From Phenylobacterium sp. (GTDB taxonomy: Bacteria > Pseudomonadota > Alphaproteobacteria > Caulobacterales > Caulobacteraceae): a stretch of 64,000 nucleotides of DNA. This document shows positions 1-64,000 of this stretch, one piece after another. The stretch's first letter is position 1. The number at the start of each line of letters is the position of its first letter. The stretch lies in contig JAGNIV010000004.1 of NCBI GenBank assembly GCA_018001015.1, positions 143,543 through 207,542 of the forward strand. The letters are read 5' to 3'. Below the pieces are notes generated by a model. The model made no database searches. It was given only the letters and a program-made list of their open reading frames with translations, and was not told where the DNA came from. The position numbers and the translations under genes were made by a program.

Positions 1-2
1 CC

Positions 3-347
3 ACCGTGGCCCCGGCCTCGGGCCAGAAGACTGCCCCGCCGCGCGACGCCCCCGGCGGCGAGCGTCCGGCCCGGTCCTTCAAGACCGGCCCCCGCCCCGA
101 ATACAAGGGCAAGGGCGACGGCGCGCCCCGCGCCGAGGGCGGCTACAAGGGCAAGGCCGACTGGAAAGGTCCGCCCAAGGAGGGCGGTGGCTACAAGGGC
201 AGGCCCGAGAACTTCAAGCCCAAGGGCCCGCCCAAGGAGGGTGGCGGCTACAAGGGCAAGGCGGAGAACTTCAAGGGTCCGGCCAAGGAGGGTGGCTTCA
301 AGAAGCCCTTCAAGAAGAGCAAGTCCAACGCCGGGCCGAAGGGCTAG
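3..347 (+). CDS. C-terminal tail of a truncated gene, lysine/glycine-rich
   Basis: The frame is open to the left edge of the window, so only about the last 114 codons are visible and the true start lies upstream. The visible part is low-complexity and very basic: imperfect repeats of the type KEGGGYKGK followed by ENFK, ending in a KKPFKKSKS cluster. No folded domain can be seen. Tails like this are known on RNA-binding proteins such as RluB-type rRNA pseudouridine synthases and DEAD-box helicases, where they act as nonspecific RNA contacts. Which of these it belongs to cannot be decided from the tail. The TAG stop at 345-347 lies in a CTAG. Confidence 0.6.
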   Translation, partial: TVAPASGQKTAPPRDAPGGERPARSFKTGPRPEYKGKGDGAPRAEGGYKGKADWKGPPKEGGGYKGRPENFKPKGPPKEGGGYKGKAENFKGPAKEGGFKKPFKKSKSNAGPKG

Positions 348-517
348 CTAGTCCACGCCCGCCCGCCCCCGCGCGGCCATTCCGCATGACGCCGTTCCGC
401 CAATTGACGGCCCGGCGCGGAGCGGAGGTCCAAGTGCGGCTTATCGCTCGGATTTCGAATACTCAAATTGAGTAAGTAGAGGCTTGCAAAGCTCTCGTTT
501 ACACATCGGCCCGTCTT

Positions 518-1120
518 ATGCGCGCCATGCAAAGCACGACCCGCATCAACCTGGAGAATGTCACCGGCCTGGTCGTCGATGACAACGCCCAGGCGTTGGA
601 TCTGCTGGCCAGCGTGCTCTCCAGTTTCGGCATGAAGGACATCGCCCGCGCCGCCTCGGCGATGGAGGCGATGGAGATCGTCAAGTCGCGGCGGATCGAC
701 CTGATCATGACCGATGGCCAGATGCCGGTCATGGACGGCTATGACTTCGTCCATTGGGTGCGGCACCAGAAGGACGAGGAACGGCGGCTGGTGCCGGCCA
801 TCGTCGTCACCGCTCACTCCCGCAAGAGCCAGGTGATGCGGGCCCGCGATTGCGGCGCCAACTTCATCATCACCAAGCCGATCACCCCCAAGGTGATCCT
901 GGAACGGATCCTGTGGGTTTCGCAGGGCCGGCGGATGTTCATCGAGACCGACACCTTCATCGGCCCCGATCGCCGGTTCAAACAGGCCGGCATGCCCGCC
1001 GAATTCCCCGACGGACGCCGCCGCGACGACGAGCCCGCCGAGGTGGGCGCGGTGGCCGGCGACAACATGACCCAAGACGAACTCAACAACATGATCGCCC
1101 CTCAGAAAGCCGCCCTATGA
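518..1120 (+). CDS. Single-domain response regulator (CheY-like receiver)
   Basis: A 200-residue protein whose first 130 residues form a receiver domain. The acidic pair D21-D22, phosphoacceptor D66 in MTDGQMP, T98 and K120 (ITKP) are all present, so phosphorylation by a histidine kinase is expected. There is no DNA-binding or enzymatic output domain; the last 60 residues are polar and probably disordered. It therefore probably acts by protein-protein contact or as a phosphate relay in the cytoplasm. A second in-frame ATG lies three codons downstream. The stop overlaps the start of the next gene (ATGA), so the two are translationally coupled. No kinase gene is adjacent; the nearest is at 9.7-11.2 kb. 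Confidence 0.85.
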   Translation: MRAMQSTTRINLENVTGLVVDDNAQALDLLASVLSSFGMKDIARAASAMEAMEIVKSRRIDLIMTDGQMPVMDGYDFVHWVRHQKDEERRLVPAIVVTAHSRKSQVMRARDCGANFIITKPITPKVILERILWVSQGRRMFIETDTFIGPDRRFKQAGMPAEFPDGRRRDDEPAEVGAVAGDNMTQDELNNMIAPQKAAL

Positions 1121-1581
1121 GCGTCGTCCGGAAGTTTCATGTCACCCCCCGGCTGGCCCAGCTGATCAAGATTCCGGGCGGCCTCTACGTACCCGAGGCG
1201 CTGAAGCGTGGGGACGCGGCGATGGAGGAGTCCCGCGAGACCTGCCTGTCGGAGGTGGACGAGGCGCTGGCCACGATGGACGCCCTGGCCGCCACCCCGG
1301 GCTTCGACCCCGAGGCGATGTACGCGCAGTCCTCGCGGCTGATCTCCTTCTGCGGGGCCTTCGCCGACGACAGCCTGGCCACGGCGGCGCGGTCGCTGTG
1401 CGAACTGCTGGACCGCGCGGGCGAGGCCGGCCGCCGCGACGACCGGGGCGTCCAGGTCCACCTGGCCTCGCTCCGCCTGCTGCACCGGACCGACGCCGAC
1501 GAGGCGACCCGAAAGGTGATCCTGAAGGGCCTGGCCCAGGTGGTGGACCGCTACGAACGCGACGCCAAGGCCGAAGGCTAG
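1117..1581 (+). CDS. Small helical protein coupled to the response regulator
   Basis: A 154-residue protein whose ATG overlaps the stop of the receiver gene by 4 bases. The reading frame extends far upstream, but that part is a shadow of the receiver gene. The sequence is alanine/leucine-rich with strong helical character from residue 35 to the end, has no signal peptide and has no motif I recognise with certainty. One histidine in VHLASLRLL sits on a predicted helix, reminiscent of a phosphotransfer protein, but the usual H-x-L-K-G signature is missing. The tight coupling suggests it is a partner or output of the receiver. Function unknown. Confidence 0.7.
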   Translation: MSVVRKFHVTPRLAQLIKIPGGLYVPEALKRGDAAMEESRETCLSEVDEALATMDALAATPGFDPEAMYAQSSRLISFCGAFADDSLATAARSLCELLDRAGEAGRRDDRGVQVHLASLRLLHRTDADEATRKVILKGLAQVVDRYERDAKAEG

Positions 1582-1726
1582 AGCCGGAGCGCCAAGCGCT
1601 TTCAGGGCGCGATCCTTCACCGCCTGATGGTCGAGCTTGCAGTGGTGCGCCCATGTCGGGCCGCGGCTAGACGCGCGCTCAGGGCGACCCTAAGAGGTGT
1701 GGCGCAAGCTAGGGTTGGAGAATTGA

Positions 1727-2746
1727 ATGGCGACGGTCACGGCAGGAAATCTCCCGTTCAATTTCGATGTTCGGACGGCCCAGTGGATTCTCGACGGGTT
1801 CATCAGCTTCGCAAGCGCAAGCCAGTTCAGCGTGTCGAGTGACCGCTTCACGTCGAACTTCATCGGCAGCTTCACCTACAATGGCAAAGGCTTTCCGACC
1901 GGCGGAACCGTGAGCCGGTTCATCGAAACCTATGACGGACGAACGTCCATCGACATCAACAATATCGATGTCCCGATGGCGAACTTCATCCAATGGGCGG
2001 CGACCGATAACACCGCCGCTTTCAAGGACTTCATCCTGGGCGGCGCCGACAGCTTAACCGGCTCCTCCTGGAACGATCTCCTGCGGGCCTATGCCGGCGC
2101 CGACAGCATGGTCGGCGGGGCTGGCGACGACACCCTGGACGGCGGCGCCGGCGCCGACATCGTCAACGGCGGCGACGGGAACGACTACATCCTGGGCGGC
2201 GCGGACGCCAACTACCTGCGCGGCGACCTGGGCAATGACAGCATCGTCGGCGGCGCCAATTTCGACGACATCAACGGCAACCAGGGTGACGACACCCTGC
2301 GCGGCGGCGACGGCTTCGACTGGGTGGTCGGCGGCCAGGCCAACGACATGCTGTTTGGTGAGAACGGCGGCGACATCGTCTACAGCAACCTGGGCAACGA
2401 CACTCAGTTCGGCGGCGACGGCGAGGACTGGGTGCGCGGCGGCCAGGGCGATGACAGCCTCGATGGCGGGGCTGGTAACGACCTGATGTGGGGCGACCGG
2501 GGCGATGACACTGTCGCGGGTGGGACAGGCGCCGACACCTTCCACGCTTTTGTGGGCGGTGGCCTCGATCGGATCACCGACTTCAACTACGCCGAGGGCG
2601 ACCGGCTGATCCTCGACTTCGCGCCGACCTATTCGCTTCGCCAGGAAGGCGCCGATACGGTGGTGGACCTGGGCGGGACCGACCGCGTGGTGCTGGTGAA
2701 CGTAAGCCTTGCCAACCTGCCGGTGGGCTGGATCGCGCTGGGCTAA
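1727..2746 (+). CDS. RTX-type calcium-binding repeat protein
   Basis: A 339-residue protein. Residues 1-105 have no recognisable domain. Residues 110-275 are a run of glycine/aspartate nonapeptides (GGAGDDTLD, GGDGNDYIL, GGQGDDSLD and others), the calcium-binding beta-roll of the hemolysin-type family. The C-terminus (DRITDFNYAEGDRLILDF) is the usual cap before an uncleaved type I secretion signal. There is no N-terminal signal peptide, as expected for export by an ABC/MFP/TolC system, but no such exporter is in the window. No catalytic domain is visible, so it may be a surface or matrix protein. Its stop overlaps the convergent gene's stop by 4 bases. Confidence 0.85.
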   Translation: MATVTAGNLPFNFDVRTAQWILDGFISFASASQFSVSSDRFTSNFIGSFTYNGKGFPTGGTVSRFIETYDGRTSIDINNIDVPMANFIQWAATDNTAAFKDFILGGADSLTGSSWNDLLRAYAGADSMVGGAGDDTLDGGAGADIVNGGDGNDYILGGADANYLRGDLGNDSIVGGANFDDINGNQGDDTLRGGDGFDWVVGGQANDMLFGENGGDIVYSNLGNDTQFGGDGEDWVRGGQGDDSLDGGAGNDLMWGDRGDDTVAGGTGADTFHAFVGGGLDRITDFNYAEGDRLILDFAPTYSLRQEGADTVVDLGGTDRVVLVNVSLANLPVGWIALG

Positions 2747-3432
2747 AGAGACCGGCGCAGTTCGCGCGACATCACCTGTTCCCGGGGGGCCTCGTTCAGC
2801 TCGTAGGTTCCGGCCGGCGTCTGGGTGACTAGGCCCGCCTTGCCCGGCCCGTCCAGCCGCAGCCAGTCCAAGCCCTCCGCCAGGGTGAGGACGGCCGGTT
2901 GGCTGTCCTGCAGGCCGGCGAGGTCGGCGCCGGGTGGGCCGATGATGATGGCGAAGCTTTCCAGCGGCCCGTCGACGGTCTCGGCCCGGTCCCAGATGGC
3001 GGCGAAGTAGCGGACCTCGTCGGTGGGGCCGGTGGGGGTCCAGGCCGCCTCCCAGCGGCGTTTGGGCTGGCCCTTGCGCCAGCCGGGCGGCTCCTCGTAG
3101 GCGATGAACGAGGTCAGCGGGACCAGGGCGCGGCGCGCGGCGTACGGCTCTCGGAAGATCGGCGAGGTGTCCAGCGCGTCGATCGGGGCGTTGGCGCACA
3201 GCGTCTTCCAGGCCGCGATCGGGCCCCTGTGGAAGGCAGGCACCATCCACCAGCGACGCGCCACGGCTTCCAGTCCCTCGGCGCCGTCACGGATCATGAA
3301 GGCCTGGTCGGTCGGCTTGATGGGCGCATCCCACGGACGCTGAGGCGGGGCGTCGGACCAGAAGACCGGCGTGGTTTCGAACCGCCGGTGGTCTTCGCGG
3401 GGATGGAGCCGCAGGTGGAATTCGATGCTCAT
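2743..3432 (-). CDS. Degenerate SRAP (YedK/HMCES-like) domain protein
   Basis: 229 residues from the ATG at 3432; the frame extends to a TTG at 3468, but that is less likely. The order of blocks follows the SOS response-associated peptidase family: a WWMVPAF block, an NAPIDALDTSPIFRE block where YedK has NARVET, a LVPLTSFIAYEE block where YedK has ADGWFEW, and DSQPAVL where YedK has HDRRPLVL. True SRAP proteins start with Met-Cys, the Cys forming a crosslink to abasic DNA. Here the Cys, the Arg, the catalytic Glu and the His all appear replaced. The fold is probably kept but the known DNA-protein crosslink chemistry is not expected. Confidence 0.7.
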   Translation of the reverse strand: MSIEFHLRLHPREDHRRFETTPVFWSDAPPQRPWDAPIKPTDQAFMIRDGAEGLEAVARRWWMVPAFHRGPIAAWKTLCANAPIDALDTSPIFREPYAARRALVPLTSFIAYEEPPGWRKGQPKRRWEAAWTPTGPTDEVRYFAAIWDRAETVDGPLESFAIIIGPPGADLAGLQDSQPAVLTLAEGLDWLRLDGPGKAGLVTQTPAGTYELNEAPREQVMSRELRRSL

Positions 3433-3585
3433 GGCGGGTGCTATGCGCGCCACCCTCCCGACCAGCAAGACCGGGCGCCGGCCGGCGGCCGGATTACAGC
3501 GAATTAACCCGCGGCACGGCTTCCGCCTGGCGGGCGAGGCCCCTACGGTTGGCGTAACAATTGTAACAACTCAGAGGAGGGCGCG

Positions 3586-5436
3586 ATGCTCAGCCGCCGC
3601 CAACTTCTATCCACCGCCGGCGCCACCCTGGCCCTGGCCGGATGCGCCACCGCCCGCCCCGCGCCCCTGCCGCCCGCGCCGGCCCCGCTGCCGCCGCCAG
3701 GACCCGACGCCAACGCCCAGCTCACCAAGCTGCTGGACGCGCTCTTCGAGGAGGTGCTGGACGACACGCCGGAACTGGTCACCCAGCTCGGCCTGGACAA
3801 GGGCCCGCGGGCCGACGCCAAGCGCCGGCTGTCGGACGCCTCCCTCGCGGACCTGGAGAAGGACCGCGCCCGCACCGCCGACCAGCTGGCCCGGATGAAG
3901 GCCATCGACCGCTCGCAGCTCACCGGCATGAGCGCCATCAACTACGACTCGGTGATCTTCGGCCTGGCCAATACCGACGAGGCCAACCGGCGCTTCAAGT
4001 ACGGTCCGGAGGGCGCGGGTCAGCCCTATGTCCTGTCGCAGCTGAACGGCTCCTACCGCTCGACCCCCGACTTCCTGGGCAACCAGCACGTCATCGAGAC
4101 CAAGGACGACGCCGACGCCTATCTGTCGCGCCTGGAGGCCTACGCCACCCAGATGGACCAGGAGACCGAGCGGACCCGCCACGACGTGGGGCTGGGCATG
4201 ATCGCGCCGGACTTCGCCATCGACGGGGCTCTGGTGCAGATGAACAACCTGCGCACCTCGCCTGACCGGTCGCCGCTGGTGACCCAGCTTGAGGCCAAGG
4301 TGAAGGACAAGCAGATCGCCGGCGACTACGGCGCCTACGCCTCGAAGATCTACCTGCAGAAGGTGCGTCCCGCCCTGGAGCGGCAGATCGCCCTCATGAA
4401 GGAAATCCGGCCCAGGGCGTCGCACGACGCCGGCATCGGCGGGCGGCCCGACGGCGAGGCCTATTACGCACTGGCGCTGCGCAACTCGACCACCACCACG
4501 CTCTCGGCCGCCGAGATCCACCAGATCGGGCTGGAACAGGCCAAGGAGCTATCGGCCCGGGCCGACACCATCCTGAAGGCGCAGGGCTACAGCAAGGGCA
4601 GCGTGGGCGCGCGGATCCAGGCGCTCTACAAGGACAAGAAGTATCACTATCCCAACACCGACGTCGGCAAGGAGAAGCTGATCGCCGACCTGAACCTGCA
4701 GGTCCAGGCGATGGCCAAGCGGCTGCCGGAGTACTTCGGGACCCTGCCCAAGGCGCCCCTGGACATCAAGCGGGTGCCCAAGTTCATCGAGGCCGGCGCG
4801 CCGGGCGGCTACTACAATCAGGCGACCCTGGATGGCTCGCGCCCCGGCATCTACTGGATCAACCTGCGCGACACCGCCGAGTATCCGAGCTGGAGCCTGC
4901 CGACCCTGACCTATCACGAGGGCCTTCCGGGTCACCATCTGCAGCTCACCCTGCAGCAGGAGGCCGACCTGCCCATGCTGCGGCGGGCCACGTTCCTGTC
5001 GGCCTATGGCGAGGGCTGGGCGCTCTATGCCGAGAAGCTGGCCCAGGAGATGGGGGTCTATGCCGACGACCCCATCGCCGAGATCGGCTACCTGCAGTCC
5101 TCCCTGTTCCGCTCGGGCCGGCTGGTGGTGGACACCGGCATGCACGCCATGGGCTGGAGCCGCGAGAAGGCCATCGAGACCATGACCTCGATCGACGGCT
5201 CCCCCACCAGCGCCGCCACCACCGAGATCGAGCGGTATTCCGTCTGGCCCGGCCAGGCCTGCAGCTACATGGTGGGCAAGCTCACCTGGCTGCGGCTGCG
5301 GGAGAAGGCGCAGGCCGCGCTCGGGTCGCGGTTCGACATCCGCAAGTTCCACGATGCGGGCCTGCTGTCGGGCGCCATGCCGCTGACGGTGCTCGAAGCC
5401 GTGATCGACACCTATATCGCCAGCAACAGGGCTTGA
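3586..5436 (+). CDS. DUF885 family metallopeptidase-like lipoprotein
   Basis: 616 residues, starting at an ATG after a strong AGGAGG site. The N-terminus has a twin arginine (SRRQLL) and a lipobox (LAGC), then a proline-rich linker, so it is probably an exported lipoprotein. The rest matches the DUF885 family: the zinc-ligand-like YHEGLPGHHLQ near residue 445, then GEGWALYAEKL and a C-terminal GQACSYMVGK block. HE-x4-HH with a downstream glutamate is the expected metallopeptidase arrangement. The substrate is unknown; periplasmic peptide turnover is an inference. The next gene is a homologue only 4 bases downstream, so the pair forms an operon and a tandem duplication. Confidence 0.85.
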   Translation: MLSRRQLLSTAGATLALAGCATARPAPLPPAPAPLPPPGPDANAQLTKLLDALFEEVLDDTPELVTQLGLDKGPRADAKRRLSDASLADLEKDRARTADQLARMKAIDRSQLTGMSAINYDSVIFGLANTDEANRRFKYGPEGAGQPYVLSQLNGSYRSTPDFLGNQHVIETKDDADAYLSRLEAYATQMDQETERTRHDVGLGMIAPDFAIDGALVQMNNLRTSPDRSPLVTQLEAKVKDKQIAGDYGAYASKIYLQKVRPALERQIALMKEIRPRASHDAGIGGRPDGEAYYALALRNSTTTTLSAAEIHQIGLEQAKELSARADTILKAQGYSKGSVGARIQALYKDKKYHYPNTDVGKEKLIADLNLQVQAMAKRLPEYFGTLPKAPLDIKRVPKFIEAGAPGGYYNQATLDGSRPGIYWINLRDTAEYPSWSLPTLTYHEGLPGHHLQLTLQQEADLPMLRRATFLSAYGEGWALYAEKLAQEMGVYADDPIAEIGYLQSSLFRSGRLVVDTGMHAMGWSREKAIETMTSIDGSPTSAATTEIERYSVWPGQACSYMVGKLTWLRLREKAQAALGSRFDIRKFHDAGLLSGAMPLTVLEAVIDTYIASNRA

Positions 5437-5440
5437 TCCC

Positions 5441-7264
5441 ATGACCGTTCTTGATCGCCGCAGCTTCCTGGCCACCACGGCCGGCGCGGCCCTGATGACG
5501 GCGGCGCCCGCCCTGGCCCAGGGCTCGGAGGACGCCAAGCTCAGGACCTTGCTGGACAAGATCTTCGAGGACCAGGTGGACGACAGCCCCGAGCGGGCCA
5601 CCGGGCTGGGCCTCGACAAGGGCGCGCGGGCGGCGCTGAAGAGCCAGCTCGACGAGCGATCGGCGGCGGCGCGCGAGGCGCGGCTGGCCAAGGTGAAGGC
5701 CCGGGTCGCGGCGCTGAACGCCATTGATCGCAAGGCCTTGTCGCCAGCCTCCAAGGTCGACCTCGACGTGGTGCTTTACCAGAACAGCCATGCCGTCTCG
5801 AACGGCGAGGCCTACCGGTTCGGCGCGGTGGGCGGCCGGTTCTCGCCCTATGTGATCAGCCAGCAGAACGGCGCCTATCAGGACATCCCCGACTTCCTCG
5901 ACAACCAGCACCGGGTGGCCACCAGCGCCGACGCCGACGCCTGGATCTCGCGCCTGCACGCCTTCGGCAAGGTGCTGGACCAGGACCTGGACCGCATGAA
6001 GGCCGACGTGGCGGCCGGCGTCGTGCCGCCGGACTTCATCTGCGACCTGACGCTCGCCCAGCTCAGGGCCCTGCGCGATCAGCCGCCCGAGAAGACCGTG
6101 CTGGTCTCCTCCCTGGCCGCCAAGGCCAGGGCCGCGGGCCTGACCGCCGACTATGCGACGCCCGCCGCGAAGATCGTCGCCGAGGAGATCTACCCCGCCC
6201 TCGACCGCCAGATCGCCGCGGTTCAGGCCAACCGCGCCATCGCCACCTCGGAGGCCGGCGTCGGCCGGCTGAAGAACGCGGCGCAGTACTATGCCGACGC
6301 CTGCGAAGCCTCCACCACCACCACCATGACGCCGCAGGAAATCCACCAGCTGGGGCTCGACCAGGTGGCCGACATCACCGCCCGGCTGGACACCATCCTG
6401 AAGAGCCAGGGCATGACCCAGGGCACGGTGGCCGAACGCCTCAACGGCCTGAACAACGACCCGAGCCAGCTCTACGCCAACACCGACGCCGGCCGGGCCG
6501 AGCTGATCGCGGCGCTGAACGTGCAGATCGCCGAGGTCTACAAGACCCTGCCGCTGGCTTTCGACACCCTGCCGAAGGCCAAGGTGGAGGTGAAGCGGGT
6601 GCCCGCCTTCATCCAGGACGGGGCGTCCAACGGCTACTATCAGAGCGCGGCGCTCGATGGCTCGCGGCCCGCGGCGTTCTTCATCAACCTGAAGGACACC
6701 CACGAATGGCCGAAATATAACCTGCCGACCCTGGTCTATCACGAGACGGCGCCGGGCCATCACCTGCAGATCGCGCTGGCCCAGGAGAGCACCCGCATCC
6801 CGATCATCCGGCGGACGGGCGGCAGCTTCTCGGCCTTCTCCGAGGGTTGGGCGCTCTATGCCGAGCAGCTGGCGGCCGAGACCGGATCCTACAAGGGCGA
6901 TCCGCTCGGGGAGGCGGGCTTCCTGCAATCCCTGCTGTTCCGCGCCTCACGGCTGGTGATCGACACGGGCCTCCATTCCAAGGGCTGGAGCCGGGAGAAG
7001 GCCACCGACTACATGGTCGCCGTCACCGGCTATCCGAAGAGCCGCGCCCAGCGGGAGGTGGAACGCTACTGCGTCGCGCCGGGCCAGGCCTGCAGCTACA
7101 AGGTCGGCCACACCCGCTGGATGGCGATCCGCGACGGCGCCAAGGCCAAGCTGGGGCCCAAGTTCAATCTCAAGGCCTATCACGACGCGGCCCTGCTCTC
7201 GGGCTCCATGCCGATGGTCGTGCTGGAGCGCCACATGGCGGAGTGGTTGGCGACGCAGTCCTGA
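5441..7264 (+). CDS. DUF885 family metallopeptidase-like protein, Tat-exported
   Basis: 607 residues and a full-length paralogue of the preceding gene. The N-terminus (DRRSFLATTAG followed by a hydrophobic stretch ending in PALAQG) is a typical Tat signal with a signal peptidase I site rather than a lipobox, so this copy should be soluble in the periplasm while its neighbour is membrane-anchored. YHETAPGHHLQ, SEGWALYAEQL and GQACSYKVGH are all kept, so both copies look active. Gap to the upstream gene is 4 bases. A short dispersed repeat follows its stop. Confidence 0.85.
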   Translation: MTVLDRRSFLATTAGAALMTAAPALAQGSEDAKLRTLLDKIFEDQVDDSPERATGLGLDKGARAALKSQLDERSAAAREARLAKVKARVAALNAIDRKALSPASKVDLDVVLYQNSHAVSNGEAYRFGAVGGRFSPYVISQQNGAYQDIPDFLDNQHRVATSADADAWISRLHAFGKVLDQDLDRMKADVAAGVVPPDFICDLTLAQLRALRDQPPEKTVLVSSLAAKARAAGLTADYATPAAKIVAEEIYPALDRQIAAVQANRAIATSEAGVGRLKNAAQYYADACEASTTTTMTPQEIHQLGLDQVADITARLDTILKSQGMTQGTVAERLNGLNNDPSQLYANTDAGRAELIAALNVQIAEVYKTLPLAFDTLPKAKVEVKRVPAFIQDGASNGYYQSAALDGSRPAAFFINLKDTHEWPKYNLPTLVYHETAPGHHLQIALAQESTRIPIIRRTGGSFSAFSEGWALYAEQLAAETGSYKGDPLGEAGFLQSLLFRASRLVIDTGLHSKGWSREKATDYMVAVTGYPKSRAQREVERYCVAPGQACSYKVGHTRWMAIRDGAKAKLGPKFNLKAYHDAALLSGSMPMVVLERHMAEWLATQS

Positions 7265-7266
7265 GG

Positions 7267-7329
7267 GCGCGATCTAAGTTCAAAGTCATCGAGCCGGATT
7301 CAGGCTTCGAGAGAAGCCATCCGGCTCTA
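7267..7329 (-). repeat. 62-66-bp dispersed repeat, copy 1
   Basis: Sequence lying between the convergent DUF885 and EAL genes. It is matched, in inverted orientation, by 56929-56994; shared blocks are TTCAAAGTCAT, CGGATTCAGGCTT, GAGAAGCC and TCCGGCTCT. It contains a hairpin in which GAGCCGGAT pairs with ATCCGGCTC around an inner AGGCTTC/GAAGCC pairing. Its outer end forms the TAG stop of the EAL gene. Probably transcribed as a terminator for one or both genes. Confidence 0.75.
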
Positions 7330-8949
7330 ACCCCAGCTGTCCACGGCGCCGACGCGACGTGCGGCGGGCTTGACGTTGGTGTTGGCCAGGCCGGCGACGA
7401 CGGAGGGGCTGTCCATGGGCGCGCCGTATAGCCAGCCCTGCGCATAGTCGACGCCGGCGCGACGGACGGCTTCCTCGGCCTGGGGCGTCTCCACCATCTC
7501 GGCCAGGGTGCGGACCCCGAGTTCGCCGCACATGGTCACCAGGTGGCGGATGAAGGTGCTCTCACGGCCGCCGTGCTGCAGCTCGCGAATGTAGCGGCCC
7601 TCGATCTTCACGATGTCCAGCGAGAGTTGCTGCAGATAGGCCAGCGACGCGGCGCCGGCGCCGAAGTCGTCCAGGCAGATCAGGATGCCCTCGGACCGCA
7701 GCGCCTGCAGGTGACGGTCGGCGAGCGCCAGGTCGTCGATGGCGGCGCTCTCGGTCAGCTCGAACAGCAGGCGGCCCTGGGCCTTGGGATTGTCGGCCAG
7801 CAGGGTGCGGGCCGCCTCGACGAAGGCGGGACTGGTGATCGTGCGGCCGGAGATGTTGGCCGCAAGCTTCAGGCTGGGGTCCTCCACCAGCTTGGCGATG
7901 GTGCGTTCCACGACGGCGATGTCGAGGGGCTCGATCAGGTCCAGCTCCTCGGCCATGCGGATCATGGGGAAGGGGCTGGCGTTGTCGCCAAAGCGGACCA
8001 GGACCTCGTGATGGTGGACCGCGCAGGACTTTTTCAGGTCCACCACCGGCTGGTAGACGAGGCGGAAGGCGCGGTCGGCGACGGCCTGGCCCAGGGCGCC
8101 GACCTCCACCAGGGTGCGGCGCACCGAACGGCTGACCGCCTCATTGAGCGAGGCTGGTGGGGCGGCGTCGAGGCCGTCCTTGATGAAGTTGTCGAGGGAA
8201 TAGCGAATGGCGCGCAGGAGTTGGGCCGGAGAGGCCTCGCCCTTCAGCGACAGGGTCTTGGCCATGGCCTCCACCCCGTGGGCGGGATCGATGGCCAGCA
8301 GGCGCAGCAGACGCTGGGCCAGGGCCTCGCCGCTCTCGCCCTGGTGCCGCACCAGGGCGTAGCGGTCGTCGCCGAGGTCGGCGGCCGCCGCGCCGCCGTG
8401 GGACTGGGCGCGCAGGGCGCCGGCCAGGCGCCGTTCCATGGTCTTGGCCGCCTCGGGCCCCAGCACTTTGCGCAGGGAGGTGAGGCCGCCCATCTCAATG
8501 AAGGCCAGTTCCAGCTCCAGGCCGGTGGCCTTGCCGGTCTCGAACAGAGCCGCCGTGACGGCCTCAAGGCCCGCCTTGTCATGCAGGCCGTGGCTGACGT
8601 TGGGGGACGCGCGGCTGAAGGTGCAGGAGATGGCGCCGTCGTTACCGGGCAGGCGGAACACCGACATGGCCGCGGCGCGTTCGACCCCGCCGCTGCCGGC
8701 CAGGGTGACCACCAGGGGGCCGCCGCGCTTGCCGTCGGTCAGGCCGTCGATCAGGGCCTGGACCATGTCGCGGTCCCGAGCGTCGATGAAGTCGCGCCAG
8801 CCGCGTCCCACCAGGGCGGTTTCCCGCGATCCGGACAAGGCTTCGCTGGCCCCGATCGCAAAGGCGATCTGGCCGTCGGTGGCGATCTCAAGCAGAAGGT
8901 CGGCGTTGGCGAACGCGAACCCGAGTAACCTGTGTGCTGCGACAGCCAA
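7327..8949 (-). CDS. EAL-domain protein with degenerate GGDEF
   Basis: About 540 residues from a TTG at 8949. A GTG at 9000 and a GTG at 9129 are alternatives, but the first of these overlaps a CtrA-like box and the favoured start follows AGGGACC. The order is a PAS-like N-terminal segment, a GGDEF-like domain whose signature has decayed to LGDDRYAL, and a C-terminal EAL phosphodiesterase domain. The EAL triplet is EVL, but the metal and substrate positions (N in ANISG, E in ELTES, DD in CLDDFGAG, K in VKIEG, E in LAEMVET) are kept. It may hydrolyse cyclic di-GMP, with the GGDEF-like part as a regulator. No membrane segment. Confidence 0.8.
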   Translation of the reverse strand: MAVAAHRLLGFAFANADLLLEIATDGQIAFAIGASEALSGSRETALVGRGWRDFIDARDRDMVQALIDGLTDGKRGGPLVVTLAGSGGVERAAAMSVFRLPGNDGAISCTFSRASPNVSHGLHDKAGLEAVTAALFETGKATGLELELAFIEMGGLTSLRKVLGPEAAKTMERRLAGALRAQSHGGAAAADLGDDRYALVRHQGESGEALAQRLLRLLAIDPAHGVEAMAKTLSLKGEASPAQLLRAIRYSLDNFIKDGLDAAPPASLNEAVSRSVRRTLVEVGALGQAVADRAFRLVYQPVVDLKKSCAVHHHEVLVRFGDNASPFPMIRMAEELDLIEPLDIAVVERTIAKLVEDPSLKLAANISGRTITSPAFVEAARTLLADNPKAQGRLLFELTESAAIDDLALADRHLQALRSEGILICLDDFGAGAASLAYLQQLSLDIVKIEGRYIRELQHGGRESTFIRHLVTMCGELGVRTLAEMVETPQAEEAVRRAGVDYAQGWLYGAPMDSPSVVAGLANTNVKPAARRVGAVDSWG

Positions 8950-8993
8950 GGTGCTGGTCCCTATGATCCGGGAAAATCCTGGGCCCGTGCGGC

Positions 8994-9008
8994 TTAACAC
9001 CTTGTGAA
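8994..9008 (-). promoter_or_regulatory. Possible CtrA-type box before the EAL gene
   Basis: On the minus strand this reads TTCA-N7-TTAA, one base from the TTAA-N7-TTAA core bound by CtrA in Caulobacterales. It lies about 45 bases upstream of the favoured EAL start, in the short region shared with the divergent Nudix gene. One mismatch makes it only a candidate. Confidence 0.3.
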
Positions 9009-9183
9009 AACGACGTTCTTCGTCGGGCGCCGAGCCGCGACCTTCTGGCGCAGGTTTTCGGGGATAGTGTTTGGTCTGGTATCCGACAATCGCGGGGAAA
9101 CCCGCTGGGTGTCGTTTCTCAAGCAACACCTGCCGAGTTGTCGTTGGCGGTGAACAAGTCTTGTGAGGGGGAGCGATTGTCTC

Positions 9184-9666
9184 GTGCGTGAGCGGCTAAC
9201 AGCCCGGGTTCTGTTGTTCGATCCGCAGGGGCGTCTTCTGCTGGTGCGCGGCCGCGCCACGCCGGACGCCGAGCTGAGCTTTTGGTTCACGGTGGGCGGC
9301 GGGGTCGATCCCGGCGAAACCCTGGAGGCCGGCGCCCTGCGCGAGGTCGCCGAGGAGACCGGCTTCACCGCCGTGGAGCTGGGGCCGGTGGTCTGGGAGC
9401 GGGCCAGCGTCTTCACCCTGGCCGATGGTGAGACCGTGATCCTGAAGGAGAGCTATTTCGTGGCCCGCTGCCCCGGCGGCGATCCCAGCCGCGCGGCCTG
9501 GGAGCCGCACGAAGTGGTGCTGATGGACGACATCCGCTGGTGGGAGATCGAGGAGATCGCCGCGGCCGAGGAGATGATCTACCCCGAGCGCCTGCGCGAG
9601 CTGCTGCCAGACATCGTCGCGGGCCGACTGCCCGCCACGCCGCTGGAGATCAGCGTCGAGGTCTAG
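9184..9666 (+). CDS. Nudix hydrolase
   Basis: About 160 residues. The frame opens at a GTG at 9163, but the GTG at 9184 is better placed, 11 bases after AGGGGGA. The Nudix box is perfect: GGVDPGE, seven residues, then REVAEETGF, giving G-x5-E-x7-REUxEExGU, which binds the divalent metal for hydrolysis of a nucleoside diphosphate linked to another group. The substrate cannot be read from sequence. It is divergent from the EAL gene, and its TAG stop overlaps the convergent histidine kinase stop in a CTAG at 9663-9666. Confidence 0.88.
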   Translation: MRERLTARVLLFDPQGRLLLVRGRATPDAELSFWFTVGGGVDPGETLEAGALREVAEETGFTAVELGPVVWERASVFTLADGETVILKESYFVARCPGGDPSRAAWEPHEVVLMDDIRWWEIEEIAAAEEMIYPERLRELLPDIVAGRLPATPLEISVEV

Positions 9667-11183
9667 GCCGTGGCGGCCAGCTCGCCGCCGTCCTCGTCGG
9701 GATTGGCGACGGCGGCCATCATGGCCGAGACCAGGCTCTGGACCTGAACCGGCTTGGTGACCAGGCCCGCGAAGCCCAGGTCGCGATAACGGTCGGCGCC
9801 CAGCGTCATGGCGTCGGCGGTGACCGCGATCAGCGGGGTCTCGCGGTTTGGGCCGGCCTGGGCGCGCAGGGCTTGCAGCACGTCTATGCCGGTCATCTCC
9901 GGCATCTGAATGTCCATCAAAACCAGGTCGAAGGTCTCGGTGGTCATGGCCTCGAGCGCCTCGCGGCCGCCGTTCGCCACCCGGATGCGGAAGCCCATGG
10001 CGCCCAGCAACTGCTCCAGCACCAGCAGATTGGTGGGGTTGTCGTCGGCGCAGAGGATGGAGAGCGCCGGCGCCTCGTCGTCGGTGATCGCCTGGGCCGC
10101 CAGATCCTCGGCGGCCGGCGCGGCGGTCTCCTCAAGCGGCAGCCTGACCCGGAAGGTCGAGCCGACGCCGAGTTCGCTCTCCGCGGCGACGTCGCCGCCC
10201 ATCAGGGCCGAAAGCTCGCGGCAGATGGCCAGGCCAAGGCCGACGCCAGCGAACCGGCGGACGTCTGAGGCGTCCCCCTGGCTGAACTTCTGGAAGAGAT
10301 GGGGCAGGTCGGCGGCGTCGATGCCGACACCGGTATCAGAGACGGCGAAGGTCAAGCTGTCCGTCGCGCGGTCAAGGTTCACCGTGACGGTGACGGCGCC
10401 CTCCTTGGTGAACTTCAGGGCGTTGCCCACCAGGTTGAACAGCACCTGGCGGACACGGCGCGGATCCAGGGCCACGAAGGGCGGCACGGCGTCGTGGACC
10501 TCGACGGCCAGGGTCAGGCCGCGCTCGGCGGCGGTGGGGGCCCAGAAGGTCTCCATCTCCGCCAGCAGGGCGCGCAGGTCGCAGGGGCTCTTGGCGATCT
10601 CCATCTGACCGGCGTCGATCTTCGACAGGTCCAGGATGTCGCCCAGGATGACCATCAGCAGCTCGCCGCTCTTGATCAGGGTGTCGACCTGGCTGCGCTG
10701 GAGCCCGGAAAGGTCCGACCGCTGAAGAAGCTGGGCCATGCCCAGGACACCGTTCATGGGGGTGCGGATCTCGTGGCTCATGGTGGCCAGGAAAGTGGAC
10801 TTGGCCAGGCTGGCGCGGCGGGCCTCCTCGCGGGCGGCCTCGGCCTGTCCGGCCTGGCGCATGGCCTCGTCGCGCGCCTCGGTGAGGGTCGCGATCAGGC
10901 GGTTCTTCTCGTCCTGACGGACCAGGAAGTCGGTCCGGGCGCGCAGGGTGGCGCGGCCCACCAGAGCGGCGACGACCACGCCGGCCCCGGCCAGACCGAC
11001 GGCCAGATCCGGGCGGCCGGCATAGGCCAGCAGGGCCGTGGCGCTGACGCCAAAGGCCAGGCGGGGAAGGATGGCGAGGGAGTGGGCGGCGAGGGTGGCG
11101 CGGTAGGCGGCGCCGGCCTTGGGCCTTGACCCAGCGTCCAGGCGGGCGAGCTCCGACGAAGTGTGGTACGTGACCGCGTCCAT
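9663..11183 (-). CDS. Hybrid sensor histidine kinase/response regulator
   Basis: 506 residues. Two hydrophobic segments (about 36-54 and 58-76) form a minimal membrane anchor with almost no periplasmic loop, followed by a coiled coil (95-128). The HisKA domain has H137 in MSHEIRTP; the ATPase domain has the N box (N250, N254), DTGVGI (283-288) and GVGLGL (313-318); the C-terminal receiver has phosphoacceptor D424 in LMDIQMP and K in VTKP. All catalytic residues are present. There is no recognisable ligand domain, so the signal is unknown, perhaps sensed in the membrane or by an interacting protein. No response regulator lies next to it; the receiver at 518-1120 is the nearest. Confidence 0.92.
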   Translation of the reverse strand: MDAVTYHTSSELARLDAGSRPKAGAAYRATLAAHSLAILPRLAFGVSATALLAYAGRPDLAVGLAGAGVVVAALVGRATLRARTDFLVRQDEKNRLIATLTEARDEAMRQAGQAEAAREEARRASLAKSTFLATMSHEIRTPMNGVLGMAQLLQRSDLSGLQRSQVDTLIKSGELLMVILGDILDLSKIDAGQMEIAKSPCDLRALLAEMETFWAPTAAERGLTLAVEVHDAVPPFVALDPRRVRQVLFNLVGNALKFTKEGAVTVTVNLDRATDSLTFAVSDTGVGIDAADLPHLFQKFSQGDASDVRRFAGVGLGLAICRELSALMGGDVAAESELGVGSTFRVRLPLEETAAPAAEDLAAQAITDDEAPALSILCADDNPTNLLVLEQLLGAMGFRIRVANGGREALEAMTTETFDLVLMDIQMPEMTGIDVLQALRAQAGPNRETPLIAVTADAMTLGADRYRDLGFAGLVTKPVQVQSLVSAMMAAVANPDEDGGELAATA

Positions 11184-11341
11184 GTCGCCCCCAGTGCCTT
11201 CGGCGTGGTAACCAGAGAGTTAGGCATGACACGCCAAACCTTGAAAAATCCTTGCAAGCCAAAGCTTTCCGGGAATCGTCGCACCAAAGTGGGGATAACC
11301 TCCGCTGGGGGTCCGACATTGAACGCTTCTAGGGAGAGACG

Positions 11342-12442
11342 ATGATCTCGCTGCTTCTGGCCGCCGGTCTCGCGGTCGCCGCCGATTGTGATCTGGAACG
11401 CCCCTCCGGCGCCGACGGCTGCACGCGCGCCGCCGTCGACGCCCTGCCGATGAACGCCATCCAGGTGATCGGCACCCACAACAGCTATAAGCAGGCCATC
11501 GCGCCGGCCGAGATGGCCCTGGTGCGGATGGCCAAGGCTGACCTGGCCGCCACCCTGGACTATGCCCACGCGCCCCTTACCGATCAGCTCGACGCCGGCG
11601 TCCGGCAGCTTGAGATCGACCTGCTGAATGATCCGGAGGGCGGCCGCTACGCCGACCCCCTGGCGATGCGGATTGCCAAGGACTCCGCCGCCGCGCCTTA
11701 CGACTTCGCGCCCCTGAAGGCGCCGGGGTTCAAGGTGATGCACGTGCAGGACATCGACTACCGGTCCAACTGCCCGACCTTCCTGGGATGCCTGAAGCAG
11801 ATTCGCGCCTGGTCGAAGGCCCACCCCGATCATGTGCCGATCCTGGTGATCATGAACCTGAAGGACGACAACCTGGCCGGCGTGCCCGGCGCGGCGACCA
11901 CCGTGCCCTTCGACGCCAAGGCGATGGACCAGATCGACGCCGATATCCGATCCGTCTTCCCCGAGCGCGCCCTGATCACGCCTGACCGGGTGCAGGGCAA
12001 GGCGCTGACCCTGGCCGCGGCGGTGAAGGCCGGAGGCTGGCCCAGGCTGGGAGCGGCGCGGGGCAAGGTGATGTTCGCCATGGACGAGAGCGGCGCCAAG
12101 CCCGCCCTCTATCGCGGGTCGCGGACGTCCCTGGAGGGGCGGGTGATGTTCATCAACACCGACGAAGGTCCGGCGGCGGGCTATGTCACCCTCAATGAGC
12201 CCCTGGCGCTGAGCGCGCGGATCGAGGCGGCCCTGGCGAGGGGCCTCATCGTGCGCACCCGGGCCGACGCCGACACCCTGGAGGCGCGCGCCAATGACCG
12301 GGCGCGACAGACCGCGGCCTTCGCCTCGGGCGCCCAGTACGTCTCGACGGACTATCTGAAGCCGGATGCGCGATTTGGCCCCTATGAGGCGCATCTGCCG
12401 GGGGGCGGGACGGCGCGGCTCAACCCGAAGACCGCGAAATAG
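11342..12442 (+). CDS. Secreted phosphatidylinositol-specific phospholipase C-like protein
   Basis: 366 residues with a short signal peptide (cleavage likely after VAA at residues 14-16). The two catalytic histidines of the calcium-dependent bacterial PI-PLC fold are recognisable as GTHNSYK near residue 43 and MHVQDID near residue 135, with an acidic LEIDLL metal-ligand strand between them. Members of this branch resemble the Streptomyces Ca2+-dependent enzyme rather than the Bacillus one. The substrate is unproven; a phosphodiester of a phospholipid or glycerol phosphate is likely, cleaved outside the cytoplasm. A GGGAGAG site precedes the ATG. A 118-bp repeat begins at the base after the stop. 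Confidence 0.8.
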   Translation: MISLLLAAGLAVAADCDLERPSGADGCTRAAVDALPMNAIQVIGTHNSYKQAIAPAEMALVRMAKADLAATLDYAHAPLTDQLDAGVRQLEIDLLNDPEGGRYADPLAMRIAKDSAAAPYDFAPLKAPGFKVMHVQDIDYRSNCPTFLGCLKQIRAWSKAHPDHVPILVIMNLKDDNLAGVPGAATTVPFDAKAMDQIDADIRSVFPERALITPDRVQGKALTLAAAVKAGGWPRLGAARGKVMFAMDESGAKPALYRGSRTSLEGRVMFINTDEGPAAGYVTLNEPLALSARIEAALARGLIVRTRADADTLEARANDRARQTAAFASGAQYVSTDYLKPDARFGPYEAHLPGGGTARLNPKTAK

Positions 12443-12560
12443 CTAGAGCCCTTTCCGCTCTGATTGAATCAATCAGAGCGGACGAAAAGGGCTCTAATTC
12501 AAAAAGTTAGAGCATTTTTCGATCCGATAACCGTTTCACACTTATCGGAAAATGCTCTAG
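12443..12560 (+). repeat. 118-bp double-hairpin element with CTAG ends, copy A
   Basis: Begins and ends with CTAG and contains two stem-loops, each closed by AGAGC(C/A)/(T/G)GCTCT arms, joined by a spacer reading AATTCAAAAAGTT. The 118-bp element at 59201-59318 is the same sequence in inverted orientation with a few substitutions, including a compensatory A/T swap in the first stem. It fills the gap between the convergent PI-PLC and GFA genes. The far CTAG supplies the TAG stop of the GFA gene, and the near one follows the PI-PLC stop directly. Probably a bidirectional terminator and a mobile or dispersed intergenic element. Confidence 0.9.
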
Positions 12561-12958
12561 GCGGGACGCGCGCCCGTGAAGTGCGGCGCGTCGTCGGCCA
12601 CGGCGCACCAGTCCGCCGCCTGGCCGGTGAAGGCGTGAGAGATGATCTTCACGGCGAGGTCGCCATCGACGGTCCCGGCGCGTAGCCGCACGCGGTCGGG
12701 CAGGGCGGTGGCGCGGCTGAGGATCGGGGAACCGCAGACCTTGCAGAACACCCGCTCCTTGCCCGGCGAGGATTCAAACGCGCTGAGCAGGTCCGCGCCG
12801 GAGGTGAACCTCAGGTCGGCCTTGGCGATGGGCAGGACGGCGACGAAGGCGGTTCCCGAGGCCTTGCGGCAGGAACGGCAGTGACAGGCCTGGATGCCGG
12901 GCAGGTCGCCGGACACCTCGAACCGGACCGCGCCGCAGAGGCAAGACCCGGTGTGCAT
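12557..12958 (-). CDS. GFA/CENP-V family zinc-binding protein
   Basis: 133 residues with the zinc ligands of the glutathione-dependent formaldehyde-activating family: CLCGAV (residues 7-9), CHCRSC (25-30) and FCKVCGSP (about 92-99). Family members bind zinc and some bind glutathione adducts, but most, including this one, have no demonstrated activity. Its start lies 2 bases beyond the stop of the small upstream gene on the same strand, so they are co-transcribed. The stop codon lies inside the 118-bp repeat. Confidence 0.85.
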   Translation of the reverse strand: MHTGSCLCGAVRFEVSGDLPGIQACHCRSCRKASGTAFVAVLPIAKADLRFTSGADLLSAFESSPGKERVFCKVCGSPILSRATALPDRVRLRAGTVDGDLAVKIISHAFTGQAADWCAVADDAPHFTGARPA

Positions 12959-12960
12959 GG

Positions 12961-13212
12961 TCAGGCGTCCAGGGTCCGGGGCCCGGCATGGGCGACGTGG
13001 AACTGGCCGCCCACCGACAGCACGATCCAGTCGCCGGGCCGCGCCACCATCCAGCCGTTGGGGGTGGAGACCTGCACCAGGCCGGTCTCGTCGAGGGCGT
13101 GACCATCGGCCCCCAGCCAGTAGAGCAGCTTGGTCCAGCTTCGGCCGTCGTGGGCCGGCGGCACGCGCAAGGCGGCGCCGTGGTCGAAGGCGGGGGAAGG
13201 AGATGGCCTCAT
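12961..13212 (-). CDS. Small conserved hypothetical protein (PGDWIV-type)
   Basis: 83 residues from the ATG at 13212; the open frame continues to 13338, but the extension looks non-coding. The C-terminal half (LVQVSTPNGWMVARPGD, then WIVLSVGGQFHVA) resembles the short beta-rich domain seen in many phage and bacterial proteins with an APGDWII-G-QGEFY pattern, of unknown function. It is followed 2 bases later by the GFA gene, suggesting one transcript. No clear Shine-Dalgarno sequence is present before the chosen start. Confidence 0.55.
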   Translation of the reverse strand: MRPSPSPAFDHGAALRVPPAHDGRSWTKLLYWLGADGHALDETGLVQVSTPNGWMVARPGDWIVLSVGGQFHVAHAGPRTLDA

Positions 13213-13368
13213 CGAAACTCTGTCACTGGAAACGCCAAAACGTGGAGTTGCGGGTGACTCGGTGACCAGGACCTTAATCAGCTTGGCTGTGCGCACGATC
13301 GGTGGGTGGCATTGCGGTGAGGCTTTGAAGAGTGGCATCTGAGGTCATGCCGCAGCTGGGAGGCGCCC

Positions 13369-14670
13369 TTGCCGTTTGAGTTCGAGATCCCGGGCGTGGC
13401 GGCTGAGATTCTGGCGGCCCGGACCGCGGAGGCGCTGGACCCCATCCTCACCAAACTCACAAGATCCGCGTCAGCCCTGGGTGCGCCGACTGTGCGCGGC
13501 CACAAACTGTTCGTCAAAGACCTGGACGACACGATCCCGCACATCGCCCGGGTGCTGCGACTGGATGACCGCGACGGCGAAAAGAGCAACGACAATGTCT
13601 GCGTCATCGCCACCCAGCTCTATGGGGTCGGCGGCCACAGCAAGGTGGTGGCTGACATCACGCGCCTGATCGGCGGCGAGAAGGTCAGCCTGATCCTCAC
13701 CGATCTCTATGGGAACATCGCCTATCGCCGGTTGATCGGCGAGGACATGGAGGCGCGGGGCTATCACTGCCGCGCCTTGCTGGCGCTCAAGGCGCCCAGC
13801 GTTCTGGACCGCACTATCGAGCTGCATCGTCTGCTGTGCGCGATCAAGCCGACGCGGATATTCCTGCTGCAGCACCACATGGACGTCTGTGCGGTGACGG
13901 CCACCTATCCGTTCCGCGACATCACCGAATTCGTCCACCATGCCGACCATCTGCCGTGCCTTGGCGCGACGGTGGGCTATTCCGCGCATGTGGACCTGAC
14001 CTACACCTGCCACCCGATCTGCGCGGCGGCCGGTTTGAATCCGATCTATTCGGGCATGACCCTTCCCGGTCTTTCCGCCGTGCAGGGCGCTGAAAAGTCT
14101 GATGGTCCGCTGGTCTTCGGCACCTGCGGCAACCTCGGAAAATACCGGCAGGAAGGGCGCGCCAGCCGCTACCGATGGATTGATTGGGTGATCCCCGCCT
14201 TGCGGACGCCGAATTCCAAATTCATCCACATCGGGCCGACCGATGCGGCCTTCGAACAGGATATCCGCCAGGGCCTGGCCGACGCCGGGATTGATCCGGA
14301 GCGCTATGTCTTCGCCGGACTGACGCCAAGTCTGCAAACGGCGCTGATCGACCATCAGGTCGATGTCTATATCTCCAGCTACCCGGAGGGCGGCGGGCGC
14401 GCGACGCTTGAGGCCCTGGCCGCCGGCGTACCGGCCGTCGCTCCGAGCGAGGCCGAGATGGGGCCTCTGGTCCAGTACTCCTCCCCGCTGTCGGGCTGGG
14501 CCCTGGTCTATGATCCGGCCCAGATGCCCGCGGCGATCGCGGACGCCGAGAGCCGTCGTGACGCGATGCGTAGCGCCGCCTATCGCGCGACGGTGCAGAT
14601 CGAGCTCAATCGGTTCGAGCAATATGTCGCCGGTCGGCCGCTCGGGCCCGCGCCCGCGCCCCAGAGCTAG
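13369..14670 (+). CDS. Glycosyltransferase, GT-B fold (family 4-like)
   Basis: 433 residues from a TTG start 5 bases after GGGAGG. The N-terminal half has a VGGHSKVV loop typical of the acceptor domain, and the C-terminal half has the donor-site motif YPEGGGRATLEALAAGVPAV (E-x7-E), as in retaining GT4 enzymes that use nucleotide sugars. The first 75 residues are an extra segment without a recognised fold. It is likely cytoplasmic or peripheral to the membrane and is the first gene of the glycan-decoration locus. Its stop overlaps the convergent methyltransferase stop at CTAG (14667-14670). Confidence 0.82.
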   Translation: MPFEFEIPGVAAEILAARTAEALDPILTKLTRSASALGAPTVRGHKLFVKDLDDTIPHIARVLRLDDRDGEKSNDNVCVIATQLYGVGGHSKVVADITRLIGGEKVSLILTDLYGNIAYRRLIGEDMEARGYHCRALLALKAPSVLDRTIELHRLLCAIKPTRIFLLQHHMDVCAVTATYPFRDITEFVHHADHLPCLGATVGYSAHVDLTYTCHPICAAAGLNPIYSGMTLPGLSAVQGAEKSDGPLVFGTCGNLGKYRQEGRASRYRWIDWVIPALRTPNSKFIHIGPTDAAFEQDIRQGLADAGIDPERYVFAGLTPSLQTALIDHQVDVYISSYPEGGGRATLEALAAGVPAVAPSEAEMGPLVQYSSPLSGWALVYDPAQMPAAIADAESRRDAMRSAAYRATVQIELNRFEQYVAGRPLGPAPAPQS

Positions 14671-15422
14671 GCTTGGCGTCGCCGCCTGGCGACCACGCCG
14701 ATATTGGCCAGCAGGTGGGGCGGAAGCTCGCCGGAGATGTCCGTCAGGGCGCGCAGAAGGTCAGGCGACCATTCGCGCATCATGCTGTTGGGCACGATCT
14801 TCACGAAGTAGCCAAAGCGCTCCTCGATCTCGAGCCCGCAAGCTTCGAAGTCGCTGGCGAACTGGTCGAGACTGTAGACCCGCTGATGTCCCACCGCATG
14901 GTCGCGGGGCGACAGGTCGTCAGGCTTGGACTGTAGACCGATCATCACCGCCAGTTGCCGGTGCAGGGACTGGGCGTTGGGCACCACGCCGACGATCCGG
15001 CCCTCCGGCGTCAGGCACGAGGCCATGGCCGCGATCGCCGCGCGGGGCTCGTCGACATGCTCCAGCACATGCAGGGCCAGGGCCGCGTCGTAGGGCTGGG
15101 CGGGTTTGAACTCTTCGAACAGCGAATGGTGGACCACCACCTTGTCGCCGAACCGCGCGCGGGCAGCCTCGCAGAGCTTCTCCGAGCCCTCGACGATCTC
15201 GACGCTGTAGCCACGCTCCACCAGCGGCGCGGTGATCGTGCCCTCGCCATAGCCGAACTCCAGGATCCGGTCCCTGGGCGACAGCTTGGCCAGGATGGAG
15301 GGCAGGTTCTGGGTGTGGATGACGTTCTCGATGAAGTTCTCGCCGGTGGTGTCTTCCAGGTAGACAGACTCAGCGAACTTCTCGAGGGCGTGATCGGACG
15401 ACATGTTCAGGTTCCGCGGCAT
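14667..15422 (-). CDS. Class I SAM-dependent methyltransferase
   Basis: 251 residues. Motif I is ILEFGYGEGTITAP (about 53-66), the acidic end of strand 2 is VEIVEGSEK, and motif II is DAALALHVLEHVDEP. This is the Methyltransf_11/23 pattern found in sugar and small-molecule O-methyltransferases. Transcribed divergently from the nine-gene acyl operon and convergently with a glycosyltransferase, so it probably methylates the same glycan or its acyl group. Substrate not determinable. An in-frame ATG at codon 7 is an alternative start. Confidence 0.8.
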   Translation of the reverse strand: MPRNLNMSSDHALEKFAESVYLEDTTGENFIENVIHTQNLPSILAKLSPRDRILEFGYGEGTITAPLVERGYSVEIVEGSEKLCEAARARFGDKVVVHHSLFEEFKPAQPYDAALALHVLEHVDEPRAAIAAMASCLTPEGRIVGVVPNAQSLHRQLAVMIGLQSKPDDLSPRDHAVGHQRVYSLDQFASDFEACGLEIEERFGYFVKIVPNSMMREWSPDLLRALTDISGELPPHLLANIGVVARRRRQA

Positions 15423-15506
15423 GATTTTGCGCAGTGATATTGGAATGCGGTGGTTGACGCCACGCCGTTACCGAACCACTCGTCGCGCGTGCCACAGGAC
15501 CGATCC

Positions 15507-16112
15507 ATGACCGCCGCCGCCACCCCGGCGCAGACCGTGCTGAGCGGCGCCTTCGTGACGCTGCGCCCCCTGGCCGTGGCCGATGCGGCGATGACCTTCC
15601 GCTGGCGGCATGATGATCGCGCCCGCTACCTGAACAAGGCCGCGCCGACGGTGGCCGACCAGGCGCGCTGGATCGCCGCCCGGCCCCCCGCCGAGTACAA
15701 CTTCATCATCGAGCTGAAGGACGGCGCGCCCATCGGCATGGTGGCCCTGCTGGAGATCGACGCCGCCAATCGCCGGGCCGAAGCCGGGCGGTTCCTGATC
15801 GGCGAGGCGCAGGCCGCGCGCGGCGTCCCCGCGGCGGTCGAGGCCATGAAGCTGGTTTACGAACTGGCCTTCGACACCCTGGGCCTGGAGCGGATCCACG
15901 GTTTGATCGGGGCCGACAATCACCTCATGCTCAAGTGGCAGCTGTTTCTCGGCATGAAGGAGGAGGGGCGGTTGCGCCGGCACTATTTCAAGGACGGCGG
16001 GTTCATCGACGCCATCGCGCTGGGCCTGCTCGCCTCCGACTATCGGGCGGTCGCGCGGCCGCGTATGCTGGGCCTGATCGCGGCCGGTCGGCCGGCCCGC
16101 GCCGCACAATAG
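15507..16112 (+). CDS. GNAT family N-acetyltransferase
   Basis: 201 residues from the ATG at 15507; an upstream in-frame GTG at 15450 is less likely. The RimJ/RimL-like GNAT fold is visible: VTLRPLAVADA at the start, IGMVALLEID strand, then FLIGEAQAARGVP acyl-CoA loop and LGLERIHGLIGADNHLMLKWQ. First gene of a nine-gene run (15507-23682) with spacings from -8 to +17 bases. Given the amino-sugar genes nearby, transfer of an acyl group from CoA or a carrier protein to a sugar amine is a reasonable inference, but the acceptor is not shown. Confidence 0.8.
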   Translation: MTAAATPAQTVLSGAFVTLRPLAVADAAMTFRWRHDDRARYLNKAAPTVADQARWIAARPPAEYNFIIELKDGAPIGMVALLEIDAANRRAEAGRFLIGEAQAARGVPAAVEAMKLVYELAFDTLGLERIHGLIGADNHLMLKWQLFLGMKEEGRLRRHYFKDGGFIDAIALGLLASDYRAVARPRMLGLIAAGRPARAAQ

Positions 16113-16128
16113 GATTTGGAGAGTTCGA

Positions 16129-16431
16129 ATGGCCGGCGAAGACGAGGTCCTGGCGATCGTGTTGCGCGCCTTGGAGAACCTGAACGAGGAACTTGAGGCG
16201 GACCAGCAGGTCCCCGTGGCCGCCACGACCGCCTTGTTCGGCGCCGATGCGGAGCTGGATTCCCTGGCCCTCGTCTCGGTGATCGTCGATGTCGAGGCGG
16301 GGCTGGCCGAGCGGTTCGGCCGCCCCTTCAGCCTGATGGACGACCAGGCCATGGAGCGCGAAGTCTCGCCCTTCACCAGCGTTCAGGCCCTGGTGGACTA
16401 TATCGGCGAGCTGCTCGCCAAGCCGGCCTGA
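16129..16431 (+). CDS. Acyl carrier protein 1
   Basis: 100 residues, acidic and helical. The phosphopantetheine site is the serine in ELDSLALVSVIVDVE (about residue 44), preceded by the usual FGADAELDS turn. Longer than FabD-pathway ACP (about 78 residues), with an 8-10-residue insert near AMEREVSPF. It lies 16 bases after the GNAT gene and is distinct from the second carrier at 22103-22339, so two carrier proteins serve this locus. It probably carries the growing acyl chain or hands it to the transferase. Confidence 0.85.
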   Translation: MAGEDEVLAIVLRALENLNEELEADQQVPVAATTALFGADAELDSLALVSVIVDVEAGLAERFGRPFSLMDDQAMEREVSPFTSVQALVDYIGELLAKPA

Positions 16432-16448
16432 GGCCGGACGTCCGCCTG

Positions 16449-17369
16449 GTGACCCAGACCTTCGAGATCACGGCTCAGGGCCACCCCCGTCTGTCCCGGA
16501 TGCGCGGCATCTTCGCCGAACAATACCGGTTCTCCCGCGACCTCGTCGACCGCGCCGCCATGGCGTTCGGTAAGCCCTGGGCCGACGAGGCCGAGGAAAC
16601 CTTGCAGGTGTTGTTTTCCGACGATGAGGCCCTGGCCTTGGCGGTGAAGGGCTACAGCGCCTTCGCCCTGGATTCCATGCGGCGGCAGGCCCGCTTCGAG
16701 AAGGACCTGGCCTATCCCGCCAAGACCTATGAAGAGGCCGCCAGGGAAGTCTATTTCAACGACGACCACATGATGGGCGTCTATCTTCCAGGCCTGCTGC
16801 TGTCGCATTTCCTGTGGCCGCACCACTACCGGCAGCTTGAGTTCTTCGACACCGCGTTCGTCGCGCCGATGCGGGCCGCCGGCGGCGATCGGTTCGTTGA
16901 GGTGGGCGTCGGCACCGGGCTATATTCGCGCCGCCTCTTGCAGGCGCTCCCCGGCGCGACGGGTCACGGCCTGGACATCAGCCCCGCCTCCCAGGCCTAC
17001 GCCAACCGGCACCTGTCCGCATTCGGGTTCGGCGACCGCTATCAGGTTCATCTACGCGATGTGGCCGAGGAGGCCGAGGCGTCAGCCTCCTGGCTGGTCT
17101 GCGTGGAGGTTCTGGAGCACCTGGAGGACCCGGTCACCTTCCTGCAGACCCTGCGCCGGACCCTGGCGCCGGGCGGACGGGCCTTCATCACCGCGGCCCT
17201 CGACGCGGCCAACGCCGACCACATCTATCTCTACCGGACCTCCGAACAGGTGCAGGCCCATCTGGAGGCCGCGGGCTTCGCCCTGGAACAGGCGTTCCTG
17301 GGCGCGGCCTATAAGCCCGTCCGGGCCGGTGCGCCCGTCCCGCTTGCGGCGGCATTTGTGGTCCTCTAG
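16449..17369 (+). CDS. Class I SAM-dependent methyltransferase
   Basis: 306 residues from a GTG 17 bases after the ACP stop. An N-terminal helical region (1-140) of unknown function is followed by a Rossmann methyltransferase: FVEVGVGTGLYS (about 152-163), HGLDISP, and ASWLVCVEVLEHLEDP. The HLED block resembles sugar and polyketide O- or C-methyltransferases. Position between an ACP and an SDR makes an ACP-bound acyl intermediate or a hydroxyl of the product the likely substrate. The codon-level start is uncertain because no good ribosome site is seen. Confidence 0.78.
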   Translation: MTQTFEITAQGHPRLSRMRGIFAEQYRFSRDLVDRAAMAFGKPWADEAEETLQVLFSDDEALALAVKGYSAFALDSMRRQARFEKDLAYPAKTYEEAAREVYFNDDHMMGVYLPGLLLSHFLWPHHYRQLEFFDTAFVAPMRAAGGDRFVEVGVGTGLYSRRLLQALPGATGHGLDISPASQAYANRHLSAFGFGDRYQVHLRDVAEEAEASASWLVCVEVLEHLEDPVTFLQTLRRTLAPGGRAFITAALDAANADHIYLYRTSEQVQAHLEAAGFALEQAFLGAAYKPVRAGAPVPLAAAFVVL

Positions 17370-17379
17370 GGCTGAACCC

Positions 17380-18120
17380 GTGACCGACACCTCGCCAGAT
17401 CCGGACGGTTCCGCGCTCTACGCCGGCAAGGTGGCCCTGGTCACCGGCGCCTCGCGCGGCGTGGGCCTGACCATCGTCCGCCATTTTCTGGCCAACGGCG
17501 CCACGGTCATCGGCCTGGCGCGCGGCGAGGCGGGCCTGGCTAATGACGCCTATCATCACCTGCATGTGGACGTCGGGGACGCCAGCGCCGTGCAGCAGGC
17601 CTTCCTGACCATCGGCAAGCTCAGCCCCCACCTGGATATTGTCATCAACAACGCGGCCGTCCTGACCTCGCAATACGCCATGATCATGCCGCCCTCGGCC
17701 GCCCAGGCCATGCTCAACGTCAACCTGCTGGGCCCCTTCATGGTGTCGCGGGAAGCCGCCAAGCTGATGCGCAAGCGCAAATGGGGGCGGATCATCAATA
17801 TCAGCTCCATGGCCGTCAGCCTGGAGCCGATGGGCGACAGCATCTATGCGGCCAGCAAGGCCGGGCTCAGCACCCTGGCCAACGTGATGGCCAAGGAGTT
17901 CGCGGCGCTGAACGTGACCTGCAACACCGTGGCGATCACCGCGTTGGAGACCGACATGCTGGCCCAGCTTCCCCGCGACAAGGTCGAGGCGGTGGTGGCC
18001 GGCCTGCCCATCCCGCGTTTTGCCACCGACGATGACGTCCTCAACGTCATCGACTTCTTCGCCTCCGAGCGCAGTTCCTACGTCACCGCCCAGACGGTGT
18101 TCCTGGGCGGGGTGAACTGA
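17380..18120 (+). CDS. SDR family oxidoreductase
   Basis: 246 residues from the GTG at 17380. Classical short-chain dehydrogenase: TGASRGVG cofactor loop (about 21-28), NNAA (about 93-96), catalytic S in INISSM, then Y-x3-K in YAASK. The C-terminal TVFLGG is FabG-like. The likely reaction is NAD(P)H-dependent reduction of a 3-ketoacyl-ACP made by the ketosynthase immediately downstream, whose ATG overlaps this stop by one base. The frame continues upstream only as a shadow of the methyltransferase gene. Confidence 0.85.
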   Translation: MTDTSPDPDGSALYAGKVALVTGASRGVGLTIVRHFLANGATVIGLARGEAGLANDAYHHLHVDVGDASAVQQAFLTIGKLSPHLDIVINNAAVLTSQYAMIMPPSAAQAMLNVNLLGPFMVSREAAKLMRKRKWGRIINISSMAVSLEPMGDSIYAASKAGLSTLANVMAKEFAALNVTCNTVAITALETDMLAQLPRDKVEAVVAGLPIPRFATDDDVLNVIDFFASERSSYVTAQTVFLGGVN

Positions 18121-19142
18121 TGGCCGGTCCCGTCGACCGGCCTGGCGTGGCGATCGCCGGAGTCGGGCACCATCTTCCGACCTATTTCGAGGACAACGAG
18201 ACCCTTTGCCGGACCTTGCCGGTGACGCCGGAGTGGATCCTGGAGAAGACCGGCATCAAGCAGCGCGGGATCGCGGCGCCCGGCGACACCGCGTCGGACT
18301 ACGCTCTCCAGGCCGCCCGCGCCGCCATTGAGATGGCGGGCATCGACGCCGGCGAGATCGACCTGATCATCGCCGCCACCTTCTCGGCCGACTACCTGTT
18401 CCCGCCGCTGTCGGCCAAGGTGCAGCGTGAGCTGAAGGCCGCCTCGGCCCAGGTCTTCGACCTGCAGGCCAATTGCACCGGCTTCGTCGCCGGCCTGACC
18501 ACAGCCGCCGATCGGATGATGCTGGACGAGAGCGTGCGCCACGCCCTGGTGATCGGGATCGACTTCTGCTCGCGCTATATCGACCGCACAGACGAGAACA
18601 CCGCCATCTATCTGGCCGACGGGGCCGGGGCGGCGGTGCTGAGCCGCACCACCCCCGGCAATGGCATCCTGGCCTCCAGCTTCTTCACCGACAGCTCCAG
18701 CTACGAAGCGGTGCGGCTACGGGGCGGCGGGTCGAGCTTCCCTAATACCGGCCGCGCCTTCGATCCGGCCGTGGACCTGATGGAAATGAACGGCCTGGCC
18801 ACCTGGAAACAGGCCATCACCCACCTGCCCAGCGTCATCCGCAAGGCCTGCGCCAAGGCGTCGGTGGAGGTGAAGGCGGTGGACTTCCTGGTCTTCCATC
18901 AGGCCAACTTCAACCTGATCCACTACATCGTCCGGAAGATGGGCTTTGATCTGACGCGCACCTATACGAACGTGCAGGAGATCGGGAACACCGGGGCGGC
19001 GTCCATCGCCATCGCGCTGAGCGAGGCGGTGCGCAAGGGGCTGGTGAAAGCCGGAGACCTGGTGGTGCTGGCCGCGGTGGGCGCCGGCTTCAACTTCGGG
19101 GCCAGCGTCTGGCGCTGGGAAATGCCCAGGGGGGGGCGCTAG
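18120..19142 (+). CDS. 3-ketoacyl-ACP synthase III-like condensing enzyme
   Basis: 340 residues, FabH fold. The catalytic triad is intact: C119 in QANCTGF, H260 in FHQANF and N290 in IGNTGAAS. FabH-type enzymes join an acyl-CoA or acyl-ACP primer to malonyl-ACP by decarboxylating condensation. Here the acyl pocket sequence and the genomic setting (no fab genes) suggest a specialised enzyme for a short chain. It starts one base before the SDR stop ends and is followed 2 bases later by the MaoC-SDR fusion, so the three encode condensation, reduction and dehydration steps in order. Confidence 0.88.
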   Translation: MAGPVDRPGVAIAGVGHHLPTYFEDNETLCRTLPVTPEWILEKTGIKQRGIAAPGDTASDYALQAARAAIEMAGIDAGEIDLIIAATFSADYLFPPLSAKVQRELKAASAQVFDLQANCTGFVAGLTTAADRMMLDESVRHALVIGIDFCSRYIDRTDENTAIYLADGAGAAVLSRTTPGNGILASSFFTDSSSYEAVRLRGGGSSFPNTGRAFDPAVDLMEMNGLATWKQAITHLPSVIRKACAKASVEVKAVDFLVFHQANFNLIHYIVRKMGFDLTRTYTNVQEIGNTGAASIAIALSEAVRKGLVKAGDLVVLAAVGAGFNFGASVWRWEMPRGGR

Positions 19143-19144
19143 CC

Positions 19145-20341
19145 ATGTTCTCCGATTTCGACACCATCAAGGTCGGCGACACCCGCTCACTGACCCGGAC
19201 CATCACCGAGGCCGACGTGCGGCGGTTCGTGGAGATGACCGGCGACGACAATCCGCTCCACGTCGATCGCGCCTATGCGGAGACCACCAGCTTCAAGGAC
19301 ATCGTCGTCCACGGCATGCTGGGAGCCTCCTTTATCTCCACCGTGATCGGCACGCAGCTGCCCGGACCGGGCGCGCTCTGGGTGGCCCAGAGCCTGGAAT
19401 TCCTGGCGCCGGTAAGGCTGGGGGACACCCTGACCGTGACCTGCGCGGTGACGAAGAAGCATGAGCGCGACCGGCTGCTGGAACTTGCCACCACCATCGT
19501 CAACCAGGCCGGCCAGAGCGTCCTGACCGGACAGGGCAAGGTCAAGGTGCTGGCGCCCAAGGCGGCGCCCCAGGCGGTGGCCGAGCTTGGCCGGGCCAGG
19601 GTGGCCCTGGTCACCGGCGGGGCCGGGGGCATCGGCAGAGCCATCTGCCTGCGCCTGGCGCGGGACGGCTTCCACGTGCTGGTCAACTATCGCTCGCAGC
19701 CGGAACGCGCCCAGGCCCTCGTGCGCGAGATCGCCGCCCTGGAAGGCGCGGCCCGCGCCGTCGCCCTGTCGGCGGACATCTCCACGGCCGAAGGGGCCGC
19801 GGCCTTGGCGGCGGCGGCCACGGGCGCGTTCGGCGGGGTCGATGTCCTGGTGAACAACGCCTCGCCGCGTATCGGCGGCAAGGCCCTGGCGGCCACCGAC
19901 TGGACCGATATCCAGGCCCATCTGGACGTGCAGGTGAAGGGCGCCTTCCTGCTGACCCAGGCCTTGGCTCCGGCCATGGCGGAGCGCCGCTGGGGGCGGA
20001 TCGTCAACATCACCTCACTCGTCGCCGAAGGGGCGCCGACCGTGACCTGGACCGGCTACGCCATGGCCAAGGCGGCCCTGGCGACCATGTCGCGCCATCT
20101 CGCCGCCGAGTTGGGGCCGAGCGGCGTGACCGTGAATTGTGTCGCGCCGGGCCTGACCGACGCCGGCCTCGTGGGCGAGGTGCCGGAAAAGGCCCAGATG
20201 CTGGCGGCCCGGCAAACTCCCTTGCGGCGGTTGGCGACGCCGCGGGATGTGGCCGGCGCTGTGGCCTACCTCGCGTCCGAGGACGCCGCTTTCGTCACCG
20301 GTCAGACCCTGGGGGTCAATGGCGGCATGGCGATGCGATGA
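19145..20341 (+). CDS. MaoC-like hydratase fused to an SDR reductase
   Basis: 398 residues in two domains. Residues 1-130 are a hot-dog (R)-enoyl hydratase with DDNPLHVD, the Asp/His catalytic pair of the PhaJ/MaoC family, and a VHGMLGASF helix. Residues 150-398 are a FabG-like SDR with TGGAGGIG, NNAS, catalytic S in ITSLV and YAMAK, ending in GVNGG. The fusion would reduce a 3-ketoacyl substrate and dehydrate (or hydrate) the product within one chain. The stop overlaps the next gene's ATG (ATGA). The two domains are usually separate proteins, so this arrangement is unusual. Confidence 0.85.
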   Translation: MFSDFDTIKVGDTRSLTRTITEADVRRFVEMTGDDNPLHVDRAYAETTSFKDIVVHGMLGASFISTVIGTQLPGPGALWVAQSLEFLAPVRLGDTLTVTCAVTKKHERDRLLELATTIVNQAGQSVLTGQGKVKVLAPKAAPQAVAELGRARVALVTGGAGGIGRAICLRLARDGFHVLVNYRSQPERAQALVREIAALEGAARAVALSADISTAEGAAALAAAATGAFGGVDVLVNNASPRIGGKALAATDWTDIQAHLDVQVKGAFLLTQALAPAMAERRWGRIVNITSLVAEGAPTVTWTGYAMAKAALATMSRHLAAELGPSGVTVNCVAPGLTDAGLVGEVPEKAQMLAARQTPLRRLATPRDVAGAVAYLASEDAAFVTGQTLGVNGGMAMR

Positions 20342-22110
20342 CCCTCGGCGCTGATCGCTTGAGCGCCCTGGCGGCGCCTGGCCTGTCCCTGGCCCAGACG
20401 ATGAAGCTGGTGGCGGAGATCGAGGCCGAAGCGCCCGCGACGGTCGCCAGCCTGGCCATCAGCGCGGGATCCACGATCGATCTGCTGGGGCTGTTTTTGC
20501 GCAAGCACGCCCTGCTGGCCGGTGTCCGGCTGAGCGTCAGCCAGGGTCAGTTCGACGATCCCGTCGGCGACGCCGAGCGGTTCGCGGCCCAGGGGGTGGA
20601 GCACCTGCTGATCGCCCCGTTCTTCGACCTTCTCGCGCCGGCCTTCGAGGCTCAGGTGGGGCGGTTGAGTCCTGAGCTGATTGACGCCCGTGAGGCCGAG
20701 ATTCGCGCCCGATATCGGCTGGCGTTCCAGAAGGGGTCGGGGTTCCGCACAATCTTCCTGGCCGACTTCCATCGGTTCGGCCCGCCCGCGCCGGGGGGCG
20801 ACGCCACCGACGTGGTCCTCGCCCGGTTCAATGCCGCCTTGCGTGACGAGGCCGCGGCCTTCGCCAATGTGCGGCGGATCGACATGAGCGGCCTGGTGGC
20901 CGAGGTCGGGCGGTCGGCCGCCTTCGATCCACGCTTCTACCTGCGCAACAAGGCGCCCTATTCGGCCACCCTGCTGGACGCCTGGGCGCGGCAGGTCACC
21001 GCCCTGTCGCGGGGTTATGGCGCCCAGTTCCGCAAGGCCCTGGTGCTGGATTGCGACAATACCCTGTGGGGCGGGGTGCTGGGCGAAGACCTGGTCGCGG
21101 GCGTGAAACTCGGACCGCACGACTATCCGGGCGCCGTCTATTGGAGGGCTCAGCAGGTGTTCGCAGGTCTGCGGCGCGAGGGCGTGCTCCTCTGCCTGTG
21201 CAGCAAGAACAATCCGCAGGATGTCGAGGAGATGTTCGACACTCACCCGGACATGGTGCTCACCTCGGACGACATCATCCTGAAGAAGGTCAATTGGCGC
21301 GAGAAGGTCGAGAACCTGAGGGAGATCGCCGCCGACCTGAACATCGGTCTCGACAGCCTGGTCTTCCTCGACGATTCCGACTTCGAGTGCGAGGCGGTGC
21401 GCCGCCAGCTGCCGATGGTGTCGGTCTTTCAGACCCCGGCCAACCTGCCGGCCTATCTGGGGGTGATGGAGGATATCCGGTCGCTGTTCCTGGCCGGTGG
21501 GGTCAGCGACGAGAGCCGGGCCAAGACCGACCAGTACCGCCAGCGCGCCCTGGCGCTGGAGGCGCAGCAGGCCTTCGAGAGTCACGAGGACTACCTCGCC
21601 TCCCTGCAGATGACCGTGCGGGTCGCCCGCAATGATGCGGCCCAGGCCGCGCGGATCAGCGAGCTCAGCCAGAAGTCCAACCAGTTCAACCTGACGACCC
21701 GGCGCTACGCCGTCGCCGAAATCCAGGCCTTGATGGCGAGTGACGCCGCCGACGTCTGGTCGGTGGAGGTCGCCGACCGGTTCGGCAAGGCGGGCCTGAC
21801 CGGGGTCATCGTGGCGCGCTACGCGCCGGGGGAGGTCAGGATCGAGAACCTGCTGATGAGCTGCCGGGTGCTGGGACGCGGGGTAGAGTTCGCGCTATGG
21901 GCGCCGGTGCTGGCGGCCGCCTCGGCGCGGGGTTGCGTGACCCTCGCCGCCGACTACCGGCCAAGCGCCAAGAACGCCCAGGTCGCCGACTACTACGACC
22001 GGCTCGGCTTGATACGGGTGGGCGAGGCCGATGGCGCGGGGCGATATGCTCATGCGATAGAGGGCCTCACCCTCCCGCCGACCCCGTGGATTTGCCTTGT
22101 CGATGATTGA
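20338..22110 (+). CDS. FkbH-like HAD-IIIC protein
   Basis: 590 residues from the ATG at 20338. The HAD signature VLDCDNTLWGGVLGED (from about residue 237) is the FkbH hallmark; an N-terminal SGNH/hydrolase-like region and a C-terminal GNAT-like region (LMSCRVLGRGVE, then YRPSAKNAQVADYY) complete the usual HAD-IIIC layout. FkbH proteins take 1,3-bisphosphoglycerate, remove phosphate and load a glyceryl unit onto an acyl carrier protein. An ACP gene overlaps its 3' end, which fits that role. Homologues occur in flagellin glycosylation islands of Pseudomonas. Confidence 0.87.
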   Translation: MTLGADRLSALAAPGLSLAQTMKLVAEIEAEAPATVASLAISAGSTIDLLGLFLRKHALLAGVRLSVSQGQFDDPVGDAERFAAQGVEHLLIAPFFDLLAPAFEAQVGRLSPELIDAREAEIRARYRLAFQKGSGFRTIFLADFHRFGPPAPGGDATDVVLARFNAALRDEAAAFANVRRIDMSGLVAEVGRSAAFDPRFYLRNKAPYSATLLDAWARQVTALSRGYGAQFRKALVLDCDNTLWGGVLGEDLVAGVKLGPHDYPGAVYWRAQQVFAGLRREGVLLCLCSKNNPQDVEEMFDTHPDMVLTSDDIILKKVNWREKVENLREIAADLNIGLDSLVFLDDSDFECEAVRRQLPMVSVFQTPANLPAYLGVMEDIRSLFLAGGVSDESRAKTDQYRQRALALEAQQAFESHEDYLASLQMTVRVARNDAAQAARISELSQKSNQFNLTTRRYAVAEIQALMASDAADVWSVEVADRFGKAGLTGVIVARYAPGEVRIENLLMSCRVLGRGVEFALWAPVLAAASARGCVTLAADYRPSAKNAQVADYYDRLGLIRVGEADGAGRYAHAIEGLTLPPTPWICLVDD

Positions 22111-22339
22111 CGAAACCGCCCTGAAGCAGATCCTCGCCGCCGTGCTGGGCGTGGACGCCGCCGCTATCACCGCCGACTCCAACAGCGACACGATCGAGAG
22201 TTGGGATTCCCTGCGCCACATGAATCTGGTCCTGGCTTTGGAGGAGGAGTTCGGCGTCTCCATCCCGGACGAAGAGGCGGCCAACATCACCTCCTACGCC
22301 CTGATCAAGCTGGTGCTCGAAGAGCTCACGGCGGCCTGA
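22103..22339 (+). CDS. Acyl carrier protein 2
   Basis: 78 residues from the ATG at 22103 (a TTG two codons upstream is possible). Standard length and fold; the phosphopantetheine serine is in IESWDSLRHMNLV (about residue 35). It overlaps the end of the FkbH-like gene by 8 bases, the arrangement expected for a dedicated carrier of the FkbH product. It is different in sequence and length from the carrier at 16129-16431. The acyl-AMP ligase begins 2 bases after its stop. Confidence 0.88.
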   Translation: MIDETALKQILAAVLGVDAAAITADSNSDTIESWDSLRHMNLVLALEEEFGVSIPDEEAANITSYALIKLVLEELTAA

Positions 22340-22341
22340 CC

Positions 22342-23682
22342 ATGCAGTGGCTGCTCGACCGCTTCGCCACGGCGCCGGAGACCCCCGCCTTCATCCACGA
22401 GGATCGGGTGGTGAGCTATGGCCAGGTGTTGCGGATGGTGGAGGCCTTCGGCGCCCGGCTCGCCGCCGAGGGGGTGGCCCGCGGCGAGAGGGTCGCGGTC
22501 CTGGCGGACTATTCGCCTGAGGTCTTCTGCCTGATCCTGGCCCTGGCCCGGAACGCCGACATCATCATTCCCATCAGTCCCGCCTCGGTGGTCGAGGAGG
22601 CAGCCGCCTTGGCCATCTGCGGCTGCGACTGGCTGGCCAGGTTCGACGCGGAGGGTGGAGAGGTGGCGTTTTCCCGCCGGGTGGTGGCGGTGGAGAACCC
22701 GCTCATCGCCGGCCTGATCGCCGACGGCCGCCCCGGCCTGGTGCTCTTCTCGTCAGGTTCGACGGGCAAGCCCAAGGGTATCCTGCACGACTTCGACCGG
22801 GTGGCCGACAAGTTCCGCAAGGCGCGGGCCGCGACCCGGGCCATCCCCTTCCTGATGATCGATCACTTCGGCGGGGTGAACACCATCCTGGCCATCACCA
22901 GCAGCCTGGGCACGGTGGTCACGGTGGCCGACCGGTCGAGCGCCAGCATCTGCGCGGCCATCGCCCGTCACAGGGTCGAGCTGCTGCCCGCCACGCCCTC
23001 GTTCCTGACCATGTTGATGGCCTCGGGCCTCCACCGGGATTTCGACCTCAGCTCACTCAAGCGCATCACCTACGGCACCGAGGTCATGCCTCAATCGACC
23101 CTCGACCGCCTACGCGCGGCCTTCCCGGGGGTTGAGCTGCAGCAGACCTATGGCCTGTCGGAGGTGGGCGTGCTGCGTTCGCAGTCCCGAGACGACGGCT
23201 CGCTCTGGGTGCGGGTCGGGGGCGAGGGGTTCGAGACCAGGGTGGTGGACGGCGTGCTGTGGATCCGGTCCGACTACGCCATGGTCGGCTACCTGAACGC
23301 GCCCTCCGAGTTCGACGCCGAGGGCTGGTTCAACACCCAGGACCAGGTGGAGGTCGATGGGAGCTATTTCAAGATTCTGGGCCGTGTCACCGACATCATC
23401 AACATCGGGGGCCAGAAGGTCTATCCGGCCGAGGTGGAGGACGTGATCCTGGAGCTTGAGAACGTCGCCGACGTGGCCGTGTTTGGAGAGGCGCACGCTT
23501 TCCTCGGCCAGATGGTGGTGGCCAAGGTGGTCCTGGAAGCTCCGGAGCCGGCCGAGGCGCTGAAGAAGCGTATCCGACAGGCCTGCCTGGCCAGGCTCGC
23601 CAGCTACAAGGCGCCGGCCAAGGTTCAGATCGTGCCGGGCCCCCTGCACACCGCGCGGCAGAAGAAGACGCGCCAAGCCTAG
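22342..23682 (+). CDS. Acyl-AMP ligase (AMP-binding enzyme)
   Basis: 446 residues from the ATG at 22342. ANL superfamily: the phosphate loop is LFSSGSTGKPKG (about 136-147), the motif QQTYGLSEVG binds adenine, and the C-terminal hinge and lysine region is GRVTDIINIGGQKVYPAEVE. Shorter than acyl-CoA synthetases, like enzymes that acylate a carrier protein. It would activate a free acid and load it onto one of the two ACPs. Last gene of the nine-gene run; its TAG overlaps the convergent aminotransferase stop in a CTAG at 23679-23682. Confidence 0.85.
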   Translation: MQWLLDRFATAPETPAFIHEDRVVSYGQVLRMVEAFGARLAAEGVARGERVAVLADYSPEVFCLILALARNADIIIPISPASVVEEAAALAICGCDWLARFDAEGGEVAFSRRVVAVENPLIAGLIADGRPGLVLFSSGSTGKPKGILHDFDRVADKFRKARAATRAIPFLMIDHFGGVNTILAITSSLGTVVTVADRSSASICAAIARHRVELLPATPSFLTMLMASGLHRDFDLSSLKRITYGTEVMPQSTLDRLRAAFPGVELQQTYGLSEVGVLRSQSRDDGSLWVRVGGEGFETRVVDGVLWIRSDYAMVGYLNAPSEFDAEGWFNTQDQVEVDGSYFKILGRVTDIINIGGQKVYPAEVEDVILELENVADVAVFGEAHAFLGQMVVAKVVLEAPEPAEALKKRIRQACLARLASYKAPAKVQIVPGPLHTARQKKTRQA

Positions 23683-24764
23683 GCGCGAAGGGCGCTGGCC
23701 ACCAATCCCACATTCTCCGACGGCATCGCCGGCCAGAGCGGCAGGGACAGCACCTGGTCGGCCAGGGCCTCGGCCAGGGGGAAGGCGCCGGGCTTGAAGC
23801 CGCAGTGGGCGAAGGCGGCCTGGCGGTGGCAGGCGATGGGATAGTGGATCAGGCTCTCGATCCCGGCCGCCCTCAGCCTGGCCTGCAGGGCGTCGCGCTC
23901 GGGACTGCGGACCACATAGAGATGATAGACGTGGCGGGCCCCTTCGGCCTCGATGGGCGTCGTCAGGTCCGAGCCGGCCAGGGCCGTGTCATAGGCGGCG
24001 GCCAGCGCCCGGCGCCGGTCGTTGGCGGCGTCCAGGCGCGGCAATAACACCCGCAGGAAGGCGGCCTGGAGCTCATCCAGCCTGGAGTTCGCTCCCAGCG
24101 TCTGGTGAACGTACTTCTGGTCGGAGCCATAGTTGCGCAGGCGGCGGACCGCCTCGGCCAGGCCGGCGTCATTGGTGGTGACCGCGCCGGCGTCGCCGAG
24201 CGCGCCGAGGTTCTTGGTGGGATAGAAGCTGAAGGCGGTGGCGTGGGCGCCGCCGCCCGTCCGGCGGCCGTGATAGCTCGCGCCATGGCTCTGGGCGGCG
24301 TCCTCCAGCACGAACAGGCCGTGTCGCTGGGCCAGCGCCATCAGCGGCTCAAGATCGACGGGATGGCCGTAGAGCGAGACCGGCACGATGGCGGCCGTCC
24401 TGGCCGTCACCGCCGCGGCGCAGGCGGCCGCGTCGAGGGTGTAGGTGCGCGGGTCGACCTCCACCGGAACCGGGACCGCGCCCACCGCCTCCACCGCCAT
24501 CCAGGTGGCGGCGAAGGTATGGGCCGGCACGATCACCTCGGCGCCCGCCGCCACGCCGGCCGCGCGCAGGGTGAGGGTCAGGGCGTCCAGGCCATTGCCG
24601 ACGCCGACGCACCGGGCCGCGCCGCACCAGGCGGCGAACTCGGCCTCGAAGGCCGCCAGCTCCGGCCCGAGGATCATCCAGCCGGAGTCCATCACCCGGC
24701 CGTAGGCCAGGTCCAACTCTCCCCTCAGGCCCGGCTCGGACAGGTTGAGGTCGAAGAACTTCAC
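23679..24764 (-). CDS. DegT/DnrJ/EryC1 sugar aminotransferase (FdtB/QdtB-like)
   Basis: 361 residues. PLP-dependent aminotransferase of the sugar branch; the Schiff-base lysine is K184 in FYPTKNLGALG, and EDAAQSHGA supplies the cofactor aspartate. Overlaps by 4 bases with the ketoisomerase gene upstream on the same strand. That pairing is the FdtA/FdtB (or QdtA/QdtB) arrangement that makes dTDP-3-amino-3,6-dideoxyhexoses (Fuc3N or Qui3N) from dTDP-4-keto-6-deoxyglucose. rmlA and rmlB, which supply the precursor, are not in the window. Galacto versus gluco configuration cannot be read here. Confidence 0.85.
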   Translation of the reverse strand: MKFFDLNLSEPGLRGELDLAYGRVMDSGWMILGPELAAFEAEFAAWCGAARCVGVGNGLDALTLTLRAAGVAAGAEVIVPAHTFAATWMAVEAVGAVPVPVEVDPRTYTLDAAACAAAVTARTAAIVPVSLYGHPVDLEPLMALAQRHGLFVLEDAAQSHGASYHGRRTGGGAHATAFSFYPTKNLGALGDAGAVTTNDAGLAEAVRRLRNYGSDQKYVHQTLGANSRLDELQAAFLRVLLPRLDAANDRRRALAAAYDTALAGSDLTTPIEAEGARHVYHLYVVRSPERDALQARLRAAGIESLIHYPIACHRQAAFAHCGFKPGAFPLAEALADQVLSLPLWPAMPSENVGLVASALRA

Positions 24765-25156
24765 GGCCTGGCGCGGGCCAGGAAGGCGTCGAAATCGCGG
24801 ATGTAGTCGGCCTCGTCATAGGGGGTCGAGGCCAGCACCAAGCAGACCGAGCCGGAGGAGAAGTTGTCGATCTCCCGCCACTGCATGGGTCCGATGTGGA
24901 GCCCGACATGCGGGCGGTTGAGGGTGACCCGCTCCTCGCTGACGCCGTCGTGCAGACGCACGTCGAAGCTGCCGGAGACGGCGATCAGCAGCTGGTGCAG
25001 GGCCTTGTGCGCATGGCCGGCCCGCACAGATCCGCTGGGGACGTCATAGAGGTAGTAGACGCGGGCGATGCTGAAGGGGACGTGGGCGTCGGACTCGATG
25101 AAGGACAGATTGCCCCGCGGGTCGGAGATCACCGGAAGGTTGATGAGGTTCGCCAA
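24761..25156 (-). CDS. dTDP-4-keto-6-deoxyhexose 3,4-ketoisomerase (FdtA/QdtA-like cupin)
   Basis: 131 residues, single cupin. DPRGNLSFIE near the start, RVYYLYDVPSGSVRAGHAH with the paired active-site histidines, and HQLLIAVSGSFDV match the FdtA/QdtA sugar ketoisomerases. It converts dTDP-4-keto-6-deoxyglucose to the 3-keto isomer, the substrate of the aminotransferase it overlaps by 4 bases. A separate acyltransferase such as FdtC is not adjacent; the GNAT gene at 15507 or the ACP machinery may fill that role. Confidence 0.88.
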   Translation of the reverse strand: MANLINLPVISDPRGNLSFIESDAHVPFSIARVYYLYDVPSGSVRAGHAHKALHQLLIAVSGSFDVRLHDGVSEERVTLNRPHVGLHIGPMQWREIDNFSSGSVCLVLASTPYDEADYIRDFDAFLARARP

Positions 25157-25213
25157 GTCGCTCTCCTGCGCCGGTTCCGAAATGGCGGGCGAGGCCCCCC
25201 CAAGTCAACCGTT

Positions 25214-26665
25214 TCAGGCCAGGGCCTGGGCCAGGCCCGGCAGCCGGCCGATGACCCCGGCGGTGAGTTCCTCACGACGCTCCCAGAGTTCGCGGTACCA
25301 GGCGCTGCGGGCGGCCGCCTGGTGGGCGAACATGCGGTGGTCACGAACATAGTCCCAGGCCTGCCGGGCCATCACTTGACGCGCGGGCTCGTCGCGCAGG
25401 GCCTCGGCGAGGCGCGGCGCCCAGTCCTTCAGCCGGTGGGCGATCAGGCCGGTCTGCCCGTGAACGATGGTCTCGGCATAGATGGTGGGAGAGGCCAGGG
25501 TGACCACGCCCCGGGCGGCGGCGTCGAGGAACTTGGCGTCGCTCTTGGTGTCCTCGTAGAGCCGCCCTTCCACGGGCGAGAGCGAGACCGCGCAGGTGGC
25601 CATCAGGTCGAGATAGGCCTCGTAGGGCATGTAGTCGTGGAAGCTCTTGTTGGCCGTCGGCAGGGCGTCGAACACCGCCCGGTCGCCCACCACCACATAT
25701 TCCACCTCCGGAAATTCCTCGGTCACCGGCGCGAGCGAGGCCGCCACCCGTGCGGCGAACTTGCCCCGCGACAGGGCCCCGTAGAAGACCCGGCGGGGCG
25801 CCGGGGCGGGGGGAAGGGGAGGCAGGTCGAAAACGGCGTTCGGGAACACCTTGACCGCGGGATTGTACTTGGAAAACGCCCGCCCCAACCGCTCGGTGGA
25901 GGTCTGCAGCGCGTGCGTGAAGCCATAGGTGAGCCAGTCGTCGGGCGCCAGCTTGCGCCCAGCGACGGCGGCGATCATGGCCGGATGATCGTCGATCTCC
26001 ATCACCACAGGCCAGCCGCGCCGGACGGCGTCGGCCATCGCCACGCACCAGGCCTTGGCCGAGGGCAGGAGCGGGCGTTGCAGCACCAGGATCTTCGGGG
26101 ACTCGGGCCCAAGCGGCAGGAAGGTGAACGGCGCGCCGCCATAGGCCACGGTCAACTCGGGCTCGCTGCGCAGGGCGTGGGCCGGCAGCCGGGTGCGGAT
26201 GTCCATCAGCCGAGGCGCAAATGCGGCGATCTGGACGGGCAGGGGGGCGGGTTCGGCCGCGCTCTTCTGAACCACCAGCAGCAGGTCGCGGTCCTCGACC
26301 TGGGGGAGTTGGGCCGGCGCCAGGCGAGGGGCGAAGTCGTCGAAGTGATCGTCGCCGGGGATCAGGGCCTGAAGCTTGGCGATCCGGAAGGTGTCGCCCA
26401 GGGCCTCAAGGGCGGCGGCGACGTGGGCCCCGGAGCGCGAAGCGGCCACCAGGACGCCGTCCGCCGCGAGAGCCTGGGCGTGGGTCTTCAGGTCCTCAAG
26501 GCTCAGGCTGTCGAGGTCGGCGATCACGACGCCGTCAGGGGTGTCGGACACGAAGGCCGCGGCGGGATTGCGCGCGGCATAGGCCCTCTCGAACGCGGGC
26601 GCGCCGGTTCCCACATAGACCAGCCGTCGGACGGTCAGAGGCGTGCGGCCGTCAAGCAGGGACAT
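25214..26665 (-). CDS. Glycosyltransferase, GT-B fold
   Basis: 483 residues, cytoplasmic. The C-terminal part has a GT-B donor domain: VFYGALSRGKFAARVAAS, then EYVVVGDRA, MPYEAYLDLMATC and KFLDAAARGVV, where an E-x7-E motif is partly replaced by an SDAKFLDAAARG block. The N-terminal half holds EIDDHPAM, a feature of some large glycosyltransferases. Same strand as the aminosugar genes with 57 bases between, so it may transfer the 3-amino sugar made by them. Transcribed away from recA. Donor and acceptor unknown. Confidence 0.75.
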   Translation of the reverse strand: MSLLDGRTPLTVRRLVYVGTGAPAFERAYAARNPAAAFVSDTPDGVVIADLDSLSLEDLKTHAQALAADGVLVAASRSGAHVAAALEALGDTFRIAKLQALIPGDDHFDDFAPRLAPAQLPQVEDRDLLLVVQKSAAEPAPLPVQIAAFAPRLMDIRTRLPAHALRSEPELTVAYGGAPFTFLPLGPESPKILVLQRPLLPSAKAWCVAMADAVRRGWPVVMEIDDHPAMIAAVAGRKLAPDDWLTYGFTHALQTSTERLGRAFSKYNPAVKVFPNAVFDLPPLPPAPAPRRVFYGALSRGKFAARVAASLAPVTEEFPEVEYVVVGDRAVFDALPTANKSFHDYMPYEAYLDLMATCAVSLSPVEGRLYEDTKSDAKFLDAAARGVVTLASPTIYAETIVHGQTGLIAHRLKDWAPRLAEALRDEPARQVMARQAWDYVRDHRMFAHQAAARSAWYRELWERREELTAGVIGRLPGLAQALA

Positions 26666-26771
26666 GCGGAACTCCGGAGCGGACGCCGCAGCTTAAGAGG
26701 CGTTATGCGGGGCGAACAAGGCGCCGCTTCCTGAACCTGATTGCGTCAGTTTCGGACGTAGGGTCCGAAAA

Positions 26772-26786
26772 GAACATCTTGTGAAC
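26772..26786 (+). promoter_or_regulatory. LexA-type SOS box of recA
   Basis: GAAC-N7-GAAC, the reverse complement of the GTTC-N7-GTTC box known for LexA in alphaproteobacteria. It lies 92 bases upstream of the recA ATG. A possible -35 TTGTGA (overlapping the box) and -10 TACACC at 17-base spacing would place the operator over the promoter. Confidence 0.85.
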
Positions 26787-26877
26787 GGAGAACAAACTAA
26801 GTACACCTGAGTCCGGCGGCGGGGAGAGCGATCTACCCCACCGGGTTGGCGGAATCATGGGATAGGGAGTGCTTGGT

Positions 26878-27948
<1,071 letters not shown>

Positions 27949-27953
27949 GCGGC

Positions 27954-27982
27954 TCCGGCGGCGGCTTCGGCCCGCCGCCGGA
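27954..27982 (+). terminator. Hairpin after recA
   Basis: An 11-bp perfect stem (TCCGGCGGCGG with its complement) around a 7-base loop, starting 6 bases after the recA stop. No T-run follows, so it may be a weak terminator or an mRNA 3' end stabiliser. The remaining bases up to alaS (27983-28222) carry no gene and no clear RNA element that I can see. Confidence 0.5.
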
Positions 27983-28222
27983 CCGGTTCCCACCGTTCAC
28001 GTGGACGGCCGCTTTGGCCCTCGGAAACCCGTCGCCGCGCCCCCGCAAACCGCGTGGCTGACGGGGCAGGGCCGAACCCCGCACGGTCGTTCACGCAGGA
28101 GAAGGGCGCTCGGACTCCGGTCCAGGCGTCCTTTTTCTTTGCGGCGACCTCCAAGTCTCGTAAACGGACCCCAATATCGCAGCGCAATACGCGCCCCATT
28201 TTGAAGTCTAGCGTCTAGAGCC

Positions 28223-30862
28223 ATGCCGAGCCTGAACGAGATCCGCAGCGCCTTCCTGGGCTATTTCGAGAAGAATGATCACCTGATCATTCCGTCGGCT
28301 CCCCTGGTGCCGCAGAACGACCCGTCCCTGTTGTTCGTCAATGCGGGCATGGTGCCGTTCAAGAACTACTTCACCGGCGCCGAGACCCCGCCCGCGCCGC
28401 GCGCGGCCTCGTCCCAGAAGTCGGTCCGGGCCGGCGGCAAGCACAACGACCTGGACAATGTGGGCTATACGGCCCGCCACCACACCTTCTTCGAAATGCT
28501 GGGGAACTTCTCCTTCGGCGACTATTTCAAGGAAGGCGCGATCGAGCACGCCTGGACCCTGCTCACCAAGGAATTCAAGATTCCGGCGGAGAAGCTGCTG
28601 GTCACGGTCTATCACACCGACACCGAGGCGGCCGAGCTGTGGAAGAAGATCGCGGGCCTGCCCGACGAGAAGATCATCCGCATCTCCACCAGCGACAATT
28701 TCTGGTCCATGGGCGACACCGGCCCCTGCGGCCCGTGCTCGGAGATCTTCTACGACCACGGCGCCCACATCCCAGGCGGCCCCCCCGGCAGCCCCGATGA
28801 GGACGGCGACCGGTTCGTGGAGATCTGGAACCTGGTCTTCATGCAGTTCGAACAGTTCGCCGACGGCACGCGAAAGCCCCTGCCCAAGCCGCAGATCGAC
28901 ACCGGCATGGGCCTGGAGCGGATCGCTGCGGTTCTGCAGGGCGTGCACGACAACTACGACATCGATCTGTTCCGCACCCTGATCGCGGCGAGCAAGTCGC
29001 TGGTGGCCGGCGGCTCCAATGGGCCCTCGCACCGGGTGATCGCCGACCACCTGCGCTCCACCAGCTTCCTGATCGCCGACGGCGTCTCGCCGTCCAACGA
29101 AGGCCGCGGCTACGTCCTGCGGCGGATCATGCGCCGGGCCATGCGCCACGCCCACCTGCTGGGGGCCGAGGAACCCCTGATGCACCGCCTGGCGCCCGTG
29201 CTGATCGCCGAGATGGGGACCGCCTATCCGGAGCTGCGCCGCGCCGAGCCGGTGATCGTCGAGACCTTGCGCCAGGAGGAGGAACGCTTCCGCCGGACGC
29301 TGGGCCGCGGCATGGCCCTGCTGGACGAGGCCACCGCCAAGATGAGCGAGGGTGGCGTGCTGCCCGGCGAGACCGCCTTCAAGCTCTATGACACCTACGG
29401 CTTCCCCGTGGACCTGACCCAGGACGCCGTGCGCGGCAAGGGCATGACGGTGGACATGGAGGGCTTCGAGGCCGCCATGAACCAGCAGCGCGCCCAGGCC
29501 CGTGAAGCCTGGACCGGGTCTGGCCAGGCCTCCGCGGCCGGCGAGTGGTTCGCCATCCGCGAGAGCCAGGGGGCCACGGTGTTCCTCGGCTACGACAGCG
29601 TCGAGACCACCGCAGAACTGCTGGTCCTGGTGGAGGGCGGCGCTGAGATCGACAGCGCCAAGGCCGGCCAGACCGTCCAGGCGCTGTTTGACCGCACCCC
29701 CTTCTACGCCGAGAGCGGCGGCCAGGCGGGTGACACCGGCGAGGCCGAATGGGACGGCGGCAAGGGCCGGGTGATCGATACCCAGAAACAGGCCGGCGAC
29801 CTGCACGTCCATGTGCTGGAGATCACCGAGGGCACGCTGACCCCCGGAGCCCGTGTGCGCCTGCTGGTGGACGCCGAACGGCGCCTGACGACGCGCTCCA
29901 ACCACTCCGGCGCGCACCTGCTGCACGCTGCCCTGCGCAATGTGCTGGGTCCCCACGTCTCGCAAAAGGGCCAGATGGTGGACGGCGAGCGCCTGCGCTT
30001 CGACTTCAGCCACGGCGGCCCGTTGACCGGCGCCGAGCTCGACGCCATCGAAGCCGAGGTCAATGCGGTGGTCCGCCAGAACCTGCCGGCCGTCACCAAG
30101 GAGATGGCCCCGGAAGAGGCCATCGAGGCCGGCGCCATGGCCCTGTTCGGCGAAAAGTACGGCGACAGTGTGCGTGTGCTGGCGCTCGGCAAGGCGCTGG
30201 AGGGTGACGGCGACTATTCGGTCGAACTCTGCGGCGGCACCCACGTGGCCCGCACCGGCGACATCGCCCTGTTCAAGATCGTCTCGGAGACCGGCGTGGC
30301 CGCCGGCATTCGTCGGATCGAGGCGCTGACCGGCGAGTCAGCCCGCCGCTATCTCAACGATCAGGCCGCCGTCGCCAAGGCGCTGGCCGATCAGTTCAAG
30401 ACCCCTGTGGCCGAGGTTCTGGCCCGGGTCGACGCCCTGGACGCCCAGCGCCGCAGGCTGGAGAAGGACCTGGCTGAGGCCAAGCGCCAGCTGGCCATGG
30501 GCGGTGGCGGCTCGGGCGGCGAGGCCGCGGCCATCGAGGACATCGCCGGGACCAAGCTCATGGCCCGGGTCATGGACGGGGTCGGCGGAAAGGATCTGCG
30601 TCCGATCGTCGAGGAATACCGCAAGCAGGTCCCCGACGGCGTCATCGCCATGGTCGGCGTGGCCGACGGCAAGGCCGCCATCGCCGTGGCGGTGATGGGC
30701 TCGGCGGCGGGCAAGTTCAACGCCGCCGACTTGGCCAAGGCCGCCGTGATCGCCATGGGCGGCCAGGGCGCCGGCGGCCGTCCCGACTTCGCCCAGGGCG
30801 GCGCTCCGGACGGCGCCAAGGCGGCCGAGGGTGTCGCGGCGGTAAAGGCGGCGCTGGGCTAG
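28223..30862 (+). CDS. alaS: Alanyl-tRNA synthetase
   Basis: 879 residues, the usual length. Class II catalytic core with [17 protein letters not shown]; discriminating ATP-site block [14 protein letters not shown]; editing domain with [12 protein letters not shown] and [12 protein letters not shown], whose histidines and cysteine hold the editing zinc; C-terminal oligomerisation region with a coiled coil (about 720-760) and a glycine-rich C-Ala domain. Charges tRNA-Ala with alanine and clears mischarged serine/glycine. ATG at 28223 and no strong upstream Shine-Dalgarno. Follows recA by 274 bases. Confidence 0.98.
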
Positions 30863-30873
30863 GGTTCCAAAGG

Positions 30874-30904
30874 AGGAACCACGAACCTCACGAACGACAC
30901 GAAC
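30874..30904. repeat. CACGAAC-type tandem motif, copy 1
   Basis: GAACCACGAAC followed by CTCACGAAC and GACACGAAC, a short tandem of CACGAAC units. The same start (AAGGA, then GAACCACGAAC) recurs at 63184-63204 at the 5' edge of a truncated gene. Lies in the alaS downstream spacer; no function is shown. It may mark an old insertion or deletion junction. Confidence 0.55.
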
Positions 30905-30923
30905 AGTGGGCTTCGCCTACGGG

Positions 30924-30963
30924 GTCATCCCGCGTGGCGAAAGTGCGGGACCCACCGATCCCT
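30924..30963 (+). repeat. Partial REP-like element
   Basis: GTCATCCCGC followed by a TCCCGC/GCGGGA hairpin and CCACCGATCCC. It resembles the left half of the elements at 38283-38389 and 40920-41014 but has no right half. The rest of the alaS downstream region (30965-31109) shows no gene or motif I can name. Confidence 0.4.
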
Positions 30964-31109
30964 CCGGCACGCTCGCCGCATCTAGGAGTCGGGCTCTGCG
31001 CGTGGCGTCCGCCGACACGGGCCCAGGATCGTAGGTGTCTCACACCGCCCCGCTCAGAAGTGGACACTCAGGATGTCGCCTTCGGTTGGCGAGCGGCCGT
31101 TCAACGCTC

Positions 31110-32129
31110 TCACACGGTGAGCTGCCGCTCACCTAACGCCACCCCTAACCCGGCCAGCGCCGCCCCCACCGCCTGCGTCGGATATCCGGGCGCCGGCGCC
31201 TCCCTCGTCCCAGGTAAGGTGTGCAGGAAGGCGTCCATGATCGCCGCCACCGGCGCCGCGCGGGCGAGGATCGGCCGCACGGCAGGGGGGCGCCGCTTCG
31301 CCGCCTCCAGCCACCGAGCATAGGCCCAGCGGGCATAGGCGCTGTCATAGTCCGCGTGGGCGACCAGGAACGCCCGCTCTTCCGCTGAGAGATCGAATCC
31401 TGACCCAAGCGCATAGCCAAAGTCGGCGAGATAGAGATCGTCGCCGTCGGTCAACAGGTTGCGGGCGTGCAGGTCGAAGTGGAAAAGGCCCTGCTTGTTC
31501 ATAAAGGCGACGGCGCTCATCCACTGATCGTGCACGGCTGCCAGCTTCGCGCCCGTCGGCCGCGCCGCTTGCAGCCAGGCCTCCAGGTCCCGGCCAACGA
31601 ATTCCTGGATCATGACGATATTCGCCGGTGCGCGGGTCACCTCATCTACCCTGGCGATGATCGCCGCGTTTCCCGACCAGAAGGTCGGAATCCGCGCCAG
31701 CCAGGCTTCCTGCTGCTCGCTGAGTTTCGGGGCCGTGCGCGGCAGCACGCGCGCATGGTGCAGGATCGGAAAGTGTGGGCACGCTCCGGAGAGCGCCCAG
31801 CCGCTCGTCACCCGGGCGGCCGCCAGCTCCCGCCCCGCAGCGAAACCCGCCGAGCCGACGGCATATTGGTAGAGGCTGGGCAGGCCGAAGAGATCAGCGG
31901 TGACGCTTCCCGCCGGCCCAGCGTCGAGCTCGCGCCGGGTCAATGCCATGCGCTTGGCGAACACCCTCTGGCCCCGGAAACGCAAGAACGCGCTCTCGCT
32001 GCCATGGAAGCTGACCCGCCAGTCTGCCGCGTCCAACAGGGCCGTCAGGTCGCCGTCGCTGAGCGCCGCGAGGGTTGTCGCCGCCGCCTCGTGCGCACGG
32101 CTCCGGCGCTCAAGTTTCTCCGACCCCAT
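31110..32129 (-). CDS. Protein kinase-like/phosphotransferase-fold protein
   Basis: 339 residues from the ATG at 32129; a TTG at 32144 would add 5 residues. The catalytic loop FHFDLHARNLL (about 216-226) carries the HxD aspartate and asparagine, and ADFGY has the metal-binding DFG. A lysine in VFAKRM may be the ATP lysine, and a helix with E in AAGRELAAA may salt-bridge to it. This is the minimal kinase fold, shared with aminoglycoside and lipopolysaccharide kinases. Members annotated as protein kinase family are common in actinobacteria and scarcer in this group. Substrate unknown. Repeats flank its 3' side. Confidence 0.6.
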   Translation of the reverse strand: MGSEKLERRSRAHEAAATTLAALSDGDLTALLDAADWRVSFHGSESAFLRFRGQRVFAKRMALTRRELDAGPAGSVTADLFGLPSLYQYAVGSAGFAAGRELAAARVTSGWALSGACPHFPILHHARVLPRTAPKLSEQQEAWLARIPTFWSGNAAIIARVDEVTRAPANIVMIQEFVGRDLEAWLQAARPTGAKLAAVHDQWMSAVAFMNKQGLFHFDLHARNLLTDGDDLYLADFGYALGSGFDLSAEERAFLVAHADYDSAYARWAYARWLEAAKRRPPAVRPILARAAPVAAIMDAFLHTLPGTREAPAPGYPTQAVGAALAGLGVALGERQLTV

Positions 32130-32318
32130 CGTGGCGATCCCCAACCCACACCTCGCCGAAGCGCTCTTTTCCTGAATCCTGAAGAAGTGACCTCGGAATT
32201 CTAGCTCACGGCCGGCGTTTCCACACGGCCTCGGTCGAATAGCGACGTTGGCCTCCAGTCCGGACGCGGACCATCGGCCGAAAGGTGTTGTTCCTGTCGT
32301 TCGCGCGCGACCTTCCCC

Positions 32319-33245
32319 CTACCGCGCGGTGCAGGTCACCTTGTTCAGCGGAAAAGTCGCCGCCTTGCGGCCGGCCTCACTGTCGTAGAGGAACCCGCTG
32401 TCGTCGGGCAGCAGGGTGATGGCCTCCTGTTGGGCCAGGGGCGGGGCCCGGAACACCGAGACGTTCTCGCCCGGCGTCAACTTGGCCGGAATGCCCTTCG
32501 ACAGGTCGAAGCCCAGCTCCACCACCGCCATATAGGTCAGCAGCACGGCGCGCTTGCCGTCGCGGCTGATGTCCAGGCCGGTGGGGATCCACCCCGGGAA
32601 GGGCAGGTCGGAGAGCAGTTTCGGCAGGTCCAGCTGGCCCAGCTTGCTGAAGACCTGGACGCCGGCGGTCTGGCGCAGCTGGTTGGCCGAAAGGCGGTAG
32701 ACAGAGGCAGGGCCGGGATTGGTCATCTCCTTGTCGACCGGCTTGGTGACCACGAAGAGGTCGCCGTTCGGGTGCAGGGCGAAGGCCTCGACATTGCGCG
32801 GGCCGTCGGGATAGCGGGCGCGGACAACCCGCAGGGGCGTCTCGACCGCCGCATAGGTCTTCTTTTCCGGCAGGATGGTGAAGCTGACCTCCGAGCGGGC
32901 GCCGGCGTTGTCGCCGACATCGCCGAGATAGAGGCAGGTCTTGGCGCCGCAGGGGCCTAGCGACAGTTCCTCGATATCCGCCGGCTTGGGGCCCTTGAGG
33001 TTGACGATCTTCAGGTCGCCGCCGGCCATGTCGGTCACGAAGAAGCGCAGGTCATCGCCGGAGTCATTGTGATGATAGAGCCGCCCCGGATAGGCCCGGG
33101 AGGCTTCCAGGCCGCTGGCCTCGTCGATGGGTTTCGACGGGATCGAGGCCGCCAGGACCGGTGCGCTCCAGGCCTTGCAGACCCCCGCCTCGGCGGTGAG
33201 CGGCGCGGCGATCAGGGCGCAGGCGAGGAGGGTGGCGGCGCGCAT
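32319..33245 (-). CDS. Secreted beta-propeller-like protein of unknown function
   Basis: 308 residues. A signal peptide ends at AEAG (about 20). The body is a repeat of short beta blades: EASRAYPGRLYHHNDSG, LYLGDVGDNAG, EAFALHPNGDLFVVTKP, GLDISRDGKRAVLLTY and EAITLLPDDSGFLYDSE. Family relatives with a LYLGDVGDNAG block are described as esterase/phytase-like propellers, but no catalytic residues can be confirmed. Four cysteines could form two disulfides, fitting an exported protein. Gene stands alone. Confidence 0.6.
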   Translation of the reverse strand: MRAATLLACALIAAPLTAEAGVCKAWSAPVLAASIPSKPIDEASGLEASRAYPGRLYHHNDSGDDLRFFVTDMAGGDLKIVNLKGPKPADIEELSLGPCGAKTCLYLGDVGDNAGARSEVSFTILPEKKTYAAVETPLRVVRARYPDGPRNVEAFALHPNGDLFVVTKPVDKEMTNPGPASVYRLSANQLRQTAGVQVFSKLGQLDLPKLLSDLPFPGWIPTGLDISRDGKRAVLLTYMAVVELGFDLSKGIPAKLTPGENVSVFRAPPLAQQEAITLLPDDSGFLYDSEAGRKAATFPLNKVTCTAR

Positions 33246-33302
33246 GGCTTGGCTCCGGATGACGGGGCCGGCACGATCTGACCGACCTCGCCGCCGGTCA
33301 AG

Positions 33303-33683
33303 CTAGGGCTTGGTGAAGATGCAGAGCTTATTGCCGGTCAGGTCTCGGACATAGGCGCCGTAGAAGCTGGTGGAGTCGGCGGGCCTGGGTCCCGGCGCGC
33401 CTTCATCGACGCCGCCATTGGCGAGGGCCGCGGCGTGGGCGGCGTGAACCGCCTCCTTGGAGGGAGCCAGGAAGGCCACCATGATCCCGTTGCCGGGGCG
33501 GGCGGCCTCCCCGTCGAAGGGCGGGCAGATGAAGGTGTTGGCCTCGCCGTCCTTGGGGCCGTAGCCGGCCCAGCCGCCATCCACGAAGGCGCGGTGATAA
33601 CCGATGGCGCCGAGCACCGCATCGTAGAATGGCAGAGCGGCCGCGACATCCAGCGCCCCGATGGTGACGTATCCGATGGACAT
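33303..33683 (-). CDS. VOC family (glyoxalase-like) protein
   Basis: 126 residues with two beta-alpha-beta-beta-beta units of the vicinal oxygen chelate fold: VTIGALDVAAALPFYDAVLGAIGY at the start and FYGAYVRDLTGNKLCIFTKP at the end. The usual first histidine ligand of true glyoxalase I is absent, so it is more likely a dioxygenase-like or binding protein of unassigned substrate. Transcribed alone, 57 bases from the beta-propeller gene. Confidence 0.72.
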   Translation of the reverse strand: MSIGYVTIGALDVAAALPFYDAVLGAIGYHRAFVDGGWAGYGPKDGEANTFICPPFDGEAARPGNGIMVAFLAPSKEAVHAAHAAALANGGVDEGAPGPRPADSTSFYGAYVRDLTGNKLCIFTKP

Positions 33684-33741
33684 GAAATTCTCCCTGTCTG
33701 GTTGGCGGTCAGCCTAGCAGACGGAAAGAACAAAACAAGAA

Positions 33742-34317
33742 CTATGGCTGAGCTTTGTTCTCGGCGGGGAGGCCGATCTGCACCAGCTTCCACTCAAACC
33801 AGCCACGCCGCTGGAAGGTGAACACCGTCTGGCGGGCGGGTTGGTCCGGCGCGCGGACCACGAACCGCGAGCGGTTCGGGCCCCAGTAGCGGAGCGAAGG
33901 CCAGGGTTCCTTGACCGCGCTGATCACCTGATCGGGCAGGTTATCGGGCAGGGGCGGCTCGGCGGGCGCCTTGCCGGGCTGGTAGCCGCGGGTCAGGGCG
34001 TGCAGCCCCTCGACGCTGACATAGCGCTCCACGGCCGGCGGCGGGGGGGTCAGGGGCTCCAGGGCGCGTTTCATGGCGCCGATGGGATCTGTCCAGATGG
34101 TCGGGGCCGGCGCCGTGGTGGCGTTGGGCGTGGGGCCGAGCTGGCCCTTCAGGGTCCCCCGAACGGCGTCGTAGTCCACCAGTTCGGCGAGACCCTGGGC
34201 GTCGCCGTCGCGGGCGTTGGCCTTGAGCGCGCGGAAGGCGAACCAGGGCGCGGCGACGAAGGCCACGCAGGCCCCCAGCAGCAGCACCAGGATCAGGTTG
34301 AAGATGGTCCGCCACAT
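33742..34317 (-). CDS. DUF2939 family membrane-anchored protein
   Basis: 191 residues from the ATG at 34317; the upstream extension to 34365 is not needed. One N-terminal transmembrane helix (about 6-24) is followed by the DUF2939 pattern AFRALKANARDGDAQGLAELVDYDAVRGTLKGQL split over helices, then a proline-rich linker and a C-terminal beta domain ending RRGWFEWKLVQIGLP. Family role unknown. It is probably anchored in the inner membrane with the body in the periplasm. Confidence 0.7.
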   Translation of the reverse strand: MWRTIFNLILVLLLGACVAFVAAPWFAFRALKANARDGDAQGLAELVDYDAVRGTLKGQLGPTPNATTAPAPTIWTDPIGAMKRALEPLTPPPPAVERYVSVEGLHALTRGYQPGKAPAEPPLPDNLPDQVISAVKEPWPSLRYWGPNRSRFVVRAPDQPARQTVFTFQRRGWFEWKLVQIGLPAENKAQP

Positions 34318-34477
34318 GGGCTGAAGCCTCGCTGAAGTCGCACAATGATTAACATGAGCGGCCAAGCTTCCTAGAGGTTCCTCCCAGAAGGCGAGCCGGA
34401 GGCTTGCGCCGGGCGCTCAAGAGCGCGAGGTTTGCGGATTGTTTGAACCATAAAAAGCCCAGGGAGGGCGCGATTTC

Positions 34478-35293
34478 ATGTCCGCGAGCATCAACCCCAA
34501 TGGAAATCTGAAGGGCAAGGTCGCCCTGGTCACCGGCGCCAGCCGCGGCATCGGCGAGGCCATCGCCGCCCGCCTGGCCATGGAGGGCGCCAAGGTCGTG
34601 GTTTCGGCCCGCACCGCCCAGGACGGCGAGAGCCGCCTGCCGGGCACGCTGATGGAGACCGTCGAGCGCATCAAGAAGGCCGGCGGCGAGGCCACCTTCA
34701 TCAAGGCCGACCTGGCCCAGGCCATCGAGCGCGAGCGGCTGGTGGAAGAGGCGGTGGACACCTACGGCCCGATCGACATCCTGATCAACAACGCCGCCAT
34801 CACCTATTTCACCCCGGTGGTGGAGTTCACCGAGAAGCGCTTCAAGCTGATGATGGAGGTGCAGGTCTATGCGCCCTTCCACCTGTCGCAGCTGGTGCTG
34901 CCCTCGATGATCGAGCGCAAGAGCGGCCACATCGTCAACATCTCCTCGCCCGCCGGCATCCACCCGGCCAAGCCCTATCGCGGCGGCCGCGGCGGCACGG
35001 TCTACGGCCTGTGCAAGGCGGCGCTGGAACGCTTCTCCACCGGCCTGGCCTCGGAGGTCTATGCCGACAACATCGCGGTCAACGTGGTGTCGCCGGGCCT
35101 GGTGGACACCCCTGGCGTGGCGGTGCACGGCCTGATCAACGAGCAGTCCAAGGACCGCGTGCAGCCCATCGAGTACATCGCCGAGGCGGTCTACCAGCTG
35201 GCCAGCGGCGACCCGAAGACCCTCACCGGCCGGGTCGACTATGCCGAGCCGCTGCTGAAGGAACTGAACCTCAAGCCGTCCGAACTGGTCTGA
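34478..35293 (+). CDS. SDR family oxidoreductase
   Basis: 271 residues. ATG follows AGGGAGGG. Cofactor loop TGASRGIG (about 19-26), NNAA (about 105-108), catalytic serine in NISSPAG, and a YGLCK catalytic pair, so it should be active. A segment ARTAQDGESRLPGTL after strand 2 points to NADP preference. Length and the C-terminal NEQSKDRVQPIEYIAEA block are typical of alcohol or ketone reductases in lipid or xenobiotic metabolism. Substrate unknown. A GTG-started acyltransferase gene follows after 24 bases. Confidence 0.82.
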   Translation: MSASINPNGNLKGKVALVTGASRGIGEAIAARLAMEGAKVVVSARTAQDGESRLPGTLMETVERIKKAGGEATFIKADLAQAIERERLVEEAVDTYGPIDILINNAAITYFTPVVEFTEKRFKLMMEVQVYAPFHLSQLVLPSMIERKSGHIVNISSPAGIHPAKPYRGGRGGTVYGLCKAALERFSTGLASEVYADNIAVNVVSPGLVDTPGVAVHGLINEQSKDRVQPIEYIAEAVYQLASGDPKTLTGRVDYAEPLLKELNLKPSELV

Positions 35294-35317
35294 GAACCTA
35301 GCCAGAGGTCTTCAGCC

Positions 35318-35953
35318 GTGAAGCCGATCGCACTCGTGGTGGCGCGGAGGGAAACCCTGCCGCGCATCATCATCGACGCCTGCGCCGCGTCAGGCCGGCC
35401 CATCGCCGGCCTGATCGAGGTGGGCGAAGACGCCGACCGGCTGAAGACCGACCTGCCCGTCCTGGGCGGGGAAGAGCTGCTGAGCGACGCACCGTTCCTC
35501 GCCGCCCACGACATCTTCGTCGGCATCGGCGACGGACGCCGCCGGACGCTCAGCGAGGCGGTGCTGGCGCGCGGCGGGAGCATCGCCACGGTCATCCACC
35601 CGGCCGCCATCGTGTCGGCCTCGGCGAAGATCGGGGCCGGCACGGTGATCTCCGCCGGGGTCGTGGTTCAGATGGACGCTGTCGTCGGCCGCTATTGCTC
35701 GCTCAACACCGCCTGCACCGTGGACCACGACAACGTCCTGGAGGACGGGGTCAATATCGCCCCTGCCGCCCACCTGGCCGGTGGGGTGCGGGTGGGCGAG
35801 GGCGCCTTCATCGGCATCGGCGCCACCATCAAGGGCTGGCTGCGGATCGGCGCGCGGGCGACGGTGGGTGCCGGCGCCGTGGTGCTGAAGGAGGTTCCCG
35901 ACGGGGTGACCGTGGTGGGCAATCCGGCCAAGCCGATGAGCCCCAAGGCCTAG
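35318..35953 (+). CDS. NeuD/PglD-like sugar O- or N-acetyltransferase
   Basis: 211 residues from a GTG. An N-terminal Rossmann-like domain (1-85, with VGIGDGRRR) is followed by a left-handed beta-helix of hexapeptide repeats: IVSASAKIGAGTVISAGVVV, then IAPAAHLAGGVRVGEGAFIG and GARATVGAGAVVLKEV. The catalytic His is in DHDNVLEDG. PglD/NeuD enzymes acetylate UDP- or CMP-linked amino sugars. It stands apart from the glycan locus at 13-27 kb but could share its purpose. Ends with the usual GNPAK. Confidence 0.8.
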   Translation: MKPIALVVARRETLPRIIIDACAASGRPIAGLIEVGEDADRLKTDLPVLGGEELLSDAPFLAAHDIFVGIGDGRRRTLSEAVLARGGSIATVIHPAAIVSASAKIGAGTVISAGVVVQMDAVVGRYCSLNTACTVDHDNVLEDGVNIAPAAHLAGGVRVGEGAFIGIGATIKGWLRIGARATVGAGAVVLKEVPDGVTVVGNPAKPMSPKA

Positions 35954-36028
35954 CCTCGACGACGTCGACACGTCCTCTTGCCAACCGCCCCGACGCCGCC
36001 TTTCATCCCCGACCTCATGGAGGGGCTA

Positions 36029-38248
36029 ATGAAGGTCCTGGCGGGTATCCTGATGGCGGGTCTGATGGTCGGTGCGGCGAATGCGGAGAGACTGACGGCT
36101 GAGCGCGTCTATGCGGCGCCGGACCTGACCGGGCCCCGCGCGCGGGGCGTGACCCTGTCGCCGGACGGGTCGATGGTCACCTATCTGAAGGCGAAGACCG
36201 ACGACGTGCGGATGACCGATCTGTGGGCCGCCGACGTGGCGGGCGGCGAGCCGCGCCTGCTGCTGGACGCGCGGGCCCTGATCCCCAAGGACCGCGAACT
36301 CTCCGAGGCCGAGAAGAGCCGCCGTGAGCGGCAGGGCGTCCAGACCAGCGGCGTGGTGGCCTATGACTGGGACGAGGAGGGCCGGTTCATCCTGGTCCCG
36401 GTGGAGGGTGATCTCTGGCTCTACACCGTGGCCGGCGGCAAGGTCAGCCGCCTGACCAACTCCGCCGCCGACGAGATCGACGCCAAGGTCTCGCCCAAGG
36501 GCGGCTTCGTCTCCTTCGTGCGTGACGACAACCTCTTCGTCCTGCCCTCCCAGGGCGGCCCCGAGCGGGCGCTCACCACCGATGGGAGCGAGCTGAAGTC
36601 CTGGGGCACGGCCGACTACATCGCCCAGGAGGAGATGGCCCGGCAGACCGGCTATTGGTGGAGCCCCGACGAGACGCGCATCGCGCTGCTGCATGTCGAC
36701 CAGACCGGCGTCGATGTGGTGGAGCGCCTGGATATCGGCGCGACGGGCGCGACCATTGTCAACCAGCGCTATCCCCGGGTGGGCCGGCCCAACTCGGTGA
36801 CAGACCTCTATGTCGCCGATGTCGCGACCGCCAAGCGGGTGAAGATCGACCTCGGCGCGGAGACCGACATCTATCTGGCCCGGGTCAATTGGTCCAAGGA
36901 CGGCAAGACCCTCTACGTCCAGCGCCAGAGCCGCGACCAGCGGCGCCTGGACCTGCTGGCCGCCGATCCGGCCACCGGCAAGACCCGCGTCCTGCTGAGC
37001 GAGACCAGCCCGCACTGGGTGGAGCTGACCTACGACTTCAAGCCGCTGAAGGACGGCGGCTTCCTGTGGTCGTCGGAAAAGAGCGGATACCGCCATCTAT
37101 ACCGGCACGCCGCTGACGGTCAGCCGATGACCGCGATCACCCAGGGCGACTGGCCGGTGGACGAGATCGCCGGCGTCGACGAGGCGCGCGGGGTGGTGAC
37201 CTTCGCCGCCTTCAAGGACAATCCCATCGAACGGCGGCTGTATGAGGCGCCGCTCAAGGGCGGCGGCGATCCCAAGGCCCTGACCCCGGCCGGCGGCTGG
37301 TGGACGGTGAAGATGGCCAAGTCCGGGGGCGCCTTTGTGGGCTCCTACGAGGACCCGGCCACCCCGCCGCGCACAGGTCTCTACAAGGCCGACGGGACCC
37401 TGGTGCGCTGGATCGAGGAGAACAGCCTCGACCAGAACCATCCCTACGCGCCCTATGCGGCCCGCCTGCGGACCCCGACCTATGGGACGGTCAAGGCCGC
37501 CGATGGCCAGGACCTCTGGTGGTCGCTGCGCACCCCGCCCGGCTTCGATCCGGCCAAGCGCTATCCGGTGATCGTCCAGGTCTACGGCGGGCCAGGCAGC
37601 GCCACGGTGCGCAAGATCTGGCACAACCCCGCCGACCAGCTGTTCCTGGAGGCCGGCTACATCCTGTTCTCCCTCGACAACCGCGGCACGCCCCACCGCT
37701 CCGTGGCCTTCAAGACCGCCATCGACCGGCGCCTGGGCAAGCTGGAGGTGGACGACCAGATGGCCGGCGTCGCCTATCTGAAGTCGCTGCCTTACGTGGA
37801 CCCCGCGCGGATCGGGGTCACCGGATGGTCCTATGGCGGATACATGAGCCTGCTGCTGATGACGGCGGAGGGCAGCCCCTACGCCGCCACCGTGGCCGGC
37901 GCGCCGCCGACCGAGTGGACGCTGTACGACACCCATTACACCGAGCGCTACATGGGCACGCCCGCGACCGATCCGGCCAGCTACGCCGACTCCGACGTGC
38001 TCAACCGCGTCGCCCGGCTGAAGTCGGGAAGCCTGCTGCTGATGCACGGCATGGCCGACGACAATGTCACCTTCGACAACTCCACCCGGCTGATGGCGGC
38101 GCTGCAGGCCCAGGGGACCACCTTCGAGACCATGATGTATCCGGGACTGCGGCACCGGGCGGGCTGGACCCAGGCCCACCTGCTGCACCGGATGCGCACG
38201 ACCCTGGACTTCTTCGGACGCAAGCTCGCGCCGGTGGCGGCGGAGTAA
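36029..38248 (+). CDS. Secreted S9 family peptidase (dipeptidyl peptidase IV-like)
   Basis: 739 residues from the ATG at 36029, 4-5 bases after GGAGGGG; upstream in-frame ATGs are less likely. A signal peptide (KVLAGILMAGLMVGAANA) is followed by an N-terminal beta-propeller and a C-terminal alpha/beta hydrolase. The triad is the nucleophile in GWSYGGYMS, Asp in GMADDNVTF and His in GLRHRAG. DPP IV enzymes remove X-Pro or X-Ala dipeptides from peptide N-termini in the periplasm. A REP-like repeat lies between it and the convergent thioesterase. Confidence 0.93.
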   Translation: MKVLAGILMAGLMVGAANAERLTAERVYAAPDLTGPRARGVTLSPDGSMVTYLKAKTDDVRMTDLWAADVAGGEPRLLLDARALIPKDRELSEAEKSRRERQGVQTSGVVAYDWDEEGRFILVPVEGDLWLYTVAGGKVSRLTNSAADEIDAKVSPKGGFVSFVRDDNLFVLPSQGGPERALTTDGSELKSWGTADYIAQEEMARQTGYWWSPDETRIALLHVDQTGVDVVERLDIGATGATIVNQRYPRVGRPNSVTDLYVADVATAKRVKIDLGAETDIYLARVNWSKDGKTLYVQRQSRDQRRLDLLAADPATGKTRVLLSETSPHWVELTYDFKPLKDGGFLWSSEKSGYRHLYRHAADGQPMTAITQGDWPVDEIAGVDEARGVVTFAAFKDNPIERRLYEAPLKGGGDPKALTPAGGWWTVKMAKSGGAFVGSYEDPATPPRTGLYKADGTLVRWIEENSLDQNHPYAPYAARLRTPTYGTVKAADGQDLWWSLRTPPGFDPAKRYPVIVQVYGGPGSATVRKIWHNPADQLFLEAGYILFSLDNRGTPHRSVAFKTAIDRRLGKLEVDDQMAGVAYLKSLPYVDPARIGVTGWSYGGYMSLLLMTAEGSPYAATVAGAPPTEWTLYDTHYTERYMGTPATDPASYADSDVLNRVARLKSGSLLLMHGMADDNVTFDNSTRLMAALQAQGTTFETMMYPGLRHRAGWTQAHLLHRMRTTLDFFGRKLAPVAAE

Positions 38249-38282
38249 GGGTGCGGCGCTTCCCAGCCGCTAAATCTCAGTC

Positions 38283-38389
38283 GTCATCCCGGGCGCAGCG
38301 AAGCGGAGACCCGGGAGCCAGGGGTGGATCCCGTGCGGTGGCCCCTGGATCCCGGCTCTGCGGCCCTCATGGGCCTTGGCCGGGATGAC
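38283..38389. repeat. REP-like element with inverted ends, copy 1
   Basis: 107 bp bounded by GTCATCCCG and CGGGATGAC. It carries nested stems (CCCGGG arms and CCAGGGG/CCCCTGG) and shares a CAGCGAAGCGGAGA block with the element at 40920-41014. Lies between the convergent DPP IV-like and thioesterase genes, so it may work as a terminator for both. Confidence 0.85.
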
Positions 38390-38426
38390 GTGTTGTTTTG
38401 CCTGAGAGCGGAGCGTGACTGGCCGC

Positions 38427-39245
38427 CTACTCCGGCGAGCGCCTCTGTATCGGCCGGTACCAGGTCAATTGCTCGCTGGTGGCCAGCAGCTTGCCGTCGC
38501 GGCTCCAGTAGCTGGAGCGTTCGTCCGAGGCGCCGCCGCCGCCGACCCGGCCTTCGCACTCGATCAGGATGAAGTCGTCGCCGACCTTGGCGAGGTCCTC
38601 GACGCTGGCGTGCAGATAGACGGTCAGGGACAGGGTGGTGTTGTTGATAGTGCGGCCCAACGCATACATGGCGCGGGGAGCGGAATTGTCGGTGACCATG
38701 CCCAGCAGGGCCTTGTCCCACGGCCCGCGGCGCGAGCGGACCCAGACCAGGGATCGGGAATCGCCGCTGACCTGCGGCGGGAAGCTGTCCTGGCCGCGGC
38801 GCTCGAAGGCCATAGCCCCGTAGTGCAGGGGTGTGCCGGGATGGTCCGGACTGGGGAGACTCTCGGGCGTCGGGGCCTCTGGCATGACGGCGAAGGCGAA
38901 GGGCGGGGTCTCGGGCCGCCGCGCCATGGTCACCATGCCGTGCACGGCGACCTGGTCGGCGCCGGCGCCCAGCAGCTCCACCTCCCAGACGCCGATCGAT
39001 CCGCCCTGGCGCAGCCGGCGGGTGCGGATGTCCACCTGGCCCGAGGGCAGGGCGGCGGCGTAGGTGAGGGTCAGGGACAGGGCCTCGCCCACCGCGTCGG
39101 GCTCGGCCTCCAGGACCCGGATGAACAGGCCGATGGCGTAGCCGCCCCACAGCCCGCCGCCGGGGTTCTGCCATTCCGGTCCGGCGAAGGTGGTCCAGCG
39201 GCCAGGGGAGACGGCGGTGAGCGCGATGGAGTCGGACTGGGTCAT
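38427..39245 (-). CDS. Double hot-dog acyl-CoA thioesterase family protein
   Basis: 272 residues of the thioesterase family with two consecutive hot-dog domains (about 25-115 and 140-260). LWGGYAIGLFIRVLEA at the first helix, and LSLTLTYAAALPSGQVDI then RTRRLRQGGS at the sheet edge, fit TesB-like enzymes. The second domain has NNTTLSLTVYLHAS. Such proteins hydrolyse acyl-CoA to free acid and CoA, but the acyl length is unknown. Single gene between two repeats. Confidence 0.72.
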   Translation of the reverse strand: MTQSDSIALTAVSPGRWTTFAGPEWQNPGGGLWGGYAIGLFIRVLEAEPDAVGEALSLTLTYAAALPSGQVDIRTRRLRQGGSIGVWEVELLGAGADQVAVHGMVTMARRPETPPFAFAVMPEAPTPESLPSPDHPGTPLHYGAMAFERRGQDSFPPQVSGDSRSLVWVRSRRGPWDKALLGMVTDNSAPRAMYALGRTINNTTLSLTVYLHASVEDLAKVGDDFILIECEGRVGGGGASDERSSYWSRDGKLLATSEQLTWYRPIQRRSPE

Positions 39246-39302
39246 GGGAGGTCTCTAACCCGCCGCCGCAGCGTCAGGGAAGACGCCTTGCGGCCCTGGC
39301 GG

Positions 39303-39938
39303 CTAGCCGAACCGCAGGGTCAGAGGATTGGTGGCCTCGAAGCTGGGACGGGCCCGCAGGCGTTCCAGCCAGGCCATGGCGCCCGGCGCGTGGGCCAGGG
39401 CCTCCTGGCCCTCCGGCGTCGTGGAGACCAGATGCAGGTGGGGGACCAGGAAGAGGTCGGCCAGGGTCAGTTGATCGCCGGCCAGGAAGGGCTGCTTCCA
39501 GACGGTGTCGTTGATCAGGCGGAACTGATGGGCCAGGGGTTCGCGCATCGCTTCCAGGGCCGCCTCGTCGGGGGCGTCGCCGCGCCAGAAGGCCGCCGTG
39601 CGTTCCTTGATCAGACCGTTCATCAGCGGGAAGACGTAGCCGCTCACGATACTGATCCAGCGGAGCATGTCGGTCTGGCGCTTCACCTCGAGGGGCTGCA
39701 GGACGGGGCCGGCGAAGGCGCGGTCGATATAGTGGGTGATCGCCAGGGTCTCGTAGACGAACACATCACCATGCTGCAGCACCGGCATCTTGCCGAACGG
39801 GTGCAGCTTCAGCCGCTCCGGCGTGCCGGCTTCCGGGATCGGGACGATGTCGCAGTCGACGCCCTTTTCCGCCGCCGTCAGGGCCGCGGTCCAGCCATAG
39901 GGACTCATGGCGATCGAGTGCAGGACGAGCGTGCTCAT
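39303..39938 (-). CDS. Glutathione S-transferase family protein
   Basis: 211 residues from the ATG at 39938; a GTG at 39959 is the alternative. The thioredoxin-like N-terminal domain has SPYGWTAALTAAEKG, the cis-proline block GKMPVLQHGDVFVYETLAI with the E-T pair that binds the gamma-glutamyl part of glutathione, and a helical C-terminal domain with LADLFLVPHL. Probably a detoxification or reductase GST; substrate unknown. Cytoplasmic. Confidence 0.85.
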   Translation of the reverse strand: MSTLVLHSIAMSPYGWTAALTAAEKGVDCDIVPIPEAGTPERLKLHPFGKMPVLQHGDVFVYETLAITHYIDRAFAGPVLQPLEVKRQTDMLRWISIVSGYVFPLMNGLIKERTAAFWRGDAPDEAALEAMREPLAHQFRLINDTVWKQPFLAGDQLTLADLFLVPHLHLVSTTPEGQEALAHAPGAMAWLERLRARPSFEATNPLTLRFG

Positions 39939-40052
39939 GGGGCTGAGCCTGATCCTCACGCGGCGGGGCCGCGTTGACCTGGGTCAAGCGCGAGATTGTC
40001 GCCGCCGCTGCAGCCGCCTAAGGGTTCGCGGGCACGCCGCGCGCAGGAACCC

Positions 40053-40847
40053 ATGGCCTGGACCAAGACCTATGACGAAGCCGAGCCCCAGCGGGTCAAT
40101 CGCTGGCTGGCCCAGAGCGGGGTGTGCTCGCGGCGCGAGGCTGAGGGGCTGATCCTCCAGGGCCTGGTGAGTATCGACGGCCAGACGGTGGAGGACGCCG
40201 GTCGCAAGATCGAACCGGGCCAGACCCTGGTGCTGAGCGACTCAGCGCAGTCGAAGCTGGAATCCACCCTGACGGTGGTGATCAACAAGCCGGTGGGGAT
40301 CGTCTCAGCCCACCCTGAACCGAACCAGATTCCGGCCGTGCGGCTGCTGACCGCCGGCGCGCTGTTTGGCGCCGACGCGGTGATCCCCGGCCTGGAGAAC
40401 CGGCTGGCCCCGGTCGGCCGCCTGGATATGGACTCGCGCGGCCTGCTGATCCTCTCGGAGGACGGGGTGGTGGCCAAGGCGGTGATCGGGCCGGAGTCGG
40501 ACCTGGAGAAGGAATACCGGGTCAAGGTGACCGGCACGATCACCGACAAGAAGCTGGCCATGCTGCGTCACGGCCTGCAGCTGGACCGTCGGCAGCTGCG
40601 GCACGCCAAGGTCACCCTGATCGGCGACCAGATGCTGCGCTTCGTGCTGAAGGAAGGCCGCAACCGCCAGATCCGCCGCATGTGCGACCTGGTGGACCTG
40701 CGGGTGGTCGACCTGCAGCGCGTGCGGATCGGCTCACTGAAGCTGGGGGACCTGCCGGAGGGCCGCTGGCGGCCGATCACCGCCCAGGAGCGGGCGGAGC
40801 TGATCAGCCCGCCGGCGCATCCGGAGCGGTTGAAGACGGGGCGCTGA
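40053..40847 (+). CDS. rluF: rRNA pseudouridine synthase, RluF-like
   Basis: 264 residues from the ATG at 40053, following CAGGAA. An N-terminal S4 RNA-binding domain (about 12-60: VNRWLAQSGVCSRREAEGLI) is joined to a RsuA/RluB/RluF catalytic domain. The catalytic aspartate is in GRLDMDSRGLL; the C-terminal RNRQIRRMC block is a family hallmark. RluF modifies U2604 of 23S rRNA; RluB, RluE and RsuA are near relatives, so the exact site is an inference. Convergent with icd, with a REP-like element between. Confidence 0.85.
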   Translation: MAWTKTYDEAEPQRVNRWLAQSGVCSRREAEGLILQGLVSIDGQTVEDAGRKIEPGQTLVLSDSAQSKLESTLTVVINKPVGIVSAHPEPNQIPAVRLLTAGALFGADAVIPGLENRLAPVGRLDMDSRGLLILSEDGVVAKAVIGPESDLEKEYRVKVTGTITDKKLAMLRHGLQLDRRQLRHAKVTLIGDQMLRFVLKEGRNRQIRRMCDLVDLRVVDLQRVRIGSLKLGDLPEGRWRPITAQERAELISPPAHPERLKTGR

Positions 40848-40919
40848 CCTCAAGCTCCCCTTGCCGGTGACCCCGCGGCGTAGGGTCGTGGGCGATGGGC
40901 TTTCCGGTAAATCTCTCCC

Positions 40920-41014
40920 GTCATCCCGGCCGCAGCGAAGCGGAGAGCCGGGATCGAGGGGCGGTACGCACGGCCCCTAGGTCCCGGATCGGCCTGGCGG
41001 CCGTCCGGGATGAC
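40920..41014. repeat. REP-like element with inverted ends, copy 2
   Basis: 95 bp from GTCATCCCGG to CCGGGATGAC with the CAGCGAAGCGGAGA block of copy 1 and a CCGGGATC/GGTCCCGG pairing inside. Lies between convergent rluF and icd. Position at the meeting point of two convergent genes repeats what copy 1 shows. Confidence 0.85.
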
Positions 41015-41049
41015 GTCGTCTCTCCAAGCGGAGAAGGGGCGGTGGTGGC

Positions 41050-42270
41050 TCAGGCCGGTTGGGCCAGGGCCTTTTCGAGGTTCACCGCGACCTTGTCGAT
41101 GAAGCCTTCGGTGGTCAGCCAGCCCTGGCTGTCGCCCACCAGCAGGGCCAGGTCCTTGGTCATCGAGCCGCTTTCCACGGTCTCGACGCAGACCCGTTCC
41201 AGGGTGCGGGCGAAGCGGTCCAGCTCGGCGTTGCCGTCCAGCTTGGCGCGGTGCTCAAGGCCGCGCGTCCAGGCGAAGATCGAGGCGATGGAGTTGGTCG
41301 AGGTGCTCTCGCCCTTCTGGTGCTGGCGATAGTGGCGGGTGACGGTGCCGTGGGCGGCCTCGGCCTCCATGGTCTTGCCGTCGGGCGTGATCAGCACCGA
41401 GGTCATCAGGCCCAGCGAACCGAAGCCCTGGGCCACCTGGTCGGACTGCACGTCGCCGTCGTAGTTCTTGCAGGCCCAGATGAAGCCGCCGGACCACTTC
41501 AGCGCCGAGGCCACCATGTCGTCGATCAGGCGGTGCTCGTAGGTGATCCCGGCTTCCTTGAACTGCGCGGCGTACTCGGCGGCGAAGATCTCGGCGAAGA
41601 TGTCCTTGAAGCGGCCGTCATAGCCCTTGAGGATCGTGTTCTTGGTCGACAGGTACAGCGGATAGGTGCGCTGCAGGGCGTAGGCGAAGGAGGCGTGGGC
41701 GAAGTCGCGGATCGAGTCGTCCAGGTTGTACATGGCCATGGCCACGCCGGAGCCCGGGTAGTCGAACACCTCGTGCTCGATGACCTGGCCGTCCTTGCCT
41801 TCCCACTTGATGGTCATCTTGCCGGGGCCCGGCACCTTGAAGTCGGTGGCGCGGTACTGATCGCCGAAGGCGTGCCGGCCGATGATGATCGGCTGGGTCC
41901 AGCCGGGGATCAGCCGGGGTACGTTCTTGCAGATGATCGGCTCGCGGAAGACGACGCCGCCGAGGATGTTGCGGATCGTGCCGTTGGGCGACTTCCACAT
42001 CTTCTTCAGCTTGAACTCTTCGACGCGGGCCTCGTCGGGGGTGATGGTCGCGCACTTGATGCCGACGCCGTACTTCAGGATCGCTTCGGCCGACTCGACG
42101 GTGATCTTGTCGTCGGTGGCGTCGCGGCTCTCCATGCCCAGGTCGTAATAGGCGAGGTCGATATCGAGATTGGGCAGGATCAGCTTGTCCTTGATCCACT
42201 GCCAGATGATGCGGGTCATTTCATCGCCATCGATATCGACGACAGGATTGGCGACTTTGATCTTGGCCAT
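41050..42270 (-). CDS. icd: NADP-dependent isocitrate dehydrogenase
   Basis: 406 residues from the ATG at 42270; the frame extends upstream to 42366 but not as coding. Converts isocitrate to 2-oxoglutarate and CO2, making [25 protein letters not shown] at the start, [25 protein letters not shown] and a [13 protein letters not shown] cofactor block mark the eukaryotic-type homodimeric NADP enzyme common in alphaproteobacteria, not the E. coli type. Convergent with rluF. The promoter region is 42271-42438, which also separates it from a small exported protein gene on the same strand. Confidence 0.95.
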
Positions 42271-42438
42271 GAGGGCGATGCGCTCCGGGGCGTAAAATTG
42301 GCTTTGGGGCCGTATACTAGGCGTCGGCCTCGACGCAAAGGGCGCGCGGAAAGTAGGGGCGCCCACACCTTGGCCGTCCTGGGCCGGCCCCTCACATATT
42401 CCCGCGTACCATCCTGAGTTTGCCCAGATTCCGTGTTC

Positions 42439-42840
42439 CTACCGCGTGCATACGACGCGCACGATCTCTCGGGATTCCGTTTCGTCCCTTACGCCCTTCC
42501 GCCATTCGTACTGTTTAGGCACGGTGCGGTTGGACGCCCACCACGCGTCGAAGTTCGTCATATTGCGATCGAACATTTCGCGCGCCGCGCAGTCGACGGA
42601 AATATTGACTTCGGGCGCCTCGCCCATGAGCGTGCCGCTCACATCGGGCGCTATGCCCTTTTCCTTGCTTTCGGCGCCAGCGCAGTAGGTCAGCCCGTCC
42701 TTGACTTCACAACTCGCGGTATTGACCCACCGCCAGCCGTCCTCAGAGACGGCGACCCAAGTTTCAGCGCTTGCCGGCAGCGCGATCAAGTTTGCGATCA
42801 CGGCGGCGAACGCGGCCATGCGAACACAGGAACGGGACAT
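42439..42840 (-). CDS. Small exported protein, surface-adhesin E-like
   Basis: 133 residues from the ATG at 42840, 7 bases after a strong GGAGGT; the upstream extension is not coding. A signal peptide ends at PASA-ET (about 25). The mature part has four cysteines and a WVAVSEDGWRWVNTASCEV-type start followed by a central SVDCAAREMFDRN, the spacing of the surface-adhesin protein E-like fold seen in many Proteobacteria. Function unknown. Its base composition is lower in GC than the neighbours, hinting at recent acquisition. Confidence 0.6.
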   Translation of the reverse strand: MSRSCVRMAAFAAVIANLIALPASAETWVAVSEDGWRWVNTASCEVKDGLTYCAGAESKEKGIAPDVSGTLMGEAPEVNISVDCAAREMFDRNMTNFDAWWASNRTVPKQYEWRKGVRDETESREIVRVVCTR

Positions 42841-43133
42841 GGATACACCTCCAAAATTGTGAGCGCCCGATTTGGTCGGTGGAACATGCGGTCCTGAGAG
42901 CTTGACCGGGAAAGCAAGGGCGCACACCAATTAACTGCGCTGGACGCCCCCTTAGGCCCTGCACTCCGCGACACCCTGACGGTCACTTATCGGCCTTCGT
43001 GGGCCTGCTGTGGCGGTCGCAACACCCGACGCCGCAAGGGTTGGTGGGCGAGGCTCGGTCCGTGGAGGGCCTTGTCTTCCATCCGCGGCCGCCAATAGGT
43101 GAGGCGGGCGCCGCCGGCTCGGCTCTGCGAAGG
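42841..43133. other. Non-coding spacer
   Basis: 293 bases between the small exported protein gene and the beta-lactamase gene. The first part is the leader and promoter region of the exported protein gene (GGAGGT at 42848-42853 on the minus strand). I see no convincing gene, tRNA or repeat in the rest. Confidence 0.4.
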
Positions 43134-44150
43134 CTAGCGCACCCCCCGGGTCACGGCGCGCGCGACGTCGGCCAGCACCTTCTCGTTGGCCGCGTCGCCC
43201 AGGGTCGAGCCCGACAGGAAAACCGCCACCGCATAGCGTCGCCCGTCGGCCAGGGTGACGATGCCCATGTCGTTGAAGGCCGGGTTCATCCCCTGGTCGG
43301 TGCGCGCCGTCCCGGTCTTGTGGGCGAGGCTGGAGCCGGGCGGGAAGCCGGCCTTCAGGCGGTCCTGGCCGGTGGTGGTCTGGGTCATGATCTCCAGCAG
43401 CAGCGCCCTGGAGGCCGGCGCCAGCAGTTCGCCGTCGTCCAGCTTGTCGAGGAAGATGAGCGCCCCGCGCGGGGTGGCGGTGTCCTGCGGATCGGAGAGA
43501 TAGGCCGCCACGGCCTTGCGCCGTGCCGCCGGCGGCACGCTGTTGAAGGCGGCCATATAGGCCTGCGACCCCTTCCAGGCCGGACGGAAGGAGGCCATGC
43601 CGACGCTGTCGGGCTGGAGCTGGCGCTCATAGCGATCGACCCGGATCTCATCGACCTTCTTGCCCACCAGCCAGGCGGTGACGGCGCCGGGTCCGCCGAT
43701 CCTTTTCATCAGCACATCGGCGGCGGTGTTGTCGGAGGCGCCGGTGGCGGCTGTCAGCAGCTCGCTCACCGTATAGTCGCGCCGGCCGGGATAGGCGTCG
43801 GCGATAGGGCTCAGCGGCGGGGACAGGTCCTCCTCGGCCAGGGTGAGGGTATCGTCCAGCTTGAGGCGGCCGGCGTCCACCTCGGCCAGGACGGCGGCCC
43901 CCAGCGGGGCCTTGAACACGCTCTGCATGGGGAAGCGGCGCTCGCCGTTGAAGTCCCAGGTCTCGCCGCTCTCCAGGTTCATCAGGCCGACCCCCAGCAC
44001 GCCGGGCCGCGCGCGCTCGGCGATCGCCGACACCTCGGTGGTCAGCTGCGGCAGGTTGAGGGGCGGGGTCTCGGGCGCCCTCTGGGGGGAGCCGGAGCCG
44101 CAGGCAGCCAGGGCGAGAGCGGCGAAAGCGAACAGAACGGGGAGTTTCAT
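43134..44150 (-). CDS. Class A beta-lactamase, lipoprotein
   Basis: 338 residues from the ATG at 44150. A signal peptide with lipobox LAAC (C17) should anchor it to a membrane. Catalytic residues are present: S77-x-x-K80 in SVFK, S139-D-N in SDN, and K-T-G in HKTGTA. The omega loop reads RVDRYERQLQ, so the glutamate equivalent to E166 is kept while the Asn170 equivalent is Gln, which may alter the spectrum. Length is longer than usual because of an N-terminal linker. No BlaI/BlaR gene is adjacent (the pair is 14 kb away). Resistance is not shown by sequence. Confidence 0.88.
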   Translation of the reverse strand: MKLPVLFAFAALALAACGSGSPQRAPETPPLNLPQLTTEVSAIAERARPGVLGVGLMNLESGETWDFNGERRFPMQSVFKAPLGAAVLAEVDAGRLKLDDTLTLAEEDLSPPLSPIADAYPGRRDYTVSELLTAATGASDNTAADVLMKRIGGPGAVTAWLVGKKVDEIRVDRYERQLQPDSVGMASFRPAWKGSQAYMAAFNSVPPAARRKAVAAYLSDPQDTATPRGALIFLDKLDDGELLAPASRALLLEIMTQTTTGQDRLKAGFPPGSSLAHKTGTARTDQGMNPAFNDMGIVTLADGRRYAVAVFLSGSTLGDAANEKVLADVARAVTRGVR

Positions 44151-44207
44151 GGGGTCACCTTCGCACGCCGCACTTGCCATGAAGAGGGCAGGGACTGAAA
44201 ACGCGCC

Positions 44208-44993
44208 ATGTCCACAGGTTCCCCGCCCTGCATCATCCTGAATGCGCCGCAACTCGCCCAGAACATCGGCGCCGTGGCGCGCGCCATGGCCAACTTCGGT
44301 CTGGCCGACCTGCGACTGGTCAATCCCCGCGACGGCTGGCCCCAGGAGCGCGCCTGGTCCTCGGCGTCCGGCGCCGAGTGGCCGCTGAACGCCGCGCGGG
44401 TCTATGACAGCGTCGAGGCGGCCATCGCCGACCTGCACCTGGTCTATGCCACCACGGCCCGGCCGCGCGAGCTGCAGCTGCCGATCCTCACCCCGCGCGT
44501 GGCGGCGGCGAACCTCATCGCCGAGGTGGCCGAGGGCCGCAATGTGGGCCTGCTGTTCGGCGGCGAGCGCGCCGGGCTGGAGACCGCCGACATCGCGCTG
44601 TGCCAGGCGGTGGTGACCCTGCCCATCGATCCGCGCTTCCGGTCGCTGAACCTGGCCCAGGCGGTGATCATCCTGGCCTATGAGTGGCGGATGACCCAGG
44701 AGACCGGCGCGCCGGCCATCTTCCGCGACGCCCCGCCGCCCGCCGAGGCCGCCGCCATGCAGGGGCTCTACGACCATTTCGAGAGCGAACTGGAGGCGGC
44801 GGGTTTCTTCCATCCGCCGGAGAAGAAGCCGTCGATGATGCAGAACCTGCGCTCGGCGCTGGGCCGCGCGCGGTTCTCCGATCAGGAGGTGCGCACCTTC
44901 CGCGGCGTGGTCACCGCCCTGTCCAAGGGTCGCGGTCGGGCCCTGCACAAGCTCGCGCGTGAGAAGGCCAAGCAGGGCCCACCCGAGTTCTGA
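44208..44993 (+). CDS. trmJ: tRNA (cytidine/uridine-2'-O) methyltransferase TrmJ
   Basis: 261 residues, SPOUT fold with the deep trefoil knot. Motifs: IILNAPQLAQNIGAVARAMANFG (1), LLFGGERAGLE (2) and SLNLAQAVIILAYEW (3), which bind SAM. TrmJ methylates the 2'-hydroxyl of residue 32 in tRNA anticodon loops. An additional C-terminal helix region (about 165-261) supports the dimer and tRNA binding. Divergent from the beta-lactamase gene, with 57 bases between. Confidence 0.9.
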   Translation: MSTGSPPCIILNAPQLAQNIGAVARAMANFGLADLRLVNPRDGWPQERAWSSASGAEWPLNAARVYDSVEAAIADLHLVYATTARPRELQLPILTPRVAAANLIAEVAEGRNVGLLFGGERAGLETADIALCQAVVTLPIDPRFRSLNLAQAVIILAYEWRMTQETGAPAIFRDAPPPAEAAAMQGLYDHFESELEAAGFFHPPEKKPSMMQNLRSALGRARFSDQEVRTFRGVVTALSKGRGRALHKLAREKAKQGPPEF

Positions 44994-45052
44994 GGCTTGC
45001 GGAGCTTGACCTTGCGGGACAAGGGTGGGGGCCAACAAGGGGAGAGATCATC

Positions 45053-46303
45053 ATGGCCGCCAAGGACCTAGAGGCCCTGCAGACTGCGGCGCGGGACGCC
45101 TATCTGTTCACCTTGCCCCTGGTGGAGATCGCCACCACCCGGGCCCGTGGCCTGGCCAATGGCTCGCCCATGAATGTCTTTGGCCACATGCGCCGGCTGG
45201 CCGACCACAATGCGCGCGCGGTGACCACGCCCAACAACGACACGTTCTACTCCACCGCCCAGGTGGACCTGTCGCAAGGCCCGGTGACGATCAATGTGCC
45301 CGCTACCGGCGCGCGCTATTTCTCGCTGGCCCTGATGGACGCCTACACCAACAACTTCGCGATCCTGGGGACCCGCACCACCGGGCCGGACGGTGGGACC
45401 TTCACCCTGGTGGGGCCGACCGACGCCGCTGAAGGCCCCAATGTCGTCCGATCCCCCACCAACCACGTCTGGGCCCTGGCCCGCATCCTGGTGGACGGCC
45501 CGCACGACGTGGAGGGCGCCAAGGCCGTGCAGCATGGGCTGTCCATGCAGGGCCCCGCCGCGACGCCGCCGGGTCCCTTCGCCCACCGCGGCGCGCCCTG
45601 GGCGGAGTATTTCGAGACCGCGTCCCAGCTGATGGCATTGAACCCGCCCCGGGTCGAGGATCGCGCCTTCCTCGCCGGAATGGCGCCTCTGGGCCTGGCT
45701 GACTTCGACGCCGCGCGGTTCTCCTCCGAGGAGGCCGCCGCCATCGAGGCCGGCGTCGCCGAGGCGCGGGTCGCCGCGCGCAAGGGCGGACTTTCCAGCG
45801 CGGGGTTCACCCAGGGCTGGTCCTATCCGTCGGCGCGACTCGGCGACTTCGCCCAGGACTATGGCCTGCGCGCCTCGGTGGCGGTCTCGGGCCTGGCGGC
45901 CCTGCCGCCGGCCGAAGCCATGTACATGCGCGCCGAGGGCGACCTGAACGGCGCGCTGTTCGACGGGACCAAGGCCTGGCGCCTGCATTTCCCGGCCGAC
46001 GGCCACCTGCCGGTCAATTCCTTCTGGTCGCTCAGCCTCTATGAGGCGACGCCGGACGGGCAGTTCTTTTTCACCGACAACCCGCTGGCCCGCTACGCCA
46101 TCGGTGACCGGACGCAGGGGCTGGTCACGAATCCCGACGGTTCGCTGGACATCTGGATGGGGCACGCCGACCCCGGCGGTGAGCGCAGCGCCAACTGGCT
46201 GCCGGCCCCGGCCGGTCCCTTCGCCCTCTTCATGCGGGCCTATCTGCCGAAGACGGAACTGCTGGAGGGCGGCTACCGCTTGCCGCCGGTGGTTCCAGCG
46301 TGA
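45053..46303 (+). CDS. DUF1254/DUF1214 domain protein
   Basis: 416 residues. N-terminal DUF1254 (AYLFTLPLVE, then PNNDTFYSTAQVDLS, SLALMDAYTNNFA) and C-terminal DUF1214 (YPSARLGDFAQDYGLRASVAV, then FWSLSLYEATPDGQFFFTDN and AYLPKTELLEGGYRLPPV). No signal peptide or lipobox, unlike most exported members. The family is widespread in Proteobacteria, with no agreed reaction. Two beta-rich lobes suggest a binding or structural role. Stands alone, 59 bases after trmJ. Confidence 0.75.
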   Translation: MAAKDLEALQTAARDAYLFTLPLVEIATTRARGLANGSPMNVFGHMRRLADHNARAVTTPNNDTFYSTAQVDLSQGPVTINVPATGARYFSLALMDAYTNNFAILGTRTTGPDGGTFTLVGPTDAAEGPNVVRSPTNHVWALARILVDGPHDVEGAKAVQHGLSMQGPAATPPGPFAHRGAPWAEYFETASQLMALNPPRVEDRAFLAGMAPLGLADFDAARFSSEEAAAIEAGVAEARVAARKGGLSSAGFTQGWSYPSARLGDFAQDYGLRASVAVSGLAALPPAEAMYMRAEGDLNGALFDGTKAWRLHFPADGHLPVNSFWSLSLYEATPDGQFFFTDNPLARYAIGDRTQGLVTNPDGSLDIWMGHADPGGERSANWLPAPAGPFALFMRAYLPKTELLEGGYRLPPVVPA

Positions 46304-46365
46304 GTCTCTTCGTGGGACGCGCCAGACCGGGGGAGCGGGGCCAGGCGGGGGGCGTTAGCTGAGAC

Positions 46366-47139
46366 ATGTGTTTCTCTTGTTCAGCTCTGGATCGCCGCGC
46401 CTTGTTAACGGGGCTTCTCGCCGTTCCACTGGCGAGCTGCAGTGAGAACGTCCAAACGGGACGCCGCCAGATGGCCTTCGTGCCCGATTCACAGCTGGTC
46501 GACCTCGCCGACCAAGCCTGGGCCGAGATGCTCAGCAAGACGCCGGTTTCCAACAGTCCGGCGATGGCGGAACGCTTGGCCGGGGTGGCTGCACGGATCA
46601 CCAGGGTCTCCGGGCGCGACGATCTCACGTGGGAATTCGTCGTCTTAGACTCTCCGGAATTGAACGCGTTCGTGCTGCCGAATGGAAAGGTGGCGGTGTT
46701 CAAAGGGATGATGGAGTTCGCCGCGGCCGATGATGAGCTTGGCGCTGTTGTCGGACACGAAGTCGCCCACGTGCTGGCGCGCCATCCCGCGGAGCGCGTG
46801 AGCCAGCAGTTGGCCGCTGAAGTCGGGATGACCTTGGCCCAGATAGCGTTCGGAGGCGAGAACGGCGAGAACGCCCAACTGGTCGCCGGCATATTCGGCC
46901 TGGGCGCCACCTACGGCGTCCTGCTGCCCTATTCCCGAACCCACGAGTTAGAGGCCGACCGCGTGGGCGTGGACCTGATGCGGAAGGCCGGGATGGAGCC
47001 ACGTGGGGCGCTGCGGTTCTGGGAGCGGATGATCGAGCGCAGAGAAACGCAGGGCGCTCCACCAGAAGCGCTCTCCTCGCACCCTGCCGACCAGCGGCGC
47101 CTCACCGCGCTCAGAGCTGTCCTGGGCGCGCCACTGTAG
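46366..47139 (+). CDS. M48 family metalloprotease lipoprotein
   Basis: 257 residues with a lipobox (LASC at about residue 25) after a hydrophobic stretch. The zinc motif HEVAH is in GHEVAHVLARHP, with the third ligand in HELEADRVGVDLMRKAG. This is the BepA/LoiP-like group of periplasmic M48 proteases, which clear misassembled outer-membrane proteins. No TPR domain follows, so it is the short form. Convergent with none; rpsD follows on the same strand. Confidence 0.85.
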   Translation: MCFSCSALDRRALLTGLLAVPLASCSENVQTGRRQMAFVPDSQLVDLADQAWAEMLSKTPVSNSPAMAERLAGVAARITRVSGRDDLTWEFVVLDSPELNAFVLPNGKVAVFKGMMEFAAADDELGAVVGHEVAHVLARHPAERVSQQLAAEVGMTLAQIAFGGENGENAQLVAGIFGLGATYGVLLPYSRTHELEADRVGVDLMRKAGMEPRGALRFWERMIERRETQGAPPEALSSHPADQRRLTALRAVLGAPL

Positions 47140-47214
47140 GAGGCGCGGCGCTCGGCGGCGTTCAACGCCGAGAGCGCGGCGCTGAGCCGTCGGGCGACCC
47201 TCCGACCAGCCGGA

Positions 47215-47244
47215 TTGACTTACGGCGTCCGTCGCACCATAAAC
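47215..47244 (+). promoter_or_regulatory. Candidate rpsD promoter
   Basis: TTGACT at 47215-47220 and ATAAAC at 47239-47244, 18 bases apart, matching a sigma-70 type promoter. It lies about 130 bases upstream of the rpsD ATG, leaving a long leader that could serve regulation, though no structure is resolved. A GC-rich hairpin at 47142-47186 has no T-run. Confidence 0.45.
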
Positions 47245-47371
47245 CGCCCCTTCGCGCCGCCGGGTCACCCTGGCGGCTGTGAACACCTATGACGGGTGAT
47301 CTGGACGCCGCCGTTGAAATCGCGCCTTCACTGATGGAGGCGCCGGCCCGGATCGTGTTGAAAGAGCACCT

Positions 47372-47989
47372 ATGTCCAAGCGGCATTCCGCGAAGTACAA
47401 AATCGACCGCCGGATGGGCGAAAACATCTGGGGTCGTCCGAAGTCCCCGGTGAACACCCGCCAGTACGGCCCCGGCCAGCACGGTCAGCGCCGCAAGCAG
47501 AAGGTCTCCGACTTCGGCCTGCAGCTGCGCGCCAAGCAGAAGCTGAAGGGCTTCTACGGCAACATCACCGAGAAGCAGTTCGTCCGCACCTACGAGGAAG
47601 CTGATCGCCGCAAGGGCAACACCTCGGAAAACCTCATCGGCCTGCTGGAATCGCGCCTGGACGCCATCGTCTACCGCGCCAAGTTCGTGCCGACCGTGTT
47701 CGCCGCCCGTCAGTTCGTGAACCACGGCCACGTGCTGGTGAACGGCAAGCGCGTCAACATCGCCTCCTATCGCGTGAAGCCGGGCGACATCGTCTCGGTC
47801 CGCGAGCGCTCCAAGAACATGGCGCTGGTCCTGGAAGCCATCCAGTCGGCCGAACGCGACACCCCCGACTACATCGAGCTGGACACCAAGGCGATGACCG
47901 CCAAGTTCATCCGCCAGCCGGAATTCAGCGAAGTTCCCTACGCTGTGAAGATGGAGCCGAACCTGGTCATCGAATTCTATTCGTCCTGA
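47372..47989 (+). CDS. rpsD: 30S ribosomal protein S4
   Basis: 205 residues, standard length for S4. [19 protein letters not shown] and YGNITEKQF in the N-terminal half, then the S4 RNA-binding domain in [40 protein letters not shown] and [14 protein letters not shown] (about 95-155). Initiates 16S rRNA assembly and can act as a translational repressor. It is a stand-alone gene here, not in an alpha operon, with its own terminator. Confidence 0.98.
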
Positions 47990-48014
47990 TCGCTTTCGAC
48001 TTACCAAGTTTGCG

Positions 48015-48048
48015 AAGGCCCCGGAGCGATCCGGGGCCTTTTGCTTTT
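48015..48048 (+). terminator. Rho-independent terminator of rpsD
   Basis: A perfect 10-bp stem (AAGGCCCCGG with its complement) around a 6-base loop, then TTGCTTTT. It starts 26 bases after the rpsD stop. The next ORF's open frame begins inside it, another reason to prefer the later start for that gene. Confidence 0.9.
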
Positions 48049-48073
48049 GGCCGATCTGTGGCGCAGTAGGCCC

Positions 48074-48451
48074 ATGAATCGTCGTCTTCTGCTGATCGGG
48101 GCCTTGGGCCTACTCGCCGGCTGCGCCACCACCGCCCCGCCGGTCCACGCGCCTGCGGGGTCGTCGCTGGGAGAGCTGGAATCGCTCTATTCGGCCAGCG
48201 CCGGGCGCGCGGCCCTGACCATCCGGGTCGCCTCCAACGGCTGCACCAAGAAGGAGGACTTCGCCTTCTTCGTGGAGAAGAAGGGGGAGGCCGTCACCCT
48301 TGCCTTCGGCCGCAAGCGCCTGGACCCGTGCCGGTCCTTCGCCATGGGCCACACCGACCTGACCTTCACCTATGCCGAGCTGGGGGTGGCGGGGCGCACG
48401 CCACTGTTCCTGCTGAACCCCTTCTATCCGTGGACCGGGCCGGGGGAGTGA
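48074..48451 (+). CDS. Small lipoprotein
   Basis: 125 residues from the ATG at 48074; the open frame from 48041 would start inside the rpsD terminator. A signal peptide with lipobox LLAGC (MNRRLLLIGALGLLAGCATT) is clear. The mature part has two further cysteines and a FVEKKGEAVTLAFGRKRLDPC stretch, a pattern seen in small envelope lipoproteins of Caulobacterales. Function not known. Convergent with the thioesterase gene. Confidence 0.7.
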   Translation: MNRRLLLIGALGLLAGCATTAPPVHAPAGSSLGELESLYSASAGRAALTIRVASNGCTKKEDFAFFVEKKGEAVTLAFGRKRLDPCRSFAMGHTDLTFTYAELGVAGRTPLFLLNPFYPWTGPGE

Positions 48452-48455
48452 ACCT

Positions 48456-48875
48456 TCAGATGAACCGGTCGACCATGTCCTGGGGCACGCGCTTGGGGCG
48501 GCCGGTGGCGGAGTCGATCAGGCACCAGACCGTGCGCGCCTGGGCGCACATGGCGCCGTCGGGACCGTCGATCCGGACATAGCGGTCGAAGCGTGGGCCC
48601 TCGGGCTTGGGCGCGACCCAGGTGCGGGCCCGGGCGGTCTCGCCCAGCAGCAGGGCGCGGCGGTAGTCCACCTCGTGACGCAGGACGATCCAGGCCCAAC
48701 CGGTCTGGTCGGCAGGCGGTTGGCGCGCGGCCCAGTGGGAGGTGGCCATGTCCTGGATCCAGCGCAGATAGACCACGTTGTTCACGTGACCATTGGCGTC
48801 GATGTCCGAGGCTTCCGGCGTGAAGCTTTGCTCGAAGACCTGCTGGCCTTCGGGAGGTTCGAGGGGCTGAGCCAC
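48456..48875 (-). CDS. Acyl-CoA thioesterase, 4HBT hot-dog family
   Basis: 139 residues, one hot-dog domain. The signature DIDANGHVNNVVYLRW carries the catalytic aspartate and the NHVNN-type loop of YbgC/FcbC enzymes; an RHEVDYRRALLLGE strand follows. It hydrolyses short acyl-CoA thioesters or, in some relatives, acyl-ACP. Same strand as grxD, 6 bases downstream of it, so they are co-transcribed. Confidence 0.82.
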   Translation of the reverse strand: MAQPLEPPEGQQVFEQSFTPEASDIDANGHVNNVVYLRWIQDMATSHWAARQPPADQTGWAWIVLRHEVDYRRALLLGETARARTWVAPKPEGPRFDRYVRIDGPDGAMCAQARTVWCLIDSATGRPKRVPQDMVDRFI

Positions 48876-48881
48876 CGCTGG

Positions 48882-49226
48882 TTAGGCGGCGAGGACGCCT
48901 TGTTCGATCAGCAGGGGCTTCAGTTCGCCCGACTGGAACATCTCCTTGACGATGTCGGCGCCGCCAACGAACTCGCCCTTCACATACAGCTGCGGAATGG
49001 TGGGCCAGTCGCTGAAGGTCTTGATGCCGTCGCGCAGCGAGGCGTCCTGCAGGACGTTCACACCCACGAAGTCGACCCCGAGGTGGTCGAGCACCTGGAC
49101 CACCAGGCCGGAGAAGCCGCACTGCGGCGATTCCGGCACGCCCTTCATGAACAGCACCACCGGGTTGTCGGTGACGGTGCGGGCGATGAATTCGTGCACG
49201 GGATTGGCGGTGGCGGCGTCGGTCAT
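48882..49226 (-). CDS. grxD: Monothiol glutaredoxin Grx4
   Basis: 114 residues. The CGFS active site is in SPQCGFSGLV; WPTIPQLYVKGEFVGGADI is the glutathione-binding groove. Grx4 carries [2Fe-2S] clusters, often as a heterodimer with BolA. The BolA gene is 1 kb away on the same strand, separated only by an aldo/keto reductase-like gene, so the pair is probably conserved together. The thioesterase gene follows closely. Confidence 0.93.
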   Translation of the reverse strand: MTDAATANPVHEFIARTVTDNPVVLFMKGVPESPQCGFSGLVVQVLDHLGVDFVGVNVLQDASLRDGIKTFSDWPTIPQLYVKGEFVGGADIVKEMFQSGELKPLLIEQGVLAA

Positions 49227-49301
49227 GGGGACGGCTCTTTCGTCAGTACGTTCGTCTGAGAGCTAGGGAGCCGAGGGGCGCGGGTCAAGCGCCTGCGCCC
49301 T

Positions 49302-50186
49302 TTAGGCGCGCCGCTGATCGTGATTGTCGGCGCTGAAACGGGCCATCTCGATCTGGGCGGCGACCCCAGTGGGCAGGTCCTTGTCGGTGATCAGCGCCAG
49401 ACGTTCGATGGCCTCGGCGCGGAACTGCTCCACCTGGACCGTGGCGAAGGCGGGTTCGGTCAGCGCATAGGCCAGGCACACCTCCTCGGCCGACCAGCCA
49501 TGGGTCTGGTGGAGGAAGGCGTAGGTGCCGGCGCCCGCCAGGGGCTCGGCGCGCCTGAAGAGGCCGGTGCGGATCGACCCGCCGCCCGGGCGGCACAGGG
49601 CGGCCGGGAAGGGGTCATAGGCGATCATGGTCATGTCGCGGGCCGAGGCGTCCTTGATCCGCCGGCGGGCCTTCCAGTCCGACACCAGGCTGAAGGGGGT
49701 GGCCAGGACGTCGAAGATGCCGCTCGCGAGGCATGCGTCGATGCTTTCGCCGTCGCCCACCACGCCCATCTGAAGAACAAGGCCAGCGGCGCGCAGATCA
49801 GCGAGGTAGCCAAGAGCGTCGGGCGCCAGGGTGTCGAAGGCCGCCTCGTCCAGCATCAGGACGTCGAAATAGCCGGCGCCGGTCCTGGCCAGGCCGCCGC
49901 GCACGCTGTTGGAGATCGCCTCGGCGGTCAGCACCTTGCGGGGATCGCCGTGGATGCGCCAGCCGATGGCGATCAAACGCCGTTCCACCGCGCGCAGGGC
50001 CTCGCCGAAGCCCAGCGCCATGACCTCGGAGCCGGCGGTGATCTCGAAGCAGTTGACCCCGCTCTCCATGGCGCCGAAGACCAGGGTCCGCCAGGCGTGG
50101 GGCGTGGTCATGTTGGGAGCTTCACGCAGCAGCAGGCTGATGGCCGAAACCGCCTTGCCGCTCGCGCCGAAGGGCCGGTAGCGCAT
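49302..50186 (-). CDS. Degenerate aldo/keto reductase-like protein
   Basis: 294 residues with the overall AKR layout (RPFGASGKAVSAIS start, GVNCFEITAGSEVM, LMLDEAAFDTL, LVLQMGVVGDGES and a C-terminal PAFATVQVEQFR). The catalytic tetrad Asp-Tyr-Lys-His appears replaced: DTA is EIT, the Tyr position is occupied by the GSEV block, the Lys (VISTK) position by IAIGW, and the QLHRP histidine by MLDEA. The TIM-barrel fold is probably kept without reductase activity. Located between bolA and grxD on the same strand, so it may be a partner of Fe-S trafficking. This role is an inference. Confidence 0.7.
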   Translation of the reverse strand: MRYRPFGASGKAVSAISLLLREAPNMTTPHAWRTLVFGAMESGVNCFEITAGSEVMALGFGEALRAVERRLIAIGWRIHGDPRKVLTAEAISNSVRGGLARTGAGYFDVLMLDEAAFDTLAPDALGYLADLRAAGLVLQMGVVGDGESIDACLASGIFDVLATPFSLVSDWKARRRIKDASARDMTMIAYDPFPAALCRPGGGSIRTGLFRRAEPLAGAGTYAFLHQTHGWSAEEVCLAYALTEPAFATVQVEQFRAEAIERLALITDKDLPTGVAAQIEMARFSADNHDQRRA

Positions 50187-50192
50187 GGCGGC

Positions 50193-50426
50193 CTAGCCCG
50201 GAACCTGAGTCTCGAGGGCGAGCGCATGCAGCTCACCGCCCATCTTGCCCTTCAGGGCGGCGTAGACGAGCTGGTGCTGCTTGACCCGCGAGAGGCCTGA
50301 AAAGGCCTTCGAGACAATGCGCGCGCGATAGTGGTCACCGTCACCCGCCAGGTCCTCGACCTGGATCTCGGCGTCGGGGAAGCCCTCGCGCAGCGAGGCC
50401 TCCAAATCGGCGATGGGCATGGGCAT
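50193..50426 (-). CDS. bolA: BolA family protein
   Basis: 77 residues. VEDLAGDGDHYRARIVSKAFSGLSRVKQHQLVYAAL is the BolA KH-like core, with the conserved histidine in KQHQLVYAAL used for Fe-S binding with Grx4. Short form (BolA2/YrbA type) rather than the long morphogenetic BolA1. Its position 7 bases upstream of the AKR-like gene makes an operon bolA - AKR-like - grxD - thioesterase likely. Confidence 0.85.
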   Translation of the reverse strand: MPMPIADLEASLREGFPDAEIQVEDLAGDGDHYRARIVSKAFSGLSRVKQHQLVYAALKGKMGGELHALALETQVPG

Positions 50427-50498
50427 GGGAATCGCGCCTCTCAGAACGTCGTTTCTGCGCTAGAAAGCTTAACAAGCCTTGGATCGTGGGAGGGTTTC

Positions 50499-51125
50499 AT
50501 GATGCGGATCGCCGTCGCGCTTGGCCTGGCCCTTGGGACATCAGCCTGCGCCGTGGTGAGCTCCGAACGGCCGCTGTTCACCGCCGCCGACAGCGTCGGC
50601 GCGCCGACGCTGCGTCCGGGCCTTTGGGTCGCCATCGAGCCGGCCTGCAAGTTCAATCCGCGCAGTCCCGCCGCCGCCTGGCCCAAGTGCGTCAGCGCCG
50701 TGGTCGTGGGGCCCAGCACCCTCATGGACATCAAGCGCGACGATGATCCGTCGGAGTCGGAGCCGCCCGTTCAGACCTACCGGCTGGCGGCCGGCGATCC
50801 GGTGGTGGTGCAGATTGAGACTCCGCCGGAGCCAGGCGCCTTCTACTACGGCCTGCGGCCCATGGCGTCCGACGGGCAGGGGCGGATCACCAATGTCCGA
50901 TTCTGGTTCGCCCGATGCGAAGCACCGAAACCGGCCGCGGATACGGCCAAGCGGCGCAGACTGCTGGCGGGCCTCTACCCCGTCAAGGGCCAGGAGGCGG
51001 GCTGCCTGGCGCGGACGCCGGCGGCGGTGCGCAACGCCGTGCGGCTGAGCGAGGGCTGGGCCTTCGACGGCGGGGCCGGTGAGGCCGGCGGTACGGTCCG
51101 CTGGATCCGCGACGGGGACCGGTAG
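50499..51125 (+). CDS. Small exported protein of unknown function
   Basis: 208 residues from the ATG at 50499 (a second ATG follows directly); GGGAGGG precedes it. A signal peptide with a possible weak lipobox (TSAC) is followed by an exported region with four cysteines and a repeating EPPVQTYRLAAGDPVVVQIE-type strand pattern. No domain recognised; similar proteins are annotated only as hypothetical. Faces the convergent serine hydrolase, with a bidirectional hairpin between them. Confidence 0.55.
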   Translation: MMRIAVALGLALGTSACAVVSSERPLFTAADSVGAPTLRPGLWVAIEPACKFNPRSPAAAWPKCVSAVVVGPSTLMDIKRDDDPSESEPPVQTYRLAAGDPVVVQIETPPEPGAFYYGLRPMASDGQGRITNVRFWFARCEAPKPAADTAKRRRLLAGLYPVKGQEAGCLARTPAAVRNAVRLSEGWAFDGGAGEAGGTVRWIRDGDR

Positions 51126-51149
51126 GCCCCTCTCGCCGTGAGAGGGGCC
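51125..51149. terminator. Bidirectional terminator hairpin
   Basis: A perfect 10-bp stem (GGCCCCTCTC with its complement) around a 5-base loop, between the convergent genes ending at 51125 (plus) and 51159 (minus). There is no long T-run on either side, so strength is uncertain. Confidence 0.6.
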
Positions 51150-51158
51150 CTGGGGTCG

Positions 51159-52391
51159 TCAGTCGATGATGGCCGAGTAGATCAGGCTCTTCAGCTGGCC
51201 GCGGAAATTGAAGGTTCCGGACGGCATCAGCTGGGTCATGAACACCACCGACAGGTCTTCCTTGGGATCCACCCAGAAGATGGTGGAGGCGGCGCCGCCC
51301 CAATAGTAGTCGCCGGTCCCGAGCGAGGCGGTCTGGGTCTGGCTCATGGTGGAGGCGAAGCCCAGGCCGAAGCCCACGCCTTCGTTGGCGGTCTCGGAGA
51401 AGCCGCCGATGGCCATCTGGGTCAGGTCCTTGCCCCCCGCCAGGTGGTTCATGTGCATCATCTCAAGGGTGCGCGGACCGATCACGCGGGCGCCGTCCAG
51501 TTCGCCGCCCCGGCGCAGCATCTCGCAGAAGCGCATGTAGTCGGCGGTGGTGCCGGTCAGGCCGCCGCCGCCGGACTTGAAGCCGGGCTCCTTGGCGAAG
51601 GCGCTGGTGACCGGGTCGTCGATCACCTTCAGCTTCTTGTCGGGGCCGCGCTGATAGTTGGCGCAGAAGCGGTCGATCTTGTCGGGGGTCACGAAGAACG
51701 AGGTATCCTTCATCCCCAGGGGACCGAAGATCTCTTCCTGCAGGTACTGGGCGAAGGGCTTGCCGGAAATCACCTCCACCAGGGCGCCGCAGATGTCGGT
51801 GGCCAGCGAGTACATCCAGCGCTCGCCAGGGTGATAGAGCAGCGGCACCTGGCCGAGCTTGTCCAGGAACTCCATCATGGTGTCGTCGCCGCCGGCGCTG
51901 CGCACCTTCAGGCCACGATAGATCTTGTCCACCGGATGCTGGTCGCCGACGCCGGGCAGGCCGCCGCCATAGGTGAAGCCGCCTGTGTGAGACAGCACGT
52001 CCTTGAAGGTGACCGCGCGGCGCGGCGCTTCGGTGACCATGCTGTCGCCCTCGCCCGACACCCAGACGCGGTGGGTCTTCCAAGACGGGACATAGCGGCT
52101 GACCGGATCGTTGAGCTGGAAATAGCCCTTTTCGTACAGGGTCATCAGGGCGATCGAGGTGATCGGCTTGGTCATGGAATAGATGCGGAAGATGGCGTCA
52201 TCCATCATCGGCTTTTGGCGCTCCAGGTCCATGGACCCGAAGGACTTCAGATAGGCCTGGTGGCCGTGCCGCGAGACGGCGATCTGGGCGCCGGCGATCT
52301 TCTGCGGGCCGATATAGTTGCGCTCGATATGGTCGGTGATGCGTTCGAGCCGACCGGCGTCGAGCCCGGTCCACTGGGAATGCGCGTCCAT
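51159..52391 (-). CDS. Serine hydrolase, beta-lactamase/esterase family
   Basis: 410 residues without a signal peptide. The S-x-x-K motif is SMTK (nucleophile in FRIYSMTKPITSIALM), and a Y-S-L block in GERWMYSLATDICG replaces the Y-x-N of class C beta-lactamases. This fits the EstB-like esterases and transacylases (class VIII), which act on short esters rather than beta-lactams. A gene of this type next to no related pathway gives no hint of substrate. Cytoplasmic. Confidence 0.8.
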   Translation of the reverse strand: MDAHSQWTGLDAGRLERITDHIERNYIGPQKIAGAQIAVSRHGHQAYLKSFGSMDLERQKPMMDDAIFRIYSMTKPITSIALMTLYEKGYFQLNDPVSRYVPSWKTHRVWVSGEGDSMVTEAPRRAVTFKDVLSHTGGFTYGGGLPGVGDQHPVDKIYRGLKVRSAGGDDTMMEFLDKLGQVPLLYHPGERWMYSLATDICGALVEVISGKPFAQYLQEEIFGPLGMKDTSFFVTPDKIDRFCANYQRGPDKKLKVIDDPVTSAFAKEPGFKSGGGGLTGTTADYMRFCEMLRRGGELDGARVIGPRTLEMMHMNHLAGGKDLTQMAIGGFSETANEGVGFGLGFASTMSQTQTASLGTGDYYWGGAASTIFWVDPKEDLSVVFMTQLMPSGTFNFRGQLKSLIYSAIID

Positions 52392-52534
52392 GAAATAATC
52401 CTCCGAAAATCGCAGTTGTTCTAATTGCCGGCATCATGAGCCCGGCGGCGGAACCCGCCAAGGAAATCCTGACGCGGTTGCGCGCCGGGGCCCGTCGCGC
52501 GATGACGGTGGGAACAAGGAAAGAGGAACCGCCG

Positions 52535-53016
52535 ATGCAAGCGCTCTACGATCTGGCCGAAACCGTCGGCGCCAAGCTGAAGGAGGCCAAGCAGACGGTG
52601 GCGGTCGCCGAAAGCTCCTCGGGCGGACTGGTGTCGGCGGCGCTGCTGAGCGTCGGCGGGGCCTCGGCCTATTATCTGGGGGGCGGGGTGGTCTATACCG
52701 GCAAGGCTCGCATGGTGCTGATGGACCTCCCGCGCGAGGCGGTCGCCGGGATGCGTTCGGCCAGCGAGCCCTACGCCATGCTGCTGGCCCGCACGGTGCG
52801 CGAGCGGTTCGGAGCCACCTGGGGCGTGTCGGAAACCGGCGCGGCGGGACCGACCGGAAATGGCTACGGCGACGCCTCTGGCCACACCTGCATCGCCATC
52901 TCCGGCCCCATCGAGATGGCCATGACCATCGAGACCGCCTCGGACGACCGCAAGGCCAATATGGAAGCCTTCGCCGCCGCCGTGCTGCGGATGCTGGAGC
53001 GCTCCCTCTCGGAGGG

Positions 53017-53020
<4 letters not shown>
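52535..53020 (+). CDS. CinA C-terminal (PncC) nicotinamide-nucleotide amidase
   Basis: 161 residues from the ATG at 52535, 6 bases after GAGGAA; the upstream extension is not coding. Single CinA-C domain: [22 protein letters not shown] carries the ESSSGG loop, and [11 protein letters not shown] marks the active site. PncC hydrolyses nicotinamide mononucleotide to nicotinic acid mononucleotide and ammonia, recycling NAD. The N-terminal CinA half is absent, as in E. coli YgaD. Its TAG overlaps the convergent purL stop by 4 bases. Confidence 0.85.
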
Positions 53021-55215
<2,195 letters not shown>

Positions 55216-55370
55216 GGCGCGCGTTCTAGCCGGACTCGGGCGCGCATGCGATAGGGTTGGCGATGGTCAACGCGCCACGCCGCCATGATGAGAGCGATCC
55301 GCCCCTCTCGTCACCTGGCCCTTCCTTCCGGAACCCTGGCGCCAGGCAGATTGTCGCGGCCCCGGCATCC

Positions 55371-55386
55371 TTAAGGAGCTCTTAAC
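55371..55386 (+). promoter_or_regulatory. CtrA box upstream of the chemoreceptor
   Basis: TTAA-N7-TTAAC, a full match to the CtrA consensus of Caulobacterales, 50 bases upstream of the chemoreceptor ATG. CtrA is the cell-cycle regulator that activates motility and chemotaxis genes in swarmer-cell formation. Located in the spacer between divergent purL and the receptor gene. Confidence 0.7.
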
Positions 55387-55435
55387 TCCCAAGGCCCAGC
55401 TTCTCCCTATTACTCAGACTGGGTGCATTTCCGCC

Positions 55436-56932
55436 ATGCCGCGTACAATCGAAGACCGCCTCCGTTTCATGAAGCTGGATGGCGCGGCCAGCACCCATGT
55501 GCGGAATCTGAAGCCGGTGGTCATGAAGGCGCTGCCCGCCGCCCTGGACGGATTCTACGACCAGGTGCGGGCGACGCCGGAGACGCGGGCTCACTTCTCC
55601 GGCGACGCGCACATGACGGCGGCCCAGGACCGACAGCTCGGCCACTGGGACATGATCTCCAGCGGCCAGTTCGACGACACCTACGCCAAGGCAGTGACCA
55701 AGGTCGGTGAAATCCATGCCCGCATCGGCCTGGAGCCTAGCTGGTATATCGGCGGCTACGCCTTGGTGCTCGAGTCCGTACTGACCAAGGTTCTTGAGGC
55801 GCGCTGGCCGAAGGGCGGCTTTGGCGCGCGCGGGCCCGATGTCAAGACGGTCGCCGCGGAGGTGGGGGCCCTGACCAAGGCGACGTTCCTCGACATGGAC
55901 CTCGCCATCTCCGTCTATCTCGAGGCCCTGGAAACCAAACGGGTCGAGGCCGAGAGGGAACGCGCCGAGAGCGAGGCGCAGCAGAATCAGATGGTCGCGG
56001 CCCTGGCCGATGGCCTGCGGCGGGTCGCGGGCGGCGACCTCACCGCGAAGGTGGAGATCGCGGTGGAGCCTCGCTTCCAGGCCATCAAGGACGACTTCAA
56101 TACGGCCATCTCGGGACTTCAGGTGGCCATGAGCGCCATCGCGACCTCGACCTCGGCCGTGCACGGCGGGTCCGACGAGATTTCCTCTGCGGCCGACGAC
56201 CTGTCGCGTCGTACCGAGCATCAGGCCGCCAGCCTGGAGCAGACCGCCGCGGCCCTGGACGAGATCACCGCCACGGTGCGCCAGACGGCGGCAGGGGCTC
56301 GCGCCGCGTCAGAGGTGGTGCTCGCCGCCCGTGGGGACGCCCAGACCAGCGGCGAGGTGGTTCAGCAGGCCGTCGCGGCCATGGCGCAGATTGAGCAGTC
56401 CTCCAGCCAGATCAGCCAGATCATCGGCGTCATCGACGAGATCGCCTTCCAAACCAACCTGCTGGCCTTGAACGCCGGGGTCGAGGCGGCGCGCGCGGGC
56501 GAGGCTGGCCGCGGCTTCGCGGTGGTCGCCTCGGAAGTCCGGGCCCTGGCGCAGCGGTCGGCGGAAGCGGCCAAGGAGATCAAGACCCTTATCTCGGCAT
56601 CGAGCCAGCAGGTTGGGTCGGGGGTGCAACTGGTGGGCCAGACGGGCGATGCGCTACAGCGCATCGTCGACCGCGTCGCCGAGATTGACACCATGGTCAG
56701 CGAGATCGCCGCCACCGCCCAGGAACAGTCCGTGGGACTGGCCCAGGTCAACACCGCGGTGAACCAGATGGACCAGGTGACCCAGCAGAACGCCGCCATG
56801 GTGGAGGAGACCACCGCCGCCGCCAGCAGCCTGAAGAACGAGGCGGGCGAACTGACCCGCCTGATCAGCGGCTTCCATACCGGGGCCGCTCGCGCCGGGC
56901 CGACGACGGGCCATCGCCGGCGCGCCGCCTAG
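55436..56932 (+). CDS. Globin-coupled methyl-accepting chemotaxis protein
   Basis: 498 residues, cytoplasmic (no membrane segments). N-terminal globin sensor (about 1-165) with the proximal haem histidine H94 in VGEIHARIGLEPSW; a coiled-coil/HAMP-like segment (about 190-235); and a C-terminal methyl-accepting signalling domain with the hairpin tip IDEIAFQTNLLALNAGVEAARAG and EVRALAQRSAEAAKEIK. Haem globin-coupled receptors (HemAT type) sense oxygen and drive aerotaxis. A perfect CtrA box lies upstream. The stop is embedded in a dispersed repeat. Confidence 0.92.
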   Translation: MPRTIEDRLRFMKLDGAASTHVRNLKPVVMKALPAALDGFYDQVRATPETRAHFSGDAHMTAAQDRQLGHWDMISSGQFDDTYAKAVTKVGEIHARIGLEPSWYIGGYALVLESVLTKVLEARWPKGGFGARGPDVKTVAAEVGALTKATFLDMDLAISVYLEALETKRVEAERERAESEAQQNQMVAALADGLRRVAGGDLTAKVEIAVEPRFQAIKDDFNTAISGLQVAMSAIATSTSAVHGGSDEISSAADDLSRRTEHQAASLEQTAAALDEITATVRQTAAGARAASEVVLAARGDAQTSGEVVQQAVAAMAQIEQSSSQISQIIGVIDEIAFQTNLLALNAGVEAARAGEAGRGFAVVASEVRALAQRSAEAAKEIKTLISASSQQVGSGVQLVGQTGDALQRIVDRVAEIDTMVSEIAATAQEQSVGLAQVNTAVNQMDQVTQQNAAMVEETTAAASSLKNEAGELTRLISGFHTGAARAGPTTGHRRRAA

Positions 56933-56994
56933 AGCCGGACGGCTTCTCCCCAAGCCTGAATCCGACCCTATGACTTTGAAATCAGATCACGCTC
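56929..56994 (+). repeat. 62-66-bp dispersed repeat, copy 2
   Basis: Same family as 7267-7329 in inverted orientation: shared blocks AGAGCCGGA, GGCTTCTC, AAGCCTGAATCCG and ATGACTTTGAA. Starts with CTAG, which includes the TAG stop of the chemoreceptor gene. The remainder up to 57075 contains no gene. Confidence 0.75.
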
Positions 56995-57075
56995 CGAACG
57001 TTGACTGACCTGCGGGGCAGGACGTTTTCTGCGTCGCGGTGAAGGCGTGACCTAGGCGCCCCGGAGGGACGCGTG

Positions 57076-57230
57076 ATGTCGGGTAAGGTTTCGGTGCTGG
57101 CCGTGCTTGCGGGGCTGGCCGTCAACGGCGCTCATGCGGCGCCCGCCGACAAGGCGCGGATCGGCTGCCCTTCTCCGCCGCCGAGATCGCGGCGGACGCG
57201 GCGCTGACGACGGTGATGATCTCGGAATAG
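57076..57230 (+). pseudogene. Remnant of a small exported protein, probably frameshifted
   Basis: An ATG 8 bases after GGAGG opens a 43-codon frame starting with a signal-peptide-like MSGKVSVLAVLAGLAVNGAHA and ending at TGA (57205-57207). Shifting by one base near 57164 gives a plausible continuation (LPFSAAEIAADAAL) to a TAG at 57228-57230. A frame slip and early stop suggest a broken or very short gene. Lies between the chemoreceptor and the M56 gene. Could also be a real 43-residue peptide. Confidence 0.35.
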
Positions 57231-57239
57231 GGCGGTGAC

Positions 57240-58199
57240 CTAACGGCTCGCTCGCGTCAAAGCCGCGACCTGGTCCGACGTCATGGAGATCACCACAACG
57301 GTGGCTGGCGCATGCCGCTTGGCGACCTGGTTGGGCTGGTCCAGCCAACGAACGTGGGGCGGGGAGGGCGGCTGTGCCGCCCAGGCGGAGAAGCCCGCCG
57401 CGCCGGAGAGGGCCATGACGATCCAGAAGCCCGCCTGCGCGCGCGCGCGCGACGGACGTGCCTGTTTCAGCATGGCGACGCGATCCTCCAGCGGATGCCG
57501 CGACGGGGCGGGCCAATAGCAGCCGAAGGGCAGGGGCGTGGCCGCCAGCTGGGTCTTCAGCATGGTCTGGGCGTAGGCGCGCCGGTCGCAGGGCCGCCGC
57601 GCCATCACCGTCGCGTCGCAGGCCAGCTCCTGATCCAGGCGTAGGTGATAGGCGGCGACATGGGCCAGCGGGTTGAACCAGTTCACGGCCTGGAACAGGG
57701 CGACCCAGGCGTTGGCCTTCGGGTCCCCGCGGTCGATATGGGCCCGCTCATGGGCGCGAACCAGGGCGCGCTCCTCGGTCGAGAAGCGCGCCTCGTGGTC
57801 AGCGGGGGTGACGATGCGCGGGGCGATCACACCCACCACAGCCGGACCCGCCGCGCCGACCTTGGCCCGCCGCAGAAACCGCCACTGTCCGAAGGCCATC
57901 AGGGCCATCAGGGCCAGCAGGGCGACGGCGCCCGCGACCCAGGTCTCGACGGCGAACGACACCGCGCCGGGCTGCGTCAGGGGAATCGGCAATAGGAGCG
58001 AGGGGCCAGCGGTTCCGGTAGGCGCCTCGGCCGCCGGGATCAGGCTGGCGGCGAAGGCCAGCGGCACGATCAGCCACAGGCGGTAGGCGATCTCGGCCCC
58101 AAACATCCGCCGCGCCGGCAGGCGGACGGCCAACACCAGGGCGATGGCCAGGCTGGCCGCCAGATTGGCCCGCAGCAGGTCGGCGATCAGCTCAGTCAT
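57240..58199 (-). CDS. M56 family (BlaR1/MecR1-like) membrane metallopeptidase
   Basis: 319 residues. Four hydrophobic segments (about 9-27, 40-56, 86-104 and 268-286) flank a zinc peptidase domain with HERAH (RAHERAHIDRGD) and a downstream DQELACDATV. This is the cytoplasmic protease part of BlaR1/MecR1 sensors, but the C-terminal penicillin-binding sensor domain is missing, so the signal is probably something else. Its start overlaps the BlaI gene by 8 bases, as in bla-type operons, so cleavage of BlaI on induction is expected. Confidence 0.82.
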   Translation of the reverse strand: MTELIADLLRANLAASLAIALVLAVRLPARRMFGAEIAYRLWLIVPLAFAASLIPAAEAPTGTAGPSLLLPIPLTQPGAVSFAVETWVAGAVALLALMALMAFGQWRFLRRAKVGAAGPAVVGVIAPRIVTPADHEARFSTEERALVRAHERAHIDRGDPKANAWVALFQAVNWFNPLAHVAAYHLRLDQELACDATVMARRPCDRRAYAQTMLKTQLAATPLPFGCYWPAPSRHPLEDRVAMLKQARPSRARAQAGFWIVMALSGAAGFSAWAAQPPSPPHVRWLDQPNQVAKRHAPATVVVISMTSDQVAALTRASR

Positions 58200-58560
58200 C
58201 GTCGTCCAGCTCCGCGATCAGCTTTTTGAGGCGCGCGATCTCTTCGGGTTTCAGCTTCCGGTTCTGGGCGAAGTGCGCCACCAGTGGCGCCAGCTGGCCC
58301 TCGAACAGCCGGTTCAGCAGGCCCTGACTCTCGTCCTGGACGTAGTGGGCGCGGTCCACGAGGGCGACGTACTGATGGCGGCCGTCGACCCGCTCGGACT
58401 TGATGGCCTTCTTCTTCAGCAGGCGGTTGATCAGGGTCTTCACCGTCGCTTCGGCCCAGGGCTGGCGGGCGCGGACATCGGCCACGATCTCGTCGGCGGT
58501 CAGCGGCGTCTTCCGCCACAGCGCCTGCATGATCTGACTCTCGGCCTCGGTGATGTTCAT
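58192..58560 (-). CDS. BlaI/MecI/CopY family transcriptional repressor
   Basis: 122 residues. A winged helix at 1-75 (ITEAESQIMQALWRKTPLTADEIV, then WAEATVKTLINRLLKKKAIKSERV and GRHQYVALV) plus a dimerisation helix to the C-terminus with a basic and then acidic end (LDDDD). BlaI repressors bind dyads near their own promoter and are cleaved by a partner protease, here the overlapping M56 gene. The regulated genes may include itself and its neighbour; no beta-lactamase is adjacent. Confidence 0.85.
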   Translation of the reverse strand: MNITEAESQIMQALWRKTPLTADEIVADVRARQPWAEATVKTLINRLLKKKAIKSERVDGRHQYVALVDRAHYVQDESQGLLNRLFEGQLAPLVAHFAQNRKLKPEEIARLKKLIAELDDDD

Positions 58561-58565
58561 CGGAC

Positions 58566-58575
58566 TACGCTTGTA
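58566..58575. promoter_or_regulatory. Candidate BlaI operator
   Basis: TACGCTTGTA, a TAC-N4-GTA dyad just upstream of the blaI start, similar to the TACA/TGTA half sites bound by BlaI family repressors. A TAAAAT stretch on the minus strand nearby may be a -10 element. Weak evidence. Confidence 0.35.
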
Positions 58576-58664
58576 ATTTTATCCGAAGCTACGCGCCTCC
58601 CAGATCGAGTCAAGCAGGGCCGATTCCCGCCAGCGCGACTCTCTGGCTCTGGTAAACTGCCGGC

Positions 58665-59204
58665 ATGTCTGAGCTCGGCTACACCCTCTTCGACACCGCC
58701 ATTGGCCGCTGCGGCCTGGCCTGGAGCGAGGCCGGCATTGTGGCCGTGCGCCTGCCGGACGCCTCCGACGAAAAGGCGCGGGCGCGCTTCGAGCAGCGCG
58801 GCATCGCGGCGCGCAAACCGACACCGGAGATCGCCAGGGCCGTCGCCCGTATCCAGGGTCTGCTCACCGGCGCCAAGGACGACCTGGCCGACATCGTTCT
58901 GGACATGGGATCGCTGAGCGATTTCCAGCGCGCCGTCTACGCGATCGGCCGGACGATCCCGCCGGGCCAGACCCTGACCTATGGCGAGGTGGCCAAGCGG
59001 CTGGGCGATCCCACGGCGTCACGGGCCGTCGGCGAGGCCATGGGCAGGAACCCGTTCCCGATCATCATACCCTGCCACCGCGTGCAGGGCGCCGACGGCA
59101 AGCTGGGCGGCTTCTCCGCGCCCGGCGGCGGGGTGACGAAACTGAAGCTGCTGGAAATCGAGGGCGCGACGTCCGTGGACAGCCTGCCGCTGTTCGCCCG
59201 CTAG
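58665..59204 (+). CDS. ogt: Methylated-DNA-[protein]-cysteine S-methyltransferase
   Basis: 179 residues. The catalytic site is PCHRV in IIIPCHRVQG, with the upstream DFQRAVYAIGRTIPPGQTLTYGEVAKRLG DNA-binding helix-turn-helix and the NPF pocket in GRNPFPI. It removes alkyl groups from O6-alkylguanine in a single-turnover reaction. Ogt-type, without the Ada regulatory domain. Its stop is formed by the CTAG of the 118-bp repeat. Divergent from blaI. Confidence 0.92.
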   Translation: MSELGYTLFDTAIGRCGLAWSEAGIVAVRLPDASDEKARARFEQRGIAARKPTPEIARAVARIQGLLTGAKDDLADIVLDMGSLSDFQRAVYAIGRTIPPGQTLTYGEVAKRLGDPTASRAVGEAMGRNPFPIIIPCHRVQGADGKLGGFSAPGGGVTKLKLLEIEGATSVDSLPLFAR

Positions 59205-59318
59205 AGCATTTTCCGATAAGTGTGAAACGGCTATCGGGTCGAAAAATGCTCTAACTTTTTGAATTAGAGCCCTTTTCATCCGCTCTGAATGATTCATTCA
59301 GAGCGGAAAGGGCTCTAG
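59201..59318 (-). repeat. 118-bp double-hairpin element with CTAG ends, copy B
   Basis: Inverted copy of 12443-12560, also exactly 118 bp with CTAG at both ends. Differences from copy A include an A/T swap in both arms of the first stem, keeping it paired, and ATCCGATAAC versus ACCCGATAGC in the second, where one change turns a pair into G-U. The left CTAG holds the TAG of the ogt gene and the right CTAG the TAG of purQ, so the element fills the whole space between these convergent genes. Confidence 0.9.
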
Positions 59319-59977
59319 GCTGAAGCCAGGGCGCTCTGGAACAGGATGGCGCCGTCGGCGGAGCCCAGCTCGGCCTCGAAGGCGCGGTCGGGGTGCGGCA
59401 TTAGACCCAGCACATTGCCCCGCGCATTGACCACCCCGGCGATGGCGTTGGTCGAGCCGTTGGGATTGTCCTGGTAGCGGAACACCACCTGACCCTCGCC
59501 CTCGATGCGGGCCAGGGTGTCGGCGTCGGCGAAGAAGTTCCCCTCCCCATTGCCCACCGTCATGGTCACCTCTCGGCGGCCGGCATAACCGGCGGTGAAG
59601 CGGGTCTGGGCGTTGGTGACCTCCAGCGCCACCGGCTTGCAGACGTACTTCAGCGCCTCGTTGCGCAGCAGGGCGCCGGGCAGCATGCCGGCCTCGCACA
59701 GCACCTGGAAGCCGTTGCAGATCCCGACGGTGGCCACGCCGCGGTCGGCCGCCAGCTTGACCTCGTTCATGATCGGCGACAGGGCGGCCATGGCTCCGCA
59801 GCGCAGGTAGTCGCCGTAAGAAAAGCCGCCCGGCAGGACGATCAGGTCGATCCCGTGGGGCAGGGCGGTGTCAGCGTGCCAGACCATGTCCACGCTGGCG
59901 CCGGTGGAGCGCTCGATGGCGACCTTGCAGTCGCGGTCGCAGTTGGACCCCGGGAAGACGATGACGGCGGCTTTCAT
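59315..59977 (-). CDS. purQ: Phosphoribosylformylglycinamidine synthase subunit PurQ
   Basis: 220 residues from the ATG at 59977; the frame extension to 60058 is not coding. Class I glutamine amidotransferase: nucleophile Cys in [10 protein letters not shown], the oxyanion loop [13 protein letters not shown], and His/Glu in [12 protein letters not shown]. Supplies ammonia to PurL. Forms the end of a purC-purS-(lipoprotein)-purQ run on the minus strand. Its stop lies in the 118-bp repeat. Confidence 0.97.
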
Positions 59978-60026
59978 GGGCGCGGTTCCTAGGCCGATTT
60001 GACGGGGATTTCCAGGGCCGGCGGGC

Positions 60027-60395
60027 TCATTTAGCCCGCGCCCTGGCCAGCGCCTCAAGATAGGCGACCAGCTCAGCGTAGCCCTTCTCGTCGCCGTAAG
60101 CGCAGCCGGAATTGGTGACGCCGGCGGGGGTCACCTGCTGCTTGAGGATCGCCGGATGACCCGGCGCGCCGGGCTCGGTGATCATGAACGAGGATTGGCC
60201 GCCCTCGGCGTTGAAGTACCGGAACGGCTCGCCCCGCTCCTTGACCGCCGGCTTCATGCCAGGCTCAGCCACGATGGCGGCGCTGAGCGCCTCGTATCCC
60301 AGCGCGCAGTCCAGTTTCAGCGGCGGCCTGGGCGGCGGCTCGGCGGGCGCGCAGGCGGCCAGCGCCCCCATCAGCGGGAGCGCCCGGAGCCTCAC
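60027..60395 (-). CDS. Small lipoprotein embedded in the purine operon
   Basis: 122 residues from the GTG at 60395, which overlaps the purS stop (GTGA); an ATG at 60371 is the alternative. A signal peptide with lipobox LAAC ([10 protein letters not shown]) and a proline-rich start are clear. The mature part has two cysteines and a central [15 protein letters not shown] block with no domain I recognise. An envelope lipoprotein inside a purine-biosynthesis operon is unexpected; conservation of the position would be informative. Confidence 0.55.
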
Positions 60396-60631
60396 GCCAC
60401 CTCGACCCGGTAGCTCTCGATGACGGTGTTGGCGAGCAGCTTTTCGCACATGTCCTTGACCTCAGCTTCGGTCTCGGCGGCGTCCTTGCCCTTGAGGTCG
60501 AACTCGATGGTCTTGCCGACCCGGACGCCCTCGACATGGCCCCAGCCCAGGCCATGCAGGGCGGCCTCGACCGCCTTGCCCTGGACGTCGAGCACGCCGG
60601 GTTTCAGGAACACATGAACTTTCGCGCGCAC
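60392..60631 (-). CDS. purS: Phosphoribosylformylglycinamidine synthase subunit PurS
   Basis: 79 residues, the normal size for PurS, from the GTG at 60631, whose first base overlaps the purC stop. KVHVFLKPGVLDVQGKAVEAAL at the start and the C-terminal CEKLLANTVIESYRVEV are the family signatures. PurS bridges PurL and PurQ and channels ammonia between them. Translationally coupled to purC on one side and to the small lipoprotein gene on the other. Confidence 0.93.
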   Translation of the reverse strand: MRAKVHVFLKPGVLDVQGKAVEAALHGLGWGHVEGVRVGKTIEFDLKGKDAAETEAEVKDMCEKLLANTVIESYRVEVA

Positions 60632-61389
60632 TAGTGCAGGCCTCCTTGGATCACGGTGGGCATCTCTTTCATGATCCCCAGCCGCCGGGCGACTTCGGTA
60701 TAGCTCTCGATCACGTCGCCCAGATCGCGGCGGAATCGGTCCTTGTCCAGCTTCTCGTTGGTCTGGGCGTCCCAGAGCCGGCAGCTGTCGGGGCTGATCT
60801 CGTCGGCCAGGATGACGCGGGCGAAGTCGTTCTCCCACAGCCGGCCGAACTCCACCTTGAAGTCCACCAGAGTGATGCCCACCGCGCCGAAGGTGCCGGT
60901 CAGGAAGTCGTTCACCCGCAGGGTGAGCGCCATCATGTCGTCGATCTCCTGGGTCGAGGCCCAGTTGAAGGCGGTGATGTGCTCCTCGGTGACCATCGGG
61001 TCGCCCAGCTTGTCGTCCTTGAGGTAGAACTCGATGATCGAGCGGGGCAGGGCCTGGCCCTCGGGCAGGCCGAACCGCTGCGACAGCGAGCCGGCCGCCA
61101 CATTGCGGCAGACCACCTCCAGCGGGATGATCTCCAGCTCGCGGATCAGCTGCTCGCGCAGGTTCAGGCGCCGGATGAAGTGGTTCTGCACCCCGATGGA
61201 ATTGAGCCGGGTCATCACATATTCGCTGATGCGATTGTTGATGACGCCCTTCCCCTCCAGGACCGCTTTCTTCTGCGAATTGAAGGCGGTCGTGTCATCT
61301 TTGAAGTACTGGATGAGGGTCCCGGGCTCCGGCCCCTCATAGAGAATCTTGCCCTTGCCTTCGAAGATCTTCTTGCGGCGGGTGGTCAT
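60631..61389 (-). CDS. purC: SAICAR synthetase PurC
   Basis: 252 residues from the ATG at 61389; the longer frame to 61437 is less likely. [16 protein letters not shown] and [11 protein letters not shown] form the ATP site, and [20 protein letters not shown] and [10 protein letters not shown] mark the aspartate and CAIR pockets. Joins aspartate to CAIR in step 8 of purine synthesis. First gene of the purC-purS-lipoprotein-purQ operon. A terminator-like hairpin lies in its leader. Confidence 0.96.
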
Positions 61390-61435
61390 ACGCAGCCTTC
61401 TCCACGGGGCGAGGGTTCTGGCCGGACGCCGAAAC

Positions 61436-61468
61436 AAAAAACGCGCGCCGTTGGTCCCAACGCGCGCG
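61436..61468 (-). terminator. Terminator-like hairpin in the purC leader
   Basis: On the minus strand: a GC-rich stem of 11 bp with one bulged C (GCGCGTTGG arm with its complement) and a small loop, followed by TTTTTT, ending 46 bases before the purC start. No minus-strand gene lies upstream, so this is an attenuator candidate rather than the end of another transcript. A 6-bp AGCCTC/GAGGCT hairpin lies just before it and could act as an alternative structure. Confidence 0.55.
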
Positions 61469-61626
61469 ATCCCGACTCCAAGCCTCTCGCCGATCTGAGG
61501 CTGGCGAAAAATAGACGATCACACCCGGCTTCGCAAACGGCCATCGCCCCCCACACGCGCCTTTGCGTTGCGACCGCGCGCGCCAGGGGATATGCAACCC
61601 GCACAAGGCCGCATACCGGAGACCGC

Positions 61627-61950
61627 ATGACCACCTTCAACGACCGCGAGCGCGGTTTTGAGAACAAGTTCGCCCTGGACCAGGACCAGGAGTTCAAGGC
61701 CGGCGCGCGCCGCAACCGGCTGCTGGGCGAATGGGCCGCGGGCCTGATGGGCCTGGAGGGCGACCGCGTGGCCGAATACGCCAAGGCGGTGATCAAGTCC
61801 GACTTCGAGCTGCCGGGCGACGACGACGTGCTGCGCAAGGTGTTCGAGGACCTCAAGGGCTCGGGCGTCAACACCAGCGAGGGCGACGTCCGCATGAAGA
61901 TGGACGAACTGCTGGCCCAGGCCCGCGAAGCGATCCGCGCCGGGACCTAG
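61627..61950 (+). CDS. DUF1476 family protein (F1-ATPase inhibitor zeta subunit)
   Basis: 107 residues, the normal length for the family. All-helical, with FNDRERGFENKFALDQDQEFKAGARRNRLLGEWAA at the start and KSDFELPGDDDVLRKVFEDL in the middle. DUF1476 is the zeta subunit of alphaproteobacterial ATP synthase, which stops ATP hydrolysis by the F1 sector, as shown for Paracoccus. Divergent from purC and followed by a strong terminator. No atp genes are nearby. Confidence 0.88.
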   Translation: MTTFNDRERGFENKFALDQDQEFKAGARRNRLLGEWAAGLMGLEGDRVAEYAKAVIKSDFELPGDDDVLRKVFEDLKGSGVNTSEGDVRMKMDELLAQAREAIRAGT

Positions 61951-61976
61951 CCGCCCAACCCGGCCCCGCCGACGAG

Positions 61977-62006
61977 AACGCCGCCTCGCAAGGGCGGCGT
62001 TTTTTG
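61977..62006 (+). terminator. Rho-independent terminator after DUF1476
   Basis: A 9-bp perfect stem (AACGCCGCC with its complement) around a 7-base loop, then TTTTT. Starts 26 bases after the DUF1476 stop and overlaps the first codons of the open frame of the next gene. Confidence 0.88.
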
Positions 62007-62020
62007 TGTCTCATCCCCCG

Positions 62021-62449
62021 ATGACCACAGACTCGGCCGCAGCCCTGATCGCCCGCCTGGACCTGGCCCCGCACCCGGAGGGCGGCTGGTTCCGCGAGAC
62101 TTGGCGCGCGCCCTCTGACACCGGTGTCAGGAGCCCAGCCACCGCCATCCTCTTCCTGCTGGAGGCCGGCCAGGCCTCCCACTGGCACCGCGTCGACGCG
62201 TCCGAGCTGTGGATCTTCCAGGCCGGCGCCCCGCTGGCCCTGCGCACCGCGCGGGACGACGCGGGCCCGGTGGCCGAGGTGACCCTGGGCGTGGGCCCAG
62301 GCCAGACCCCACAGCAGCTGGTGGCGCCGGGGCAATGGCAGGCGGCCCAGGCGAGCGCCGACGGCTGGACCCTGGTGGCCTGCGTGGTGGTTCCGGGGTT
62401 CGACTTCGCCGGCTTCGAGCTGGCGGCGGCGGGGTGGTCACCAGGCTAG
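62021..62449 (+). CDS. Cupin DUF985 family protein
   Basis: 142 residues from the ATG at 62021; a GTG at 62006 lies in the terminator and is less likely. Single cupin: HPEGGWFRETWR, then ASHWHRVDASELWIFQAG with the histidine pair of the cupin metal site, and LGVGPGQTPQQLVAPG. DUF985 proteins are small metal-binding cupins with unsettled function. Overlaps the vapC stop by 12 bases in convergent orientation. Confidence 0.78.
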   Translation: MTTDSAAALIARLDLAPHPEGGWFRETWRAPSDTGVRSPATAILFLLEAGQASHWHRVDASELWIFQAGAPLALRTARDDAGPVAEVTLGVGPGQTPQQLVAPGQWQAAQASADGWTLVACVVVPGFDFAGFELAAAGWSPG

Positions 62450-62827
62450 CAGGTCGAGTCCCGGAACATCCTGGAAGTCGGCCGGGTTGGCGGTCACCAG
62501 GGTGGCGCGGTGGACCAGGGCCTGGGCGGCGATCATCCGGTCCAGCAGCTTGCGGCGGGAGTAGCCGGCGCTTTCCACGATCCCCCGATAGGCGTCGGCG
62601 GCGGTGTCGTCGAAGGCCAGGACCGGCAGGGCCGCCAGGAGGGCGTCGAGCCGGGGGCGGCGCAGGCCCGCCTGCGACGGATCGCGATGCACCCCGCCCT
62701 CCAGCTCCACGCGGCTGATGATCGACATCAGGATGGCGCCGTCCAGGGCCGCGACCCTGGCCGTCATCTCCGGGTCGCCGTCGCGCAGGCCGATCAGCAC
62801 ATTGGTGTCGAGCAGGAAGGCGGCCAT
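62438..62827 (-). CDS. vapC: VapC-type PIN domain toxin
   Basis: 129 residues. PIN nuclease with the acidic quartet: D in FLLDTNVLIGL, E in SRVELEGG, D in DRMIAAQAL and D/N in VTANPADFQDV. VapC toxins cleave tRNA or rRNA when freed from VapB. The antitoxin is the next gene upstream, separated by 3 bases. Near the mobile-looking right end of the window, as many TA pairs are. Confidence 0.9.
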   Translation of the reverse strand: MAAFLLDTNVLIGLRDGDPEMTARVAALDGAILMSIISRVELEGGVHRDPSQAGLRRPRLDALLAALPVLAFDDTAADAYRGIVESAGYSRRKLLDRMIAAQALVHRATLVTANPADFQDVPGLDLLAW

Positions 62828-62830
62828 GGC

Positions 62831-63070
62831 TCAGAGGCCCGGCCGCTCGGGCAACTCCTCGACATCGCGGAGCTCGATCTCGCGAGGCGCCGGCAGGGCC
62901 GCCAGCGCCTTGACCAGATCGCCGATCGGCGGCCGGCTGGGATAGATGGTCAGCACGTCGCCGGAGCGGATGATGGTCAGCTCGACCTCACGGCCAAAGG
63001 CCACGCCCTTGGGCAGGCGCACGGCCTCGCTGTTGCCGGATCGGAAGGTCTTGCTGTCGGCGATGGTCAC
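62831..63070 (-). CDS. vapB: VapB-type antitoxin (AbrB/SpoVT-like)
   Basis: 79 residues from the GTG at 63070; an upstream TTG/GTG would add about 17 residues. FRSGNSEAVRLPKGVAFGREVELTIIRSGDVLTIYP is the swapped-hairpin AbrB/SpoVT DNA-binding fold of VapB, and the C-terminal acidic part binds and inhibits VapC. Autoregulation of the pair is expected through binding near 63081-63102. Confidence 0.85.
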   Translation of the reverse strand: MTIADSKTFRSGNSEAVRLPKGVAFGREVELTIIRSGDVLTIYPSRPPIGDLVKALAALPAPREIELRDVEELPERPGL

Positions 63071-63092
63071 GAGGACGGCTCCGTTATGACGT

Positions 63093-63100
63093 GTATATAC
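63093..63100. promoter_or_regulatory. Palindrome in the vapBC promoter region
   Basis: GTATATAC, an 8-bp perfect palindrome 23 bases upstream of the vapB start, a likely AT-rich -10 region and a candidate VapB operator. Evidence is the palindrome and position only. Confidence 0.35.
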
Positions 63101-63183
63101 GGAGCGACGGCGGGCTGTCAAGGCGGAGCAAGGCGGTCGGGGCCATCAGCCGTGGCCTTCACCTCGCGCGGGAAACAAGGATC

Positions 63184-63204
63184 GAACCACGAACCACACG
63201 AACG
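63184..63204. repeat. CACGAAC-type tandem motif, copy 2
   Basis: GAACCACGAACCACACGAAC, matching 30874-30904 including the preceding AAGGA. It marks the left edge of the truncated DUF3800 gene and looks like a junction left by an insertion or deletion. Confidence 0.55.
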
Positions 63205-63249
63205 GGAGCCCTGCTCGCTGGGGCCAAACATGGCCTCGCGCGCGGCCCC

Positions 63250-63702
63250 CTCGTCGCCTTGTCCGAAGTCACGGTCGCGGCGGCGGTCATCCATAAGGTT
63301 CGGCTGGCGCAAAAATACGCTCATCCCTGGAGTCCCTACGAGATCGGCCTTCAGTTCTGCCTGGAGACGCTACTTGATCGCCTTGTGGCCCTGGGACAGA
63401 CGGGAAGGCTGGTGCACGTGTTGTTCGAGGCGCGAGGCCGACGGGAAGACCGAGAGCTTGAGCTGTTCTTTCGCCGCGTTGCGAGCAATCAGGCGAACTG
63501 GGGATATCGGCAACCCGACTTCACGCAACTGCAGTGGGAGCCGCTCTTCGTGGACAAGCGGTCCAATTCTTCCGGATTGCAGCTCGCCGACCTGATGGCC
63601 AGGCCAATCGGCTTAAAGGTGCTGCGGCCCTTACAGCCGAACCGCGCCTTCGAGGTCTTGCAGCCCAAGCTCATTCACGGGGGTCTGAAGATCTTTCCAT
63701 GA
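63250..63702 (+). pseudogene. 5'-truncated DUF3800 gene
   Basis: About 150 codons matching the C-terminal two thirds of DUF3800 proteins: HPWSPYEIGLQFCLETLLDRL, then VHVLFEARGRREDRELELFF, PLFVDKRSNSSGLQLADLMARPIG and a FEVLQPKLI end. The N-terminal part with the family's DESG acidic residues is missing; the open frame further left (63091-63249) encodes repeat-derived sequence. DUF3800 is an RNase H-like fold often found on mobile elements. A TTG at 63259 could start a shortened product, but function is doubtful. Confidence 0.6.
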
Positions 63703-63876
63703 ACCCTTGGGCCCCATAGCAGAAAGGCCCCCGAGTCGCCCCAGGAGCCCAGCGCCGACCGAGAAACCCCAGTCCACTTAATCGTCAGATAGCACGCGCC
63801 GACGATTTTTTCAAGAAAGCCGCATCGGTCAGGCCGCCTTCCGAGCCAGGTAGCGGCCGTTTCCGAGGTCGGTTGC

Positions 63877-63968
63877 GTATTCCACGCCATCGTGGGCACG
63901 GATTCCACGGGAAGGTGGGCAGCGATTCCACGGGATGGTGGGCACGGATTCCACGGCATCGTGGGCGC
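63877..63968. repeat. Four tandem 23-bp repeats, possible insertion-sequence end
   Basis: Four direct units of exactly 23 bp (starting at 63877, 63900, 63923 and 63946), consensus GATTCCACGGGATGGTGGGCAC with few changes. Multiple terminal repeats of this size are known at the ends of IS21-family elements, where the transposase binds. The 30 bases after them, to the window end, may begin the element's first gene, but none can be confirmed. Confidence 0.7.
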
Positions 63969-64000
63969 CTCTCGTTTGAGGGGATGATGGAGGCGAGACC

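Follow-up and report, generated by a model that had tools for sequence, protein, structure and literature searches.

The locus at positions 13369–26665 of the window, that is, of the whole 64,000-nucleotide stretch of Phenylobacterium DNA that was analysed, very probably makes an N-acylated 3-amino sugar, to judge from its genes and from the company they keep in other genomes. The initial annotation had proposed a carrier-protein-built acyl group on a 3-amino sugar, and this proposal is supported by the linkage of the acyl genes to FdtA and FdtB, a swap at the same chromosomal site in a congener, and the relationship of the GNAT enzyme to FdhC. A more specific reading, which we favour at somewhat better than even chances, is that an N-acylated dTDP-3-amino-3,6-dideoxyhexose would be made for a surface glycan by way of glyceryl- and lactyl-ACP.

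Layout of the Locus

Every gene named in the initial annotation lies at the place and in the family given there, but the genes number 14, not 13. GT1 (13369–14670, plus strand), a glycosyltransferase of the GT-B type, has a weak Pfam match (Glyco_trans_1_4, E = 3.9e-5, under its cut-off). MT1 (14667–15422, minus strand) is a predicted SAM-dependent methyltransferase (Methyltransf_23, E = 5.1e-21), the substrate of which is perhaps the sugar. The tight packing noted for the nine genes from 15507 to 23682 holds, with the ORF coordinates giving gaps of 16, 17, 10, −1, 2, −4, −8, and 2 bases.

All nine packed genes are on the plus strand, as follows. GNAT (15507–16112; Acetyltransf_3) is the proposed N-acyltransferase for the 3-amino sugar, ACP1 (16129–16431) is an unusual putative acyl carrier protein of 100 residues, and MT2 (16449–17369; Methyltransf_12, E = 1.2e-15) is a methyltransferase with an N-terminal extension, proposed to O-methylate a C3 unit derived from FkbH. 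The SDR (17380–18120; TIGR01830, E = 1.1e-47, under its cut-off) is the proposed 3-ketoacyl-ACP reductase. KAS III (18120–19142; NF006829, 298.1 bits versus a cut-off of 249) has a Cys-His-Asn triad. A MaoC-SDR fusion (19145–20341; MaoC_dehydratas and adh_short_C2), proposed to convert glyceryl-ACP2 to lactyl-ACP2, is followed by FkbH (20338–22110), a HAD-type glyceryl loader (TIGR01686, 265.7 bits versus a cut-off of 146.65). ACP2 (22103–22339; PP-binding, E = 3.6e-8), the presumed FkbH carrier, overlaps the FkbH gene and is followed by an acyl-AMP ligase (22342–23682; AMP-binding, E = 6.9e-37). The remaining genes, on the minus strand, encode an FdtB/QdtB-type sugar 3-aminotransferase (23679–24764; Pfam DegT_DnrJ_EryC1, E = 1.5e-111, 373.6 bits), the dTDP-hexulose 3,4-ketoisomerase FdtA (24761–25156; Pfam FdtA, E = 6.1e-53, 178.6 bits), and a glycosyltransferase, GT2 (25214–26665; Glyco_trans_1_2, E = 4.2e-7).

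The Acyl Cassette in Other Genomes

The comparison of gene order suggested in the initial annotation shows that the acyl genes form a conserved cassette, with the order [MT]-GNAT-ACP1-SDR-MBL-KAS III-(MaoC-SDR)-FkbH-ACP2-ligase. For this comparison, the genes of the relatives were called with our own codon-usage ORF caller, not taken from annotation. Cassettes were found at 36 loci in about six phyla, and because the same order recurs in 32 of them, the gene set is far beyond chance. The cassette consists of about ten genes that probably make a small custom side chain, joined to an unusual amino sugar, and it appears to have been transferred between very different bacteria. A scan of 72,556 plasmid records, with a limit of E = 1e-50, gave no MaoC-SDR match that would indicate plasmid spread.

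The ligase is present in 34 of 36 cassettes, and an MBL-fold hydrolase (PF00753) lies between SDR and KAS III in 31 of the 36 cassettes of the relatives. The hydrolase is absent from the Phenylobacterium locus and has no close homologue genome-wide; the best match, at 28–30% identity, speaks against its relocation to another part of the genome. Neither the ligase nor the MBL hydrolase has a necessary role in the scheme proposed below. MT2 lies between ACP1 and SDR in the Phenylobacterium locus, whereas in the relatives, it is upstream of GNAT. An MT2 homologue of at least 45% identity is found in 16 of the 36 cassettes; for 13 of the 20 from which it is missing, the data cover the upstream stretch.

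The Link to a 3-Amino Sugar

FdtA and FdtB both lie within the examined stretch of 27 of the 36 cassettes, with presence set at 38% identity for FdtA and 44% for FdtB, a threshold that one locus (L120) narrowly misses for FdtB. Acyl genes that routinely occur with no sugar aminotransferase nearby would have counted against the initial annotation; as regards the aminotransferase, this is not what is found. Eight loci lack both genes, two of them being on short contigs; of the other six, checked in whole genomes, five carry an FdtB-like gene elsewhere, at 45–55% identity, and one, L074, has no close FdtB at E = 1e-70.

The distances of six acyl genes correlate mutually (0.55–0.84). After control for the remaining acyl genes, the distances of GNAT and KAS III track those of FdtA plus FdtB, with partial correlations of 0.50 and 0.46 (1 of 2000 and 0 of 2000 permutations, respectively), and the values for the other five acyl genes range from −0.14 to 0.19. 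These correlations are exploratory, covering seven genes at 21 loci: three of 24 loci were excluded because they lack a gene, and the Phenylobacterium locus is out for want of the MBL gene.

Congener L039 keeps PLC, GT1, FdtB, FdtA, and recA at this chromosomal site but has a 3-kb FkbH-ACP-GNAT module in place of the acyl genes; this same-site swap is known from one congener. The L039 DNA can be aligned at 9169–14469 (80–83%), 23698–25259 (87%), and 26766–30877 (93%), and between 15175 and 23698, the alignment consists of a single 86-base piece. Thirteen congeners have an FdtB of at least 68% identity, four with the short module and nine with no FkbH module in the stretch examined. The GT1 homologue of L039, at the same site, is 67% identical, MT1 homologues (40–44%) are found in the congener loci L039, L040, L054, L142, and L145, and GT2 homologues (42–53%) are close to FdtB in six congener loci.

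The claim that the sugar is a 3-amino and not a 4-amino sugar is likewise supported: FdtB has 3-aminotransferases as its nearest solved relatives, and for the ketoisomerase these are solved FdtA and QdtA proteins (E about 1e-32). The best solved relatives of FdtB are 2oga, which we take to be DesV, 7b0d, and QdtB (3frk). As to a gluco or galacto product, the FdtA alignments display a mixed pattern at the two residue positions that we take to be the deciding ones. The genome supplies dTDP-glucose chemistry on contig C35, which encodes RmlA (477.5 bits versus a cut-off of 360.65) and RmlB (457 versus 365.1), with RmlD adjoining. RmlA and RmlB lead to dTDP-4-keto-6-deoxyglucose, which FdtA isomerises and FdtB aminates. 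The 3,4-ketoisomerase and 3-aminotransferase are shared with the FdtA/FdtB/FdtC and QdtA/B/C pathways to dTDP-Fuc3NAc and dTDP-Qui3NAc. The FdtC and QdtC acetyltransferases are of the hexapeptide type, whereas the Phenylobacterium acyl group is presumably built on carrier proteins and moved by GNAT.

The Acyl Enzymes

Among 31 solved matches, GNAT is related to FdhC (5kta) at E = 1.1e-7, with spermidine acetyltransferases ranking higher. FdhC transfers 3-hydroxybutanoyl to dTDP-Fuc3N from a CoA donor, whereas an ACP donor is expected for the Phenylobacterium GNAT. The AF2 model of GNAT has a pLDDT of 93, the fold search is unspecific, and both the closest folds and the best sequence matches are ordinary acetyltransferases. 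ACP1 has no Pfam match, but its DSL motif is near-invariant among 27 aligned sequences, including that of Phenylobacterium. Its AlphaFold model (pLDDT 86.9) has holo-ACP 2lki as the best Foldseek match, and since this match reaches only E = 6.5e-3, ACP1 is likely, not certainly, an acyl carrier protein. The KAS III triad aligns to that of FabH and is invariant in 25 of 25 sequences. The ligase is matched by 102 NCBIfam models, and none of the best 25 of these is over its cut-off.

In FkbH, the DCDNT (HAD) motif is invariant (25/25). MaoC-SDR has the GDxNPLH motif in 25 of 25 sequences and the SDR YxxxK motif in 24, with one gap; the minus-strand fusions are whole (coverage 0.99–1.0). In two scans for the fusion, all 14 matches adjoin FkbH-ACP2, three of them at loci lacking KAS III. 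Since MaoC-SDR keeps this position even where KAS III is missing, its neighbourhood suggests that its substrate is more likely the product of FkbH than that of KAS III. MT2-like genes (25–35% identity) accompany FkbH in 11 of 44 non-core loci showing neither KAS III nor MaoC-SDR.

The formation of glyceryl-ACP by FkbH is described in PMC7489565. A DH-MT-FkbH-ACP module is known, although its authors judge it inactive (PMC4552970), and FkbH is mentioned in a Campylobacter flagellar-glycan paper (PMC7099621). Among the open-access papers searched, we found none on FkbH with O-antigen, on FkbH and MaoC together, or on FdtA, FdtB, and an acyl carrier protein together.

Proposed Pathway and Alternatives

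We propose that FkbH would charge ACP2 with a glyceryl group derived from 1,3-bisphosphoglycerate. In the fusion, the MaoC half would dehydrate this 3-hydroxyacyl group to pyruvyl, the fused SDR would reduce it to lactyl-ACP2, and MT2 would O-methylate the lactyl group. KAS III would then condense the methylated lactyl unit with malonyl- or methylmalonyl-ACP1, adding two carbons, and the SDR at 17380 would reduce the 3-keto group. GNAT would transfer the resulting 3-hydroxy-4-methoxypentanoyl group, with or without a 2-methyl, to the amine of dTDP-3-amino-3,6-dideoxyhexose, and GT1 or GT2 would pass the acylated sugar to a surface glycan. The ligase may charge ACP1 with the extender or recycle free acid. 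The division of labour between ACP1 and ACP2 is a guess, and that the acyl skeleton is exactly 3-hydroxy-4-methoxypentanoyl, with or without 2-methyl, falls just short of an even chance. The scheme offers a route, open to testing, by which glycolytic carbon (glycerate) and fatty-acid-type extension would be combined in one acyl amide.

The KAS III, which is FabH-like and has an intact triad, could instead join acetyl-CoA to malonyl-ACP1, with the SDRs reducing the product, so that 3-hydroxybutyryl, or crotonyl after dehydration by MaoC, would be placed on the sugar and FkbH and ACP2 would serve a separate glyceryl modification. The P. syringae genes for N-(3-hydroxy-1-oxobutyl)viosamine likewise include KAS III, a reductase, and an ACP (PMC3927599), and the viosamine island and the P. 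aeruginosa PAK flagellin glycosylation island share with our locus a KAS III, a 3-oxoacyl reductase, an ACP, a methyltransferase, a sugar aminotransferase, an acyltransferase, and a glycosyltransferase. The viosamine-type island, however, serves a 4-amino sugar through a VioA-type 4-aminotransferase, whereas the Phenylobacterium locus has FdtA and is of the 3-amino type, and the seven ORFs listed for the P. syringae island include no FdtA, MaoC-SDR, FkbH, or acyl-AMP ligase (PMC3927599). Such chemistry, which we consider unlikely, leaves unexplained why MaoC-SDR travels with FkbH-ACP2 even where there is no KAS III, and why FkbH, KAS III, and MaoC-SDR form one collinear cassette.

In two further readings, FkbH acts as in the known tetronate and methoxymalonate pathways, with whose loaders it shares TIGR01686 over the cut-off and an adjacent stand-alone ACP. 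It might supply a hydroxy- or methoxymalonyl extender with which KAS III elongates a ligase-activated starter; the route to methoxymalonyl-ACP starts from an intermediate formed by FkbH (PMC7489565), and MT2 could be the O-methyltransferase. Yet none of the genes from 13369 to 26665 corresponds to either of the two oxidising glyceryl-ACP dehydrogenases of that route, the reductases of the locus being FabG-like SDRs, and we hold this reading distinctly improbable. A tetronate-like product, with the FabH-like enzyme linking glyceryl-ACP to an acyl chain, would draw on three members of the tetronate set, namely FkbH, a FabH-like protein, and a stand-alone ACP (PMC7489565); but Pfam shows no polyketide synthase in the locus, FkbH being linked instead to MaoC-SDR and to genes for a sugar isomerase, an aminotransferase, and GNAT, so this is scarcely credible. 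There is only a very small chance that the product is a secreted acyl-amino-sugar metabolite and not a surface glycan, for although the enzyme types overlap those of polyketide pathways, some relatives adjoin flagellin, glycopeptidolipid, flippase, autotransporter, or repeat-protein genes with glycosyltransferases.

Acceptor and Surroundings

Flagellin genes are near the cassette in four relatives, and other cassettes adjoin glycopeptidolipid, autotransporter, repeat-protein, or flippase genes; across these bacteria, the structures that the cassette decorates seem to be flagella, secreted proteins, polysaccharides, or surface lipids. The Phenylobacterium locus, unlike flagellin glycosylation islands, does not adjoin flagellar genes. 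The flagellin genes of this genome map to contigs C5 and C13, with a sub-cut-off match on C21, and after those on C13 come a GT41 of their own and an NDP-sugar epimerase-like gene, so flagellin is not supported as the acceptor in this genome.

It is tempting to propose, tentatively and at less than even odds, that unrelated bacteria share a single mobile cassette and with it an identical, unusual N-acyl 3-amino sugar (of the 3-hydroxy-4-methoxypentanoyl type, from glycerate via lactyl-ACP), fitted to the surface glycan of each host. Its bearer would be flagellin for Geodermatophilaceae and Rubrivivax, repeat proteins for Duganella and Paucibacter, polysaccharide for Sphingomonas, and glycopeptidolipid for mycobacteria, while in Phenylobacterium the cassette sits in the recA-side locus. 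This suggests that a glycan decoration may cross phyla as a ready-made cassette and be fitted to glycoconjugates that are unrelated to one another. Should the acyl structure be correct, one surface group would be common to environmental Caulobacteraceae, Duganella, and mycobacteria, which would bear on phage receptors, antibody cross-reaction, and serovar-specific glycopeptidolipid biosynthesis. One mycobacterial glycopeptidolipid serotype is said to carry a branched methoxy-acyl amide, which the single-cassette proposal, if true, would explain, while predicting surface epitopes common across phyla; no text giving the mycobacterial acyl structure was found among the open-access papers searched. 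In two mycobacteria, the whole cassette, including MT2, lies in a glycopeptidolipid-type locus with NRPS, MbtH, MmpL, and ABC transporter genes, whereas the Gram-negative Phenylobacterium locus has none of these companions of the serovar-specific loci.

Organization of the Locus

The initial annotation had proposed that the locus at 13369..26665 puts a carrier-protein-built acyl group on an amino sugar, which is right in kind. What goes beyond it is the spread of the acyl genes as a cassette, their clean exchange at one site, the finding that the MaoC-SDR fusion is tied to FkbH and not to KAS III, and a specific prediction for the acyl group. Domain and family profile matches bear out the gene identities given there. 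The list itself also stands, but the genes in it add up to 14, not thirteen. The nine-gene run at 15507-23682 is as tightly packed as described, with ORF spacings of 16, 17, 10, -1, 2, -4, -8, and 2 bases. It is flanked by the methyltransferase gene MT1 (14667-15422, minus strand) and is convergent with the FdtB-FdtA pair (23679-25156, minus strand), encoding a sugar 3-aminotransferase and a dTDP-hexulose 3,4-ketoisomerase. The left-hand neighbourhood of the locus includes a PI-PLC-family gene, and the right-hand one recA and alaS; the genome comprises 4.0 Mb in 77 contigs. Farther left are a gene for an RTX calcium-binding repeat protein (1727-2746, ~11 kb away) and two tandem DUF885 genes (3586-7264). 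Two small minus-strand ORFs occupy 12557-13338 and recur at the corresponding position in the congener L039; the ORF at 12961-13338 (minus strand) has no Pfam match.

Distribution of the Cassette

In relatives, the order is [MT2]-GNAT-ACP1-SDR-MBL-KAS III-(MaoC-SDR)-FkbH-ACP2-ligase; the MBL-fold hydrolase is missing in the window. Among 199 family members sampled, three further genomes, none from the same genus, carry an FkbH orthologue (62-63% identity). FkbH was also searched against a collection of named genomes, and the best 80 of 238 loci were taken. From these, 36 core loci were drawn with MaoC-SDR at ≥50%, FkbH at ≥38%, and ACP2 at ≥50% identity, L086 being added although its contig stops before ACP2. 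By identity thresholds, MaoC-SDR and FkbH are present in all 36, KAS III and ACP2 in 35, the ligase in 34, SDR in 32, the MBL hydrolase in 31, ACP1 in 30, GNAT in 28, and MT2 in 16. Of the eight loci without GNAT, six are cut by a contig edge at that point; among the 20 without MT2, by contrast, 13 have a visible upstream stretch. Gene order is collinear in 32/36, the exceptions being L064, which is permuted, and L066, L071, and L078, in which the ligase is relocated. MT1-like genes (53-63%) adjoin the cassette in L068 and L120, as in the window.

The core loci come from Pseudomonadota, Actinomycetota, Gemmatimonadota, Acidobacteriota, candidate Eremiobacterota, and a Halobacteriovoraceae bin. 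In a midpoint-rooted tree of four joined proteins the phyla are interleaved, with two Geodermatophilaceae next to Oxalobacteraceae and one Mycobacterium next to Burkholderiales and a Gemmatimonadetes bin. The Pseudomonadota label requires six changes, four of them imposed by well-supported branches; it is nonetheless more clustered than most shuffles (9/500 equally low). With its midpoint root, the tree suggests, rather than proves, transfer between phyla. Bins among the carriers may contain foreign contigs, although the genomes of Blastococcus, Modestobacter, and M. rhizamassiliense come from isolates.

Exchange of the Acyl Genes at One Site

The equivalent site, from PLC to recA, is seen in L039, whose GT1 glycosyltransferase, FdtB, and FdtA are 67%, 86%, and 92% identical to those of the window. 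Where the window has the cassette, L039 encodes a different FkbH, an ACP-like small protein, a GNAT with 36% identity to the window's, and a glyoxalase-fold protein. The family of the small protein has no Pfam match, and its L040 and L054 members are 37-38% identical to ACP2. DNA homology covers 9169-14469, 23698-25259, and 26766-30877, and all that aligns between these blocks is 86 bases of FkbH and a weak match within MT1; the glycosyltransferase GT2 differs too. At both the protein and the DNA level, the acyl part thus differs while GT1, FdtB, and FdtA are retained, in a comparison with one congener, the sole one showing recA, that does not give the direction of the swap. Of the other 100 genomes of the genus, 13 encode an FdtB of ≥68% identity. 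Four of these (L039, L040, L054, and L145) have a short module, FkbH-ACP-GNAT-glyoxalase-fold, near FdtB, which may yield N-glyceryl amino sugars; in the other nine, some on short contigs, the stretch examined contains no FkbH module.

Link to the 3-Amino Sugar

FdtA and FdtB are both within the examined stretch of 27 of the 36 core loci. Eight loci have neither gene. Whole genomes were examined for six of them (all but L079 and L086, which are on short contigs), and an FdtB-like gene (45-55%) lies elsewhere in five; the genome of L074 has no FdtB at E 1e-70. Distances of six acyl genes correlate with one another at 0.55-0.84 and with GNAT at 0.34-0.62, as against just 0.10-0.38 with FdtA and FdtB. 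With the other acyl genes held fixed over 21 loci, the partial correlation with FdtA and FdtB is 0.50 for GNAT (1/2000 permutations) and 0.46 for KAS III (0/2000), hardly anything for the ligase (0.19; 166/2000), and nil for SDR, MBL, MaoC-SDR, and FkbH (-0.14 to 0.04). Such co-variation of GNAT would be expected of an acyltransferase that fits both donor and acceptor, an account that does not cover KAS III.

Proposed Acyl Group

Since loci selected by FkbH are biased, the MaoC-SDR fusion itself was used as a query (E 1e-60). It was found in 2/385 alphaproteobacterial genomes, the window's own counted, and in 12/399 in the family of Rubrivivax; six of these 14 loci were already among the best 80 of 238 FkbH loci. 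FkbH with ACP2 lies within ~0.7 kb of the fusion in all 14. KAS III is absent within 20 kb in three (L181, L204, and L205), and eight FkbH-query loci, some on short contigs, likewise have MaoC-SDR with no KAS III in view (L092, L101, L105, L108, L110, L112, L121, and L124). Given the constant adjacency and the loci lacking KAS III, the fusion is tied to FkbH.

FkbH is described as a maker of glyceryl-ACP (PMC7489565), and a DH-MT-FkbH-ACP module is reported that its authors judge inactive (PMC4552970). Because glyceryl-ACP is a 3-hydroxyacyl-ACP, dehydration by MaoC and then SDR action would be expected to give lactyl-ACP, and we infer that this is the conversion carried out by MaoC-SDR. In bryostatin synthesis, a lactyl starter is produced by FkbH, DH, and KR domains. 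MT2-like genes (25-35%) accompany FkbH in 11 of 44 non-core loci with neither KAS III nor MaoC-SDR in view (L077, L096, L099, L103, L106, L113, L123, L126, L128, L131, and L135), within ~2 kb in 10 of the 11. The pattern would agree with MT2 methylating the C3 unit, although methyltransferases form a broad family. The KAS III triad is intact. The predicted chain would be 3-hydroxy-4-methoxypentanoyl, with a 2-methyl group if methylmalonyl is used. A methylmalonyl-CoA mutase gene near the cassette in five Oxalobacteraceae loci (L059, L060, L062, L063, and L091; one representative scanned) may be either a housekeeping gene or a clue to the use of a methylmalonyl extender.

A lead on this structure comes from Mycobacterium intracellulare, whose serotype 16 glycopeptidolipid bears a 2-methyl-3-hydroxy-4-methoxypentanoylamido-3,6-dideoxyhexose; the gene cluster for this glycopeptidolipid was reportedly sequenced by Fujiwara and colleagues in 2008. 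Among 396 mycobacterial genomes sampled from a larger group, two (G316 and G261) have a KAS III orthologue (E 1e-100), both with the whole cassette, MT2, and two FdtA genes. The FdtA genes are in tandem (L161:11290-12137 and L164:17270-18114). Beside the G316 cassette are genes for an NRPS, MbtH, MmpL, and a glycosyltransferase, along with three for ABC transporters; the neighbours in G261 agree with these in size and order, the single one scanned being a glycosyltransferase. Judged by gene content, these surroundings have the make-up of a glycopeptidolipid locus. An MbtH-like gene is described as lying next to NRPS genes in every known glycopeptidolipid cluster (PMC3537567).

Candidate Acceptors

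Two flagellin genes lie inside L065, and a flagellin-like fragment of 59 residues is at the edge of L072. On the same contig as the cassette are flagellin-family genes ~9-16 kb away in L061 and L067, the latter also with FlgK, and ~25 kb away in L088. Flagellin genes occur in 22/24 whole genomes searched, with same-contig placement established just for those named and the rest on a different contig or unsettled. Scanning of cluster representatives identified further neighbours: in Caulobacter, an autotransporter and a GT41 containing TPR repeats; in Sphingomonas, a flippase; and ALTTAQ repeat proteins, accompanied by GT41 in Oxalobacteraceae and by genes for type I secretion in the Paucibacter group. 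No acceptor is evident in the window's genome, where the cassette product may have a flagellar role, since on contig C13 an ALTTAQ frame (2499 aa) and a GT41 glycosyltransferase adjoin three flagellin genes. Large ALTTAQ-repeat (PF20080) proteins of this genome are at C13:17334-24500, C58:65976-71639, and C50:1477-3402; among 14 control genomes, the family occurs in Caulobacter vibrioides only.
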